The notes under the pieces are model-generated. The model did no database searches, was not told the DNA's origin, and saw only the letters and a list, made by a program, of their open reading frames with translations. Positions 1-55,265 of a DNA stretch of 55,265 nt are shown here, in pieces. This DNA comes from Deltaproteobacteria bacterium (GTDB lineage Bacteria; Desulfobacterota; Desulfuromonadia; Desulfuromonadales; BM103), in assembly GCA_024279915.1 (NCBI GenBank), contig JAJRRB010000093.1, positions 1-55,265 of the forward strand, given 5' to 3'. A program made the translations under genes and the position numbers. Each line of letters begins with the position of its first letter. Position 1 is the first letter of the stretch.

Positions 1-2
1 AA

Positions 3-134
3 GGACCTCAGTGGAGAAGTGGGACGAGTTTGCCGACAGAAATGGTGTCCCCAGGAGAATTGCAGGCCAGCTTGGCTTTGTTCATTTATCTTGAAAAAAT
101 AAGAAAAGCTCACTACCTCGACAAGGACTTCTAG
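3..134 (+). CDS. C-terminal fragment of an unidentified protein
   Basis: An open frame enters from the left edge and ends at a TAG at 132-134. The visible tail contains PTEMVSPGELQASLALFIYL and then a basic, hydrophilic end. It has protein-like composition, and the amphipathic helix pattern is more convincing than the other two frames, which also stay open for 80-100 bases. No family is recognised. It converges on the permease pair. Most of the gene lies outside the window, so this call is tentative. Confidence 0.35.
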   Translation, partial: GPQWRSGTSLPTEMVSPGELQASLALFIYLEKIRKAHYLDKDF

Positions 135-198
135 CATTTACACACGTTATTGGTGAACGGTTTGCTACATTGGCGGTGCTTTTTTTATGCAGTCAGTG

Positions 199-705
199 CT
201 ACGCTCTTCGCAGCATAAGTTTCTCCAGCAACAGACCCATGGGAATAGCAAGGAGCAATGTGAGCACGCCACGGACCAGAGAAAACTTCCAGCCGAGAAA
301 GAGGATTTCCAGAGGAATCATGGGGATTTTTACGGTGTAGGCGGCAAGCACGGTAGCAACCACAGCCCAACGTGCTCCCTGTTGATGCAGGCTCATCAAT
401 AGAGGGAAAATGATGTAGGCCGGGCCGATCAGGATTGTACCGCACAGTGCCGCCAGAAGCAGGCCTCTCCAGCCGCTTTCCTGGCCAACCATTTGTGAAA
501 CACGATCTCGGCTGATCCAGGCCTGAGTCAGTCCGACCAGGCCAAAGACAGCGATGATGATCGGTAGGGCAGAAACAAGAATGTCCAAGCCTCTTGCCAG
601 GGCCTGTCCAGCTTTTCCCGGATCAATAGTAAAGGCCCAGAGGTAAAGACCAATGATGACCAAGGTGAGCCAGTAACCCTTAAGTATTTGGAGCAGTAAA
701 CGCAT
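199..705 (-). CDS. Half-size permease, ArsP/DUF318-like (second of pair)
   Basis: This is a 168-aa integral membrane protein with about four hydrophobic segments and a cytoplasmic-type basic C-terminus. The pattern of a helix pair, a glycine-rich re-entrant stretch (LLLAALCGTILIGPAYIIFP) and another helix pair resembles one half of the two-fold COG0701/DUF318 permeases. Full-length members have both halves in one chain. Its ATG overlaps the stop of the upstream gene by one base (TAATG), so the two are translationally coupled and probably form a heterodimeric transporter. The substrate cannot be read from the sequence. DUF318 members have been linked to organoarsenicals and other solutes, and I do not claim that here. 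Confidence 0.65.
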   Translation of the reverse strand: MRLLLQILKGYWLTLVIIGLYLWAFTIDPGKAGQALARGLDILVSALPIIIAVFGLVGLTQAWISRDRVSQMVGQESGWRGLLLAALCGTILIGPAYIIFPLLMSLHQQGARWAVVATVLAAYTVKIPMIPLEILFLGWKFSLVRGVLTLLLAIPMGLLLEKLMLRRA

Positions 706-1187
706 TAAATAAACATCCCTATGCAGAGTCCGATCAGCAGTGCTGAGACAAACGCCAGTCCGTTGCGCAACAGGGCAAAGCGAAGACCAAAGACTTCGGC
801 CTCAAACGGCAGCGTGATAATCCCCACAGAGATCCAGGCGACAATGAATGTTGCCACAGCCGAAGGCCAGGCGCCATTGTCGATCAGGGCTCCTGCCAGG
901 GGGAAGGCGGCAAAGGGTGGTCCAATGGCTATAGAACCCAGTCCAGCGCCCGTTAGCAGTGCCATCAGTCCGGCATCCGCACCAAAACGGCTTTCAATCC
1001 ATGCCGGAGGAACAAACTGCTCGAACAGGCCGATTAATGCAAAGATTGCCAGTAACAGCGGGATCATTTTGACGAAAGACTCAACAGAGATTTTCAGGCT
1101 TCTTCTGGTCTTTTCTGCTGAAGAACGGCCCAGTAACAGGTAGGCAATGATGATTATTGTTAAATAGATGAGACCAATGGTAGTCAT
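705..1187 (-). CDS. Half-size permease, ArsP/DUF318-like (first of pair)
   Basis: This 160-aa membrane protein has four hydrophobic segments. Its central glycine-rich segment (LTGAGLGSIAIGPPFAAFPL) mirrors the GTILIGPAYIIFP segment of its downstream partner, so the two ORFs are internally homologous halves of one permease fold. It is the first gene of a two-gene minus-strand operon with a one-base stop/start overlap. The split halves must assemble together if they behave like the fused family members. No accessory soluble domain or metal-binding cysteine pair is visible. About 200 bases of apparently non-coding DNA separate it from tRNA-Ser. Confidence 0.65.
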   Translation of the reverse strand: MTTIGLIYLTIIIIAYLLLGRSSAEKTRRSLKISVESFVKMIPLLLAIFALIGLFEQFVPPAWIESRFGADAGLMALLTGAGLGSIAIGPPFAAFPLAGALIDNGAWPSAVATFIVAWISVGIITLPFEAEVFGLRFALLRNGLAFVSALLIGLCIGMFI

Positions 1188-1392
1188 GATTTTCTTTTTA
1201 TGGTTCGAGAACAGGTGGACTTAACAAAACCGTTACAGTGAAATGGTCTTGCTCATCCATATCTACGGCAATCTTCGACAAATAGCACGGATATTTGTCG
1301 GAAATTGGAGAGAATCTGGAACAATCATATTTTGTGGTTGAAAAACGCGGACGACAGCATTACACTGTGCCTCCGCAAAAAAGGTAAATAGT

Positions 1393-1482
<90 letters not shown>

Positions 1483-1547
1483 GTTTTTCTGTTAAGCTTA
1501 AAAGGCTTGACTTTGAACTGGATGTAAGCGATAAACCGTGTTCGTTT

Positions 1548-1624
1548 GCGCCGCTAGCTCAGCTGGATAGAGCATCTGACTACGGATCAGAAGGTCGGGC
1601 GTTCGAATCGTCCGCGGCGCGCCA
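1548..1624 (+). tRNA. tRNA-Arg (anticodon ACG), integration target
   Basis: The acceptor stem GCGCCGC (1548-1554) pairs with GCGGCGC (1614-1620), followed by G and CCA. The anticodon loop CTACGGA reads ACG. The D-arm (AGCTCAGCTGGATAGAGC) and T-arm (GTTCGAATC) are intact. Its last 14 bases plus ATA... are duplicated at 31155-31170, so the gene is the probable attachment site of the mobile element that follows. The tRNA remains complete because the element brings or restores the 3' end. Confidence 0.97.
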
Positions 1625-1626
1625 TA
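1611..1626 (+). repeat. attL: 16-bp copy of tRNA-Arg 3' end
   Basis: TCCGCGGCGCGCCATA at the tRNA-Arg 3' end is repeated exactly at 31155-31170. Tyrosine recombinases typically target tRNA 3' ends, and the interval contains two such recombinases and a mobile-element polymerase. The repeat length and placement fit attL/attR of an integrated element of about 29.5 kb. Confidence 0.75.
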
Positions 1627-1632
1627 TAAATT

Positions 1633-1669
1633 AAGGGATTACAGCCAGTTAGGCTGTAATCCCTTTTTT
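1633..1669 (+). terminator. Rho-independent terminator after tRNA-Arg
   Basis: The stem AGGGATTACAGCC / GGCTGTAATCCCT has an AGTTA loop and is followed by a run of T. It lies just inside attL, so in the integrated state it belongs to the element or was acquired with it. A different terminator follows attR at 31176. Confidence 0.85.
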
Positions 1670-1697
1670 AATTTTGTCCCTCTGTTGTCTTTCGGAT

Positions 1698-1721
1698 GTC
1701 TCTATGCGATCCCGTTGGAGT
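1698..1721 (+). repeat. 24-bp direct repeat, left copy
   Basis: This block contains CTATGCGATCCCGTTGGAGT, which is repeated exactly at 44566-44585. Extending four bases to the left (GTCT here, GTCC there) gives 23 of 24 matches. The two copies bracket the entire accessory region, 42.9 kb apart. Confidence 0.8.
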
Positions 1722-2333
1722 GCCTATTATACGGCGCTTGCCCGATCGAAGTCTGAGAACCACCCGATATCCTTGAGTTTTAGCGGCGAGTTGTATATTG
1801 TCTTAAACAGCCCAATACCGGGGGTAGGTTAAGGGGTCCCGCCTCTGTCACACCCCCCTCCGTGGCAGAGGCATTTTTATGCCCCCTGTCAAAAGAAAGT
1901 GAGATGTGAATGTTATCTTATCTTCAGCGGCAGGTGAAAAGGGGTATGCCAGTAGCGGGGTAATCAGGGAAGTGGCCATTTTGGCTGTTTTTGACCCGCT
2001 AAACTTACTGGCACAACTTCCGAATTGAGGCAAGGAGAAACACCATACTGCCATACAATGCAGGGGCATAAATATGACGTCCCTTCTTTGACCTTGTCCT
2101 TCGATTGCTGTAAGTTGAAATGACTTATTTGTGTTGGTATCTGTGATACTTAGGGGGTACGACGAAAGATAACTACAAGCCATCCGTAAAGAAGCGGAGT
2201 GGCTTGTCTTGTTTTGGATTGTCTGTTTTGGGGAAAGTTTACTGCAAGAGGGGGGTTGGTCAACTTGCAATATTACAGGCCTGAACACACCGGTTCCTAT
2301 AAGACTAATTCAAAACGCCCAAAAGGAGACTAA
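1722..2333. other. Gap without convincing genes
   Basis: Roughly 610 bases lie between the left repeat and the radical SAM gene. A 146-codon minus-strand frame (1848-2288) has a composition unlike a natural protein and no ribosome site, so I do not call it. A short imperfect hairpin around 1843-1872 (GCCTCTG ... CAGAGGC) is visible. The downstream end holds the promoter and ribosome site (AAAAGGAGAC) of the next gene. Confidence 0.6.
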
Positions 2334-3713
2334 ATGAGAGTTCTCTTACTGAACCCACCAAACCTTGAAGAAGCGCAGCTAGATGCACATACCATCCCGT
2401 TAGGGCTAGTTTGTATAAGAGAATTTCTTGTAGAGGAGGGCTATGATGTTGCTACGATTAACCTCTACTTTAGTGATAGCTGGTCTAGCGTTGAATCGAT
2501 TCTTAAAATACAAGAGTTCGATGTTGTTGGGATTCCTTGTTATACCATGCAAAGACATAGTGTTTTTAAGCTTTTAGAGCTCTGCAAAAGTATAAACAGG
2601 GAAGCCGTTACAGTACTAGGTGGGCCACATGCAACCTTTCTTGACAAGATAATACTCAGCAATGAAGAATTTATCGATTATATTATTAGGGAAGAGGGTG
2701 AGTACACATTTCTTGAGCTACTGCAGGCACTCGAAAACAATGATTTAAAAAAAATATGTAGTATTGAAGGGCTTACTCATAGGAGCGAGGGGCGAATTTT
2801 CAGAAATCCATCAAGGAGCGGAATAAAGGATTTATCAAATCTACCTGCGCCCCGTTACTCTAAAGAAGAGTTAGAGAGTGTTATTAAGTGTGACGCTCTA
2901 ACTTTTCATTTTTTGAATGTGGCAAAAGAAGCTAAAACACAATCAATTGGAACCATTCTAGCTTCAAGAGGTTGTAGCAATAGCTGTGTATTTTGCTGCA
3001 ATGGCGCATACTGGAATGGTCAAGTATATTATCCCGTTCAATATGCTTATGAGCAGATCAAGGATGTATACGATAACTTTGGGACTAATTTATTTGATTT
3101 CTATGACGATGATTTCACTCATTCTCAAACATATGTATCTGAGCTGTGTGACCTCATAATAAAAAATAATCTTGCAATATTTTGGTGGTGCTCTAGCAGG
3201 GCCCAGAACCTGTCAAAAGAACTGCTATCTCAAATGAAATCAGCTGGCTGCTTTATGATATCGTACGGTATGGAGTCAGGATCACAACGTATTCTCGATG
3301 AGATCAATAAGGATCTAACAGTTAGAGAAGCAATAGAAGTCTTTAAGTCAACTAAAGAATCTGGGATTGATATTCGATTAACAATTTCTATAGGCCACGG
3401 AAGTGAAGATATTGAGTCTATAAATGAAACCATCCAACTCATTAAGAACGTTAAGCCCCGTCAAGTTGCAATTTATCTGGTCAAGCTCTACCCAGGAACG
3501 CCCCTTTACGATAAAGCAAAGCAGCTTAATTTTGCCAACGACGGCTATTGGTTTGACCGAAGCAAGACTGACGCACTCTTCTACACAGCAGAAAGCTCGC
3601 TTGATCAATTGGTTAAATATCGGGATCTAATAAAGGAGCAACTGGAACCGTATGCCTCTGAAACATATGAAAACAAAAGCTTAACTATTGAGATGAACTT
3701 AGATTGGGGGTGA
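2334..3713 (+). CDS. B12-binding radical SAM protein
   Basis: This is a 459-aa enzyme of the cobalamin-binding radical SAM class. Residues 1-140 form a B12-binding Rossmann-type domain (MRVLLLNPPN start, VVGIPCYT, VLGGPHATF). A radical SAM core follows, with the cluster motif CSNSCVFC near residue 215 (CxxxCxxC) and downstream GMESGSQRIL and SIGHGSE segments typical of the SAM/TIM barrel. A strong AAAAGGAGA site precedes the ATG. It stands alone on the plus strand and converges with the NACHT gene. Such enzymes do methylations or rearrangements in natural-product or lipid pathways. No substrate can be deduced, and no biosynthetic partners sit next to it. Confidence 0.85.
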   Translation: MRVLLLNPPNLEEAQLDAHTIPLGLVCIREFLVEEGYDVATINLYFSDSWSSVESILKIQEFDVVGIPCYTMQRHSVFKLLELCKSINREAVTVLGGPHATFLDKIILSNEEFIDYIIREEGEYTFLELLQALENNDLKKICSIEGLTHRSEGRIFRNPSRSGIKDLSNLPAPRYSKEELESVIKCDALTFHFLNVAKEAKTQSIGTILASRGCSNSCVFCCNGAYWNGQVYYPVQYAYEQIKDVYDNFGTNLFDFYDDDFTHSQTYVSELCDLIIKNNLAIFWWCSSRAQNLSKELLSQMKSAGCFMISYGMESGSQRILDEINKDLTVREAIEVFKSTKESGIDIRLTISIGHGSEDIESINETIQLIKNVKPRQVAIYLVKLYPGTPLYDKAKQLNFANDGYWFDRSKTDALFYTAESSLDQLVKYRDLIKEQLEPYASETYENKSLTIEMNLDWG

Positions 3714-3733
3714 GCATCAAGATGCTATTTACT

Positions 3734-6523
3734 TCATCCAGTGGAAAAGGTCCCAGGCGACTCTTGCGAATCAATTCCTGTATTGACTTTCTGAATTACG
3801 ATTCTGAAACCTAAATCCCAATAAGCGTTGCATGGTGGATCGTCAAGACGGAAACTTGAATGTGAAGCATATTTCTCTCGGCTATACCATGAACTTCCAC
3901 GGACAATACGTTTTTCCAGGCCTTCCAAATTTGTGATTTTGGGGTAGTCAGTCCATGGACAAGAGACACTGTCAATCCACTCCCAGACATTCCCTGCCAT
4001 GTCCTCTGCGCTATTTTGTTTAGCCTTAGAACTGTTATTCAAACCATAGAATCCAACTGGAATGCTCCCAAAACGTACGATTTCAGGTGCACCACTATCA
4101 TTAAATGTTCGAATATGGCAGAACGTGTCATTGCATTCTACTTCTATGGGATTGTTATTATCGCCAGCGTCCCAACCACGGCTGGCCGTCCACTCCCATT
4201 CAATTTCAGATGGTAGTCTGACCACATCTTCTGAATCAATAAGTCCATCTTGAACCATCTTATGATGCAACCATCGACAGAATGCCTGAGCTTCCCACAG
4301 ATTCACTCCTACAACGGGGGCAGTCAGTAAATTGAATCTCTGATCGTCCCAATACAGAGGACGTCTCCGCTCCATAATCCGTCTGGCAATTCTTGCCGCA
4401 TGGTCTTCTGCGTATCGAGCAAACTCTGGCTCCCCAAATTCTTTTACAAAATTATCCTCTTTTTGATTGTCCCACAATGCTACGAGCGTTTTAAGAAAGT
4501 TTGGATCTTGTTGTTGCCAAAGGGTGGCCTCATTGCCTATCCACCATTTTGACTCTTCGTACCCACCGGCGTTGATGAACTCAAGATATTCACAGTTCAT
4601 TACAGGAAAGCGACTTATTTGGAAAGGGGCAACGCTGACATCCAAAGAAGGATTAGACGGTACCTGCTTTTGCTCCTGCATCGGTAGCGGCTCATCAGTG
4701 CCAACCCGGCCGTCACCCCCGGGTACTTCCACCATATGAACCTGAGCGACTATGCGTTTACCATCCGGGGCAAAGAAACGTGGATCTCGTATGCGACTTA
4801 CCGCGCATAAGGCTCTCATTCTCAACGCGAGTGGCAAGTCAATCAATCTAGATATTTCAAAAACTATCTTTGTTGCAGCGGGCCAAAGCCCTGCAAAACC
4901 CTTCGAATTATCGCGATATTCACCACTCAACGCCGAAGTCAGCCCATAGTGCTTTGCTCCGTCGATACCGAACTCCGATAACATTTCACACGCCAAACAT
5001 GCTCCCACCGCAGCCTCTTCCGAAACTTTTGGCTCACCTTGACTACCAGACTCGGGTTTTGCTTGGTTGAGTAGATAGTCGCACATGACAAGCATTTCTG
5101 TTTTTCCCTTTCCTGTCATTTGTGCGATACCTGCAATACACATATACACTTCAGCCCAACTTGATCTAAGGGCCAGCACTTCTCTCTTTGGATATTCGTA
5201 AGTAGCAAGCCAACGTGCCGCAAGATAGCTCTGGAGACTTCTGTGCGCAAATTGGTAGCATTCAGTCCTACTTTGCTGAAGCAAACCTGCAGACGATGTC
5301 CCAACCAAACGATCAATGTAAAGAAGTGTTAGCTCCGTGACATGTCGATCGTCCATATCAAGAATGCGCCTATGTTCAACTTCCTTCTTGAAGTATTTCC
5401 GCGTGTATTCTTCTAGATCTGACATTGACCATCCGCGGTTGCCTTCTTCTGTAGAATTATCGGCGGCAACATGCATGTCAAAAGCGATGTGGCTTGCAAG
5501 ATCCTTTAATGTTCTATTGTCAATTTGGTCAAAATGCTCATCCTCGGACTTGTCCCGCTTCTCGCGTTCGATCAGTATGCAGTCGATCGCATCTCGCAGA
5601 AGCGCTGTTCTCCCAAGAGACCCCTTCAATCGTGCCTGCACGACGATTGCTGCTAGGAGCGGGATTTCAACCAAGGTCTTGAGCTCCTTATGTGAATCTA
5701 TGAGGGCTCTAGTTTTTGCTATATTCTGCCGAACTTTATATTGTTTATTTTCGGCAGCGGCTTCGTGCCATTGCTCAATATATGCATCAAAGTCGTCTTC
5801 AGAGAATCCTGACAGCTCCAGAACGGGCACACCCCTTAATTGACGACGTGGCTCTTCATTGGTGTAGTCGCCGACCCTACATGTTACGGTGACTCGATTA
5901 GGGCTTGCGGTTATAAAAGCCTCAAGCCACCTTTTCAATTCTGGCAAAATGTTCTGATTGACTTCATCGAGGCCATCAAAGAAAAACCAAAGATGGCCAC
6001 GGGTGCTTGCGTCGCAAAGAAAATCAGTCACCTGAGGCCGCTCAGATACTAATGGTGATAAATTTAGTAGATCTCTGATCCCGGTTAAGTTTTTATAGGG
6101 ATTCACTTCTTTTAGCGATATGTGCACTGGTATCCAACCAATGTTGTCATTGCTAGCCTGCACGGCTTTCAATCCAACCAATCGGCGGCATAGCGTTGTC
6201 TTGCCATACCCGGGTCCAGCCACAACTACGCATTTCTTGAACATTTCCATATTTAGAGCATAGTCAACCTGAAGTGACGATTTCTTCTTTAGTATCTCTT
6301 GCTCTTCGGGCGGAGCAGTCATGGAAGTTTGCCCATGGGATAATACACAAACCCTCGGTGGGATCCATACATCCTCAAGACGCAAACGCTCTGCATTAAA
6401 GCCGCGTGGATTTCCGAAAGCTAAGTATTGACTATCTGCAATGACAGCGGATAAATAATCGAATATATCCCCTGTTATGTTGAGCTTTGGGAGGGAACCT
6501 CGCTCAAAGGAGATTGAGTCCAT
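3734..6523 (-). CDS. NACHT NTPase with C-terminal FGE/C-type-lectin-like domain
   Basis: This 929-aa STAND-type NTPase has a P-loop GPGYGKTT at residues 103-110 and a Walker B FFFDGLDE near 180-187, the NACHT signature. A helical and winged-helix region follows to about 590. Residues from about 600 to 915 match a formylglycine-generating-enzyme (sulfatase-modifying) fold: VPGG near the start, LPSEIEWEW, DMAGNVWEWIDS, VRGSSWYS and LGFRIV. Here that fold probably acts as a sensor or binding module. NACHT proteins are known bacterial antiphage ATPases. The effector is not obvious, but the gene starts two bases after its partner, a small membrane protein, which could deliver the killing step. Defence is inferred. 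Confidence 0.8.
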   Translation of the reverse strand: MDSISFERGSLPKLNITGDIFDYLSAVIADSQYLAFGNPRGFNAERLRLEDVWIPPRVCVLSHGQTSMTAPPEEQEILKKKSSLQVDYALNMEMFKKCVVVAGPGYGKTTLCRRLVGLKAVQASNDNIGWIPVHISLKEVNPYKNLTGIRDLLNLSPLVSERPQVTDFLCDASTRGHLWFFFDGLDEVNQNILPELKRWLEAFITASPNRVTVTCRVGDYTNEEPRRQLRGVPVLELSGFSEDDFDAYIEQWHEAAAENKQYKVRQNIAKTRALIDSHKELKTLVEIPLLAAIVVQARLKGSLGRTALLRDAIDCILIEREKRDKSEDEHFDQIDNRTLKDLASHIAFDMHVAADNSTEEGNRGWSMSDLEEYTRKYFKKEVEHRRILDMDDRHVTELTLLYIDRLVGTSSAGLLQQSRTECYQFAHRSLQSYLAARWLATYEYPKREVLALRSSWAEVYMCIAGIAQMTGKGKTEMLVMCDYLLNQAKPESGSQGEPKVSEEAAVGACLACEMLSEFGIDGAKHYGLTSALSGEYRDNSKGFAGLWPAATKIVFEISRLIDLPLALRMRALCAVSRIRDPRFFAPDGKRIVAQVHMVEVPGGDGRVGTDEPLPMQEQKQVPSNPSLDVSVAPFQISRFPVMNCEYLEFINAGGYEESKWWIGNEATLWQQQDPNFLKTLVALWDNQKEDNFVKEFGEPEFARYAEDHAARIARRIMERRRPLYWDDQRFNLLTAPVVGVNLWEAQAFCRWLHHKMVQDGLIDSEDVVRLPSEIEWEWTASRGWDAGDNNNPIEVECNDTFCHIRTFNDSGAPEIVRFGSIPVGFYGLNNSSKAKQNSAEDMAGNVWEWIDSVSCPWTDYPKITNLEGLEKRIVRGSSWYSREKYASHSSFRLDDPPCNAYWDLGFRIVIQKVNTGIDSQESPGTFSTG

Positions 6524-6525
6524 AT

Positions 6526-7203
6526 CTAGACACCTCCCTGGAGAAAATCGGGTGGGTTAGCTTGGCCATCAATGGCAAGCACTTGTCCGTCTTTAACTAT
6601 TTGGGGAATACTTATCAAGTTGCCTAAAGATGATCTTTTCCAGCACGACCCTGCTCTGTCGAGAAAATTTAAGTCACAAAAATACTTAACTGCGGGCCCT
6701 GACCTTAATGTTAGTTTTTTGCGAAAATAGCCCACAGGTATCGGCCCAAAAAAAGGTATATCCCCTCCTTCCGAATCCGCACCAATGAGTTTTGCTGTCC
6801 AGACCTGTATTGGGAGAGGAGTTGTATTATTGAAGTGTAGATACCAACCTTTTTCCATTTTCACACCCTCAAAAGAGAGTGTCCCATCCTCATATGTAAT
6901 CCAGCAATAGACCTGAGTGCGATGCTCGCGATCTTGGCGTTCAATATCGGCCTTATGTGCTTGTGAACTTTTGACAAACGTATTTATTGCGACGAAGACC
7001 GCAGCGACAGTACCTACACCTTGAGCCCAAGTCCCAATGTCACCAAACCGCTGATAGTCAACAGTTCCACCGCCAAAGAGACCAAGCCCCCAAAGGTCGA
7101 GCATTAAGAGAAAGCCGACCACACATAACAGGAGAGTAGAGCAAGCTGCAGACCGCCAAAATTGGACGCACCAAGCTCCCGTTTTTTGTAAACGAGCAGG
7201 CAC
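6526..7203 (-). CDS. Membrane-anchored partner of the NACHT protein
   Basis: This ORF of about 225 aa probably starts at GTG (7203). Two hydrophobic segments lie at roughly residues 17-38 and 57-75 (TWAQGVGTVAAVFVAINTF), and a soluble beta-rich C-terminal part contains YCWITYEDGTLSFEGV. The domain is not recognised, although GTWAQGVGTVAAV-type helices occur in many small bacterial membrane proteins next to defence genes. It ends three bases before the NACHT gene starts, so the two form an operon. It may be the membrane effector or anchor for the NTPase. The start is uncertain because no good ribosome site is visible. Confidence 0.6.
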   Translation of the reverse strand: MPARLQKTGAWCVQFWRSAACSTLLLCVVGFLLMLDLWGLGLFGGGTVDYQRFGDIGTWAQGVGTVAAVFVAINTFVKSSQAHKADIERQDREHRTQVYCWITYEDGTLSFEGVKMEKGWYLHFNNTTPLPIQVWTAKLIGADSEGGDIPFFGPIPVGYFRKKLTLRSGPAVKYFCDLNFLDRAGSCWKRSSLGNLISIPQIVKDGQVLAIDGQANPPDFLQGGV

Positions 7204-7263
7204 ATGTGGATCTTTTTTTTATCCATCGTATAGACGACCGGTACGCCCCCCCCTCCCTTTATG

Positions 7264-8259
7264 CTAGATATCGTTGGTGTCGAGCGTGATGGCATTTGGG
7301 GGTACTTGCCCGGCTAAAACGGAGAGTAGATTTTCCGCTGCCATCTCGGCCATCCGATGCAACGCCTGCTCACTCAGATACGCGCAATGTGGTGTTACTA
7401 GTAACTTAGGAGCGAGCTTGAGTAGTCCATAGGGATCTTGATCTGGCGATGGGGTTGGCTCTTCATAGTAGCCATCTATCGCCGCAGCCCGAAGCTCATT
7501 GTTTTCGAGTGATGTGCGCAAGGCATTGGGATCAACTAGTTCAGCTCGAGCCGTGTTGACTAGCATCCCATTAGAACCAAGAGCGGCTAACTCACTCGCG
7601 CCTACGATGTGATCAGTTACACCGGACTGATGGTCCAAGTGTAAAGACAAGATATCCACCTGTTCGCAGAGTTCAAGTATTGATTTCGCTTGTGTAAATC
7701 CCAGATCATCGAGTGCTGGACGTGCAGTTCGGTTCCAGTAAAACACTTGTGCGCCGAATCCAGTCGACAAGATTCGAGCAACTTCCTGACCAATGTGCCC
7801 CATTCCTACAATACCGACTTTCGCCCCGATCAGAGACGGGGTAGCGATTTCGCTCCAGCCACCTGCGGTAACTTGGTTGGCCCGATTAGTAATATCCCTT
7901 GTAATATCTAACATGAGAGCGACCGCAAATTCTGCCACTGCTGCGAAGTTTGCATGCGGAGTATATGTAAAGGCTGTTTGCGTCGATTCCTTGGGTAATT
8001 GCATGAATGTGCTATAGCCAGTCCCAAGAAAACAGGCTACTTGCAATTCTTCAAGTTGGTTCCCAACGTCCTCTGTCATTCGCTCATAGCCACCTAGTAC
8101 GTATCCCCATGCACCTTGTAGCGCAGCAACGACCTCTTCTTTCTTAAGATCTCCAGGTACTGATTCAAGCTCTAACCCAGACGCAATCAGCTTTTCGGCG
8201 ACGTCCGCAGGAAATGTTGCGCCTGTGATCAAAACACGTTTCTTAGTTTCATTTGCCAT
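7264..8259 (-). CDS. D-isomer-specific 2-hydroxyacid dehydrogenase-like protein
   Basis: This 331-aa NAD(P)-dependent enzyme starts at MANETKK (8259), preceded by AAAGGA; an upstream ATG at 8286 is less likely. The N-terminal catalytic domain is followed by a Rossmann domain with VGIVGMGHIG (GxGxxG) and by the active-site segments NTARAELVD (Arg), a Glu in the ELRAAAIDGYYEEPT region, and TPHCAYLS (His). This is the family's Arg/Glu/His arrangement. It lies directly downstream of the DDAH-like gene (38 bases), suggesting one pathway, possibly reduction of a 2-oxo acid formed from a guanidino or amino acid. The substrate is unknown. The pair is cargo in the element. Confidence 0.85.
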   Translation of the reverse strand: MANETKKRVLITGATFPADVAEKLIASGLELESVPGDLKKEEVVAALQGAWGYVLGGYERMTEDVGNQLEELQVACFLGTGYSTFMQLPKESTQTAFTYTPHANFAAVAEFAVALMLDITRDITNRANQVTAGGWSEIATPSLIGAKVGIVGMGHIGQEVARILSTGFGAQVFYWNRTARPALDDLGFTQAKSILELCEQVDILSLHLDHQSGVTDHIVGASELAALGSNGMLVNTARAELVDPNALRTSLENNELRAAAIDGYYEEPTPSPDQDPYGLLKLAPKLLVTPHCAYLSEQALHRMAEMAAENLLSVLAGQVPPNAITLDTNDI

Positions 8260-8297
8260 GTGAGTTATCCTTTCAATTCTGTTCATCTACGATAAAA

Positions 8298-9146
8298 TTA
8301 GCTACGGACGAGGGGAAATGTCATGCAACGGATACCTCCGCCCACTTTGCCTATTTCACTAAGTTCGAGAGGGATACATTCAAAACCACGGCGTTGCAAT
8401 TGGTCAGCGATACGCTCGTGTCTGACATCCAGCATAACGGTTTGTGGACTTATCGAAAGGATATTCGCTCCCGCCTCCAGATACTCGTTGTCGGTTACTT
8501 CTATCCAGTCGATGTCCTTTAATGAATCTGGTAATTTTTCCTTCAAGGATTTACAGTGAACGATGCCAGTCGTCGGGCCGACAAGATTCATCACCATATC
8601 CAAGTGGAGTGCCCCGTTGACTAGTGGGATGCACGAGACTCGGTATTCAGGCAAGACCTGCTGCAGGCCCTCTATTCCGAGCTTATCCGTCCTTCCACTC
8701 AGTCCAACAAAAATTTCGTTTCTAGTAACAGTAACGTCGCCGCCCTCAAGCGTACCAGACGTAGGAATTAGTAAGTTCTCCTCAATTCCAAGAGCACCTT
8801 TAACCGCATTTGGTTCACCGTAGCGAGCTTCGCACGCCATTCGGCCAAGAACACATTTACTACCAATAATAAACCCAGCATCACGAACATTGAACTGCAT
8901 CGGGAATCGTTCGTCTGGTGGTATATCGTGAACTTCAACACCCCTAGATATCAATTGATCTCGGACAGCATCATGTTGACAACAGAGATAATTGGAGTTC
9001 GGCTCCTGATTGGTCCCATAGATGTTTCGCTGTGTAGTATTGACAGGCTTGGTTATTTTGAAGAAATCTGGACGGACTAGTGCCACTCTTCGAAGGAGTC
9101 CCCACTCTTCCTCGACTGCCGGTTGCCACCTTATCCCCATTTTCAT
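8298..9146 (-). CDS. Amidinotransferase/DDAH-family hydrolase
   Basis: This 282-aa member of the guanidino-modifying enzyme superfamily resembles dimethylarginine dimethylaminohydrolase and arginine deiminase. Features are MQFNVRDAGFIIG near residue 85, the EGGDV motif (TSGTLEGGDV), LHLDMVMNLVG with the catalytic His, and a C-terminal GGGIRCMTFPL placing the nucleophilic Cys at residue 274. The ATG at 9146 is preceded by AGAAGGA. The family attacks the guanidinium carbon of arginine-like substrates through a covalent Cys-amidino intermediate. It is the first gene of a two-gene operon with the dehydrogenase. A role in methylarginine, canavanine-like or guanidino toxin chemistry is possible but not shown. 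Confidence 0.85.
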   Translation of the reverse strand: MKMGIRWQPAVEEEWGLLRRVALVRPDFFKITKPVNTTQRNIYGTNQEPNSNYLCCQHDAVRDQLISRGVEVHDIPPDERFPMQFNVRDAGFIIGSKCVLGRMACEARYGEPNAVKGALGIEENLLIPTSGTLEGGDVTVTRNEIFVGLSGRTDKLGIEGLQQVLPEYRVSCIPLVNGALHLDMVMNLVGPTTGIVHCKSLKEKLPDSLKDIDWIEVTDNEYLEAGANILSISPQTVMLDVRHERIADQLQRRGFECIPLELSEIGKVGGGIRCMTFPLVRS

Positions 9147-9828
9147 AAGTCCTTCTTATTTTGATAGACAATTGATAAGAAACGACATCTAGGTAGATTG
9201 TTTTACGCCAACGTAAGCAAGCAACATACTGTTATGTATACCAAAACACGTTAAGACCGGTCAAGCTAAGAAAAGTCGCTTTGGTTGTTTCTACTGCTGC
9301 ATAGAAAAGGTTACTGAAAAACTCGAACACTGTGTCACAAAGGGTAAAATATCCCTTACCGACCGACAGAGGATAGCTACATTGCCTCCTAGACCTGTCT
9401 ATAATTTTGCTCCGAAGCAGGTCGCTACTTTCTTATAAGTCACGATTAACAGTAATCCTTGGATGCTTACCGGCACATAGCTTACCGGCACATATTGTTA
9501 TTAATGCTCTCGCAACTAATTCTCAGATGACCTTAGGATTAATAGGACCCCTTCGTTGTTGCTTTTATTGGTCCACTCCACCCCCGCTGGAGTGGACATT
9601 TTAATGTGCGTGTCTCTTTGGAAAGAGAGGACGTTCTACCCTCTCGCGAAGAGATCCTGAATCAATTGATGCTTTCCTTTAACGTTTAAAAACGAGGCGT
9701 AAACTCGTTATTACACCTCAAAAGGGATCACAGAGAAGACCCCGCCCGTTTCACTTCACCCGTATCAAAGTTATCTTCAAGTACATATTCATTTCCTGAG
9801 ATCTTTAACTTTAAAAGGAGAATGAATC
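9147..9828. other. Non-coding gap with tandem repeat and hairpin
   Basis: No convincing ORF lies in these 680 bases between the divergent DDAH operon and the 9829 gene. It contains a 15-bp tandem duplication (CTTACCGGCACATA at 9466 and 9481), a strong hairpin at 9571-9597, and an AT-rich stretch. The last part carries the AAAAGGAGAATG ribosome site for 9829. It separates left cargo from the element core. Confidence 0.6.
9571..9603 (+). terminator. Perfect 10-bp hairpin with T-rich tail
   Basis: GTCCACTCCA (9571-9580) pairs with TGGAGTGGAC (9588-9597) across a CCCCCGC loop and is followed by ATTTTAAT. It resembles a terminator or attenuator in the leader of the 9829 operon. There is no gene immediately upstream on this strand. 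Confidence 0.6.
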
Positions 9829-10176
9829 ATGCTTATAATCCTTAACCACACTTGCCTTGCGCGGCAAAAATTACCCTCTGATGTCGAGCGTCAAGTTCAT
9901 ATTGAACTACAAAAGATCCTGGCGTTGAGCGGTGGCAAGATCATCGACAATGAGTTCGGCAGCGTCTTTGTCCTGACGGAGGATGACGACAATGCCAGTG
10001 TTGAGTCTACTCTGAGTCACCCGCTTTCCCTGTTGTTGTTTGAAGGAATGATCTTCCGTGACGGTTGCTATGTCGGCTACCTGTCCGGCGGCGGCAATGA
10101 GTGCTTGGATGTACTGATCTGCCCTGAGCGGTACTTATCTTCTGCCTGGAAATCAATACTCCAGGCTGAGCTGTAG
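9829..10176 (+). CDS. Hypothetical protein of element core
   Basis: This 115-aa soluble protein is preceded by AAAAGGAGAATGAATC. It is not recognised. It has alternating beta/alpha character with a central DDDN acidic turn and a glycine-rich VGYLSGGGNECLD segment. It ends four bases before the RadC start and shares its operon, so it is probably an accessory of the mobile element. Coding composition and the ribosome site support a real gene. Confidence 0.7.
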   Translation: MLIILNHTCLARQKLPSDVERQVHIELQKILALSGGKIIDNEFGSVFVLTEDDDNASVESTLSHPLSLLLFEGMIFRDGCYVGYLSGGGNECLDVLICPERYLSSAWKSILQAEL

Positions 10177-10179
10177 GAG

Positions 10180-10683
10180 GTGGCTATTAAGACTCTTGCC
10201 AACTTCTTTAAGCAGGATGTGGATGAAGGTCAACCTCGCGCATTGAGGTTAAAGGTCATCAGGCCTGTTTTTGAATCCATCGCTGTCAATGAGGATGCCG
10301 CTCTCTACCTGACCGAACCTATCAACTCATCTGTTGCTGTCTTTGAACTTTTTCGGTTTCTACAACTAGAACCCAAAGAGCTGATGTTCAGTCTGCACGT
10401 AGACAGCAAGAACCGGCTGATCTGCGTTGAGTTGGTTTCGGTCGGAAGTCTCAACGCAAGTATCGTTCACCCCAGAGAGGTATTCAAAAGCGTCCTGCTT
10501 TCCTCAGCAGCAGGCCTGATCATGATTCACAATCACCCTTCCGGTGATCCTACGCCGAGTCGTGAAGATCATGAAATTACCAAGCGTCTGAAAGAAGCGT
10601 CAGAGCTGCTTGGCATAAGACTGCTTGATCACATTATTATCGGAGAGACTTGTTACTCGTTCGCTGATAGCGGGGCATTGTGA
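10180..10683 (+). CDS. radC: RadC-like JAB-domain protein
   Basis: This protein of about 167 aa has a complete RadC/JAMM domain: the metal-binding motif HNHPSGDPTPSREDHE at about residues 113-128, preceded by NASIVHPREVFKSVLLSSAAGLIMI and followed by LGIRLLDHIIIG. RadC-type proteins of this size are typical passengers of integrated mobile elements. Their molecular role is still uncertain. The start is unusual. A GTG at 10180 overlaps the AGGAGG site of 10175-10180, so initiation may occur a few codons downstream (an ATT lies at 10186). It is coupled to the upstream hypothetical gene. Confidence 0.85.
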   Translation: MAIKTLANFFKQDVDEGQPRALRLKVIRPVFESIAVNEDAALYLTEPINSSVAVFELFRFLQLEPKELMFSLHVDSKNRLICVELVSVGSLNASIVHPREVFKSVLLSSAAGLIMIHNHPSGDPTPSREDHEITKRLKEASELLGIRLLDHIIIGETCYSFADSGAL

Positions 10684-10702
10684 AGGGTAGAGAAGAGGTG
10701 GA

Positions 10703-10930
10703 TCAGGAGGCGAGTCGTTTCCGGGTCTCGGCTATCAGGTCTTCAGCCGGGACTTTCAGGACCTCTGCCAATCGGAACAGGCTTGTAAGAGTCGGCTGGC
10801 GCTGGCCCCGTTCCAGGAGAGAAATATAGGTCCGGTCAAGGTCGCACTCAAGTGCCATCTTCTCCTGAGAGAGATTGACCTGTTTCCGATATTCCCTTAA
10901 CACATCACCGAACGCCTGCTTGATATCCAT
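10703..10930 (-). CDS. XRE-family repressor
   Basis: This 75-aa protein is a single Cro/C1-type helix-turn-helix: LREYRKQVNLSQEKMALECDLDRTYISLLERGQRQPTLTS is the family pattern, with SQEKMA as helix 2 and DRTYISLLERG as the recognition helix. It faces away from the lipoprotein gene, and its own upstream region holds a perfect inverted repeat (10958-10973) that is a good operator candidate. It probably controls itself and possibly the element's conserved genes. Confidence 0.9.
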   Translation of the reverse strand: MDIKQAFGDVLREYRKQVNLSQEKMALECDLDRTYISLLERGQRQPTLTSLFRLAEVLKVPAEDLIAETRKRLAS

Positions 10931-10957
10931 TTCTTCAAGCTATTGCAACAGTGACTC

Positions 10958-10973
10958 ATAGTCCACGGACTAT
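10958..10973. promoter_or_regulatory. Candidate XRE operator (inverted repeat)
   Basis: ATAGTCC-AC-GGACTAT is a perfect 7+2+7 palindrome lying 28 bases upstream of the XRE start. It is followed by a further half-site (TATAGTC). Its size and position fit an autoregulatory operator for the HTH protein. Confidence 0.6.
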
Positions 10974-11085
10974 AGTCTTCATTTATGCATGAAGATATGC
11001 TAAGTATCGTCTGCTTGATTATCATAAGGAGGGGGCTGTGATGCAGCTCCCATTTCATGTCATCACATAAACAGGAGGTTTAAAA

Positions 11086-11418
11086 ATGATCAAGAAACTG
11101 GTTTCATTTCTGCTGGTACTGCTGCTGGCGATAACCCTGGCTGGTTGCGGCGGACCGCCCAGCGAGAACATCCATAATGCGGTCCAGATGCACCTGGACA
11201 AAAAGTATCAATCGCATATCGGTGAAATCCTCGATCTCGATATCACCAATGAATACGATAAAGAGATTGAAGGCGAAACCATCTATTTCATTGAATACAA
11301 GGCACACGTGAAGCATCATAAAGACATTCTAATGTTTTTCACGAACGACAAAGAAGCGACTTACACCGGCACCGTCCGTATGGTCGAGCGAGGTGATAGC
11401 TGGTATTCCCTTGGATAG
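11086..11418 (+). CDS. Small lipoprotein
   Basis: This 110-aa protein has a lipoprotein signal: a basic N-terminus (MIKKL), a hydrophobic core and the lipobox LAGC with Cys at residue 21. AGGAGG stands eight bases ahead of the ATG. The mature part is about 90 aa, rich in charged residues and beta-prone (EGETIYFIEYKAHVKHHKDILMFFTNDKEATYTGTV...), resembling small periplasmic DUF-type proteins. Function is unknown. It is followed by its own terminator. On an integrative element it could be an entry or surface-exclusion factor, which is speculation. Confidence 0.8.
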   Translation: MIKKLVSFLLVLLLAITLAGCGGPPSENIHNAVQMHLDKKYQSHIGEILDLDITNEYDKEIEGETIYFIEYKAHVKHHKDILMFFTNDKEATYTGTVRMVERGDSWYSLG

Positions 11419-11449
11419 TTAAAGCTGAAATCTTAATAACAGAAACATC

Positions 11450-11485
11450 ATGGCCCACTCCCTATAAGGAGTGGGCCATTTCTTT
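11450..11485 (+). terminator. Terminator after the lipoprotein gene
   Basis: TGGCCCACTCC (11451-11461) pairs with GGAGTGGGCCA (11468-11478), followed by TTTCTTTG. It lies 30 bases past the lipoprotein stop and just before the ribosome site of the next gene. Confidence 0.85.
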
Positions 11486-11502
11486 GTCAAGGAGATCAAT
11501 AC

Positions 11503-12042
11503 ATGAGTACAAGTAACCAGACTGGACTACCTGACATCCTCGCCGGACTCTCCCGTCAGATCAAGAGTGTGGCACTAGGGATGCTCAGCGTCGCTGAAGC
11601 AACTGAGTTCAACAGAAGTGCCATGTGGGGTGGCGGTGACATCCTGGGCAACGTAGCTCACGCTCTGGACGACATCGCATCATTACCGTTACCGACCTTA
11701 AATGAGCTTGGTGAAGATGCTGAGTTGATACAAATTGCGCAACTTCGCATCGAGAACCGCAATGCCACTGAGCTGATCCACAGAATCAAACAACTCAGAC
11801 CATTTCAAATGAGCTCCTTACCGGAGAAGCTACAGCAGACGTTAAGTGCCGTCGCAACGCTGGAAAAAGGCTTGATCCATCTGGACACCGATAGTCTGAA
11901 TGAGGCCTGTCGTGATGCCTTACGTACGATCCGACAACAGGTTCGTGGGATATCACTTCACCTGGAGAGCTGCATCGCCGAACTCCGTCATCAGAACGAC
12001 TGCGTCAGTAAGATGCTGAACACATTGGAGGTTGACTCATGA
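11503..12042 (+). CDS. Hypothetical helical protein
   Basis: This 179-aa protein is predicted to be mostly alpha-helical with heptad-like stretches (LQQTLSAVATLEKGLIHLDTDSLNEACRDALRTIRQQVRGISLHLESCIAELRHQND), suggesting a coiled-coil structural or adaptor role. AAGGAG precedes the ATG. No family is recognised. The stop overlaps the start of a 33-aa membrane peptide (ATGA), so the genes are coupled. It belongs to the element core transcribed towards the integrase. Confidence 0.7.
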   Translation: MSTSNQTGLPDILAGLSRQIKSVALGMLSVAEATEFNRSAMWGGGDILGNVAHALDDIASLPLPTLNELGEDAELIQIAQLRIENRNATELIHRIKQLRPFQMSSLPEKLQQTLSAVATLEKGLIHLDTDSLNEACRDALRTIRQQVRGISLHLESCIAELRHQNDCVSKMLNTLEVDS

Positions 12043-12140
12043 TCCCGCCACTACTCTATGTAATCCCGAGATTGTTGTTATTTGTGATACCGATTTTTAT
12101 CAAAGTAAAGGTTAAGGAGGAGCGTGATGATCCGCTTTAA
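12039..12140 (+). CDS. 33-aa hydrophobic peptide, coupled
   Basis: The ATG overlaps the TGA of the upstream gene (ATGA). The product begins MIPPLLYVIPRLLLFVIPIF and ends in a charged tail, so it is one transmembrane helix with a cytoplasmic end. Its own 3' end overlaps the start of the next gene, so three genes are chained by overlaps. It may be a small membrane protein, or it may act mainly as a leader that couples translation. Confidence 0.5.
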   Translation: MIPPLLYVIPRLLLFVIPIFIKVKVKEERDDPL

Positions 12141-12501
12141 GAGCACCAGTCAAGCCCTGAGCCTGAAGGGAAAGATACCTGATATAGCGATCGTGCGTAT
12201 GACCCAGCTTGAAGGCACTGACAAGCTCTATGATCCTGATGCCCATGGGTATTTGATCATCATAGAAGAGGGTGACGATATCGAGGCGATACCGGAAGCT
12301 GGAGAGGGGGGCTTGTTGACTTTCCTTGATGATGAAGACCCTGAATACGTCAGTCATTCTATTGAAGACGGGCAAAGGATATACGAGCTAGTTATGGCGA
12401 TAAACAACGAAAAAACGATTGCCATTATCGTTTCCAAGTCGGTCCCAATCGATGATCGTGTCAGACAGCTTCTGGAAGCTAAATCACAACTCAATATGTA
12501 G
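12127..12501 (+). CDS. Hypothetical protein of element core
   Basis: This acidic protein of about 124 aa has its ATG at 12127 six bases after AAGGAGG; a GTG at 12124 is in frame but worse spaced. The sequence alternates beta strands and acidic loops (IIIEEGDDIEAIPEAGEGG, FLDDEDPEY). No domain is recognised. It overlaps the upstream 33-aa ORF and is followed directly by a terminator that starts at its stop codon. Confidence 0.65.
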   Translation: MIRFKSTSQALSLKGKIPDIAIVRMTQLEGTDKLYDPDAHGYLIIIEEGDDIEAIPEAGEGGLLTFLDDEDPEYVSHSIEDGQRIYELVMAINNEKTIAIIVSKSVPIDDRVRQLLEAKSQLNM

Positions 12502-12531
12502 CGCCTATCCATAAAGGATGGGCGCTTTTTC
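12500..12531 (+). terminator. Rho-independent terminator
   Basis: AGCGCCTATCC pairs with GGATGGGCGCT (one G-T wobble) across ATAAA, followed by TTTTT. It begins at the last base of the TAG-adjacent codon of the upstream gene. Confidence 0.85.
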
Positions 12532-12546
12532 TTTAAGGAGACACGA

Positions 12547-12948
12547 ATGAAGATCAATGTCACCAGACTGCCTTACAAGATTGATACAGCTCTGGTCAAA
12601 CAGCTTGAAGATGAAATTAACAAGAGAGATCTACCAGAGGGCTGTGCTGTGACCTTGAATTTACGTGATCCAAATTACAGCGTAGAGGCCGGAGGTTTTC
12701 ACCCGGTCGAAATTCGTGTCAGCGCTCAAGGTCAGATTGAATATTTCACAGACTTTGCTCTGGTTGGCGTCGGGCAGTTTGCTGAGTTGGCCACAGAAAT
12801 TGACTTTGATTTCGCCAACGGCTTGTTTATCCATTTTGGCAACACGTATCCCCTCTCTGCTGGCAATGACCTGTACGGTATCTGGCAAGAGAATTTTACG
12901 GCTTATCACTCGATGGGAGTATTCGAGGTCGAGTGCGTCACTGATTAA
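12547..12948 (+). CDS. DUF2787-like protein
   Basis: This 133-aa protein carries the hallmark C-terminal segment of DUF2787: a beta strand with FIHFGNTYPL, then GNDLYGIWQENFTAYHSMGVFEVEV-type residues (WQENF is the most recognisable block). DUF2787 proteins are found mainly on integrative elements of Gammaproteobacteria, and their function is unknown. AAGGAG precedes the ATG. It lies between two hairpins and upstream of the integrase. Confidence 0.75.
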   Translation: MKINVTRLPYKIDTALVKQLEDEINKRDLPEGCAVTLNLRDPNYSVEAGGFHPVEIRVSAQGQIEYFTDFALVGVGQFAELATEIDFDFANGLFIHFGNTYPLSAGNDLYGIWQENFTAYHSMGVFEVECVTD

Positions 12949-12996
12949 GTTTGGTAGGTACCAAATTAAGGTCAATTGCAACAAGGTAATCCGATA

Positions 12997-13021
12997 TCAC
13001 CGGAGGTGAAACCTCCGGTGA
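12997..13021. repeat. Strong inverted repeat without T-tract
   Basis: TCACCGGAGGT and ACCTCCGGTGA form an 11-bp perfect stem with a GAA loop. There is no T-run, so it is a weak terminator candidate; it could instead be a protein-binding site upstream of the integrase. The roughly 240 bases after it, up to the integrase, show no gene. Confidence 0.6.
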
Positions 13022-13279
13022 GCCCCATGATCTTATGTTCTTAAAACTTACCCTTCATGCATAACCACAAATCCGATTTATGACTACTGCTGAATGATGT
13101 GAATCTGATTGCAGTGATTCCTGTCTGAGCTGTTTAAAACGCCCGTCAAAATCAATCGAAACTCACCATAAAGACAATCTGGGGACAATTCACGTCCCAT
13201 CCCATCCAGCTGTTGCCATGTACCGCAAACAAATCTGCTGAGTCGACCAACTGACTCGATGAAAGGAGGACGTGTAATT

Positions 13280-14473
13280 ATGACTCGTGACAGACCGAAA
13301 CGACCGGTTTGCCGGAAAGTGAAATTTACTGATCGCAAGATTCAGGAATTGGTCAGCAAGCCGCCGAAGAAGGGTGAGTCAGCTATCGAATGGACCTGTC
13401 TTGCAGAAGATAACCTTAAACTCTGTGTCTATCCCTCGGGTAAAGCTTCATGGCGTCAGCGCGGGATGTTGAATGGGAAAAAGGTCTTTATCACCATCGC
13501 ACCTGTGAACGTTATGAACCTTGCGACGATTCGCGAGGTGATTCGCAAAAACAAGGAGCTCATGCTCCAGGGAGTCCATCCCAAGGATTCCGTGAAGGGT
13601 GACGAGTCGCCGACCCTGGCATCATTTATCGAGGCCGACTTCCTTCCCTATGCCCGGAAGAAGTACAAGTCAATCAGGGATGTTGAGAGCAGGTTGACAG
13701 GGAAGATTATTCCGCAGTTTGGTGACTACCGAATAACCGATATCCGAAAGGCCGACATAGTCCGATACCATGAACAGGTCCAGGATGAGGTGAGTAACAT
13801 CACGGCTAATCGGACCCTATCGTTATTGTCGAGAGTCATGAGGAGGGCCGTCGATCTGGAGATCATCGAGCGCAATCCAGCCTCGGGGATCAAGAAGTTT
13901 TACGAGGGAGAGAGTAGGGATAGGTTCCTTAGTGATCTGGAACTGAAGCGGTTCTTAGCGGTCCTTCGTAAGAGACTCGATACACCACAGGGACAGGCGA
14001 TCTTCCTCCTCATATGCCTTGGAACTCGCAAATCTGAGCTCCTTGGCTGTAATTGGTGTGATGTAGATCTTCAAGCTCGTCAGATATATATCCCCGACCC
14101 GAAAAACCGCAAGCCTCGTTTCTTGGCGATCAACAGTCAGGCGTATGAACTGCTTTGCGAGATGGAAAAGAAGAGGTCAGCCTCTCAGTTTCTTTTCCCG
14201 AGTAAATCTGCAAAGGGACATCTCCTTGAAGTGAGAAGGACATTTGCCCGCATTATCAAAGAAGCCGGGATTGACAACTTCAGGGGGCATGATTTACGGA
14301 GGACCAACGCTAGCATTTTGATCAATGGAGGGGCTAGTTTGGCAGAGGTGAAATCGGCATTAGGACACTCAGATGTAAGGTCCACGCTCGTTTACGCGCG
14401 TCTTTCGACTAAGTCCATGGCGAAGACGAGTGAGATCGCTGCCAAGAAGATCGGTGAGGCGATGACGGGTTAG
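13280..14473 (+). CDS. Tyrosine recombinase (integrase 1, intact)
   Basis: This phage-type integrase is about 397 aa from the preferred ATG at 13280; AAAGGAGG stands upstream and an earlier in-frame ATG (13259) overlaps that site. It has an N-terminal DUF4102-like arm-binding region, a SAM-like core-binding domain (about 110-210), and a catalytic domain with the first Arg in CLGTRKSEL, HDLRRTNAS (HxxR), LGHSDVRSTLVYAR (His and nucleophilic Tyr). All catalytic residues are present. It is paralogous to the broken integrase at 16010-17256. It probably carries out site-specific integration at the tRNA-Arg 3' end. Its terminator follows at 14501. Confidence 0.93.
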   Translation: MTRDRPKRPVCRKVKFTDRKIQELVSKPPKKGESAIEWTCLAEDNLKLCVYPSGKASWRQRGMLNGKKVFITIAPVNVMNLATIREVIRKNKELMLQGVHPKDSVKGDESPTLASFIEADFLPYARKKYKSIRDVESRLTGKIIPQFGDYRITDIRKADIVRYHEQVQDEVSNITANRTLSLLSRVMRRAVDLEIIERNPASGIKKFYEGESRDRFLSDLELKRFLAVLRKRLDTPQGQAIFLLICLGTRKSELLGCNWCDVDLQARQIYIPDPKNRKPRFLAINSQAYELLCEMEKKRSASQFLFPSKSAKGHLLEVRRTFARIIKEAGIDNFRGHDLRRTNASILINGGASLAEVKSALGHSDVRSTLVYARLSTKSMAKTSEIAAKKIGEAMTG

Positions 14474-14500
14474 GAGGATCAATGGTCACAGTTAAATACG

Positions 14501-14538
14501 GGGCTCCTGCGATCATGCAGGAGCCCTTATGTTTTTTT
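14501..14538 (+). terminator. Terminator of integrase 1
   Basis: GGGCTCCTGC (14501-14510) pairs with GCAGGAGCCC (14517-14526) around GATCAT, followed by TTATGTTTTTTT. Confidence 0.9.
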
Positions 14539-14678
14539 GCGACGGTTTTGGGTGTTCAGAAGAGCTGGTACTATTGTCCGGAAGCCTGTCTAACTGTCTG
14601 ATCTTAAACGTTAGAGGTTGTCATGAGTAATAAGACAATATTGGAAAGAAGATATTTTTTTTCCCGCCGTCTGCCGAT

Positions 14679-14694
14679 CTTCGGCGCGCCGAAG
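14679..14694. repeat. CGGCGCGCCG palindrome, copy 1
   Basis: CTTCGGCGCGCCGAAG is a perfect 16-bp palindrome in the intergenic space after integrase 1. It recurs at 24213-24228 exactly, and as shortened or mismatched copies at 24247-24259 and 29426-29440. The core CGGCGCGCC also occurs in the attachment repeat. Confidence 0.85.
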
Positions 14695-14754
14695 GTGGAA
14701 GAAGATTCAATTCTGATTAACAGGAGGAAAGAGTTTGTTTTACGTCTCAGTGTT

Positions 14755-15831
14755 TTAACTTTGGTCTTGATTTTCTTTCTGCCGCTTTCGATATAGACGT
14801 CTGTTGTAACGATTGCGGCAGGTTGAGCTGCAATAGGTCGCTTTTGATGTTCCCGATGCGAAAATACGTTCGCATTCAATGCAGGAAAGGAGGCGATTCT
14901 CGCTAGCTAAATCCATAACTATCATCGTAGCGAATGTGCTAAGAAGCGAGGGGGCTGATAATTCACATGATCGTGATCCGTCTGGGAGTGGTTCTACTGT
15001 ATGGGTCACTGGTTCCGCTAAGATGTTGAGTTTTCTTACTGAAAGAGCTTTTCGTTCGGGGAGGTCGAGATTATCCAGTACGTCTCTTAAACAACTATAA
15101 AGGAGGTTGGCTCCAGTGAAAAAACTTAGAACGGGGTCGCCGTAGATATTCCAAAACGCCCTTGATAGTGGCACTGGGAAAATATCGCTTTTCCATAATG
15201 CTTTGTGTTCCTTTGCGATGAACCGATCCAGGTCGTTTTTATCAATTTTTTGATTCTCTCTCTGAGGCGATCTTAACAGGGAGCTGCCCTTGTCGCCTCC
15301 TACAAAATGCCAGTCACCTCTTGGGAGTTTTGGGGGGACTGAATCTCCGAAATCGAGTGGTGTGACTTCAATGTTTAGCTCGTCATCTTCATTTTTAATG
15401 ATGAGTGTTTCCCATCTTCCTCCTACACGTTGCTGTATGAGTTTAACTTGGTTATCACCCTCTCCTTGGGTGTATTCGATTGTTTTTAAAGTATGTGGGA
15501 GGATTCCGAGAACTCCGTGCTTTGAACACCAATCAAGAATAGGTTCAAACATCCCTTCTTGGTTCATCCTCTGAAGTGGAGTTCCATCCCCTCTGGCTGC
15601 ATCCAAAAGACTGCCAAGCGAAACTGTCTTAGTTAGGGCTGCATCGCGTAACAAATCGAAAAGTCCTATGTAGGGTGGTTGATTGTTCCGCCAGTCACCT
15701 ACCCACTCCCAGTACGATTCCCATGGGTCGTACTCCTCAATCTTTTCTACTGAAACTGGGACCAATTGCCCTCCAGTTCCGACTATATAGCGGTCTGATC
15801 GCCACCATTTCCCTTTAAGTTGAGCTGACAT
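14755..15831 (-). CDS. Zinc-ribbon protein, function unknown
   Basis: This 358-aa soluble protein ends in a Cys4 zinc-ribbon-like motif: LSCIECERIF ... YCSSTCRNRYNRRLYRKRQ, about residues 315-350. It has the C-x2-C...C-x3-C pattern with a strongly basic helix, similar to the CGNR-type zinc-finger tail of transcription regulators. The large N-terminal part (WWRSDRYIVGTGG, FDLLRDAALTK, SFFTGANLLYSCLRDVL) is not recognised. It is transcribed opposite to the integrases and stands alone. A nucleic-acid-binding regulator is a fair guess. Confidence 0.75.
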   Translation of the reverse strand: MSAQLKGKWWRSDRYIVGTGGQLVPVSVEKIEEYDPWESYWEWVGDWRNNQPPYIGLFDLLRDAALTKTVSLGSLLDAARGDGTPLQRMNQEGMFEPILDWCSKHGVLGILPHTLKTIEYTQGEGDNQVKLIQQRVGGRWETLIIKNEDDELNIEVTPLDFGDSVPPKLPRGDWHFVGGDKGSSLLRSPQRENQKIDKNDLDRFIAKEHKALWKSDIFPVPLSRAFWNIYGDPVLSFFTGANLLYSCLRDVLDNLDLPERKALSVRKLNILAEPVTHTVEPLPDGSRSCELSAPSLLSTFATMIVMDLASENRLLSCIECERIFASGTSKATYCSSTCRNRYNRRLYRKRQKENQDQS

Positions 15832-16009
15832 AAACGCACTTCTCCTGAAGAAAAAGCAATTAAGTACTTGACAGGTACGATAGGGAGTCTATGTATATCG
15901 TACCCATGCACAACGAGTGTGCAACATCAAGCTCCGGTAGCTGATGGTTAGATTGTATCAGATTCTTTAAGGAAAGTAAGTTGTTTAACAATTATGGAGG
16001 TGGATAGAT

Positions 16010-17256
16010 ATGGAAATTAAACGCAGAGGGTTTCCTCGCACAAGACTTCGGCATCCAGGTAAAAACCGGAAGGTTAAGTTTACGAAATCAATCATGCCGC
16101 AGTTGGTTGAGATTGTCCGGGCAGGAGGTAAACAGCGCGTCACATTCACCGATTCAATGATGCCTGGCTTGAAAGCTGTCGTGAGCGAGACCGGGGGCAT
16201 CGTCTTCTATCATCAGTGGACGCTGCGATGAGAACTGTGAAGAAAAAGCGCTTCGACAAGTTGGGCCCCTGGCCTGGTCTGTCCATCGAGAAGGTCCGTG
16301 AGTTGGTTATGTCTCGGGTCGGGAAAATCGCTTTGGGTCAGGACCCTTCGATCCCTGATGTCGTGATGTTGACTGTCAGCCTGTTCATCGCTGAAGAGCT
16401 CGACTGGTTACTCGGGCGGTATAAGAAGCCCGCGACCATACTCAGTCTGATCAACTGCTGGCTATTGAAATATTTCGCCGGAGTCAAAGATAAGCCGCTC
16501 GATCAGCTGACGCGCAAAGACGTGATTTGCTTCATTGAAGGGGTTGCATCACAACGCAGCAAGGTGACAGCGAGCCGGTGTCTTTCTCTGCTCAAGGTCA
16601 TCATGGCCCGTGCGGTCGATCTTGAGTATATCAATCGCAATCCCTGCCAAGGCGTCAAGAAATTCCGTGAGCCGGAAAGCCGGACGCGGATTTTTTCTGA
16701 TGACGAGTATGTCAGCTGCGTGAAGTCCGTCATCAGGAACATCGACCATCAGCACTCGAAAATTATCTACTTTTTGCTTCTGATCCCACTGCGATTTCAG
16801 GAAATCGCTTCAATGCAGTGGAGTCGGATTGACCTTGAGAAAGGCACTTACTTCATTCCCGCAGACCTTGCGAAAAATCACCGAGCAAGAACCATCGCTT
16901 TCAGCCCGCCTGCCATTGACCTTTTAACGCAGATGTCAGGTACGCGAGAGCCAGTCGTTGATTGGGTGTTCCCTGCTAATTCAGAATCCGGTCATACGGT
17001 CGACATTAGAGTCCAGTTCAAGAAGATCTTGAAGGAAGCCGGGATCGACAAAAAAACTTTCAGAATTCACGATATTCGCCGTTCGGGGGCTTCTGCATTG
17101 CTGAACGATTTCGACGCTAACCCACTGAAAATTATGGACATTTTAGACCACCGCTCAATGGCCTCGACCATGGTGTATACCCGGTTGTCGGCTAAATCGA
17201 TGGTTGATACCAGCGACCTACTGGCCCACAAATTCACCCAGGCGGTGTCCAAATGA
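16010..17256 (+). pseudogene. Tyrosine recombinase (integrase 2), frameshifted
   Basis: The N-terminal part (16010-16231, about 73 codons) and the rest (16216-17256, frame shifted) together reconstruct one integrase paralogous to integrase 1. The first piece ends at ...FYHQWTLR, the expected arm-domain beta hairpin, and the second resumes at KKKRFDKLGPWPGLSIEKVREL, which is the natural continuation. The catalytic domain keeps LIPLRFQEI (Arg), IHDIRRSGA (HxxR) and LDHRSMASTMVYTR (His, Tyr). The shared block VDLE-I-RNP--G-KKF-E-ESR shows kinship with integrase 1. A frameshift near 16228-16240 breaks it. Whether the 346-aa C-terminal ORF is still made from its internal ATG is unknown. The stop overlaps the polymerase ORF start (ATGA). 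Confidence 0.8.
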
Positions 17257-20200
17257 AATTATTTACCACTATAAGCGCGAAGCTCCTGCTTGGAGCTTCG
17301 CTGATAATCTTACTGGTTGGACTCAGTGCACCGACATGTCTGGGTGGTGAATCTAACCACCTTAAAACTGGAGCTGCGATGGACTCTTTATCACAGGAGC
17401 ATGCCGAGCTTCTCAAAGTCATGCATTTTAAAAACAATGGACGGACAAAATATGAGGGAGTATTGGGATCGTTCATTGATTTTGAGTGGTTCCAATTCGG
17501 CGGTCGCAACGTCCCGCTCTCGATGCAAATCGCTTGTGTCTCGCTTGAGTCGACAACGAATCGTATTTATTACTCCAAGATCGGCGAGCGGCTGAAAAAA
17601 GGTCTTTCGATTGAAGGACATTTGTCATCGGATTCTGATGCGGTCAAAGAACGTTGGACCCTTGAGGTAATCGTCGAGCAGTTGATGCGTCAGAACGACG
17701 GTGGAAAGCTTAAAAAACGAAAGTCCGGGCGTACCCGAGTCATTTTGGTTGCGCACAACACGGTGGCTGAGTGGTCGATGTTGGCTGACCGTGACCAGAA
17801 CCGCATCGTTAAACGCCTGACCGCCATTCGCAAAAGTCCTGTCACGGGCAACCATCCGATCAAGCTGCACAACCGACGAATTGGTAAAGTAGATCTCGAA
17901 ATCTTTGATACGCGACTGCTTTTGCCAGCCGGTCTCCAGAGCCTGGACAAAGCGTCATCTCTCTTTGGCACAGAAGAAAAGAAGCTGGACGTGCCGGAAT
18001 TCTATAAGCGCAATATGCACGGTCTGTTGCGCGATGACCCTGAGTTGTTCGAACGATACGCTCTGCGCGACACCGAAGTGACCGCCAAGCTCTTTTTTAT
18101 GCTTCAAAACAGTTGAACGAGCTGGCCTTTGGGCGGATCGATCGCCCTTTCAAGACGCTGGCGTCAGCGGGTGTAAAAGGATTTTTGGAGAAAAAAAGGT
18201 GGTTCCCGGACTATCAGAATGCGTTGTCAGAAGAACCGTTTGCCGAGGTAATACCGATCATCAAACGGTCCTATCTCGGTGGTCTCAACATGGGCTGCTT
18301 CCGTGGCAATACAGACGATTTTGAGCAGACGCGTGGTTACATCTACGTTGACCTAGACTTCGCCGGTGCCTACCCGAATGGTATGGCTCGGTGCGCGAAG
18401 ATCGATGTTAACGGTGCGGTCGATATCATCCGTGCCGAGTATCAATGGTCGGACTCTATCGAGCAGACCTTGCGGAATGAGAACCTCCCTCCTGACCTGA
18501 TCACCAAAGCCAAATCTGCCGTCGAAAAAGGTCGTGATGCGGTTGAGGAATTACTGCGAGACCTACGCTTGGTCAAAAGGTCCAAAGTTAAAGGTAAAGC
18601 CGTCGCTGGAAGCTGCTACAGAAGGAGCTGCACAAGCAAAAGGTTCAGCGCAATAAAAAGCATGCCGAGATACTAAGTCACACTCTGTTTATTCCTAACA
18701 ATTGGCACCTCGATCGCTGGGTGAAGTTGACCAACCAAGGGCTAGGATACGAGATCCCAGGCTTTGCCAAGGTCCGGTTCATCTCACCGCATGACATGGA
18801 GTATCCCTGTCTGCCGATTAAAAAGCAGCCTTACGGGCTGTGTTATGTCCATGAAGGGGAGACGCTACTACCCGCCGTCGAGCTTGTCCAGGCGGTCAAG
18901 GCCGGGGTGAAGGTTGAGGTGTTGTGGAGTCTTGAGTTGCCAGTCGAGAAAGATGCCGCCGGTCAGCCGAACCTCTACTTTTACGACCATCTGGAATATT
19001 TGGTGTCTCTGCGAGCTGACGCGAAAAAGCTCGCCGAAAACTCTCCTGAGCATGAAGCCAAGCAGCAGATTTTGAAGGAATTCGTCAACGGATTTTACGG
19101 CAAATCCGCTCAGGGTCTCAATTTCCGCCGTATGTTTAATCCTTCAACCGGTGAGTTTTTCGCTCTATCACCTTCCGAAATAACCGAACCGAGTGTCGCT
19201 GCTCTGGTCACCGCCCAGGTACGTGCGGCCCTAGCGGGAACATTGCTGGCTATCGAGGCGTACAACAAGACACGCCCAGGTGAGCGTCCAATCGTCGTGA
19301 TCTCGGCGACGACCGACGGTCTGTTGATTGGTATCCCCTGCGAGCCTGGATATTCGGTAGGGGAAGAATTCTTTGGCAGCTCTGTACTGGAAAAACTGAA
19401 GCAGGGTGAGAAGTTCGAGGTCAATATTGTCGAGATCGATTCATTTTTTAGAGATTACTTCGACATCCCCTCTCCCATTAAGCTCAAGCTGGGTGATCCT
19501 CCCTCTATGAAAAAGGTCGATACCCGGGCATTGCTGAAGCGTTTCGGGCACGAGGCCCTTTTGGATGAGTTTTATAGCTACCCGTCGGTCCAGAATCTTC
19601 GTTTCATGCGCCAGAAACTGACCGGCAAGGACGATTTCTTTGAGGTTAAGCATCTGGCCGACCGGGTCGAGAGCATCAAAACCCGAGGACAGATCGGAAC
19701 CATCAAATACGGAGGGCGCGAATACTGCTCCTTGATCGCCCGCTATGGTCACAAAGTTCCTCTGAGTCTTATCTACGATGATCCCGAGCTGTACAGCGCC
19801 ATTATGAAGGTTGACCGGGACACCGCCGATGCCCAGTGGCTGTTCGAGCGCATCGATCATGCGCTCAATGTGGCTGAGGTTGAAGACTATCCGTTCCTTA
19901 ATCTGACCTCGTTCAAGAAGATTCTGGAAAGTGTCGGCAAAATCGACCTGACCAATCAGGTGCAGATGAAGCGGACCAATTCCGATTGGGACTTCAAGCG
20001 CCGGTTTGTCCGTGACGATAGCGGTAACCTCTCCCCCTTCAGCCTTCCGCATAAGAATATTGCGGCCCTGTTACGCGAACGGCGTCAGGCCGACAACATC
20101 CGTAAGGGTGGTCTATGTGCCACTCCCGAGTTGGTCGAGCAGCGTCTGAATGTCAAGGGACGGGGCATACGGGCTCGCTCGGGTCAAGCGGCGATGCTGA

Positions 20201-21069
20201 CACGTCAGTTTCTGCGTGGGCTTGTCCAGGGAGAGTTTGAGGGAGAGGTGTCATTGACTGAAACTGAGATCGCAAGTCGGATAAATCAGGTATGGGAGGA
20301 GTTTGAAATCAAACCTGAAAAGGTTTGGGGCCGCAACGACGTAAATGCAGCCAAGCGGAAGAAATTTGAGGCCAATGTGCTGATTCATAACCCGGGTCAT
20401 GACTCTCTCTTGAAGCGAACGTGTGATGAGTTTGGGGCAGATATAGATGTTGTCCGACAGAAACTGTTTGCCACAGATGTGGTCGAGAAAAGCACCACGC
20501 ATCTGGCACAGACGGTGGCACAGGCCATCCTCTTCGGTTCCGGGTTTGGTGTTCAACCGTTTGTGGCCCTTCATCGGCAAGGAGCTTTGCCGGGTCGGTC
20601 CGTGTTGGCCGAGAGACTGTATCCGCAGCTAAATGGTGCACCGATGGTTGTGGATTCAGCCTTCCCAGCATCGATTCCGGCAGGGGATCGTCCGATGTTG
20701 CGGCGCTTGTTTGTTCAAGTCGGTTTAAGTGGTGACGAGGCCAAGCAGTGTGCCGAGTGCTTATCCCCGGTGCAGTTACAAAATCGCAAACCCCGGCGCA
20801 ACACAACAGAGAAAAAGTGCCTTGAACAGTTCGTGATCGCCCTGCATCAGCCGGATATCTGTCCGACCGAGGTCAAACCCGGCAAGATCATGAAACGGTT
20901 GAAACGGTTTGGTCTGAGCAAGCATGGGTATTACGCAACCAAGGGCAAGACGCTGGCGGCCCAGTCGCTTAAGGCGACACCTGAGAACCGGAAGCAGATC
21001 GAGCAGATGGCGATGGCTCTGGAAGTCGAGCCAGGTAAGTTCACTCACATTCTTCTGGAGGGAAAATGA
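17253..21069 (+). pseudogene. Family B DNA polymerase, piPolB-like, split into three frames
   Basis: Frame 1 (17253-18116) holds the proofreading exonuclease: IDFEWF (ExoI DxE), AHNTVAEW (ExoII-like) and YALRDTEVT (ExoIII YxxxD). Frame 2 (18113-18676) has polymerase motif A DLDFAGAYP at about 18350. Frame 3 (open from 18598, ends 21069) has motif B KEFVNGFYGKSAQG near 19075, motif C SATTDG near 19309 and KTRG at 19678. As I recall the family literature, TDG in place of DTD and a KTRG motif mark primer-independent PolBs of pipolins. The C-terminal 400 residues are an unrecognised extension. Frame changes fall near 18100 (CAAAACAG) and 18598 (AAAGCCGTCGC), and both look like single-base lesions because the conserved sequence continues at once. 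The first 40 residues of frame 1 look like a signal peptide, so the true start may be the ATG at 17379. Confidence 0.75.
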
Positions 21070-22106
21070 ATATCTATCTGGCAACCGACGATGAGTTTTC
21101 CTGGGTGTTCTTCCGGGCTGACTCATACGGTCTGTTGCGTGGGGATAAACCCTCGTGGGTGAACTTTGAGGAGGTGAGCTTTGATCACAGCGATCGCGAT
21201 TTTCTGAATGCGGCTGCTGTCCTCCATGGGGGAGAGCGTTTGCAACGTGGGGTTGTCAAACGCAAGGTCAAAAAGGGAACACGGAACATTACGAGTCGGA
21301 TCGGTCGATGTGATCGGCTGCTGGGGTTGGCCCGGCATCCAGAGATCATGGGTAGTGAAGACAAAAAGGAGAAAAATGGAATGTTGAAAATTATGCAAAA
21401 GCAGCTTGGCGAGTTGGTAAAAACTGCTCGTGAGCAGATCAATTGGCAAGGTGAGGTACCTTCCCGTTACTCGTACGTGGTGACGCAGGATGTCCTTGAC
21501 GACGCTGAGGACTCGCACTGCGCCGATTACTTCGAGCCGCTTGCAGATCAGCGGTTTTTTGAACAAGATCTGCAAAAAATCGAAGCGGACGTGACAGCGA
21601 GGTATTCCAAGGTCGCACAGAGCACCTTGCAGATTCTCCGGAGAACAAAGACGAGCGAGCATCTGTCGATGATCTCACTGACAGCCGATGAACAAGGGTC
21701 GCTGTATGTGACGCTCGTCGATCCTAAAGGGCATCACCTGAAGGTCGAGGCAAGTCGGTTCGTCGAGATGATTGACAGCCACGACCAGCCACGCCGTCTG
21801 CATGTCTTTCCTCCAAGAGGAAGTCGTCAGCAGGTGCCGTTCGCCTTCAACGACAACAGCGAAGGTGAGATCGTCGGTAAGTTTATGCAGGAGAAGGTGA
21901 AGTTCGACATCGTCTGCTGTCAAACGCAAGGTCAGTACGGCAACGTTAATGACCGGGCGTGGTTTTACGTCGACGTTGAATATCTGCTCTGTTTGTGGGT
22001 CGTGCTCTGTCGTCTGGAGCAGGACAAAGGACGCTACACTCAGATGAAATCAATGGCCGAAGCCACCATCGCGTTCGACCCGTTCGCGGCAGGAGCTTCA
22101 CTGTGA
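21066..22106 (+). CDS. Hypothetical protein downstream of polymerase
   Basis: This 346-aa protein has an ATG that overlaps the polymerase stop (ATGA), so it is translationally coupled to the polymerase. Its middle is basic (RGVVKRKVKKGTRNITSRIGRCDR) with a helical region (KIMQKQLGELVKTAREQ), followed by a beta-rich half (GSLYVTLVDPKGHHLKVEASRFVEMID). There are no catalytic motifs or membrane segments. Position and basic patches suggest a replication accessory or DNA-binding partner of the polymerase; this is inference from synteny. Confidence 0.7.
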   Translation: MNIYLATDDEFSWVFFRADSYGLLRGDKPSWVNFEEVSFDHSDRDFLNAAAVLHGGERLQRGVVKRKVKKGTRNITSRIGRCDRLLGLARHPEIMGSEDKKEKNGMLKIMQKQLGELVKTAREQINWQGEVPSRYSYVVTQDVLDDAEDSHCADYFEPLADQRFFEQDLQKIEADVTARYSKVAQSTLQILRRTKTSEHLSMISLTADEQGSLYVTLVDPKGHHLKVEASRFVEMIDSHDQPRRLHVFPPRGSRQQVPFAFNDNSEGEIVGKFMQEKVKFDIVCCQTQGQYGNVNDRAWFYVDVEYLLCLWVVLCRLEQDKGRYTQMKSMAEATIAFDPFAAGASL

Positions 22107-22129
22107 CAACCTTAACCAAGGAGGACTTA

Positions 22130-22759
22130 ATGTCCCAAGACACATCAACTGTAGGTAACGTGGTCCCTGATGCGCTGAGTGCGCTTCAGGATCTCTTCTT
22201 CAACGATCTGGCTGAGGATCAACCTGGGTTGACACAAGGTTTGATGAACCTTGCTTGTCTCCCTGAGTTTGATCTGAAAAAAAGTATTCCTGCATCTGTC
22301 CCAGGTCATGGAGAGGTTAAGCGCGGGATTCTCGGCTTCAGGAGAATGGGCGGTCAGATGACTCTCGCCATGGCCTGTGGCACCGCACCGATTCATTATC
22401 AGCCACTCGATAAGTACATTGCGATGGTTGAGGGGATGCACGACGAGCGCAGCGCGAACGTCATCATCCAGAATCATAAAACGGGGGACGATGGGCGCTC
22501 TCAGATCATCGCGCGACTCAATCCGAAGCATTCGGCCATCCATGTGGTCCATGGTGTGGTCGGTCGCGTCATTAAGGAGCCGAGTCACATTCTCACCAAC
22601 GATGTGTACTACATCCCCCGGGGTACGCTGGGGCGTTATTATCTCGCGGCTAAGGCGCAGATTGAAGCGGGGGATCAGCTCGACAGTCTGATCGCAGCTT
22701 ATGATGGTTTTAAGGGGTACTCGATTCCGATTGATCCCTTCAATCCAGTAGGTGTGTAA
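22130..22759 (+). CDS. Hypothetical protein of element core
   Basis: This 209-aa protein has its start at 22130, preceded by AAGGAGG with ideal spacing; longer in-frame starts overlap the upstream gene. It is a soluble alpha/beta protein with KHSAIHVVHGVVGRVI and NDVYYIPRGTLGRYYLAAKAQIE segments. No family is recognised. The next gene begins right after its stop, so the two form one transcript with the polymerase and ParB-like genes. Confidence 0.7.
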   Translation: MSQDTSTVGNVVPDALSALQDLFFNDLAEDQPGLTQGLMNLACLPEFDLKKSIPASVPGHGEVKRGILGFRRMGGQMTLAMACGTAPIHYQPLDKYIAMVEGMHDERSANVIIQNHKTGDDGRSQIIARLNPKHSAIHVVHGVVGRVIKEPSHILTNDVYYIPRGTLGRYYLAAKAQIEAGDQLDSLIAAYDGFKGYSIPIDPFNPVGV

Positions 22760-23200
22760 ATGAGTCGGTCGTACATCAAGATCGATAAACGAGGTAAACA
22801 GCTCGGGCTGGACCTTGTGAATACTGACGGTGACGATTACTTCCTGTACAGCATACCGTTGCTGTCTTTATGGGAGAACCAGGACCGCTATGTTCTGATC
22901 AAGCGTCGCAATCGGGATGTGAGTCAGGCGATTGCCTATCATGCTGGTCAGGTGCTGGGGGCACTTGAACTGGATGGCGATCAAGTAAGGATAGAGGTGT
23001 ACTTCGGCCCTGCCGGAGAGGATATGGAGTACGAAACTGATAGTAAGAAGTTGAAGAAGGTTGTATTCCGGCAGGCGCACATTCTGCCAACAGATGAATT
23101 GGAAGCTGTTGTCGCAGCTTTTGCTGTAAACCGCCGTAACCAGCCTCACTACGATGAGCTGACAACGGTTGGGCGTACGCTGGCCCTGTGTGAAAGGTAA
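22760..23200 (+). CDS. Hypothetical protein of element core
   Basis: This 146-aa protein starts at the base after the upstream TAA, with no spacer. It is charged and soluble with beta-rich halves (QVRIEVYFGPAGEDMEYETDSKKLKKVVFRQ). No domain is recognised. About 200 bases separate it from parB, and that interval includes a GC-rich hairpin, so parB probably has its own promoter or control. Confidence 0.65.
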   Translation: MSRSYIKIDKRGKQLGLDLVNTDGDDYFLYSIPLLSLWENQDRYVLIKRRNRDVSQAIAYHAGQVLGALELDGDQVRIEVYFGPAGEDMEYETDSKKLKKVVFRQAHILPTDELEAVVAAFAVNRRNQPHYDELTTVGRTLALCER

Positions 23201-23350
23201 GGATGCTTTTGTCCCGAAACAGGATCTAACCTGCTGATAAGGCGGGTCATTACATGTCGTGAGTATTAGGGCGTAATTGGGAGAAGACAATTTTAAATTC
23301 CCAAACTGTGATTCCGAAAATTTTGGAGCCCTTCATATATATAAGAACCT

Positions 23351-23382
23351 GGAGGTGGGCCGAGACTGTCGGTCCGCCTCCC
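23351..23382 (+). promoter_or_regulatory. GC-rich hairpin in the parB leader
   Basis: GGAGGTGGGCCGA pairs with TCGGTCCGCCTCC with G-T and mismatch positions, around GACTG. It lies 25 bases ahead of the parB start. It has no T-run, so it may be an RNA control element or the operator of parB rather than a terminator. The AT-rich CATATATATAAGAA just upstream could hold the -10 region. Confidence 0.45.
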
Positions 23383-23406
23383 AAAGATGATTCTGGAGAA
23401 TCAATC

Positions 23407-24207
23407 ATGAGTAGTGAAACCAAGAAACATGCTTTCCTCGCCGAGGGTAAGGAACTGGAAAATCGCGAGATGTACAACGTGCCGCTGGAGTCTCTGACCG
23501 CCGATCAGAACCAGCCGCGAAAATACTTTGATGACCAGGCCATGGATGAGTTGGTCAAGTCGATCGAGAAGCACGGGGTCCTGCAGCCGGTGATGTTCCG
23601 CTGTGATGATCAGGAGAATCTGATCGTCATCTCCGGTGAGAGACGCTTCCGCGCGGCTCAACAGGCGAAGATGGAGACGATACCGGCGATCTACAACGAC
23701 GGTGGGAACAATACCGAGATCGCCCTGGTCGAGAACCTTCTGCGTGAGAACCTGAACCCGATCGAAGAGGCCGAGGCGCTGGGTGCGCTGAAGGAGGAGC
23801 AGGGATACAAGAACGTCCAGATCTCGGAGGCCATCGGTAAGGCGGAGTCGACCATTTCGGAGATCTTGTCGCTGAACAAGCTACCTGATGCGATTAAGGA
23901 CGAGTGCCGCCAGAACCCAAACTGCACGCGTCGTGGCCTTGTGGAGATCGCAAAGGCTGATAGTGAAGAGGAGATGCTGAAACTTTTCGAGAAGTATAAG
24001 AGCATGGAGCTGAAGAGCGATGGCATGCGTGCTGGGCGGCAGGAGGCGGGCTCACTGTCAGATGCCTGGAAGAAAAAAGTGGATCGGTTCCGTAATCAGA
24101 TCGAAAAGATCGATTTCTCTGAGTTCGGTGAAGATCGACGGGATGTGGAGACGGCTTTTAAGGGGCTGAAAGTGGTGATTGATGGAGTGCTACCAGTAGC
24201 TGATTAA
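23407..24207 (+). CDS. ParB/Spo0J-like DNA-binding protein
   Basis: This 266-aa protein from ATG 23407 has a ribosome site (GGAGA); the frame is open upstream but without signal. The N-terminal ParB domain has NVPLESLTADQNQPRKYFDD, ELVKSIEKHGVLQPV and the GERRFRA box at residues 78-84. A helix-turn-helix (VQISEAIGKAESTISEILSLNKL) lies at about 135-160, followed by a helical dimerisation tail. No ParA is seen, so it may be a KorB-like regulator, a plasmid-style segregation remnant or a CTPase clamp. Two palindromes CGGCGCGCCG start six bases after its stop and are candidate binding sites. Confidence 0.88.
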   Translation: MSSETKKHAFLAEGKELENREMYNVPLESLTADQNQPRKYFDDQAMDELVKSIEKHGVLQPVMFRCDDQENLIVISGERRFRAAQQAKMETIPAIYNDGGNNTEIALVENLLRENLNPIEEAEALGALKEEQGYKNVQISEAIGKAESTISEILSLNKLPDAIKDECRQNPNCTRRGLVEIAKADSEEEMLKLFEKYKSMELKSDGMRAGRQEAGSLSDAWKKKVDRFRNQIEKIDFSEFGEDRRDVETAFKGLKVVIDGVLPVAD

Positions 24208-24212
24208 AGGAA

Positions 24213-24228
24213 CTTCGGCGCGCCGAAG
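24213..24228. repeat. CGGCGCGCCG palindrome, copy 2
   Basis: CTTCGGCGCGCCGAAG is identical to the copy at 14679-14694. It begins five bases after the parB stop codon. Confidence 0.85.
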
Positions 24229-24246
24229 ATTTGCCTTAGTGGTGCC

Positions 24247-24259
24247 CGGCGCGCCGAAG
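24247..24259. repeat. CGGCGCGCCG palindrome, copy 3 (partial)
   Basis: CGGCGCGCCGAAG has an intact 10-bp core and right arm; the left arm is CC instead of CTT. It lies about 34 bases (three helical turns) from copy 2, a spacing that would place both on one face of the DNA. Confidence 0.8.
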
Positions 24260-24318
24260 TTTATCTAATAATGATTGCAAGGGAATTGCAATCCATAAAT
24301 ATAGTTAAGGAGTAAGTG

Positions 24319-24744
24319 ATGATTTCATTGCCTAAATGTAGAAAACGGGAGTGTGCTTACCGTCGCCCCTCTACGCGTTATAAAGGTAAGGCTTGTTGTT
24401 CTAGTCAATATAAGATCATGCTCGAAGGTGAGTTCTCTGACCTGTATGGCCAATGGCTTTCATATCTACAGCCTGAAGAGCGTCTTCGATCCCTGATGGA
24501 CGAGTTGCTTGAAGAAGTCTGGCGGGTAGAGGGTGGCATGCTGACCAAAGATGGGATTCGTGACCGAGCGTATAATTTCAGTAAGACGCGTAAATCCTTC
24601 ACTTTCGATATAACCCTTCACCAAGGGGCTCCCGAGGGTGTCTTGTTTGAAAGTCGGGTGGTGCAGTCGTGGTGCGTCGATGTTACGGAAGGGTTGGTGT
24701 CGTTAGTTTCAGAGCGGGATTGGATGCTCGATGATGTTGACTGA
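24319..24744 (+). CDS. Hypothetical Cys-rich N-terminal protein
   Basis: This protein of about 141 aa starts at ATG 24319, with AAGGAG ahead; a GTG sits three bases earlier. The N-terminus is basic with Cys residues (KCRKRECAYRRPSTRYKGKACC), which could bind a metal, and a helical middle follows (LRSLMDELLEEVWRVEGGML). No family is recognised. It is the last gene of the rightward core operon and is followed by a hairpin. Confidence 0.65.
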   Translation: MISLPKCRKRECAYRRPSTRYKGKACCSSQYKIMLEGEFSDLYGQWLSYLQPEERLRSLMDELLEEVWRVEGGMLTKDGIRDRAYNFSKTRKSFTFDITLHQGAPEGVLFESRVVQSWCVDVTEGLVSLVSERDWMLDDVD

Positions 24745-24759
24745 CAGTTAAGGAGTAAA

Positions 24760-24790
24760 GGGCTCCGGACTCAATTGTCCGGGGCCCTGT
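24760..24790 (+). terminator. Hairpin ending the core operon
   Basis: GGGCTCCGGAC pairs with GTCCGGGGCCC with one mismatch across TCAATT. There is no clear T-run after it. It lies between convergent genes and may work for either strand. Confidence 0.55.
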
Positions 24791-24806
24791 TGGCACAGAT
24801 ACTTGC

Positions 24807-25148
24807 CTATTTTAACGGGCGGATTTTTGCTACAAATACGCTGCTATGCTGTATCGATTCCTTTCGGATGATATGTGGCGTCGCCTCTTTGCTCCGCATC
24901 ACTCCTCGCACAACTGATCGTGATGTCTGTGCCCCCATTCTTGAGGTAGAGTGGCCGTGGGTGAACAAGACGTGTTGAATGCCATTGGCTTGCGCTCTTC
25001 GTAAAGAGTTCAACGTTGTTTCCTTCACTTGATCCATGTGCTCCCAGTAAGCGCCAGTTGGTTGTTCCTCTGCCCAATGAAAATCTACCTCTGTCACTTC
25101 TGGTAACTTTCTGAAGTCGGTCCAATTGCCACCCTTTTTTATAAACAT
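24807..25148 (-). CDS. Conserved small protein, Smr-like motif
   Basis: This 113-aa protein has ANGIQHVLFTHGHSTSRMG followed by TSRSVVRGVMRSKEATPHIIR and IQHSSVFVAKI. The HGHS turn preceded by a hydrophobic strand and followed by a helix beginning SVVR recalls Smr (MutS2-type) endonuclease domains, although the usual LHG-G pattern is only partly met. It lies 83 bases after the end of the STAND gene on the same strand. Function is unknown, and an RNA- or DNA-nicking role is only a suggestion. Confidence 0.6.
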   Translation of the reverse strand: MFIKKGGNWTDFRKLPEVTEVDFHWAEEQPTGAYWEHMDQVKETTLNSLRRAQANGIQHVLFTHGHSTSRMGAQTSRSVVRGVMRSKEATPHIIRKESIQHSSVFVAKIRPLK

Positions 25149-25231
25149 TTTCGTGTCCTCTATTAGTTTGTTTGGCTCAGAGGGTTCTGAACGGAGTGTT
25201 TATAGCCCTCTGGTTGCTAGAATTTTAATGG

Positions 25232-28200
25232 TTAATTTTCAAACCGCTCTCCCTCTCGTAGGGACCGTTTAATGCTCTGCTCTGCGTGTTCCCTTAAGCT
25301 TTCGTACAATCGATAAGCCGGGGAATATCGCGGAATCTCTTTAAGTAAGGTCTCTGCCTTTTTCTTCAGCTCTATATCTAATGGAAATGGCTCTCCAACC
25401 GTTCCTGAGCGAACGCCTGATATCGCTGAGCCGATTAAAGCACTTATAGCCCCATCGAGTTTCTCTTTACCGCATTGTTGCGCTTTCTCAAGAAATTGCA
25501 TGGTGAAGGATTGATGCTCAAAGATTACGGAAGGGAGCTCATTTAGTATTTGTGAAATAATGTGAATGTCTTCTGAAGAAGCCATTCCCAGCCAGTTTTG
25601 AAGGAAGCTAACTAACTCAGCATCAAAGGGTTTAAACATAGCTTCGAAAAGTTTGGCCGCGTTGTCCATGAACATATAACCTTCTTTCCCTGTCTTCATC
25701 CATTGAGCAACTTGACGAAGGAGAGAGTCGCATTCCGGTGATTCACGGAAACGTAGAGGGACATTGTTGTATGGCCCGTAATTGCATGGGCGGTATTTCC
25801 AGTCTTGTATTTTCTCAGTGTGTTCAACTCTAGCCATGAAGAATGTTGCCGTTCGATTTGCATGGCTTTTTGAGCTTTCGGACAAAAAGGTTTCAACCCA
25901 ATAGCCATCAAGTTCTGACAGCCTCATTAGTTTATTAAGAAAGCAATCAATGTCTTCTTTAGTGAGGGTGTGAAAGGGAATAATTTCACCGTGACAAAAC
26001 AAAGCCAATGTGTCGTCTGCAACACTGCTTGACATCCCAATATCAACCTTTTTTAGTAGGTCAATTGCAAGTCTTTGGTCGTTCTTTGCCAGAACACGCA
26101 CTGCATTAACAGCACTCCTGGCAATCCGTTCGTCACTTGTCATAAGAACGTTCTGTAAAAGTGTGAGGTCCTTAGATCCATAGTCTTCTTTTTTGAAGTT
26201 CAACCGGCTATATGCGTTAGCTACCGCAGCAATAAGGTCAAGAGACTTCGTCTCGATAAAACGGGCTGCGATATCCAACGCGTTGTCGTGATCTTCACTC
26301 AAAAGTTTTGCAAGAGCCATGTCAGCAAACTTCATTGTTCTGGAAGAAGGGTTTTCGATGGCATCTGTGACTGTAGCTTTTGCAATAGAAATATCTGTAT
26401 TTATTAGGTGGCCGTAAAGGGTGAATGGGGATCGGTTCCCATTTCCAAAATTGAGTTCTATGTGAGAAAGAATTTCTTCTAAGAAGACACGTAGATGCTC
26501 GCCGTTGGGGTAGGTGGCAAGGAGATCGGTAGCAAGTGAATCTAGATGGGTATCCCATTCTCTTTGACTACGTTCAAAGTCTTCCCGTTCGCGGAGTCGA
26601 CCATATCCGTCTATCAAAGCCAAGGTAGTACGGAACGTTAGTGAATTAGGGAGTGCTCTGTTGATTCTCTTTGCGATTGGCGTCGTTGTTTTGTTTTTTG
26701 CGAAGTTTGCATGCCATGAAACCGAACGAGTAATTTCGATCAGAACCAGTGGGTCAAGAGTTTCTTCCTGTGTCGCTTGTTCAATATTCTTTAATGTTTT
26801 TACAAAAGCTTTTTCCCAAGATTTGTGATGCTTTGTGTCTCCTGACCTTGAGTAGTATCGGAGGCCTTCACTCAGAAACCGTGCGGCCGAAACTGCGACC
26901 TTCGTTGTAGACGATGAAAGCAATTTTATGGTCGTATCAATGACTTTGTCTCTTAGTGGCGCAACAAACAAATAGGTGACAGGGGCGTTGGTAAACGAAA
27001 AGCTTCGTCCCTCTGATTTCGTGATGCTCACTTCGGTTGCAAGGATGTTCTTCAGTATATCGAAGGGAGTGTAGATGTGGTTCCATGAATCGTCATCCTT
27101 TATAAGCGCGATTGCAAAATCAACTACTGCCTCGTTGTATTCGAACGGCTTGTTTTGCTCTACAGCACACATCTCGGCAAGGACGCGTATTGCATGCTCT
27201 GGATGCTGACTTAGTTGTCTGTTGTCATCCTTCCCGAGCTGCCAGAGTAATTCGCAGGCAGGTCGCAAATGATCAAAATTGTATGCTGCATATTTGATGA
27301 TATGTGGTAGCTGGGAGAGGTAAGAATCTTCTCTCATTAGCTGCTCAGCAAAGGCCAGAGCTCTGTCTGGTTGGTAGTATGCAACGGCGGTAACAGCCCC
27401 TATGTATGGGTCTGCGTATTTAGAGTGTGGTTTTAACCTCTGCCATATGCCATCCATCAGTTTGCTGTTTCTTGGATAGCCATCGGCACGTCGCCAATCG
27501 AGTTTCCCGAGATTAAGCAGAATGTTTTTAATGTGGGTGTCGCTAGCGCTATCGAATACGACTTCTGCATATCCGGTGGATGCACCGTTATGTCCTATGC
27601 ATGAGTCCTCAATGACAAAATCGGCGAGAAGGTCAGGCGATAACCTATATTGCCCGCCACGCTTGAACAGTACGCCCGCGTTTGTGAGAAGAAGAATCAG
27701 TCGGTTCACTTCGTGGGTGCGTATCCCCTCAACTTTATCTACAATTGTGGCAACTGAATTGTCGTCAGGATGAAAAGGCTGAATCAGTGCGAGCACTTTG
27801 AGCAATTTTCGGATAGGCTCTTCGTCACCCTTGCTCCCAATGTCCCCGGCAATAATGTCTCGAAATTTCCCAAAAATGGTGGTGTGGAATTTTTCTTCGT
27901 TCTTCAGGAGTTCTAGGTGGTTGATCTTCTCGGTGGCAACAATCTGTGAACCGATTACGGTTGCAAGTGGGCAGTCTAACGTAAGGCCTGCGATATGTTC
28001 TGCCGCACTTTCAGGGCCATTGAATTCTTTGAGTACGATGGAAGCCAGCTCCGTCGCTTGAACAATAGTAAGTGGATCAAGTTTTATCGTATCAATAGTA
28101 TCCCCGCATAGGGCGAAGCTGCTTGCTTGTGCTTTTATATAGACAAGACCATAGGGGCGGAATACGAGAAGGAGTTTCGCATCGTTAGTGGGCGACGCTA

Positions 28201-29257
28201 CATATTGAAATAGAGGGTGTAGATTGCTCTCATCATGTGCATCGTCTACGACCAGAAGCTTTTTCACTTTACCGAGGTCTTCCAGGCTCTTTTCGGTAAT
28301 TTCATTGCGCGGTGAAAGAAAGCTGATTTGAACTGATTTATTCGCGTCCTGATAAGTTTCAATCGCTTCCTTAAGAACGCGAGACTTCCCTGCTCCGCCC
28401 GCACCCACTAGAAGGATGGCTTGTTTCTTAGTGTCAGATAGGGCTGTGACTACGTCTTGAGGTTCTTGTGTCCTCCCAACAAGATTCCACTTGTGACTGA
28501 ATACGCTTCCTACCGCCATGAATGGGGCAAAGAATTCAGTAGGCGTTTGCCATGGGCCTGCTTCTCTCTCTCCAAGCAACGCAAGGCGTTGCCCCGGAAA
28601 GAAGATGTCAACAAGTTTGATTTGCTCGCTTTTGGTTAGGTTTTGTCTTATTTCGCGAGAGATATCTTCTGTGTCCCAGATTGTCCACGACTGGTGTAGC
28701 CGAATTGCTGTGCGGGCTTGCGGGCTCGCAACTCGTGAGAGAAGCAAAAACTTTTTATCCGCCTCTCTGATGTGTTGTGCTGCTGCCTCGTGGACATCTT
28801 TCGGGCCGAATTGTTGTACGCGTTTGCATTGAAAGGTGTAGACATCTTCGTTTGGAAAGATCGCATCTATGTCGATCCCCTCTTGAGTATGTCCTGTGCC
28901 GCCAGCGCGGTTTACTTCTGCGGTGGGATACCTCTTTGCCAAAAAATAAAAACAAAAGCGCTCAAAACTGTCTGGGTTGAGTGCGCTAACAGGGAAGGGC
29001 TGATCGAAAGGCGATGTGGTTGCCTTGTGGATGTATCCAGCAGCCGATAAGAGCTTGCTGGCGTCGGTATTCAGGGTTGCCGCAATTAATGGTATTTGCT
29101 TATCTCGTGGACGTGAGAGGCCTGACTCCCAGCGGCTAATTGTTTGCTGGGTAGTCTTGAGAAGTTTGGCGAGCTCTAACTGCTTAGTGATCCCAGCTTC
29201 CTGGCGAAGGCCTGTAAGCAAAATTCCAAAATCCTTGTACTGCGCCTTGTCTTTCAT
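25232..29257 (-). CDS. HTH-Mrr-STAND NTPase, Avs-like defence protein
   Basis: This 1341-aa protein starts at 29257 (MKDKAQYKDF, with AAAGGTGG ahead); the frame extends 20 codons upstream without a ribosome site. Domains in order are an XRE-type HTH (about 8-70: LAKLLKTTQQTISRWESGLSRP), a Mrr-type PD-(D/E)XK nuclease (about 90-205, GIDIDA at 127-132 and QCK at 143-145), a STAND NTPase with P-loop GAGGAGKS (285-292) and Walker B LLVVDDAHD (334-342), and about 850 residues of helical repeats as a sensor. Known Avs proteins combine an N-terminal Mrr nuclease, a STAND ATPase and a C-terminal phage-protein sensor. The extra HTH is unusual and could bind its own promoter or DNA. Antiphage function is inferred. 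Confidence 0.85.
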   Translation of the reverse strand: MKDKAQYKDFGILLTGLRQEAGITKQLELAKLLKTTQQTISRWESGLSRPRDKQIPLIAATLNTDASKLLSAAGYIHKATTSPFDQPFPVSALNPDSFERFCFYFLAKRYPTAEVNRAGGTGHTQEGIDIDAIFPNEDVYTFQCKRVQQFGPKDVHEAAAQHIREADKKFLLLSRVASPQARTAIRLHQSWTIWDTEDISREIRQNLTKSEQIKLVDIFFPGQRLALLGEREAGPWQTPTEFFAPFMAVGSVFSHKWNLVGRTQEPQDVVTALSDTKKQAILLVGAGGAGKSRVLKEAIETYQDANKSVQISFLSPRNEITEKSLEDLGKVKKLLVVDDAHDESNLHPLFQYVASPTNDAKLLLVFRPYGLVYIKAQASSFALCGDTIDTIKLDPLTIVQATELASIVLKEFNGPESAAEHIAGLTLDCPLATVIGSQIVATEKINHLELLKNEEKFHTTIFGKFRDIIAGDIGSKGDEEPIRKLLKVLALIQPFHPDDNSVATIVDKVEGIRTHEVNRLILLLTNAGVLFKRGGQYRLSPDLLADFVIEDSCIGHNGASTGYAEVVFDSASDTHIKNILLNLGKLDWRRADGYPRNSKLMDGIWQRLKPHSKYADPYIGAVTAVAYYQPDRALAFAEQLMREDSYLSQLPHIIKYAAYNFDHLRPACELLWQLGKDDNRQLSQHPEHAIRVLAEMCAVEQNKPFEYNEAVVDFAIALIKDDDSWNHIYTPFDILKNILATEVSITKSEGRSFSFTNAPVTYLFVAPLRDKVIDTTIKLLSSSTTKVAVSAARFLSEGLRYYSRSGDTKHHKSWEKAFVKTLKNIEQATQEETLDPLVLIEITRSVSWHANFAKNKTTTPIAKRINRALPNSLTFRTTLALIDGYGRLREREDFERSQREWDTHLDSLATDLLATYPNGEHLRVFLEEILSHIELNFGNGNRSPFTLYGHLINTDISIAKATVTDAIENPSSRTMKFADMALAKLLSEDHDNALDIAARFIETKSLDLIAAVANAYSRLNFKKEDYGSKDLTLLQNVLMTSDERIARSAVNAVRVLAKNDQRLAIDLLKKVDIGMSSSVADDTLALFCHGEIIPFHTLTKEDIDCFLNKLMRLSELDGYWVETFLSESSKSHANRTATFFMARVEHTEKIQDWKYRPCNYGPYNNVPLRFRESPECDSLLRQVAQWMKTGKEGYMFMDNAAKLFEAMFKPFDAELVSFLQNWLGMASSEDIHIISQILNELPSVIFEHQSFTMQFLEKAQQCGKEKLDGAISALIGSAISGVRSGTVGEPFPLDIELKKKAETLLKEIPRYSPAYRLYESLREHAEQSIKRSLREGERFEN

Positions 29258-29425
29258 ACACACCACCTTTGTTCGAGAATTGAAACACATTATATGTGTG
29301 CGAAAACTTATTGTCAAGCTGAAAGCTAAGAAGTTCTTTGATCAATATTAAATGTGGCGATGGAGATTGATGAAGCGTCCTGTGAAATATTGGGTTGGGG
29401 TCTCCTCGTCGGAAGGGGCTTAACG

Positions 29426-29440
29426 TTCGGCGCGCCGAAG
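29426..29440. repeat. CGGCGCGCCG palindrome, copy 4
   Basis: TTCGGCGCGCCGAAG repeats copies 1 and 2 except for G instead of C at the outer left base. It lies in the divergent intergenic space upstream of both the STAND gene and the 29604 gene. Confidence 0.85.
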
Positions 29441-29603
29441 TTTCGGCGGCGATTCTGGGGTCAGGTTTCCATTCGCTGGCTTTTGCTTTGTGGCATGGAA
29501 TTTACTGAAATGCTTGTATGCATAGGAGCGCTTCTATTACAATCACCTAATCGACATTCTGCTTTTGATTCACCCTTGTATTTGCCTTTTAGGGGTAATT
29601 TAA

Positions 29604-30803
29604 ATGACACACGGGATCACTCCTTCAGAAAAATTTGTCGCTAGTCTTTGTGGAAGGTCATTTCTGCGGTTGTGGACGCACCCCAATCCGCAAGGGAAGA
29701 AAGGGAAGGAACTTTGCGACTGTTTAATTGTGTGTGGCCCTCATATAGTAATCATTTCTGTAAAGGAAAATGAATACAAAGACACTGGAGACAAGACTGG
29801 CTGGGAACGATGGATAAAGGCTGCCATCGATAAATCATCATCACAGATATGGGGCGCAGAGCGTTGGCTTAATACGGTAGATGAAGTAGTGCGGCATGAT
29901 GGTCGGATCATCACATTGCCGGAAAGAGGTGAAAGACAATATCACCGGATATCAGTTTCATTGGGCGGTAACGGTCACGTGCCGCTTAAGTGGGGCGATC
30001 TGGGCAACGGGTTTGTGCATGTGTTTGATGAATATAGCGTTGGTGCTGTATTCAGTGCTCTCGACACCATTACCGATTTTGTAGAATTCCTTAACGCCAG
30101 CGAAAATTTACTTGCTACGGGTGCCAGACTTTTGTTTGCTGGTGGAGGTATGGAGGACCTCATAGCTCTTTATTTGATGAATGGTCACACCTTTAAGACC
30201 TCGCCGGGCTCAGATTGTCATCCTGATATGTTGGTGCTTTTAGCTGATTTGTGGAAGGGGTTTTCTGAGTCTGATGAATTCAACGAGCTTCATACTGATC
30301 AAAACAGTTCTTATATATGGGATCGCCTAATTGAACATTACGCAACCGACCTACTCACTGCTGGAATGTTCGATATGCACAGTAAGGAAGTAACTGATAA
30401 TGAGTTGGCCTTGGTTACAATAGCCTTGCAGCCGCGAGCCTGCCGAATGGCTCTTGCTGAGTCATTTATGGAGTTTCTTCAGAAGCCTGAACTGAAAGTG
30501 GCCGCACGAGCTGTGAAGGGTTACGCAGATACGGCTTTTGTGTTTCTTGCCGGGAAGAGTTCCGATAGGGAGTACAGAGCAAAGAAGTTGTATATGAGGT
30601 GCTTAGTTGTTCGAGGCAGGCTACCTGGGATTATGACTGTAGTGGGCATTGCTACTGACCATCCTGGCACTTCAGAAGTTGGTTACTCCTCCGATATATT
30701 GTACCTGTACATGCCAGAGTGGACGCAAGAACAAGAAAGGCTAGTTGCCGGTATTCAGACCGACTTGGGTTACTTTCAGAATGTTAACTGGGCAAAAGCC
30801 TAG
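29604..30803 (+). CDS. Putative PD-(D/E)XK-fold protein
   Basis: The N-terminus of this 399-aa protein contains FLRLWTHPNPQGKKGKELCDCLIVCGPHIVIISVKENEY, which fits the restriction-endonuclease-like pattern E...D-(hydrophobic strand)-...-(hydrophobic strand)-x-K. Here E is in KEL, D in CDCLIV and K in SVKE at about residues 36-54. The remaining 330 residues are helical and unrecognised. It is transcribed divergently from the HTH-Mrr-STAND gene and sits at the right end of the element with a decayed PIN-like gene. It may be a defence nuclease or sensor. The nuclease call rests only on a short motif. Confidence 0.6.
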   Translation: MTHGITPSEKFVASLCGRSFLRLWTHPNPQGKKGKELCDCLIVCGPHIVIISVKENEYKDTGDKTGWERWIKAAIDKSSSQIWGAERWLNTVDEVVRHDGRIITLPERGERQYHRISVSLGGNGHVPLKWGDLGNGFVHVFDEYSVGAVFSALDTITDFVEFLNASENLLATGARLLFAGGGMEDLIALYLMNGHTFKTSPGSDCHPDMLVLLADLWKGFSESDEFNELHTDQNSSYIWDRLIEHYATDLLTAGMFDMHSKEVTDNELALVTIALQPRACRMALAESFMEFLQKPELKVAARAVKGYADTAFVFLAGKSSDREYRAKKLYMRCLVVRGRLPGIMTVVGIATDHPGTSEVGYSSDILYLYMPEWTQEQERLVAGIQTDLGYFQNVNWAKA

Positions 30804-31154
30804 GTTTTTAATGAAATGAAAGAAGAAATCAAAATAAATTATAGATATCAAAAACAAAAGGAGCTTCACGAAGAGACAAAGAAATATAAAATTTTTTATC
30901 TCGATCTTAACTTTTGGATATGGCTCAGTAACGTTCACTTTGGTCGTAATAGCGATTCCGAACACTGTTAGCCTCTATGAGGTGATCATTGAGCTAGTTG
31001 AAGCAGAAATCGTTATATGCCCTCTCAGCCCAATTGTGTTCGACGAACTGTTAAAGCAAGCTGGTGAGCCTGAGTTCCTGAAGTTAGTAGCGTTTATAGA
31101 GAAAATGTCCCAAAATGTCATTACGGTGACTGAGTCTCTCGGGTCTTCTTATCT

Positions 31155-31170
31155 TCCGCGGCGCGCCATA
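31155..31170 (+). repeat. attR: 16-bp copy of tRNA-Arg 3' end
   Basis: TCCGCGGCGCGCCATA is an exact match to 1611-1626. There is no tRNA upstream of this copy, so it is the element's right junction. A terminator follows immediately, as expected downstream of the original tRNA-Arg. Confidence 0.75.
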
Positions 31171-31175
31171 CAAAT

Positions 31176-31211
31176 AAAGGCCTCAGCACTTTTCAGTGTT
31201 GAGGCCTTTTT
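31176..31211 (+). terminator. Terminator after attR (likely the original tRNA-Arg terminator)
   Basis: AAAGGCCTCAGCACT pairs with AGTGTTGAGGCCTTT (one G-T wobble) across TTTC, followed by TTTTGT. After element excision it would follow the tRNA directly. Confidence 0.85.
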
Positions 31212-31242
31212 GTATAAGTAGCCACATAGTAGCCAAGATAGG

Positions 31243-32241
31243 TTAGTTTATTGAGTTGCTGAGTGCAATGCCGAGATCACTAAAAATAAAATTCAGTTCT
31301 TCTCTGAGACTTTCAAATGGCCAATTTCTATCTACCTCATGCGCAGCATTAGCGACTAAATAATACAGTATGAGGACCGTTGGCTGTCGAAAAAGGAACA
31401 GCGTCCCACGTCGTTCTCGAATACGCGTAGTTATGAACGCTCTTGATGAAATGAAACTGTTGAGGTCTTGCTGGTCTAGCTCCTGGTATAGACTGCGGTA
31501 TGCATCAAGAATTGAGTAATTAAGATCGATGTCTGGTTCTGTCGCCACATCCGCAAAGGTGATGCTATATAAACCAGTTAAATAATCACTCCACGAGTTC
31601 CGGAGTTGATTTGCCTTTTTAAGTTCTTCGATAGTCTGGCAAAACAGGTCATCGGTTGTTTCCATTAATGCCATGCTTCTGGCAACTAGTCTTTCGGATT
31701 TTTTGGGAACAACTCCGGAGGGCTTATAAATATTATCATGAACTATTTCTGCGTACGCATGCTGAAGGAGAGTGCGTATCTGAATTTCACACGCGGTTTT
31801 GTCGGGAACCACAACTTCTCCACAGTTAATATCTCCGTTAGCTCGAAGTACATAGTGGATTGACTGATAGTCGAAAAGGGTAGGTGCATTCTCGATCTCT
31901 TCATAGAAATCTTTGTCAAGCGAGGCTGACCATAATGTAGAGTTCAGAATTACTCGAGACACCAACTCAAGGTCATCACGAATCAACACAACAAATCTTG
32001 CCCCGACTAAATCTGTCATTTCTTGGGCTGGGTCGGCGTATCTTTTGCGCGCAAGTTTGCCAATTGCAGATTCAATGGTCTTTGCACGAGGAGTCGACTC
32101 AATTTTTAAGAACGAAGAAAAACGTTTTTCTCCAAGCTCACGTTCAAGGGCAGACTTAACCTCTGTGACAATACGCTCTCCCCACGCTTTAAGCGCAGGC
32201 TGTATGTCTTCCAGATATGTTTGAAAAGATTCGAAACTCAT
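31243..32241 (-). CDS. RelA/SpoT-domain protein (nucleotide pyrophosphokinase-like)
   Basis: This 332-aa protein has a RelA_SpoT synthetase domain in its first 170 residues: STPRAKTIESAIGKLARK (the R-x-K-S-Sxx-K type entry), MTDLVGARFVVLI (D-x-G-R), FDYQSIHYVLR (the substrate Tyr and SIH) and CEIQIRTLLQHAYAEIVHD (E-x-Q-x-R-T). The C-terminal half is a helical, unrecognised domain. No hydrolase HD domain is present. Such stand-alone synthetases make (p)ppGpp or (p)ppApp, or modify tRNA. Its ATG overlaps the end of the NdpA-like gene by four bases. A toxin or abortive-infection effector role, as in toxSAS/CapRel systems, is an inference. Confidence 0.85.
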   Translation of the reverse strand: MSFESFQTYLEDIQPALKAWGERIVTEVKSALERELGEKRFSSFLKIESTPRAKTIESAIGKLARKRYADPAQEMTDLVGARFVVLIRDDLELVSRVILNSTLWSASLDKDFYEEIENAPTLFDYQSIHYVLRANGDINCGEVVVPDKTACEIQIRTLLQHAYAEIVHDNIYKPSGVVPKKSERLVARSMALMETTDDLFCQTIEELKKANQLRNSWSDYLTGLYSITFADVATEPDIDLNYSILDAYRSLYQELDQQDLNSFISSRAFITTRIRERRGTLFLFRQPTVLILYYLVANAAHEVDRNWPFESLREELNFIFSDLGIALSNSIN

Positions 32242-33299
32242 TCTTGTGTCTCAATTGCTCCGTTTATTCTTACTATTGTATAGTCTGCGTGTTCTTCGTC
32301 AACCGTTACAAGTTGGTGAAGTTGGTCTGACGGTGCTGTTAACTTTACGCCACTCCTAAACTTCATCTGTTGTGGTCGTCTAAGTCTGCTTTGGATGTAT
32401 TCTAAGCTTTTCGAGAATGCCGCCTGCGGAACACCTTTACTCGTCATATAGTCGATGTACTCGCCACGAACATTTTCATCGAGATAAGAATCCGCAAATT
32501 GTTCAGTTTGAAGCGTGGCTCTATTACTTCTTAGTTCTGTCCTCAATGCCTCGAATAACGATACTTTTTGCTCTTGATCGGCCTGAAGGGTATTAATAAA
32601 GTCACGGGAGTTTTCGAAAAATTCTTGAGTGAGTCTTTTGTCTGAAGTCAGAATTTCCATGCCAAGGAACGTTGAGTAGAAATAGTGTGCAGCGTTTCTT
32701 GTCTCATTCATTGTAAGTAGGTGATCGAAAAGAAAAGTTTCGTAGTCAGTAGGATCAAACATACCAGACCCAGCTGGTGGGTTTGTCACGACGTTATGAA
32801 GGAAACCAACTTTGTAGAGTCTCTGAGAAGGGGTCAAAAACAAGTCTCTCAAGTATTCGAAGCCCTCATTGCTCTCAGCGAAACCATCCTGAAGCTCTGC
32901 TTTAATTACCGCTAAATAGGGCCAAGAGCTTGCTCCTGCTCTACCAGCAATGAAAATTAACTTGCTTGCGCTAAGGTCTTTGTTTGATTGAATCCTCGCA
33001 AGCTCAAGAGCAAGCGCTCCCGTAGTTGCAATAAAATCATCATCACGCGAACGCATTGCCGAAGCGGCTTGTTGAAAAAATGACCCTTGAGAATCATTAG
33101 CAATCGACATGCCTAGCCCGTGAGACCTATGACCTAAGGCTTCTGTTATCCTGACTTGAAAAGCGTATAAGGCATCAACAGGTAATTGGACTAAAGCTGT
33201 CCCGTATCTTGGGGCGACTGGCTGTCTGTTCTCGTCCCTCTTGAAAACATGATGTACGATGATTCTCTCTACGGTTAAGCCCTGTAGATCAATAGCCAT
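32238..33299 (-). CDS. Nucleoid-associated protein NdpA/YejK-like
   Basis: This 353-aa protein fits PF04245 (37-kDa nucleoid-associated protein). Features are VERIIVHHVFKR at the start, the SKLIFIAGRAGASSWPYLAVIK segment, the middle FDPTDYETFLFDHLLTMNE and the C-terminal QFADSYLDENVRGEYIDYM followed by RRPQQMKFRSGVKLTAP. YejK-like proteins bind DNA, and some relatives occur in defence contexts. It is first in a two-gene operon with the RelA/SpoT protein, with an ATGA overlap, so it may act as sensor or antitoxin for that enzyme. AGGAGG-type signal (GAGGTTCG) precedes the ATG. Confidence 0.75.
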   Translation of the reverse strand: MAIDLQGLTVERIIVHHVFKRDENRQPVAPRYGTALVQLPVDALYAFQVRITEALGHRSHGLGMSIANDSQGSFFQQAASAMRSRDDDFIATTGALALELARIQSNKDLSASKLIFIAGRAGASSWPYLAVIKAELQDGFAESNEGFEYLRDLFLTPSQRLYKVGFLHNVVTNPPAGSGMFDPTDYETFLFDHLLTMNETRNAAHYFYSTFLGMEILTSDKRLTQEFFENSRDFINTLQADQEQKVSLFEALRTELRSNRATLQTEQFADSYLDENVRGEYIDYMTSKGVPQAAFSKSLEYIQSRLRRPQQMKFRSGVKLTAPSDQLHQLVTVDEEHADYTIVRINGAIETQE

Positions 33300-33619
33300 T
33301 CGAACCTCCTGTGTACTATTTAAAGCTGACGGGATATGTCACAAAAGAACAATTCGACAAAAAACCGCCGGTCAACATATTGTCGACAGTGACGGTTTAT
33401 TTTTTAAATTAAATTTTGAACTGAAAATAGCTCATCCCCACTCCCCAAATGGCTCAAGCATGCAGCGCGCAAAGCTTATATCGTTTTTTATGTTAAGTCA
33501 AAGAGGCAGCCCCTGAAATCTTCAACGAATGATCAAAAAGTGGTTGTCTTCTCCTTTATTTGTTGCTAGCCTAGTTTTTGGACCCACTCTACTTTATAGT
33601 CACATAGGCGAGAGGACGT
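33300..33619. other. Divergent promoter region
   Basis: This interval of about 320 bases separates the NdpA/RelA operon (left) from the WYL-Wadjet operon (right). It contains an imperfect inverted repeat AACCG ... CGGTT around 33363-33397 followed by a T-rich stretch, and AT-rich DNA near 33400. It must hold both promoters and probably the operator of the WYL regulator, but I could not identify a clear palindrome. Confidence 0.5.
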
Positions 33620-34492
33620 ATGGCTAACAGCAAAAGAAATTTAAAATGGGGCGCTAAAAAACGCCTTGAATTTTTGGAGACTCAACTCTATTGGTCTGGA
33701 CGTATCAACCGTCAAGACCTGATGGAACACCTTGGTATCTCCAAAGCACAGGCAAGTACGGATCTTGCTGACTACAAGATGGTCGCACCCGAAAACATGG
33801 CCTATGACTTAACTGAAAAGACTTACCAAATAACTGAATCTTTTTGCCCTCAATACATCAACACTTCCGTCTGCGGTTTCCTGGAGAAAATAACATCCAG
33901 TAGCGGTGCTGAATATCTACCTTTGCCAACCCGCGAAATCGAGACAGGGGTTTTCCGCATTGTCCTACATGCCCAGCAAACCCTATCCTTTGCAAAAGTG
34001 TCATATCAATCCATGAGTACGGCAACCCCTCGGGAGAGGGTTATTGCACCCCATACCTTTGTAAATGATGGACTCCGTTGGCATGTCCGCGCCTACGACT
34101 TCCTAACCGATTCCTTCCGAGATTTTTTACTTGCCCGAATACTGGAGGCACAGTCGGCAGACATTGAAGACTGTTGTCAGCTTGGGGTTTGGGAGAAGAT
34201 GCACGATCAGCCCTGGAATACGTTTGTCGAATTGAAAATTTCAGCCCATCCAGGTCTTAGCGGACACCAGAAGAAAATCATTGAGCAAGACTATGGAATG
34301 GTCCAGGGAGAGACAAAGTTACCAGTCAGGCGTGCATGTCTTCTATACCTGCTTCGTCGTCTGAATCTACTAACTGAAGGTCTTGATCCCGCTGAGCAAC
34401 AAATCATACTGGGTAACCGGGAAGAAGCTCTGAAATGGCTAGAAGAAGTTACCTCGGAGGGTTCTGATGCTGTTTCAGCGATTACCAGATGA
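33620..34492 (+). CDS. WYL-domain transcription regulator of the Wadjet operon
   Basis: This 290-aa protein starts with an N-terminal winged HTH (RLEFLETQLYWSGRINRQDLMEHLGISKAQASTDLADYK) that is the hallmark of BrxR/CapW-type repressors. A WYL domain follows (about 130-210; YQSMSTATPRERVIAPHTFVNDGLRWHVRAYDFLTDSFRDFLLARI) and a C-terminal extension. These proteins repress defence operons and release on sensing nucleotides or DNA ends. It overlaps the start of jetA by 26 bases, so it is in the same operon and likely autoregulates it. Confidence 0.88.
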   Translation: MANSKRNLKWGAKKRLEFLETQLYWSGRINRQDLMEHLGISKAQASTDLADYKMVAPENMAYDLTEKTYQITESFCPQYINTSVCGFLEKITSSSGAEYLPLPTREIETGVFRIVLHAQQTLSFAKVSYQSMSTATPRERVIAPHTFVNDGLRWHVRAYDFLTDSFRDFLLARILEAQSADIEDCCQLGVWEKMHDQPWNTFVELKISAHPGLSGHQKKIIEQDYGMVQGETKLPVRRACLLYLLRRLNLLTEGLDPAEQQIILGNREEALKWLEEVTSEGSDAVSAITR

Positions 34493-35888
34493 AATCTTTA
34501 GACCACTCGCGGGGCCAAATAGGGCCCTGTTTGAAGAGGTCTTACGATTTCTATATGACTATCTGAACAATGAGGATTTGCTTCTTGACGCCACCTTTTT
34601 ACCGCGGCGGACTGTCATCAAGGAGATTGAAGAATTCCTCGCCCAGAAAGATCGTCTTTTGTCGATTGTGAATGAGGAAGCGGAAGAGACAGTGGCAGCT
34701 CAGGAAACTCCCAATGGGGCCGCCCGCTATCTTTACCAGCGACTTGTAAAGACTGGATGGCTCGAACAGGAGGAAGATAATTATGAAGTCTATGTTGTCA
34801 TGCCACCATACGCGAACTCACTTCTTGAGGCATTGGTCGGGATTGCTCTGGCAGAAAAGAAAAACTATGGGAGCACGGTATCCTCGATCAATATCCAGCT
34901 AGAGGCAATTCTAAGCTCACCATCAAAGAACGCCCATGCATTCCTAGAGGTTGTAAAGTCTGCAAAAGATTTTACTCATCACTTACAAAACATCGTAACG
35001 GGGATACGTGGTTTTCAGGAAACAATTTCTCGACATGATGCACCGCAAAAGGTCATGGCTACCTTTTTCGAGGACTTTGTCGAAAGCATTCTGATCTCAG
35101 ACTACACATCACTTCAGGAAGAGAATAACCCGTTCCGTCACCGCAGTAGCGTTTTAAATCACCTGCAGTTTATTAAGTATGACAATAAGACCCTGACGAT
35201 CCTTGCCCAACTTTACCAAGAAGAGCGTGGCATCCAAGAAAGCGAGGCAAGAGCAAAGGTCCTTGATGATATTGACCGGATTTCGCGCGTTTTTCAATCG
35301 GTTGATCGTAGACTTTCTGCCATAGATCATTATCGCAAAAGGCTTGAGTCGAGGGTCTCAGAAATGATTCGTTACCTTGATCGAGCGTCTCCTGATTTCA
35401 TCAATCGAGGGATTGAAACGTTAACTAGGTTTGATGAAAGGGCCAAAGAACCTATCGTAGTGCAGCCACCTACGCCACCAACATGGCTATCTGTTAACTA
35501 TATCAGCATGAATAGCCTTCGTTTTCCTAAAAAACGCAGGGAGCAGAAACACGTACTTCTGAAACCACAAGTCGCAATCTCCGATGAAGCTCGTGCAGAG
35601 AAACAGAGAATGCGTGAGTATTTAAACAGAAGAAGTGTCTCCGTGGAAAAGGTCACTCACTATATTGACAATCAAATGTCAGATCAAACTCTGATGACGG
35701 CGGCAGAGTTTAAGGTTGAGACCATTGAGGATCTCGTCTCTTTCGTGTTCATTCCTTATTTATCGCAAATCACTCCGACTGGAAGAGAAAAACACGCGCC
35801 TTTTTCAATCCGAAAAACTGGTGGGCGTGTTGAAACTCCATGGATGGAATGTGCCGACTTTATCGTTGAAAGGGTTCAAAAATGTTGA
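34467..35888 (+). CDS. jetA: Wadjet subunit JetA (kleisin-like)
   Basis: The 473-aa MukF-like kleisin opens with MLFQRLPDEIFRPLAGPNR, the near-invariant start of type I JetA, and then an N-terminal winged-helix part and a long helical middle (residues 130-330). A C-terminal winged-helix region contains LPRRTVIKEIEEF-like helices. In the Wadjet complex it bridges the JetC SMC heads and links to JetB. It overlaps the WYL gene and the next gene (jetB starts seven bases before its stop), so the complex is translated together. Confidence 0.9.
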   Translation: MLFQRLPDEIFRPLAGPNRALFEEVLRFLYDYLNNEDLLLDATFLPRRTVIKEIEEFLAQKDRLLSIVNEEAEETVAAQETPNGAARYLYQRLVKTGWLEQEEDNYEVYVVMPPYANSLLEALVGIALAEKKNYGSTVSSINIQLEAILSSPSKNAHAFLEVVKSAKDFTHHLQNIVTGIRGFQETISRHDAPQKVMATFFEDFVESILISDYTSLQEENNPFRHRSSVLNHLQFIKYDNKTLTILAQLYQEERGIQESEARAKVLDDIDRISRVFQSVDRRLSAIDHYRKRLESRVSEMIRYLDRASPDFINRGIETLTRFDERAKEPIVVQPPTPPTWLSVNYISMNSLRFPKKRREQKHVLLKPQVAISDEARAEKQRMREYLNRRSVSVEKVTHYIDNQMSDQTLMTAAEFKVETIEDLVSFVFIPYLSQITPTGREKHAPFSIRKTGGRVETPWMECADFIVERVQKC

Positions 35889-36499
35889 TCGAATTACAAC
35901 GGCTTAAAGATAAAAAAGAAGATTTGGACTTAGACGATGTACGACGCGCCTCATCATTTCTTCTTCAAAAACAATTCGTCTACGCCAACAAGTCACGTGA
36001 CAAGTCAACTTACCAAATGATTACTGGTTTTCGTGATTATTTTTGGCAACTATTCGACGCTATTAATATGGATTTGGAAGTAGATCTTCAGTTGGGATAC
36101 ATCGCGCTCATTCCAAGGACATCCCACTTGTCTACCAATTTGGACTTAACGCAAACGCTTCTCCTGCTCTGCGTACGCTTAATCTACGAAAAAGGTGTTC
36201 GTGAGTGTCGAGCCGAAGAGGGGGTCGTAAGGTCGAACAGTGATGTTTTAGTGGACGTTTATCAAGCCCACACCCACCGTAAGTTGCCGCTCCTTGGAGA
36301 GCTTCGCAGCATCTTGGATACGTTCTCTTCACAAAGCTTGCTTGATATTGAAAAAGATAAGGGAGGTCTTGGAAAGGTTATTAACTTTCAAATCAGACCG
36401 GCAATTCGTCTGATCATGTCTGAGGAGTATCTGGCACAACTCGATGAATTTTCATCAGATCCGCAGGTGAAAGAGGGGACAAATGAAGAGGCTGAGTAA
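35882..36499 (+). CDS. jetB: Wadjet subunit JetB (KITE/MukE-like, DUF4194)
   Basis: This 205-aa protein has the JetB profile: a helical N-terminal region (DDVRRASSFLLQKQFVYANKSRDKSTYQMI), LQLGYIALIPRTS and TLLLLCVRLIYEKGV, a KITE-type tandem winged-helix. It dimerises and binds the JetA kleisin. It begins inside the 3' end of jetA and ends inside the start of jetC (17-base overlap). Size and order match type I Wadjet. Confidence 0.9.
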   Translation: MLIELQRLKDKKEDLDLDDVRRASSFLLQKQFVYANKSRDKSTYQMITGFRDYFWQLFDAINMDLEVDLQLGYIALIPRTSHLSTNLDLTQTLLLLCVRLIYEKGVRECRAEEGVVRSNSDVLVDVYQAHTHRKLPLLGELRSILDTFSSQSLLDIEKDKGGLGKVINFQIRPAIRLIMSEEYLAQLDEFSSDPQVKEGTNEEAE

Positions 36500-39400
36500 A
36501 ATCATACTGATCCAATGGTACAGGTTCGAAGCAATTGAAATACCTGTCATCGGACATACAGCAATCATGGGGGCAAACGGTGCCGGCAAATCCTCTATCC
36601 TGGATGCTGTTCAAACGGTTATGACCGGCGGGAATAAGAGTCGAATTGCTTTAAACCGGAGCAGTAACCAACAGTCATCCAGGAAGCTGTGGGAGTATGT
36701 TTTAGGTGTCTTGAGTGACCCCCGTGACCCATCAATTGCCGAAGGGACGGAGCCACGTAAACAAGCAACCTGCTACCTTGCATTAAACTTTCATGACCAA
36801 GCGACTGGCGAAACAACCTGTGTTGGAATGTGTATTACTGCAAACATGAAAGATATGTCCGAGACAATAGAGGGCTACTTTATCTGTCGTGGCCTAGTTG
36901 GTAGCAAAGGACTGTTTGTGGAAGACTGGAAAGAGGGTGGGCAAGCGGTTATCCCCTGGCACAGAGCTAAAGAAAAACTGGGGCAACTCTGTCCAGAAAC
37001 AAAGACCTATCAAAAAGGTAGCCCTGGGGTTTTTACAGAAGCGCTATATACAGCTCTTAGTGAGAATTCCAGCATTCCTCTACACCACAAAGATGTCATG
37101 AAGGCACTTCAGGCTGCATTCCAGTTTGAAGCAATCAGTGATCCAACTGCGTTTATCCGGAAATATATTCTGGAGCCAAAAGATTTACGCTTGGGAGAAT
37201 TACGTGATCAGCTTCAAAATTATCGTGACATGGCCGCTAAAACAGAATCTGTCAGTGACCAAATTGGTGAATTGACTACTTTGGAAAATTTATGCAACAA
37301 GGCACAAGTAAACATGCAGCGGCAATTGATTGCCCAAGCTGTCAACCTTGCAGCAAAAATTGACGCGGGAGAGGAGGCTGCTGAACCGATTCGCGATGAC
37401 TTGTCAGTTCTCGAAGAACAGCAGGAAGAGAACCAGCTATTACTTGAGCAGCTGGGGGAGCAACAGACAAGCGCAGTCGGTCAACTTGCGACTAATAATT
37501 CCGAGCTGAAAAACCTCGATTATCGGGTAAAAAAAGCTCACATAAACAGTGGGCTGGAAGCCGCAACTCAGAAATTAGAGTCCGCTGTTCGGCAGATAGG
37601 CGAATTGAGGCGATATCTTTCCAGGCTCGCTGACAGTAATTGTATAGAAGCACCCAACCAACTACATGTCCAACTTCAGCGGTTGAAAGGGATTATACCC
37701 GATGGCAGTGTTTTCGATGAGGCACTGTGGCCTGATGACCCAAAGATTCTAGACAGTAAACTCGAAACTCTTAGACAGGCTATTGAACAGACGAAACAGG
37801 GCCTAGAGACAACAGCAACGAAACACTCTGTAGATATCGACCGGTATGAAAAAGAGAAAGATCGGCTAGGAAACGACATAACTCGACTGGAGGAGAATAA
37901 ATCACCTCTAGATGAGGAGACCCTTGATCTAATCCAGTTCCTAAAAAAACGTGGAATCGAAGCCACTCCTCTTTGCGATATCGTAGAAGTGAAAGCTTCT
38001 GAAATTGAATGGTCTGAAACTATAGAGAGTATTCTTGGTGGGACCCGACAGGCTCTCATTGTTGAACCAGATCAAGCTGAAGAGGCTTTACACCTTTATC
38101 GCTATGAAGCCAGAAATAAATTTCCTCATCGGCATATCATCAAATCAAACAAGTATAAGGAATGGGCAGGCCTCAGCAAGCAAGGTTCCTTAGCCGAATG
38201 CGTTGAAACGGAAAATCCTTATGCCAGAGGTTTTATGAATCTGCGCCTGGGGAGCATCTTATGCGTTGAGACCGATAAAGATTTATTGCAACACAATGGC
38301 GCAGCGACAAGAGATTTAATGCTTTCAAAAGGTGGAACCGTAACAGATCTTATAAGACAAGCACCACTGTTGGGTGCCAGTGCAAAAAAACAACGCCTTG
38401 TTGAAGCTAGAGAGAGATACAACCAGCTGGATAGGGAGATTCTTCCTCCTCTTTACAATCTTCAGAAGAAACTAAATTCACTGAACGCCTTGGTTCAACA
38501 ATTTGAGCAATATTACCCTCAGAGTAATCCGCCTTGGGTCACAGAAACAGTTTCCCAGAGAGAAGAAGCACACGCAGAGATATCCAGCCTTCAAAAAGAA
38601 TTAGAGCGGCTGGGTAGTAATAAAGAAGAAGAACGGCTCAATGCTGAGATTGCTAGACTTGAGTCTGTTCTTCTTGATCTGAAAGATAAATTACAAGAGG
38701 CCTCCAGAGTAAACAAAGGGCTAGTAATACAACAAACCAAGAAGGGGTTCGAGCTACAGGTTCTCGAAGATAAAATCGGGAAATGGAGACAGGACCAGGG
38801 GGTATATAAAAACAATCCCAACATAGACCCCGCGACAGTGGCTGACAAATATGAACAGTGGCGGGAAAAGCTTGATCAAAACCTGACCAACGTTGCAGAA
38901 CACGCACAGGCTGAAGAAAGGCGCTGTCACGAAGCCATTGAAAAAGGGCAACGAGAGGTTGAGAGAAAAGTTCCTGAATTCTTATTACGTAATTCCGCAG
39001 AAGGTCCTTCAGAAAAGGCCCCTGAAGGATACGATGACTGTGAGTTGTTTGTTAGCGCACGAAAAAGCTATCTCGAAAAAACCGAACTTGCGCTTTATAA
39101 AGATCGAGCAGAAAGAGCGCTTCATGCCGCTGAAAATGCCTTCCGTCAAAATTTTCTGGGGCGCTTACTTGATAGTATTGATGATGTTAAGCGTTTAATT
39201 GACGGCCTCAATAAACGACTCAAAGATCATCCCTTTCATGGTGAGTTCTATCGGTTTCGTGAGACGCCTAACACCGAATACAAGCATATTCTGGACTTTG
39301 CTAAAAAAAGCCGGGACATGAAAGCGAATGAATTTGGTGCTCTGTTTGACCCAGCAAATGATTTGAGCTCAGACTACCGTAAGGCACTTGATGAAATTAC

Positions 39401-39920
39401 TGAAGCTTTACAGGACAAAGCACAGGCAGAAAGGCTTCAGGACTATAGAAACTACCTGGTCTTTACAATCGAAACCTTCAACAAGGAAGGGCAAAAAATT
39501 ACGGATCTAGCCCACCGAATCAAAAAAGGTTCAGGCGGGGAGAACCAAACTCCCTTTTATGTGGCTATCGGATGTTCATTGTCTTCTGCATACCGAATTG
39601 GGGGGACCGTTGACAATCTCTCTGGTGGTTTGCGTCTGGCTATCTTTGATGAAGCCTTTAACCGTCTCGGTATAGCCACATGCCATAGTTGTGCAGAATT
39701 CCTTAAATCTCTTGGTCTCCAGTTACTGCTAGCGGCCCCTGATGAGAAATTTGGAGCAATAGCCGGATCAATTAATACTGTTGTCTGGGTTACAAGAGAA
39801 GGTGGCACCGTTGAGATTGATGTCCAATACTTAAGGTCTAAAACGCACAAACTTTTGCAATCTGACATGCCTCAATTGATCCCTACTGAGGAACAGGAGA
39901 CAGCAATTGAACCCGCATAG
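36483..39920 (+). CDS. jetC: Wadjet subunit JetC (SMC/MukB-like ATPase)
   Basis: This 1145-aa SMC-like protein has its Walker A GANGAGKS at residues 30-37, an N-terminal globular head, and two long coiled-coil arms separated by a hinge around residues 480-620 (TPLCDIVEVKASEIEWSETIESILGG). The C-terminal head carries the signature GSGGENQTPFYVAIG and Walker B LRLAIFDEAF, followed by LGLQLLLAAP. All ATPase motifs are intact. It extrudes loops on plasmid DNA and is the motor of the Wadjet nuclease. A LSGG string just before Walker B is coincidental; the true signature is the earlier SGGE. Confidence 0.93.
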   Translation: MKRLSKIILIQWYRFEAIEIPVIGHTAIMGANGAGKSSILDAVQTVMTGGNKSRIALNRSSNQQSSRKLWEYVLGVLSDPRDPSIAEGTEPRKQATCYLALNFHDQATGETTCVGMCITANMKDMSETIEGYFICRGLVGSKGLFVEDWKEGGQAVIPWHRAKEKLGQLCPETKTYQKGSPGVFTEALYTALSENSSIPLHHKDVMKALQAAFQFEAISDPTAFIRKYILEPKDLRLGELRDQLQNYRDMAAKTESVSDQIGELTTLENLCNKAQVNMQRQLIAQAVNLAAKIDAGEEAAEPIRDDLSVLEEQQEENQLLLEQLGEQQTSAVGQLATNNSELKNLDYRVKKAHINSGLEAATQKLESAVRQIGELRRYLSRLADSNCIEAPNQLHVQLQRLKGIIPDGSVFDEALWPDDPKILDSKLETLRQAIEQTKQGLETTATKHSVDIDRYEKEKDRLGNDITRLEENKSPLDEETLDLIQFLKKRGIEATPLCDIVEVKASEIEWSETIESILGGTRQALIVEPDQAEEALHLYRYEARNKFPHRHIIKSNKYKEWAGLSKQGSLAECVETENPYARGFMNLRLGSILCVETDKDLLQHNGAATRDLMLSKGGTVTDLIRQAPLLGASAKKQRLVEARERYNQLDREILPPLYNLQKKLNSLNALVQQFEQYYPQSNPPWVTETVSQREEAHAEISSLQKELERLGSNKEEERLNAEIARLESVLLDLKDKLQEASRVNKGLVIQQTKKGFELQVLEDKIGKWRQDQGVYKNNPNIDPATVADKYEQWREKLDQNLTNVAEHAQAEERRCHEAIEKGQREVERKVPEFLLRNSAEGPSEKAPEGYDDCELFVSARKSYLEKTELALYKDRAERALHAAENAFRQNFLGRLLDSIDDVKRLIDGLNKRLKDHPFHGEFYRFRETPNTEYKHILDFAKKSRDMKANEFGALFDPANDLSSDYRKALDEITEALQDKAQAERLQDYRNYLVFTIETFNKEGQKITDLAHRIKKGSGGENQTPFYVAIGCSLSSAYRIGGTVDNLSGGLRLAIFDEAFNRLGIATCHSCAEFLKSLGLQLLLAAPDEKFGAIAGSINTVVWVTREGGTVEIDVQYLRSKTHKLLQSDMPQLIPTEEQETAIEPA

Positions 39921-41118
39921 CCGAGCGTTACTTACAAAGGTGCTTAATGGATGGCAGCGTAAACCTGAAGCACAAACGCCCCATCGGCTTCCAATTACAG
40001 AAAAGCGCGCGCCCGAATATTTTGCGGAAATGACAAGTGAACAACGAACTCAAATGTTAGAAGATTTACGTGCAGCTGAACGTGTGGGTGCGGTTGGCTT
40101 GGAATGGAATAAGGACTATTTTACACGATATATTCTCAAGCGAGTGACGCTTTCTGACCATATTGTCTTGTCTGATTTCCTAGGGGTTCCGTTAGCGTCG
40201 GATATTGTTCAGGAAGGCAGCGAGTCGATCTATCTCTTAATAGAGGGCGCAGATCCCTGGATCGGAGAGCGCGCTGAATCTATCTTAAGTCTGTGGGCAA
40301 AAAACAAAGCGTCTCATGGAATGGAGCCAGGTGATTTTAAATCTCTGACCTTGCTTCTCAAAGCCCTAATTGCAGTGTCAGAAAAACGGCATGTGGGCCT
40401 TGATCTACGTACTTTTAGTGTCAGATGCTTTGGTGATTCAAAAGCCTTTGAGTCAATGCAATCACGGTTTGCTGATGCTTGGAAAAAGTTCGCCCCTGAT
40501 GGACAGTCAGAGCTCAATACTGATGAAGTCCTAGCTTCCTTGGGGATTGCGAAATTTCCACTCCCCCTCCTCTTAAAAGGGCCCATTCTCCTCAAGACGA
40601 ATAAGCGAGAGTTTGATTGCACAGACTGTCACCCATTCATCGGTCTCCCTCCACAAACCATTGTTGATGTTCTAGATATTTCAAAAGCCACTTATGTTTT
40701 GACAATTGAAAACCTCACGACTTTTAACCGGTATGTCGCGGAAATTGATGATAATGGAATCGTACTTTACACAGGAGGGTTCCCCTCTCCTGAGTTTAGA
40801 CGAATTTACCAACTGCTGGTGAGACACTTGGGCTCAGACAGGAAGGTATATCACTGGGGGGACATTGATGAAGGGGGCGTAAAAATTATGGTCTGCCTTC
40901 AGAAATCGGTGGAAGTTTAAATTCGACATCACCTGATGGGTAAATCCGAGATTGAAAAATATGGTCAAAAAGGTAAGAGGATAAACGCCAAAAATGTGGA
41001 AAAGCAATTAGGTCTTTCTCCTGAAATAGACATGGTCATTGATGCTCTCAGATCTGCAGCTTATATACACTTTCTTGAGCAGGAGCAGATAGATCCCAAA
41101 CCTCCAGCAGTAATTTAG
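39907..41118 (+). pseudogene. jetD: Wadjet nuclease JetD, interrupted by in-frame TAA
   Basis: The first part (39907-40920, 337 aa) covers the DUF3322 arm and most of the Toprim domain up to WGDIDEGG (the DxD at residues 319 and 321). A TAA at 40918-40920 then stops the same frame that continues for 66 codons (HHLMGKSEIEKYGQKGK ... AAYIHFLEQEQI), which is the normal JetD C-terminus. Only one codon appears affected. JetD is the topoisomerase VI-like nuclease that cuts plasmids. Loss of the C-terminal part should impair it. A sequencing error, readthrough or a genuine inactivating mutation are all possible. Confidence 0.8.
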
Positions 41119-41236
41119 TTCCGTAGCCATTTGATTTAGAACGCAGCCGCCGATAGTCTATCAGCGGCGGCGTTGGATGACTATGCCCCCTTCTGAAATC
41201 AATCCTCTTGAAGTTGTCAATGACTCTTGGTGGTCA

Positions 41237-41449
41237 TTACTGTTTCCCCATTCTATTTGCGAGGTGACGCAGGTCTCTCTGGAAATTAAGGTTTGCTCGC
41301 CAGTCACTGGGCGATTTTGGCACCGTGATCCTTGCCCCGCCTTCCGGGGGTCTAAGACAACCATGTTTTTCACCCCAGGCAAATGTCCATCCCTGACGGA
41401 TTCTGTTCTTGACGGCGGCGTCAATCTCTTTGCACTTGCTGTATCTCAT
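41237..41449 (-). CDS. HicA-like small protein coupled to viperin
   Basis: The start of this 70-aa protein overlaps the viperin stop by four bases. The sequence EIDAAVKNRIRQGWTFAWGEKHGCLRPP, then ITVPKSPSDWRA and NFQRDLRHLA, resembles the HicA mRNA-interferase fold: GW, KHG with the catalytic His, P-x-G and VP-x-SPSD. It lies downstream in the viperin operon with no obvious HicB antitoxin. It might be a toxin, an RNA-binding accessory of the viperin, or a stand-alone dsRBD-like protein. Confidence 0.65.
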   Translation of the reverse strand: MRYSKCKEIDAAVKNRIRQGWTFAWGEKHGCLRPPEGGARITVPKSPSDWRANLNFQRDLRHLANRMGKQ

Positions 41450-42387
41450 GCCGCTACCTCCACAGTGGGTTTGGAGTAACGACCAGCAAACTTCTCCGCA
41501 TCGAAGTTGATCTGATTGAAAGCTGTTTCCACACCAACTTGCAGAATCGGCTTGCTATAGATGTAAGGTGTTGCGCCTGTTGGGTTATGTTGATTCTGGA
41601 AAAACCGACCCAACGGATCGATCATCAGATATGACTCAGTCATGTCTTGGTTGTCTTCTACGGAGAGGACTTTACCAAGATGCTGATGCCGTTCGGTAAA
41701 GGAGTGGAATTGCAGATCTGATACTGCAAGGTCATCACTGATAATGGGAAGAACTCGAAGAACCTTCCATTTGTCGGGTTGTAAGCGTTCAATGAGTTCT
41801 GTCAGGTCTTCATCAGTATTGTACTTATTGACGACGGTGTTGATCTTGATAACAAGATTAGGATTGGTAGCTCGTGCCTGATTGATTTTTGTTGAAAGAT
41901 CATCGAGATCGATAACCTGATTTGATGTGTTAACCCTCCCTATAAGGCGGTTAGTTTGAGGGTTTGCTGAGTCAAGACTGATTCCCAGCATTGACAGGCT
42001 ATTGATCATGTCTGTAGCCTCTGGGTTGTCTAGTAAGCTTGCATTCGTAATCAACGAGAGGTTAAAGCCTAGATTCTTGGCTTCATGCACAATGCGCTTG
42101 GTGTGTCCTGGGTAGAGTAGCGTTTCTCCGCCAGCAAGGCTGAGTCGGAGTTTCTTCCAATCAAAGACTGAGTGCAGTGGGTTTGTTGAATTGGTAGGTC
42201 TAAAGAATTGATAAAGGTCTTGCAGGAGTTGCAACGAGTCTTTTGGGTTTTGGACAAGGTCGCCTTGTCGACATTCTCTAACCCAGGCTGAATAGCAATA
42301 TCGGCATGCATAATTGCAAGCCTCGGTGATATGCCAGTTGACGACGAGTTCTTCGATTCTGTGTTTTCTTCTCTCGGGATTTTGCAT
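41446..42387 (-). CDS. Prokaryotic viperin (radical SAM ddhNTP synthase)
   Basis: This 313-aa radical SAM enzyme is homologous to viperin. It has NWHITEACNYACRYCYSAW (CxxxCxxC for the 4Fe-4S cluster), LSLAGGETLLYPG, ISLDSANPQTNRLIGR, VIKINTVVNKYNTDEDLTE, WKVLRVLPI, NQDMTESYLMIDPLGRFF and the C-terminal ILQVGVETAFNQINFDAEKF, matching the corresponding segments of animal viperin (ILDVGVEEA..., N-K..., WKV...). Known prokaryotic viperins convert CTP, UTP or GTP to 3'-deoxy-3',4'-didehydro nucleotides that stop phage RNA polymerase. AAAGGAG precedes the ATG. Which nucleotide is used cannot be read here. It neighbours Wadjet, so it belongs to the defence island. Confidence 0.92.
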   Translation of the reverse strand: MQNPERRKHRIEELVVNWHITEACNYACRYCYSAWVRECRQGDLVQNPKDSLQLLQDLYQFFRPTNSTNPLHSVFDWKKLRLSLAGGETLLYPGHTKRIVHEAKNLGFNLSLITNASLLDNPEATDMINSLSMLGISLDSANPQTNRLIGRVNTSNQVIDLDDLSTKINQARATNPNLVIKINTVVNKYNTDEDLTELIERLQPDKWKVLRVLPIISDDLAVSDLQFHSFTERHQHLGKVLSVEDNQDMTESYLMIDPLGRFFQNQHNPTGATPYIYSKPILQVGVETAFNQINFDAEKFAGRYSKPTVEVAA

Positions 42388-42537
42388 GATAAGCTCCTTT
42401 GTTGTTGATAGAGCGAGCTTATTCCGAAAGAGGTGTACTTCTGATGTAACTGACCGTACCCCCCCCTGAAAGAGAGTCTTTCCAGGGTATTGGGCAATGC
42501 GTTGGTTTAGAATTCTTGATCTGACAAGAGGTGTTTA

Positions 42538-44508
42538 ATGGCTGTTGTGCCGACAATTGAGTCCGTTTTCCTTGAGGTTCTGCAGGCGCTGGACTTGGAC
42601 GAACTTCAGACCAAAACAAAAACAAAATTCAAGAAACATCAGATGTCTTTGGCAAAACACCAAAAGATGATAGTCGAGGTTTTTAATGACATTTGCCGAG
42701 AGCTGGAGTTGGATATTCAAGCCAAGGAAGACTTGGTGTTTAGTCTAAAAGAAGCTGGAGCCTTCCATTCTGAGTTTGAAAATTCCGTTTGGACCTTTGG
42801 TGCGGACCAACGTCAAGTCCTTTGGTATGTGCTCGGCTATACCTGGATGCCTTTTCTTGGGAGGAAGATCGCTTTCTGGCAGTTGGCTGGGACAATGGAC
42901 GCTGATATGCCGGGGGGCGAGTTCTGGTATTTACCTAGAATTCAGCAAAAGGAGGGGACGTCTGAACTGAGAATGCCGGTAGCAAATGTTCTGGATTGGC
43001 TCTTTGAACTGAGTGATGTCTCTATGGACAGAATGTCCAGTTGTTTGGGAGGGGGGTACGACGAAAAAACAAAGAAAGATGAAGAGAGTGCCTATGGGAT
43101 TGAAAGTAATCTTTATAATTGGCGTGATGGCGCTTTGCCCAGAGCAGTTAATATCGATTCGATGTTTCGTGATGGATGTGAGATCCCTTTTAAAGGGACA
43201 TTTACTGTCGATGAAAGGCTGAGCCTCGCTGACAAACTAAAAGCTGCAGTGCGGTTTATCGAACGCAAAGGCCTGACGCCTGATGATCTTCGTGGAGAGA
43301 TTCCCATGACAACCCCTGGTGCAATTGAGGCTGTGCTTGCTGGGCAACCAAACGAAGAGGTCACAAAACTTTTCATCAATTTACTTAAAAGCCGATATGC
43401 AGTTCCCTCTATGCAAACGATTCGCAATCGCCTGCATCTGGCACGTGCGGTACAGCATGGTTACCGAAAGGTGATGGCTATTGTGTGTCCTGGCGTGAAA
43501 GATACCTGCACCGATTTTTCTCAAAACAAGGCTCTTCAGTTGCTGGATATTTACAAGTATATCTACAATCTAACGATACAGGCCCATGATGAAGGTGCAA
43601 CAAAGCAGCAAGAGGACTCTTGGTTTGAGTCCCATCTCATCCCGTGGTGTAAAACAGAGATTTTCTACTCAATCCTTCCATCGTCTAATTTACATAGCAG
43701 AGAAACGGCTCAAACCCTTGGGACCATGCTTTCCAAACGTTTTGTAGCGTTTCAAGGAGGGGAGGAGCTAGAAGATTTGTTTGGTTGGGATAAGCTGAGC
43801 ACCGCTGAAATAGCTAAGAGAGAAATCCTACTTTTACAGAAAGACGTAGAACGAATAGAGGAATCTCAGAGACTCAAACAAAAAATCCGGTTTGGTTCTC
43901 CCTGGAGAGCACTGCAAAGTTTTGAGGACTATCACGTGATCAGATCTCTCTTGCAAGACGAAACACTTCCATTGCGGACTCGCAATTTAGTGCATGACCG
44001 TCTGAGAGAGGTTGCTGTATCCCCAACACAAGAAGTTGGCGTGATCCTTGGTGAAATTGACGATCATTTGAATAACGAAAAGATCCGGCGTGTCAAAAAT
44101 TGCTGTGAATTGGTTGAAGGGCTCATCGCTGAAATGGAATCGCATTCTGCTGTAGAGATTTTCAAGCTTGAGCTTCTCCGGCACAAAGCCAAGCATTCTC
44201 TTGTTCAGAATGACTTTAAATCTGCTGAAGGGTTCTTTCGCCAGGCTCTTGAAGCGAGCAACGATAGAAACAGAGGGCGTCAACTTGGAGAGATTGCCCG
44301 AGATCTCTTTGCTCTTTCGGTCGCGACCCAATCGTTGATCCCTAACAATCACGAAAAGTATTATCGCCATGCACTTTTCACCGGAATGTTTGAAGGGGGT
44401 AATCCTTTCAACTTTTCGATTCAAGAAGCTGCCATTGTTGCTACCAATTATTTTTGGGAAGATCTCTATAAAACTTATCCTGGGGTTATGGCCCATCGTA
44501 GGCATTGA
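42538..44508 (+). CDS. Unrecognised 656-aa protein beside viperin
   Basis: It starts 150 bases from the viperin start in the opposite direction. An N-terminal helical region (KFKKHQMSLAKHQKMIVEVFNDICRELELD) is followed by a mixed domain with TWMPFLGRKIAFWQLAG and PGGEFWYLPRI. The middle (about 240-320) contains LTPDDLRGEIPMTTPGAIEAVLAGQPNEEVTKLFINLLKSRY. The C-terminal half is helical and rather TPR-like (KCC..LVEGLIAEMES.., KSAEGFFRQALEASN). No catalytic motif is identified. The ribosome site is weak (AAGAGGTG). Its position in a defence island suggests a sensor or effector, but no function can be assigned. Confidence 0.7.
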   Translation: MAVVPTIESVFLEVLQALDLDELQTKTKTKFKKHQMSLAKHQKMIVEVFNDICRELELDIQAKEDLVFSLKEAGAFHSEFENSVWTFGADQRQVLWYVLGYTWMPFLGRKIAFWQLAGTMDADMPGGEFWYLPRIQQKEGTSELRMPVANVLDWLFELSDVSMDRMSSCLGGGYDEKTKKDEESAYGIESNLYNWRDGALPRAVNIDSMFRDGCEIPFKGTFTVDERLSLADKLKAAVRFIERKGLTPDDLRGEIPMTTPGAIEAVLAGQPNEEVTKLFINLLKSRYAVPSMQTIRNRLHLARAVQHGYRKVMAIVCPGVKDTCTDFSQNKALQLLDIYKYIYNLTIQAHDEGATKQQEDSWFESHLIPWCKTEIFYSILPSSNLHSRETAQTLGTMLSKRFVAFQGGEELEDLFGWDKLSTAEIAKREILLLQKDVERIEESQRLKQKIRFGSPWRALQSFEDYHVIRSLLQDETLPLRTRNLVHDRLREVAVSPTQEVGVILGEIDDHLNNEKIRRVKNCCELVEGLIAEMESHSAVEIFKLELLRHKAKHSLVQNDFKSAEGFFRQALEASNDRNRGRQLGEIARDLFALSVATQSLIPNNHEKYYRHALFTGMFEGGNPFNFSIQEAAIVATNYFWEDLYKTYPGVMAHRRH

Positions 44509-44561
44509 GAGATTAATTCCCTCTTTTTGGCTTTAACGTACTGAGTAAGATTGGCTAAAGT

Positions 44562-44585
44562 GTCCCTATGCGATCCCGTTGGAGT
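44562..44585 (+). repeat. 24-bp direct repeat, right copy
   Basis: It matches 1698-1721 at 23 of 24 positions. It lies between the 656-aa gene and the phospholipase gene, at the point where the genes change from accessory to envelope functions. Confidence 0.8.
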
Positions 44586-44729
44586 AGCAGGCTTTCGGGG
44601 TTTCCAAGGGCTTAGGTCGCTTAACCGTTGAATTCTTTTTTTCAGGGCCACTCAAAATGTTTATGATATGAGAGGGCTCTATCGCAGATAATTTAGGCTC
44701 GACAAATATCAAAATGCCAAGGAACTCGA

Positions 44730-46223
44730 ATGATCCTCCTTAAAACTCTTAGGCCTTTCTCCGTTACCGTCCTTTTATTGCTCCTTGCCTCTATCTTCTG
44801 TGCGTCAGCATCTAGCTATGACTTGTTGACGGTATATGAGAACCTTGAAAGACAACCAGGGGAAACGGGCTTATACGTTCTTGAGAAAGGGGAGGAAGCA
44901 CTTTTAGCAAGAGCTTGGCTTGCAGATAATGCTCGTCAGAGTATAACCGTTCAATATTTCATCTGGAGCGCAGATAATATTGGAATTCTTGCTGCGGAAT
45001 CTCTTTTGCGGGCGGCCGAAAGAGGGGTCCATGTCAGAGTTATTGTTGATGACTTGATGCTGGATGCTCCTCCCGGAAGTTTGATTGCGTTGGCGGATCA
45101 CCCGAATGTTGAAATTCGTATTTACAACCCTGTTCATAAAACGGGGGTGTCAAAAGTTAAACGTCTTTTCAACGTTGTGACTGACTTCAGAAATATTAAC
45201 CAGAGAATGCACGATAAGACTTTTGTGGTCGATGGTCAGTTCGCCATTACTGGCGGGAGGAATATGGCTGATGAATATTTCGATTATGACCAAAAGTATA
45301 ATTTCCGCGATCGCGATATCTTAGTTGTCGGTGGTGTTGTAGATGATATCCAAGATAATTTTGAGTCTTTCTGGAAGAGTGACCTTGCACATCCCGTTGA
45401 ATCCCTTTTGACGTTTCAGAAGTTATTTGTAAACAAGAAAAAAGTTAAAGAAATCCAGCTTGAACTTTACGAATACGCAAATGATCCTGCAAACTTTGCT
45501 TCCCCGGTCCGTAAAGCTCTTGCAGATATCGACGACGCCCTCCCTTCGTTAATCGAGAGCCTTGTATGGGCTGACGCTCGTTTTATCTGTGATGTTCCTG
45601 GGAAAAACGATGGTAACAGTGGTTTGTCTGGTGGTGGGGTGGCAACTCAGAGTTTGGTGGAGATCGTTCAGTCAGCCAAAACAAGGGTGACGATTCAATC
45701 TCCCTATCTTGTTATGCCAGACGGGGGTCTGCGTTTGTGTAAAGGCTTGGTTGCCAGGGGTGTTGAGGTTCGTATCAGCACAAACTCTCTGGGTGCGACA
45801 GATAATTTGGCTGCGTTTAGTGGCTATCGTAAACAGCGAGAGGCGATTCTTGAGACTGGGGTAAAGGTCTTTGAGCTCAAGCCACATCCAAAGATACAGA
45901 AAGAATTGATTGATCGTTACCCGGAGATCGTGGAAAATTCACCTGTTTTTGCCATACATGCAAAGACAATGGTTGTTGATGGGAAAACCCTTTATGTCGG
46001 AACGTTCAATTTAGATCCTCGTTCAGCAAACCTTAACACTGAAGTAGGCATCATTGTTGAGAGTCAGAAGTTGGCTGGAGAAGTTGAATCCAGGATTTTT
46101 GACGATATAGCGAGCGAGAACAGCTGGCAGGCGGGCATTGAAAACACGGACGCGAAAGCGAAATTTTCTAAACGGTTTCGTTTGATGTTTTGGACGCTTC
46201 TGCCTCTTGACTCTTTGCTGTAA
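44730..46223 (+). CDS. Phospholipase D/cardiolipin synthase-like protein
   Basis: This 497-aa protein has an N-terminal hydrophobic segment (about residues 10-30, a signal or anchor) and two HKD motifs: HDKTFVVDGQFAITGGRN (about residue 160) and HAKTMVVDGKTLYVGTFN (about 410). Both active-site histidines and lysines are present, as in the ClsC/YmdC family that makes cardiolipin from phosphatidylglycerol with another phospholipid. A cytoplasmic C-terminal end follows. It is transcribed convergently with the sigma-54 activator. It seems to be a chromosomal lipid gene rather than cargo. Confidence 0.88.
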   Translation: MILLKTLRPFSVTVLLLLLASIFCASASSYDLLTVYENLERQPGETGLYVLEKGEEALLARAWLADNARQSITVQYFIWSADNIGILAAESLLRAAERGVHVRVIVDDLMLDAPPGSLIALADHPNVEIRIYNPVHKTGVSKVKRLFNVVTDFRNINQRMHDKTFVVDGQFAITGGRNMADEYFDYDQKYNFRDRDILVVGGVVDDIQDNFESFWKSDLAHPVESLLTFQKLFVNKKKVKEIQLELYEYANDPANFASPVRKALADIDDALPSLIESLVWADARFICDVPGKNDGNSGLSGGGVATQSLVEIVQSAKTRVTIQSPYLVMPDGGLRLCKGLVARGVEVRISTNSLGATDNLAAFSGYRKQREAILETGVKVFELKPHPKIQKELIDRYPEIVENSPVFAIHAKTMVVDGKTLYVGTFNLDPRSANLNTEVGIIVESQKLAGEVESRIFDDIASENSWQAGIENTDAKAKFSKRFRLMFWTLLPLDSLL

Positions 46224-46236
46224 GGACTGGCTTCCT

Positions 46237-47820
46237 TTATTGAAGACTGCTTGATTGGATGTATTTCTTAACGGTTCGCCGATCTAGGCCCGTTATCTTT
46301 GCGACCTGCTCAAATGTGCCATGCCTTTGGTGTAACATTTTGCAATAATCACATAACATCTCTTGTGCAGATACTTCTCCTTGGACAACTTTTGCCTGAA
46401 TGCGTTCGTTGATATCAATGCCAATATCTTGGGTGTCACCGGAATAGCTCCCCGATAACAAAATGCGCCTGACGGCCTGCTCCAATTCACGAACATTGCC
46501 AGGCCACAAATATTCTCTTCCCAGACTCTTCTCTAGAGTTGCTTTAATTTCCGGCACAAGGTTGGTTTTGTCCACATCAATAATTCTCTCCACAACCCGT
46601 TGCAGTAAAACCTCTAACTCTTTCGGATTTTCTTGAATCCTTTCTCGCAGGGTGGGTACGGAAATGACGTCTGAGCAAAGACGGTAGAAGAAGTCATCTC
46701 TAAATTCACCCTCTTTGCGTAACTTGCTAAGGCTTCTGTTTGTGGCCGCAATAACACGTCCACTAAAGCGAAGTTTTTCATGGCTGCCGACGGGGGTAAA
46801 TGCACGTTCTTGAAGGATTTGCAACAGTTTGATTTGTACGGGTTGAGTTAAGTCGCCTATTTCATCAAGGAATATGGCTCCATGGGGGGTGCACTGAGCG
46901 AAGACGCCTTTGTAATCACTTGTCGCGCCTGTGAATGACCCTTTGCTGTGACCAAACAATTCAGATTCGATGAGTGACTCCGGAAACTGAGATAAGTTCC
47001 GAGAAATAAATGCTTTTGTGAAGCTTTCTTTGAATTTTCCAGTCTTGTCATCGAATGGAATGTGTCCGGATCGGCCAATGGATGCTGCAGCTGCCCCCTT
47101 GCCAGTTCCGGTTTCGCCCAGTATGAGGGTGGAAAAGTCTTCCATGCGATTCCAGAGATAGCTCTCGAACCAATTGATGTTGTGTGTGAACAGGTTTTGC
47201 CAAAGATTGCAGCGAAATTTGCGCATGGAGGGGCAATCACCAACAAGATCCTTGTTGATGAAGAAAAACGCTCGACGCATCTGAAAAAAGAAAGCTAGGT
47301 ATTTACAGGCATCAAACTCGGAAAAGCCTCTTCGGTAAAAGGCGGCCATCGCTTGTGGTGCAAACTGAACCGGATAAGGTTTGTTGCCCGCTTCTATCTG
47401 CTTCAGGATGTGTTTATCGAAGTCGTTAAAGAACAGGTGATAAATCTCAAACAGGTAGACCGTGTGCATGATTTCTGTGTCAGCACCAGCAAAATGAGTG
47501 ACTTTTGTCTGCCCTCTTTTTTCAAGGGAAAGTAGCTGTTTGTTGACTTCTGAGATCGCGCGTTCAGTGATCTCAATGCGGCCGAGGTTGCGGTCGGCTT
47601 CAGAGATTTGCAGGTCAAGTCTCAACCGAGCGTCACCGAACGGGTTTGCGAACGCTGCTTGCAGTACCATCGAAAAGAAATCTCTTTGCGACGCTATTAG
47701 CTTTTTTGATTTATTCATGCATGAAATGTACGCGCATTGTTCATTGTATGTCAATCGCCTTGGTTTGTGGCTGGCTTTTAGAAAGACCTTTTTCTGAATA
47801 TCTTTTGAGTTTACAGCCAC
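46237..47820 (-). CDS. Sigma-54-dependent transcription activator
   Basis: The central AAA+ domain of this 527-aa bacterial enhancer-binding protein has Walker A GETGTGKG, the sigma-54 contact loop GSFTGAT, Walker B GAIFLDEIGD and NVRELEQAV. The C-terminus is a Fis-like HTH (GTFEQVAKITGLDRRTVKKYI). The 200-residue N-terminal domain is of an unrecognised helical sensor type and lacks a phosphorylatable receiver pattern. It is divergent from the VIT-VWA gene, whose promoter fits sigma-54, so it very probably activates that operon. The start is preceded by a weak ribosome site, and a few codons of uncertainty remain. Confidence 0.88.
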   Translation of the reverse strand: MAVNSKDIQKKVFLKASHKPRRLTYNEQCAYISCMNKSKKLIASQRDFFSMVLQAAFANPFGDARLRLDLQISEADRNLGRIEITERAISEVNKQLLSLEKRGQTKVTHFAGADTEIMHTVYLFEIYHLFFNDFDKHILKQIEAGNKPYPVQFAPQAMAAFYRRGFSEFDACKYLAFFFQMRRAFFFINKDLVGDCPSMRKFRCNLWQNLFTHNINWFESYLWNRMEDFSTLILGETGTGKGAAAASIGRSGHIPFDDKTGKFKESFTKAFISRNLSQFPESLIESELFGHSKGSFTGATSDYKGVFAQCTPHGAIFLDEIGDLTQPVQIKLLQILQERAFTPVGSHEKLRFSGRVIAATNRSLSKLRKEGEFRDDFFYRLCSDVISVPTLRERIQENPKELEVLLQRVVERIIDVDKTNLVPEIKATLEKSLGREYLWPGNVRELEQAVRRILLSGSYSGDTQDIGIDINERIQAKVVQGEVSAQEMLCDYCKMLHQRHGTFEQVAKITGLDRRTVKKYIQSSSLQ

Positions 47821-47840
47821 TTACGTTATGGCATTAATAA

Positions 47841-47856
47841 TGGCACAAACTCTGCC
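47841..47856 (+). promoter_or_regulatory. Sigma-54 promoter upstream of the VIT-VWA gene
   Basis: TGGCACAAACTCTGCC matches the -24/-12 consensus (TGGCAC-N5-TTGC): GG at 47842-47843 and GC at 47854-47855 with ten bases between them. It lies 63 bases ahead of the gene start and next to the divergent sigma-54 activator. Confidence 0.8.
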
Positions 47857-47918
47857 TAAGATACTTGATAACGGATCAAGCAATATTCACTAATCGGGTA
47901 TCGAAAGGAGAGTTTGTC

Positions 47919-49970
47919 ATGTCAGAAAAAAGAAAGTTTCAAAGCGCAGCCGCCACAAGAAATATTTATCCTCTTATTGCCATTATGTTGACTTTAGTCA
48001 CTGTAGTCCTGTGTTTGCCTGGTCGAGGAATGGCCTCAGGATTAATGAAGTCAGTGAATGGCAGCGATGTGTCGACTTCCATCAAATCGCACAGTGTTGA
48101 TGTGACCATTAACAATGGTTTTTCAAGAACGGAAGTGGACCAGGTTTTTGTCAACAATGGAGATGCAAACGTAGAGGCAATATATTCATTTCCATTGCCT
48201 AAACAAGCAAGTCTGTCCGAAGTCTCTCTCTGGATAGATGGAGCTGAGGTCGTTGGAGAAGTTGTCGAAAAAGGGCGTGCTCGAAAAATCTATGAAAGCC
48301 AAAAGGCCCAAGGAAATAACACCGCGCTTGCGGAGAAAAACGATTATAAGACGTTCGATGTCTTCATCGGCAAAATCCCCGCAGGAGACGAAACCCGAGT
48401 TCGTATCGTTTACTACCAACCGATCAAGATTGATCTCAATGTCGGTCGTTATCTCTATCCTCTGGCAGAAGGTAATGTTGATGAAGAGCGCATTGCTTTC
48501 TGGGATGTAGACGACAAGGTCGATGGGCCGTTTTCCTTTCATTTACAACTCAAGTCCGCCTTTCCTCTCAAAGATGTGCGTGTGCCAAACTTTCAAAATG
48601 AGGCCATTATCCAGAGAACTGGCGGCGCAGGTGAAGGTGCAGGAGAAGTGTGGGATATCACGATCGAAAAGCCGGAGGGGACCAATCTTAACCAGGATAT
48701 CGTTTTTTATTATCGACTCGAAGAGAACATCCCTGGCCGTGTTGAGCTCATCCCCTTCCGTAACGACCCCGGCGAACCTGGCACCTTTATGGTTGTGGTC
48801 ACTCCCGCAGCGGATCTGCAACCAATCCAGGAAGGCACTGACTGGATCTTTGTGCTTGATGTGTCGGGTAGTATGGGGGGCGAGAAAATCGCAACTTTGG
48901 CCGATGGTGTTTCTCGTACATTGAAAAAGATGTCTGCAAACGACCGCTTCCGGATCGTGACATTCAACGACCGTGCTCATGATTTTACCCGCGGGTTTAT
49001 TTCGGCAACCGCGGAGAATGTACAGGACTGGGTGGGGCGGGTTAAGAATATTCAAGCCACTGGGTCAACCAATCTCTTTGATGGTTTGTCTCTTGGCTAT
49101 AAAAGACTGGACGATGATCGCACGACCGGGATGATTCTCGTGACTGACGGAGTGGCCAATATCGGGCCAACCGAGCATGCTCGTTTCCTAGAGTTGCTGA
49201 GAAATTACGACCTGCGTCTGTTTACTTTCGTTATCGGCAACAGTGCAAATCAACCCTTGATGGATAAGCTAGCCAAGGACTCGGGTGGCTTTGCCATGAA
49301 CATCTCAAATGCCGACGATATCACCGGTCGTATCCTCCAGGCGAAAGCCAAAGTCATGCATGAATGCTTGTACGATGCGCAACTGTCCTTTTCCGGAGAG
49401 AAAGTAAAAGATCTCACTCCAGCAGAAATTGGAAATCTTTACATGGGGCAACAACTGGTAATGTTTGGTCGTTACACTGGCGACGGTGAGGTTGTAGTCA
49501 AACTGAAAGCCAAGGTTTCCGGTCAGGAGAAAGTCTGGTAAACAACTGCAACGCTACCCAAGATCGATCAAGACAATCCTGAGTTGGAAAGACTCTGGGC
49601 GCTGTCACGGATTGATGGCTTGATGGAGACTGTTCGAGAGGACGGTGAAAGCGAAAAGTTGCGAAGTCAGATCGTGGATCTCGGTACTGCCTACTCTCTG
49701 GTCACAGATTACACCTCAATGGTCGTTGTTCGAGAAGAGGTTTTTGAGACGGAGGGTATCGACCGTCGCAACGCTCAGAGAGTTGGACGTGAACGTCAGG
49801 CTCAGGCCGCCCGCGCGACGGCCCCAGTGAAAAATCATCGAGTGGACAACGACAAGAAGGGTGGCATGTTCAGCGGTCTGCCTTCACCAGGGATTGGTTC
49901 CGGCCCCGTTGGCCCTCTGTTCGTTGGTCTGATTGCCTGGTTGGATCGGCGCAAAAGAAAAATGAAGTAA
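47919..49970 (+). pseudogene. VIT-VWA surface protein with in-frame TAA
   Basis: It starts at MSEKRKFQS (47919, AAAGGAGAG ahead). A signal peptide occupies residues 18-46, a VIT domain follows (about 55-190; FPLPKQASLSEVSLWIDG, ARKIYESQKAQG), and then a VWA domain with MIDAS residues DVSGSMGG near residue 311 and TDGVANIG. A TAA at 49539-49541 halts the frame. The same frame then runs on for 142 codons (LPKIDQDNPELERLWALSRIDGLME ... DYTSMVVVREEVF), the normal C-terminal part, ending in a short hydrophobic stretch and RRKRKMK, like a rhombosortase (GlyGly-CTERM) signal. It may be a genuine mutation or a sequencing error. The 540-aa product would lack the sorting tail. Confidence 0.8.
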
Positions 49971-50033
49971 TCCGTAGACCGTTGTGGGCGGTGCACATTA
50001 GCGCCGCTCACAAAACTACAGGAGAGAAAGATT

Positions 50034-50714
50034 ATGAACCCAATGGCTATACATCCTTTAGATAATGCAGTTTGTACTCCGTCAAGAAACTTGCTGGCCA
50101 GACGACTTGAACTCAGTTTCTGGCTGTTGTTATTGATTGTTTGTAACCATTCGTTGTGGAATGGGCAGGTTGCTGAGCAATTTATCTTTGTCCCTGATCT
50201 GGTAAAGGGAGGGGAATGGTCTAGAACTTTTCTTTCTACATTTACCCATGTTAGCAAGTATCATCTTTTGCTTGATGCCACGGCTTTTCTGTTGCTCTGG
50301 AATGGGCTCGAAGAAAAGCGCTTCTGGGGGCGGTGGGTTTATTTCGTTGGTTGTTGGGCTGGGAGTATTATTGTCCCCTTGGCTTTGTCGACACAAGTTT
50401 ACGAGCGCGGGATCTGTGGTTTATCCGGTGTTGCACATGGACTCTTTGCCATTACCGCCCTTGAGATGCTTTTCTATAGAGAAACCAAAGAGGCTCGCAC
50501 CGTAGGCAGGTATCTTTTTGTAGCGGTTCTGGCTAAAGTCTTTTGGGAATTAATTCCTGGTGCTAATCTGATGAGTCGCCTACATCTTGGGGATGTTGGC
50601 GTCCCCATTGTTACGTCTCATCTTGGTGGAATTGTTGGTGGATGCATTGCATTTGGTGTTTTGCTTTTTCTTAAAAGGGAAAAGTCTTTAGATGGCAGGA
50701 AGGGGGTCTCTTGA
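50034..50714 (+). CDS. Rhomboid-family protease, rhombosortase-like
   Basis: This 226-aa polytopic membrane protein has about six hydrophobic segments. The catalytic Ser sits in CGLSGVAHGLF (GxSG with following H as in rhombosortases) and the catalytic His in TSHLGGIVGG near the C-terminus. Such proteases cleave C-terminal GlyGly-type sorting tails of surface proteins. It lies directly after the VIT-VWA protein whose tail looks like a substrate, with a GGAGAG site ahead. The operon pairing supports a dedicated protease-substrate relation, inferred from order. Confidence 0.8.
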   Translation: MNPMAIHPLDNAVCTPSRNLLARRLELSFWLLLLIVCNHSLWNGQVAEQFIFVPDLVKGGEWSRTFLSTFTHVSKYHLLLDATAFLLLWNGLEEKRFWGRWVYFVGCWAGSIIVPLALSTQVYERGICGLSGVAHGLFAITALEMLFYRETKEARTVGRYLFVAVLAKVFWELIPGANLMSRLHLGDVGVPIVTSHLGGIVGGCIAFGVLLFLKREKSLDGRKGVS

Positions 50715-51784
50715 TATTTACGGTCGTATGCCTACTTGCATTGATTCTGGTTGTTAATGTAATCGCAACAGGCAATCAGAAACTCGAAAAATCATTGATG
50801 CTGCAAAAAAACATTATCGATATGCATGTCCATGTTGCTGGAGTTGGTGCTGGCGATAGTGGTTGTTACGTTTCTGCCGAACTGAGGAAGAATTGGCGAT
50901 ACAAGACCTATCTAAGGTCATTTAATGTCACTGAAAAAGATCTCCTTAGCCATGGAGATGCAATAGTATTTAAGCGTGTTTCTGAAAGAATCGATGAATC
51001 AAAATCGATCAAAGCTGCTGTTGTGCTTGCTCTTGATGGAGTCGTTGATAAAAACGGTGAACTAGATCTTTCGCGAACGGAAACGTATGTGCCGAATGAG
51101 TTTGTGGCAATCGAAACCGCAAAATATTCGAATCTGCTCTATGGGGCGAGTGTAAATCCTTATCGTCATGATGCTTTGCAGCGATTGGAGTCAGCTGCAC
51201 GCGATGGAGCCGTTCTCATCAAATGGCTACCGGCAATCCAGCATATTGATCCTTCTGATGAGCAATTGATTCCTTTCTATAAGAAACTTAAAGAACTGGA
51301 TTTAATCTTATTGACGCATGCAGGAGGAGAAAGATCGTTTACAACTGCAAACGCACTTCTTGGTGATCCCGAACGTTTGCGTCTTCCCCTATCTTTGGGG
51401 GTCAAAGTTGTCGCTGCTCATGCGGCGACTACGGGAAAGAGCGAGGGTGAGGATAATATGGAGCGTCTGCTGAGAATGTTTCCAGAATATCCTACGTTAT
51501 ATGCAGACATATCAAGCTTGACCCAAGCCAACAAGTTACGCTATCTCCCCCGCCTGTTGAAATACAACATCAGTGATCGGTTGGTCTATGGGACCGATTT
51601 TCCTCTTATCAATACACCCTTGGTGTCTGCTTGGTATTATCCTTTCCGGTTGTCACTGCGTCAGATGATCCAAATCTCTCTGGTTAAGAATCCATGGGAT
51701 CGAGATGTGTTGTTGAAGTCAGCGTTAACGGTTCCAACGGAAGTCTTTCTTCAATGGGAAGACTTGTCTGAAAAGGTTGCATGA
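50711..51784 (+). CDS. Amidohydrolase-family metal-dependent hydrolase
   Basis: This 357-aa protein starts at a TTG overlapping the protease stop (TTGA), giving an N-terminal hydrophobic anchor (IFTVVCLLALILVVNVIA). A TIM-barrel amidohydrolase-2 type domain follows: IDMHVHVAG (metal-binding HxH), LLTHAGGERS, VVAAHAATTG and YGTDFPLI (the catalytic Asp). The substrate is unknown. Translational coupling to the rhombosortase suggests an envelope role. It might begin at the internal ATG near residue 30 if the hydrophobic lead is not translated. Confidence 0.75.
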   Translation: MIFTVVCLLALILVVNVIATGNQKLEKSLMLQKNIIDMHVHVAGVGAGDSGCYVSAELRKNWRYKTYLRSFNVTEKDLLSHGDAIVFKRVSERIDESKSIKAAVVLALDGVVDKNGELDLSRTETYVPNEFVAIETAKYSNLLYGASVNPYRHDALQRLESAARDGAVLIKWLPAIQHIDPSDEQLIPFYKKLKELDLILLTHAGGERSFTTANALLGDPERLRLPLSLGVKVVAAHAATTGKSEGEDNMERLLRMFPEYPTLYADISSLTQANKLRYLPRLLKYNISDRLVYGTDFPLINTPLVSAWYYPFRLSLRQMIQISLVKNPWDRDVLLKSALTVPTEVFLQWEDLSEKVA

Positions 51785-51978
51785 GAAAGTGTCGGCAATG
51801 ATTGCATCCTGCGTACATGCGATATACATAGAATGACCGTAAAGAGCTTGGGTGCTGAGAGGTGTCCTTTGTGAAGTTCTTCAAGTGGCTGATTTAATGG
51901 GTTTTTTGTGTTGCCCCTGAGATGGCACATTGTCTGCCTATATATGAAATGAAATTTGCAAAATTTAGGAGGATAGAG

Positions 51979-54900
51979 ATGAACCAGAACACGACAAAAC
52001 AGAAAAACCGATCATTCTTTTGGCTCAATACGACACAGTTTCTTGGGGCTCTTAACGACAACCTGTTCAAGCTGGTCGTTATCTTTTTTCTGATTAATTT
52101 GCAAGGTCTTGAAGCTGCGGGGAAGGTCTCGGCATTTGCTGGAGCTGTGTTTGTTGTTCCCTTTCTGATTTTCTCGCCTTTTGCTGGGGTCCTTGCGGAT
52201 CGCATCCTGAAAAGCAAGTTGATTTTTGCTACCAAGGGTCTAGAAATCTTGGTTATGACTATTGGCACAATCGCTCTGTGGACCTCCAGTTCGTTCGGTC
52301 TTTACCTTGCTCTGTTCTTGATGGCTTTGCAAAGCACGTTCTTCAGCCCTGCAAAATATGGGATTGTGCCCGAGCTTGTGAACAGGGAAGATTTGTCAAA
52401 GGCGAACGGGTTCATTGAAGCCTTTACGTATTTGGCAATCATTCTTGGCACAACTGCAGCGACCTTAGTGCCACTCCTTACTGGTGGTGAATATCGAACG
52501 GCAGGGGTTATTTGTATTGCGATTTCAGTGCTCGGGATTTTCGCGAGTCGCGGGATTAAGGAGATACATCCCGCTCCGGAAAGTGTGGGAGTTGAGAGCC
52601 CTGTTGGGGGAATGCGTATTGCGCTGAATTTGGTTCGTAAAGACAAATATCTTGCTATGGCCGTGCTTGGTTCATCGCTCTTTATGCTGGTTGGTGCTTT
52701 TGTTCAGTTGAATCTTATCCCACTGGGTATTCAGGACTTCGGGTTGTCGCAGGAAAAGAGCGGTGCCCTCTTTTTGTTGGCAGCCCTCGGCATTGGATCT
52801 GGCTCTATTGTGGCCGGTCGTCTCTCCGGGCGAAATGTAGAGCTTGGTGTCGTGCCAATCGGGGCGGCAATGCTTTTTCTTGGCTCTATGGCACTGGGTC
52901 TATCATCCAACAACTTGACGATTGCCTCAATGTCGATTGTGTTGCTTGGGGTTGGCTCGGGCTTGTTTATCGTGCCTCTGCATTCATTCATCCAGTTTCG
53001 CGCTCCTGAAGCACATCGAGGAAAGGTCCTTGCTATCGTGAACTTTCTGGGCTGGAGCGGAGTGCTGGTTGCCGCCATGCTCACGCATCTGGTCAATGAA
53101 GTTTTGGCTCTTCCGGCCCACGCAGGATTTCTTGGGCTTGGCGCGGTTTTGTTGGTGATAACTTTTTTGGCGTTGGTTACCCTTCCCGATTTTCTGCTTC
53201 GTTTTGTAGCCTTGGTCATGATGAAGCTGGTTTACCGGGTGCGTATTAAGGGTGCCGAGAATGTCCCCGTTGAGGGTGGTGCCTTGCTGGTCGCAAATCA
53301 CGTGTCATGGGTTGATGCTCTGCTTCTCCTTGCCACCCAGCAGCGCCGAATTCGCTTTCTTATGGAACGCGGCATCTACAACTCATTTTTCCTTGGTTAC
53401 CTGTTTCGATTAATGGGTGCTATCCCGATCTCTTCGACAGACGGTCGCAGGCAGTTGGTAGAGTCTTTGAAGGGTGCTCGCCAAGCTCTTGATGATGGCT
53501 ATCTTGTCTGCATTTTTGCTGAGGGCGTTTTGACGCGAAATGGAACACTTCAGGCGTTCCGCCCGGGCTTCCAGCGAATTGTCAGTGGTTCAGAACATCC
53601 GGTTCTTCCCGTGCACATCGGAGGGATCTGGGGGAGTGTTTTCACTTATAAGCATGGTCCTATGTTGTCGACATTGCCAAAGGTGCTCTCTGGCCCGGTG
53701 ATGATCAGCTTTGGCTCGCCAATGCCTTCAACCTGTAGCTCCACTGAAGTGCGACAGGCAGTCATGGAGCTCTCTTGCCAATATTTTGAAACTCGTAAGG
53801 ATTCATCACACACTTTAGCGAGCCGTTTTATAAAGTCTGCCCGAAGCAACTGGAGACGCTTGGCGATTGCCGATTCAACCGGGGGAAAGTTGAGTTATGG
53901 ACAAACGCTGATTGGGGCCTTGCTCTTGAAAAAGGTTATAGAAGAGCAACTTGTCGACCAGAAGCATGTCGGTGTGCTTTTGCCTCCTTCGATGGCGGGG
54001 GGACTGGCGAACCTTGCCTTGACTCTCTCGGATCGTGTCCCCATCAACCTGAATTACTCTGCAGCTGATGAAAGTCTGCAATCAGCAATTTCTCAAGCAG
54101 AGATCAGAACCATTCTGACCTCTCGGAAATTTCTTGAAAAATTGGGGCGAGGCGAGATTCCTGGCGATCATATCTATCTTGAGGATGTGTTGTCCCAGTC
54201 GACTCGTGTTAAGAAAATGCGAACATGGTTGATTGCACGACTTGTTCCTTCCTCAATTCTTTTGAAGAACCTCTCTCATGATCCAGATGCTGTTGCTACC
54301 ATCATTTTTTCGTCTGGAAGTACTGCGGAACCGAAGGGAGTTATGCTCAGCCATCATAACGTTATCTCCAATATAGATGCTTTGAATATGGTTTTCTCAG
54401 TCGACAAGAAAGATAATGTCTGCGGTATTCTCCCTTTCTTCCACAGCTTTGGTTTCACCGGGACGCTATGGTTCCCATTGCTCTCTGGTTTCTCCGCCGT
54501 CTATCATCCTTCTCCTCTGGATTCAAAGCGCATTGTGTCGACGGTCCGTAAGCATCGTTCTACTTTTCTGCTGGCGACACCAACCTTCTTGAATTCCTAT
54601 CTGCGCAAGGCAAAAAAGGAAGATTTTCAATCTCTTCGTGTGGTTATTACCGGAGCCGAAAAGCTGAGTTCAAAGTTGGCTGATGATTTTAAGGAGAAAT
54701 TTGGCTTTTCTCCTCTGGAAGGTTATGGCGCTACGGAATTATCTCCCGTCGCGGCGATTAGTCTTCCTGATGTTGAGGTGGGAAGAGTGAAGCAAGTTGG
54801 TTCACTTCCAGAAAGTGTAGGTCGGTCATTGCCAGGGATCGCTGTCAGAATTGTCGACCTTGATAATGGTTCGTTGAAGAGTGCCAATGAAACAGGCATG

Positions 54901-55265
54901 ATTCAGATCAGTGGCCCGAATGTGATGCTTGGGTACTTAAATCAGCCTGAGAAAACGCGGCAAGTGGTTCTGGATGGGTGGTATGTGACCGGTGATATTG
55001 GTTGCCTAGACAGTAAGGGGTTTTTAAAGATATCCGGGCGTCTCTCCAGATTCAGTAAAATTGCCGGAGAAATGATCCCGCATGGAGCACTTGAGGAGGT
55101 CTTTGAACGTGAGCTTGGTTCAACGGAGCCAGAGGTTGCCATTACAGCCATCCCTGATGAAAGAAAGGGCGAAAGGCTTATCGTCCTTTACCTCAGGGCA
55201 GCCGGAAGCCTTGAAGTTCTTAGGTCAATAATGGACAATTGTAGCTTGCCAAATCTGTGGAAGCC
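51979..55265 (+). CDS. MFS transporter-acyltransferase-acyl ligase fusion (runs off window)
   Basis: Open from ATG 51979 (AGGAGG ahead) to the end of the window, it encodes at least 1095 residues. An N-terminal lysophospholipid-transporter-like MFS domain (about 1-400, GALNDNLFKLVVIFFL) is followed by an LPLAT acyltransferase (NHVSWVDALLLL with the HxxxxD box, FAEGVLTRNG, near 440-600) and an AMP-forming acyl-ACP/CoA ligase (SSGSTAEPKGVMLSHHN, EGYGATELSP, YVTGDIG). The fusion equals LplT plus Aas of enterobacteria, which import and re-acylate lysophospholipids at the inner membrane. The 3' end is missing. Neighbouring genes are also envelope-related. Confidence 0.9.
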   Translation, partial: MNQNTTKQKNRSFFWLNTTQFLGALNDNLFKLVVIFFLINLQGLEAAGKVSAFAGAVFVVPFLIFSPFAGVLADRILKSKLIFATKGLEILVMTIGTIALWTSSSFGLYLALFLMALQSTFFSPAKYGIVPELVNREDLSKANGFIEAFTYLAIILGTTAATLVPLLTGGEYRTAGVICIAISVLGIFASRGIKEIHPAPESVGVESPVGGMRIALNLVRKDKYLAMAVLGSSLFMLVGAFVQLNLIPLGIQDFGLSQEKSGALFLLAALGIGSGSIVAGRLSGRNVELGVVPIGAAMLFLGSMALGLSSNNLTIASMSIVLLGVGSGLFIVPLHSFIQFRAPEAHRGKVLAIVNFLGWSGVLVAAMLTHLVNEVLALPAHAGFLGLGAVLLVITFLALVTLPDFLLRFVALVMMKLVYRVRIKGAENVPVEGGALLVANHVSWVDALLLLATQQRRIRFLMERGIYNSFFLGYLFRLMGAIPISSTDGRRQLVESLKGARQALDDGYLVCIFAEGVLTRNGTLQAFRPGFQRIVSGSEHPVLPVHIGGIWGSVFTYKHGPMLSTLPKVLSGPVMISFGSPMPSTCSSTEVRQAVMELSCQYFETRKDSSHTLASRFIKSARSNWRRLAIADSTGGKLSYGQTLIGALLLKKVIEEQLVDQKHVGVLLPPSMAGGLANLALTLSDRVPINLNYSAADESLQSAISQAEIRTILTSRKFLEKLGRGEIPGDHIYLEDVLSQSTRVKKMRTWLIARLVPSSILLKNLSHDPDAVATIIFSSGSTAEPKGVMLSHHNVISNIDALNMVFSVDKKDNVCGILPFFHSFGFTGTLWFPLLSGFSAVYHPSPLDSKRIVSTVRKHRSTFLLATPTFLNSYLRKAKKEDFQSLRVVITGAEKLSSKLADDFKEKFGFSPLEGYGATELSPVAAISLPDVEVGRVKQVGSLPESVGRSLPGIAVRIVDLDNGSLKSANETGMIQISGPNVMLGYLNQPEKTRQVVLDGWYVTGDIGCLDSKGFLKISGRLSRFSKIAGEMIPHGALEEVFERELGSTEPEVAITAIPDERKGERLIVLYLRAAGSLEVLRSIMDNCSLPNLWK

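Follow-up and report, generated by a model that had tools for sequence, protein, structure and literature searches.

A probable pipolin-kind integrative element at a tRNA-Arg gene of a Desulfuromonadia genome, with a broken piPolB-type polymerase gene and conserved partner genes

A KTRG motif is associated with piPolB, the primer-independent family B DNA polymerase (PolB) of pipolins. According to the accessible parts of two publications, the role of piPolB is still unclear and its example hosts, as given in a figure, are Alpha- and Gammaproteobacteria, fungi, Actinobacteria and Firmicutes (PMC9710591), and piPolBs are active enzymes whose motif C is missing its first Asp (PMC7544198). In the literature searched, with most closed journals outside its reach, piPolB and Deltaproteobacteria were not found together. 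Here, we analyzed a stretch of 55,265 nucleotides from a Deltaproteobacteria bacterium (referred to as the window), and all coordinates below are on its plus strand.

Judging from its sequence, the window probably harbors a 29.5 kb integrative element of the pipolin kind (approx. 1625–31180), inserted at the 3′ end of a tRNA-Arg gene of a Desulfuromonadia host and forming a variant with its own partner genes. The integration target, tRNA-Arg (acg), was located at 1548–1624 by ARAGORN (Rfam tRNA, 59.9 bits). A proximal att repeat (1595–1636) overlaps its 3′ end and a distal repeat (31139–31180) is a copy of that end; the two are identical at 35 of 42 positions (blastn E 2.6e-7), whereas best matches in eight mononucleotide shuffles reached 23–24 each, and the tRNA-based att pair proposed in an earlier note on this DNA is therefore real. 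The flank directly 3′ of the distal repeat resembles the sequence following such a repeat in two other genomes of the genus (L067, L073). No empty site was found, and at least one congener in which the tRNA-Arg has the same surroundings (L067) carries another copy of the repeat after a further 1.6 kb. Both tyrosine recombinases named in that note are present as well, one with an arm-binding domain at 13259–14473 (Pfam Phage_integrase, E 3.6e-26; Arm-DNA-bind_3, E 4e-6) and one at 16216–17256 (Phage_integrase, E 7.7e-21; R and HxxR motifs). Among five elements tested, tRNA-derived repeats flank four (window, H2geo, Geomonas propionica, G026), and these four combine tRNA-linked direct repeats with a tyrosine recombinase, which is a common though not universal pipolin trait. 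The fifth element, G019, does not show this combination, and a tRNA repeat was not found within the 80 kb examined. A piPolB gene is carried on the integrated element, broken in the window and unbroken at five related loci.

All polymerase motifs noticed previously were recovered, i.e., IDFEWF, YALRD, DLDFAGAYP, KEFVNGFYG, TTDG and KTRG, the latter at nt 19678. They do not belong to one reading frame over 17253–21069; the region consists of three ORFs in three frames (17253–18116, 18113–18676 and 18721–21069). Fragment 1 (17379–18116; the listed ORF starts at 17253) comprises the 3′-5′ exonuclease domain with the DFE and YALRD motifs and is 38–41% identical to the matching part in five relatives and 35% identical to that in L009 (profile E 2.2e-24). 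Its start is likely at 17379 and not at 17253, because two relatives align from M43, with GGAG upstream. Fragment 2 (18113–18676) contains motif A, DLDFAGAYP, in another frame (profile E 9e-5). Fragment 3 (18598–21069) contains motif B, motif C (TTDG), KTRG and the C-terminal region; its frame is open from 18598, the first listed start codon is at 18721, and it is 36% identical to a second copy in the same genome. The second frame change falls at approx. 18566–18608, as judged from where homology leaves one frame and resumes in another. Given at least two frame changes in the gene, the window copy has most likely become a pseudogene recently and would be unable to replicate itself now. The window has further long ORFs of 1361, 1145 and 929 aa, all unbroken, and the contig therefore shows no obvious general problem with indels. 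The second copy, on contig C57, has its polymerase in two pieces, and as the window copy is in three, this genome has no copy that is plainly functional.

It is highly improbable that the pieces represent a deliberately split polymerase built from separate subunits. The break positions differ among the window, C57 and G026, the first window break lies inside a stretch conserved in relatives, no ribosome site was seen by eye upstream of fragments 2 and 3, and five relatives are unbroken, forming single ORFs of 1199–1276 aa. Such a split would, however, agree with the break in C57, where a TAG is directly followed by an ATG that has a strong ribosome site (AGAGGAGGGTTAG-ATG), and with the polymerase of G026, which likewise consists of two ORFs. 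Pyrrolysine read-through of the C57 TAG was not supported, as matches to PylD, the sole pyrrolysine gene tested, reached 19.5–20.3 bits and are far under the cut-off of 150.

The class of the polymerase was assessed using profiles, trees and predicted structures. A home-made piPolB profile scored 160 bits with the main piece of the window polymerase and 305–374 bits with the five intact relatives, whereas a four-row protein-primed profile gave 19.5 bits or less across the clade (8.9 bits for the window main piece) and a two-row RNA-primed profile (T4 gp43 and E. coli Pol II) scored no clade row. The accessible part of PMC9710591 gives a profile match at E 1e-50 as the rule by which ExplorePipolin calls a piPolB; with the home-made profile, at a nominal 100,000 sequences, E-values were 6e-90 to 6e-111 for the five intact relatives and 2.7e-46 for window fragment 3 alone. 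In the tree, seven Desulfuromonadia sequences form one clade (support 100/100), split from protein-primed and RNA-primed PolBs with 96/96 (LG) and 94.8/98 (Q.pfam), where the references for tree and profiles are a small set of four protein-primed and two RNA-primed rows (T4 partial) that does not include E. coli piPolB P0DPS1. Support in this unrooted tree is weak for the deep branches among the piPolB-like groups and for the order within piPolB; "piPolB" may therefore be a paraphyletic set. A second tree is not counted as independent because its 809 columns go beyond the exonuclease domain. Residues conserved in at least 90% of 25 rows are D40/E42, Y214/D218, D313/D315 and K538/N542/Y545-G546-K547 (L009 numbering). 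These results support a grouping of the polymerase with the piPolBs of pipolins, apart from protein- and RNA-primed PolBs, and the placement which the earlier note had expected from a profile search and a tree was thus obtained. The opposite outcome, a best match to a phage or protein-primed PolB, was not seen by sequence; in fold, the solved structure closest to the predicted PolB of L009 (pLDDT 82.9) is phi29 polymerase, its best PDB match at E 5.1e-12.

This fold is one of three observations in line with a PolB that is protein-primed and belongs to a linear plasmid or a phage-like element, in which X1 or X2, two genes downstream of PolB, would encode the terminal protein providing the priming hydroxyl. 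The gene for the terminal protein adjoins the polymerase gene in phi29 and PRD1, as X1 does here, and an altered motif C together with a K-x-R-G string is also seen in the tectivirus enzymes of Toil and WheeHeim. Nevertheless, we regard this origin as decidedly unlikely. Apart from the profile scores given above, a tblastn search of 50,697 phage records with the window main piece returned nothing at E 0.01. The recombinases and tRNA repeats suggest a circular form that integrates, the PDB and viral fold libraries gave no match to X1 at E 0.001, and no terminal protein was recognized among the window genes scanned. On the other side, Toil, WheeHeim and PRD1 score 47–57 bits with the 22-row piPolB profile, and a profile from three plasmid piPolBs gives 38.8 bits for the window piece vs. 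25.9 for WheeHeim and 25.5 for Toil, a small margin. Viral-contig candidates for relatives, found with the window PolB or a five-row alignment, were pattern matches only and none was confirmed as kin. Pfam did not recognize the window polymerase pieces at cut-off; among relatives P0001, P0002 and P0007, only the G019 protein passes, and barely (26.1 vs. 25.8 bits). By sequence, no PDB chain was close to a piPolB, and a distant DNA search for the E. coli piPolB using a Rhodocyclaceae stretch gave no match.

KTRG occurs in six of the seven clade rows, with KARG in the remaining one (L009), and G026 has KSRG. Among 22 piPolB-like rows outside the clade, KTRG is found in three, R-[TA]-R-[GA] in 15 and neither in four. 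The window motif C lacks the first Asp (TTDG), a form also present in the enzyme of the S. epidermidis plasmid pSE-12228-03, which shares the KTRG too. The tectivirus enzymes have similar letters, with KTRG and ETDG in Toil, KSRG and ATDG in WheeHeim, and DTDS in neither; the combination is therefore not exclusive. Both marks which had been taken to typify piPolB are present here, but KTRG is not diagnostic and the changed motif C is not exclusive. In a comparable manner, the C-terminal extension of 400 aa described before as unusual is indeed long, with 459 residues after KTRG, but it is a trait of the clade and not peculiar to the window copy: six other clade rows have 465–509 residues, compared to 218–325 in 18 other rows with the motif (for L019 the count starts from an adjacent false match, which leaves the range unaffected). 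The window C-terminus is thus approx. 150–200 aa longer than in the others, as is typical of the clade.

Downstream, X1 (21066–22106; 346 aa, a conserved, uncharacterized gene with GGAGGG upstream) overlaps the PolB stop, confirming the overlapping gene reported at 21066. It is followed by the likewise conserved and uncharacterized genes X2 (22130–22759; start moved to an ATG with AAGGAGG upstream) and X3 (22760–23200; 146 aa), and by a gene for a ParB-type partition protein (23407–24207, listed ORF from 23308; Pfam ParB_N, E 6.7e-24), a relative of which lies near PolB in C57, L012 and L013. X1 and X2 follow PolB at all eight loci and X3 at seven of them, which makes these genes concrete candidates for accessory replication factors. 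Across 277 genomes of the class, X1 matched nothing besides those loci, and X1–X3 were not found in the examined stretches of 34 other piPolB-like loci. The predicted X1 structure (pLDDT 77.2, pTM 0.79) matched nothing at E 0.001, the best hits being at E 0.31 in PDB and E 0.017 (probability 0.12) in the viral library; matches suggesting a PUR-type or guide-RNA-binding fold were too weak to use.

The repeats, the recombinases, the kinship of the polymerase and the gene order PolB-X1-X2(-X3) can be read from the DNA itself. In the life cycle we propose, a tyrosine recombinase would excise the element at the tRNA-derived repeats on either side, and piPolB, which would proofread 3′-5′ and whose motif C lacks its first Asp, would copy the excised form from primers of its own making. 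X1–X3 may help in this copying, ParB would stabilize the element, and the recombinase would put it back in. More tentatively, and with somewhat less than even confidence, these elements might constitute a separate Desulfuromonadia lineage of self-replicating, tRNA-integrating elements, in which a PolB with a long helical C-terminal domain and X1–X3 act as a compact self-priming replisome. At least one element might prime with a primase, since in G019 genes for a Toprim primase (Zn_Ribbon_Prim, E 4.1e-13; Toprim_3, E 7.9e-15) and a D5-type helicase (D5_N) lie just upstream of PolB, and G026 has a D5_N gene near it. These genes, and the replacement of KTRG by KARG or KSRG in G019 and G026, would suit a PolB of piPolB ancestry now working with a primase and helicase of element or host in an RNA-primed replisome. 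We consider this unlikely: no primase-type Pfam match was obtained among the window genes scanned or in the eight genes scanned upstream of PolB in L010–L013.

As far as could be seen, finding a piPolB-type element in Geobacter relatives places a known mobile-element group in hosts where it has been little described and widens its host range, and Geomonas propionica Red259 is a named strain with an unbroken copy of the clade polymerase, at L012:9926–13702. Pipolins, e.g., the S. epidermidis and L. fermentum plasmids and the E. coli tRNA-Leu elements, resemble the window element in a PolB with exonuclease and TTDG motif C and, according to the accessible parts of PMC7385651 and PMC9710591, in recombinases and tRNA-associated repeats of integrated forms. 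They differ from the elements described here, which have Desulfuromonadia hosts, a longer PolB C-terminal region, the genes X1-X2-X3 and other tRNA targets, with tRNA-Arg used in the window and tRNA-Gly in Geomonas propionica. Protein-primed PolBs of phi29, PRD1 and tectiviruses are similar in overall fold, fall into one broad pPolB and piPolB cluster in the accessible part of PMC7544198, and, in Toil and WheeHeim, have the changed motif C and K-x-R-G; however, phi29 and PRD1 have a CDTDS motif C, and low profile scores and no recognized terminal protein gene set the window apart. The PolB_SITDG group likewise has the first Asp of motif C replaced, but by its description in PMC7544198 it belongs to cyanobacteria and algae and is distant from the main PolB group. 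Casposons, finally, are also self-synthesizing elements with a PolB, as stated in the accessible part of PMC9710591, whereas the window element has tyrosine recombinases and no Cas1 among the window genes scanned.

A search of 22 genomes (the window's own and its family) detected a second copy of the PolB gene in the same genome, on contig C57 (36%), and another copy in genome G019 (34%). Scanning the species genomes of GTDB gave 37 confirmed loci, with a close group made up of L009 (VAUL01000001.1, a 'Deltaproteobacteria' MAG and the same locus as that of G019, the proteins being 100% identical), Geobacter sp. H2geo (L010), Deltaproteobacteria BP5.bin86 (L011), Geomonas propionica Red259 (L012) and Geobacteraceae E14_bin-1988 (L013). 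Geomonas belongs to the class Desulfuromonadia, and the G. propionica genome is of the same class as that of the window. These five relatives, each with PolB as one ORF of 1199-1276 aa, form a seven-row clade with the window and C57; an eighth locus, G026, was found by an order-wide search (136 genomes) and has its PolB split into two ORFs. Across the class, 11 of 277 genomes have PolB-like matches; in four of these, from one genus (G225, G229, G243, G250), the matches are weaker, and the PolB-like genes are more distant and lie in long open frames. On a Pseudosulfitobacter plasmid (L007:3818-9362), KTRG and TTDG were also seen in a piPolB-like gene, which an IS66-type element interrupts; 30 records of that genus match, and the interruption is described from one.

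The earlier note had assigned the polymerase to the primer-independent enzymes (piPolB), which is supported by profiles and tree. Home-made profiles were built from 22 piPolB-like rows outside the clade, four protein-primed rows and two RNA-primed rows. The 22-row profile scored the five intact relatives at 374, 371, 324, 322 and 305 bits, the main piece from C57 at 237 bits and that from the window at 160 bits, compared with at most 19.5 bits for the protein-primed profile, and no clade row matched the RNA-primed profile; WheeHeim, Toil and PRD1 also match the 22-row profile, at 47-57 bits. A three-row profile of plasmid piPolBs is less decisive, since WheeHeim and Toil reached 25.9 and 25.5 bits against 38.8 bits (E 1.2e-9) for the window piece. 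The unrooted tree (312 columns, 35 rows) took in 21 of the 37 loci (5 of the clade, 16 others), 16 being omitted as redundant or short, and G026 was omitted because its PolB is in two pieces. Support is 100/100 for the clade and 96/96 for the split that sets protein- and RNA-primed enzymes together apart from the rest (100/100 and 94.8/98 under a second model). Several of the deeper nodes joining piPolB-like groups have weak support. We take pSE-12228-03 and pLME300 to be the S. epidermidis and L. fermentum plasmids. Those plasmids are pipolins according to the available text of PMC9710591.

Motif C is TTDG in all clade rows and the other aligned piPolB-like rows, except a Fusobacterium plasmid enzyme (VTDG), and CDTDS in phi29 and PRD1; the first Asp of the motif is missing from piPolBs, which are active, according to the available text of PMC7544198. 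KTRG is present in six of seven clade rows (KARG in L009), and G026 has KSRG. Both features had been taken as piPolB marks, but the same or similar strings occur in two tectivirus polymerases which we take to be protein-primed, Toil (L047:2323-4113; ETDG and KTRG) and WheeHeim (L079:1670-3715; ATDG and KSRG). Moreover, just 3 of the 22 other piPolB-like rows have KTRG, with R-[TA]-R-[GA] in 15 (11 of these RTRG) and no such motif in four. KTRG is a weak marker.

A model of the unbroken L009 PolB (25 rows; mean pLDDT 82.9, pTM 0.76) has phi29 polymerase as its best structural match (12% identity, E 5.1e-12, target-based TM 0.64), followed by archaeal and eukaryotic PolBs; past approximately residue 855, helices with loops are predicted. 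The window's supposedly unusual C-terminal extension is indeed long (459 residues after the K-x-R-G-type motif, versus 218-325 in the 18 non-clade rows with the motif), but the other clade rows have 465-509.

All the motifs reported for the window (exonuclease, A, B, C and KTRG) are present, but are spread over three ORFs in three frames (17253-18116, 18113-18676 and 18721-21069). Instead of 17253, 17379 is the better start, as the L010 and L011 alignments begin at residue 43 of the first piece and GGAG lies upstream. The first two ORFs share a few bases at a site conserved in relatives. The second frame change can be placed at about 18566-18608, since it is there that homology stops in one frame and starts in the other; the third frame is open from 18598. 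In C57, an in-frame TAG stands immediately before an ATG that has a strong ribosome site, a short way 3' of motif A (L004:7380-7640). PolB is thus interrupted at three of eight loci (window, C57, G026), at differing sites. Since the window's remaining long ORFs (1361, 1145 and 929 aa) are intact, real and recent lesions are favoured over a general sequencing problem, and, judging from sequence, the window polymerase is probably inactive.

The proposed tRNA-based att pair was recovered: the tRNA-Arg 3' end (1595-1636) recurs at 31139-31180 with 35 of 42 bases identical, versus 23-24 for the best of each of 8 shuffles. Two congeners carry, after such repeats, the same sequence that follows the window's distal repeat. 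The repeat comparison covered the window, C57, H2geo, G. propionica, G026 and G019. In H2geo, PolB (32128-35655) lies, together with a recombinase (26485-27615), between the copies of an 88-nt tRNA-Arg(cct) repeat (85%; 26183-26270 and 49251-49338); in G. propionica, tRNA-Gly(ccc) end repeats (325404-325490, 90%; 386131-386180, 50/50) enclose PolB (348402-352166); in G026, approximately 180 nt including a whole tRNA-Glu (46848-47028 and 90557-90736, 99-100%) flank it. The window's tRNA-Arg end has an 82% copy in C57 at 33954-34015, with no partner seen on that contig, and G019 showed no such repeat within the 80 kb examined. The window's last 141 bases (55125-55265) reappear unchanged, in reverse orientation, at the end of C65, another contig of this genome (L072:17660-17800). 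C65 has a further copy of the tRNA-Arg 3' end; several elements may therefore stand in a row at tRNA-Arg.

Downstream of PolB, X1 and X2 are found at all eight loci and X3 at seven (absent in C57). In the window, X1 (21066-22106) overlaps the PolB end, confirming the overlapping gene seen earlier, and both X1 and X2 (22130-22759) have strong ribosome sites; X3 (22760-23200) abuts X2. At E 0.001, X1 matches came from seven of the 277 class genomes and numbered eight, every one at these PolB loci; TAG in two of the eight matches is the gene's own last codon. G225, G229, G243 and G250, with their PolB-like genes, gave no X1 match. When the X1, X2 and X3 profiles were run against the ORFs of 42 loci (34 being non-clade piPolB-like loci whose flanks did not exceed 10 kb and were in some cases far shorter), no match beyond the clade was better than E 0.67. 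X1 and X3 had no Pfam match at E 1, and X2 a single one below the cut-off (E 0.11). Close to PolB, the window, C57, L012 and L013 also carry ParB relatives. Directly upstream of the G019 PolB are Toprim/zinc primase and D5-type helicase genes with overlapping ends (L005:10257-12940), and G026 has a helicase gene; with these genes, the two elements may, though with lower probability, represent an RNA-primed variant.

The window element also contains a 929-aa NACHT and sulfatase-modifying-factor protein (3734-6523) and a 1361-aa HTH protein that gave weak matches to STAND-like NTPases (25232-29317), possible defence genes with no strong PADLOC match. Just beyond the distal repeat lies a Wadjet-type defence operon (34467-40917; PADLOC: JetA E 4e-153, JetC E 0, JetD E 2.5e-69).

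The window element is most likely a pipolin. We infer that such an element would be excised by recombinase at the tRNA repeats, copied by self-primed piPolB with help from X1-X3, and then reinserted. A literature search for piPolB with Deltaproteobacteria, the founding 2017 paper lying outside it, gave no match. Compared with known pipolins, as covered by the available text of PMC7385651, PMC9710591, PMC7544198 and PMC10253169, the Desulfuromonadia clade differs in its hosts, its C-terminal region and its X1-X3 cassette.
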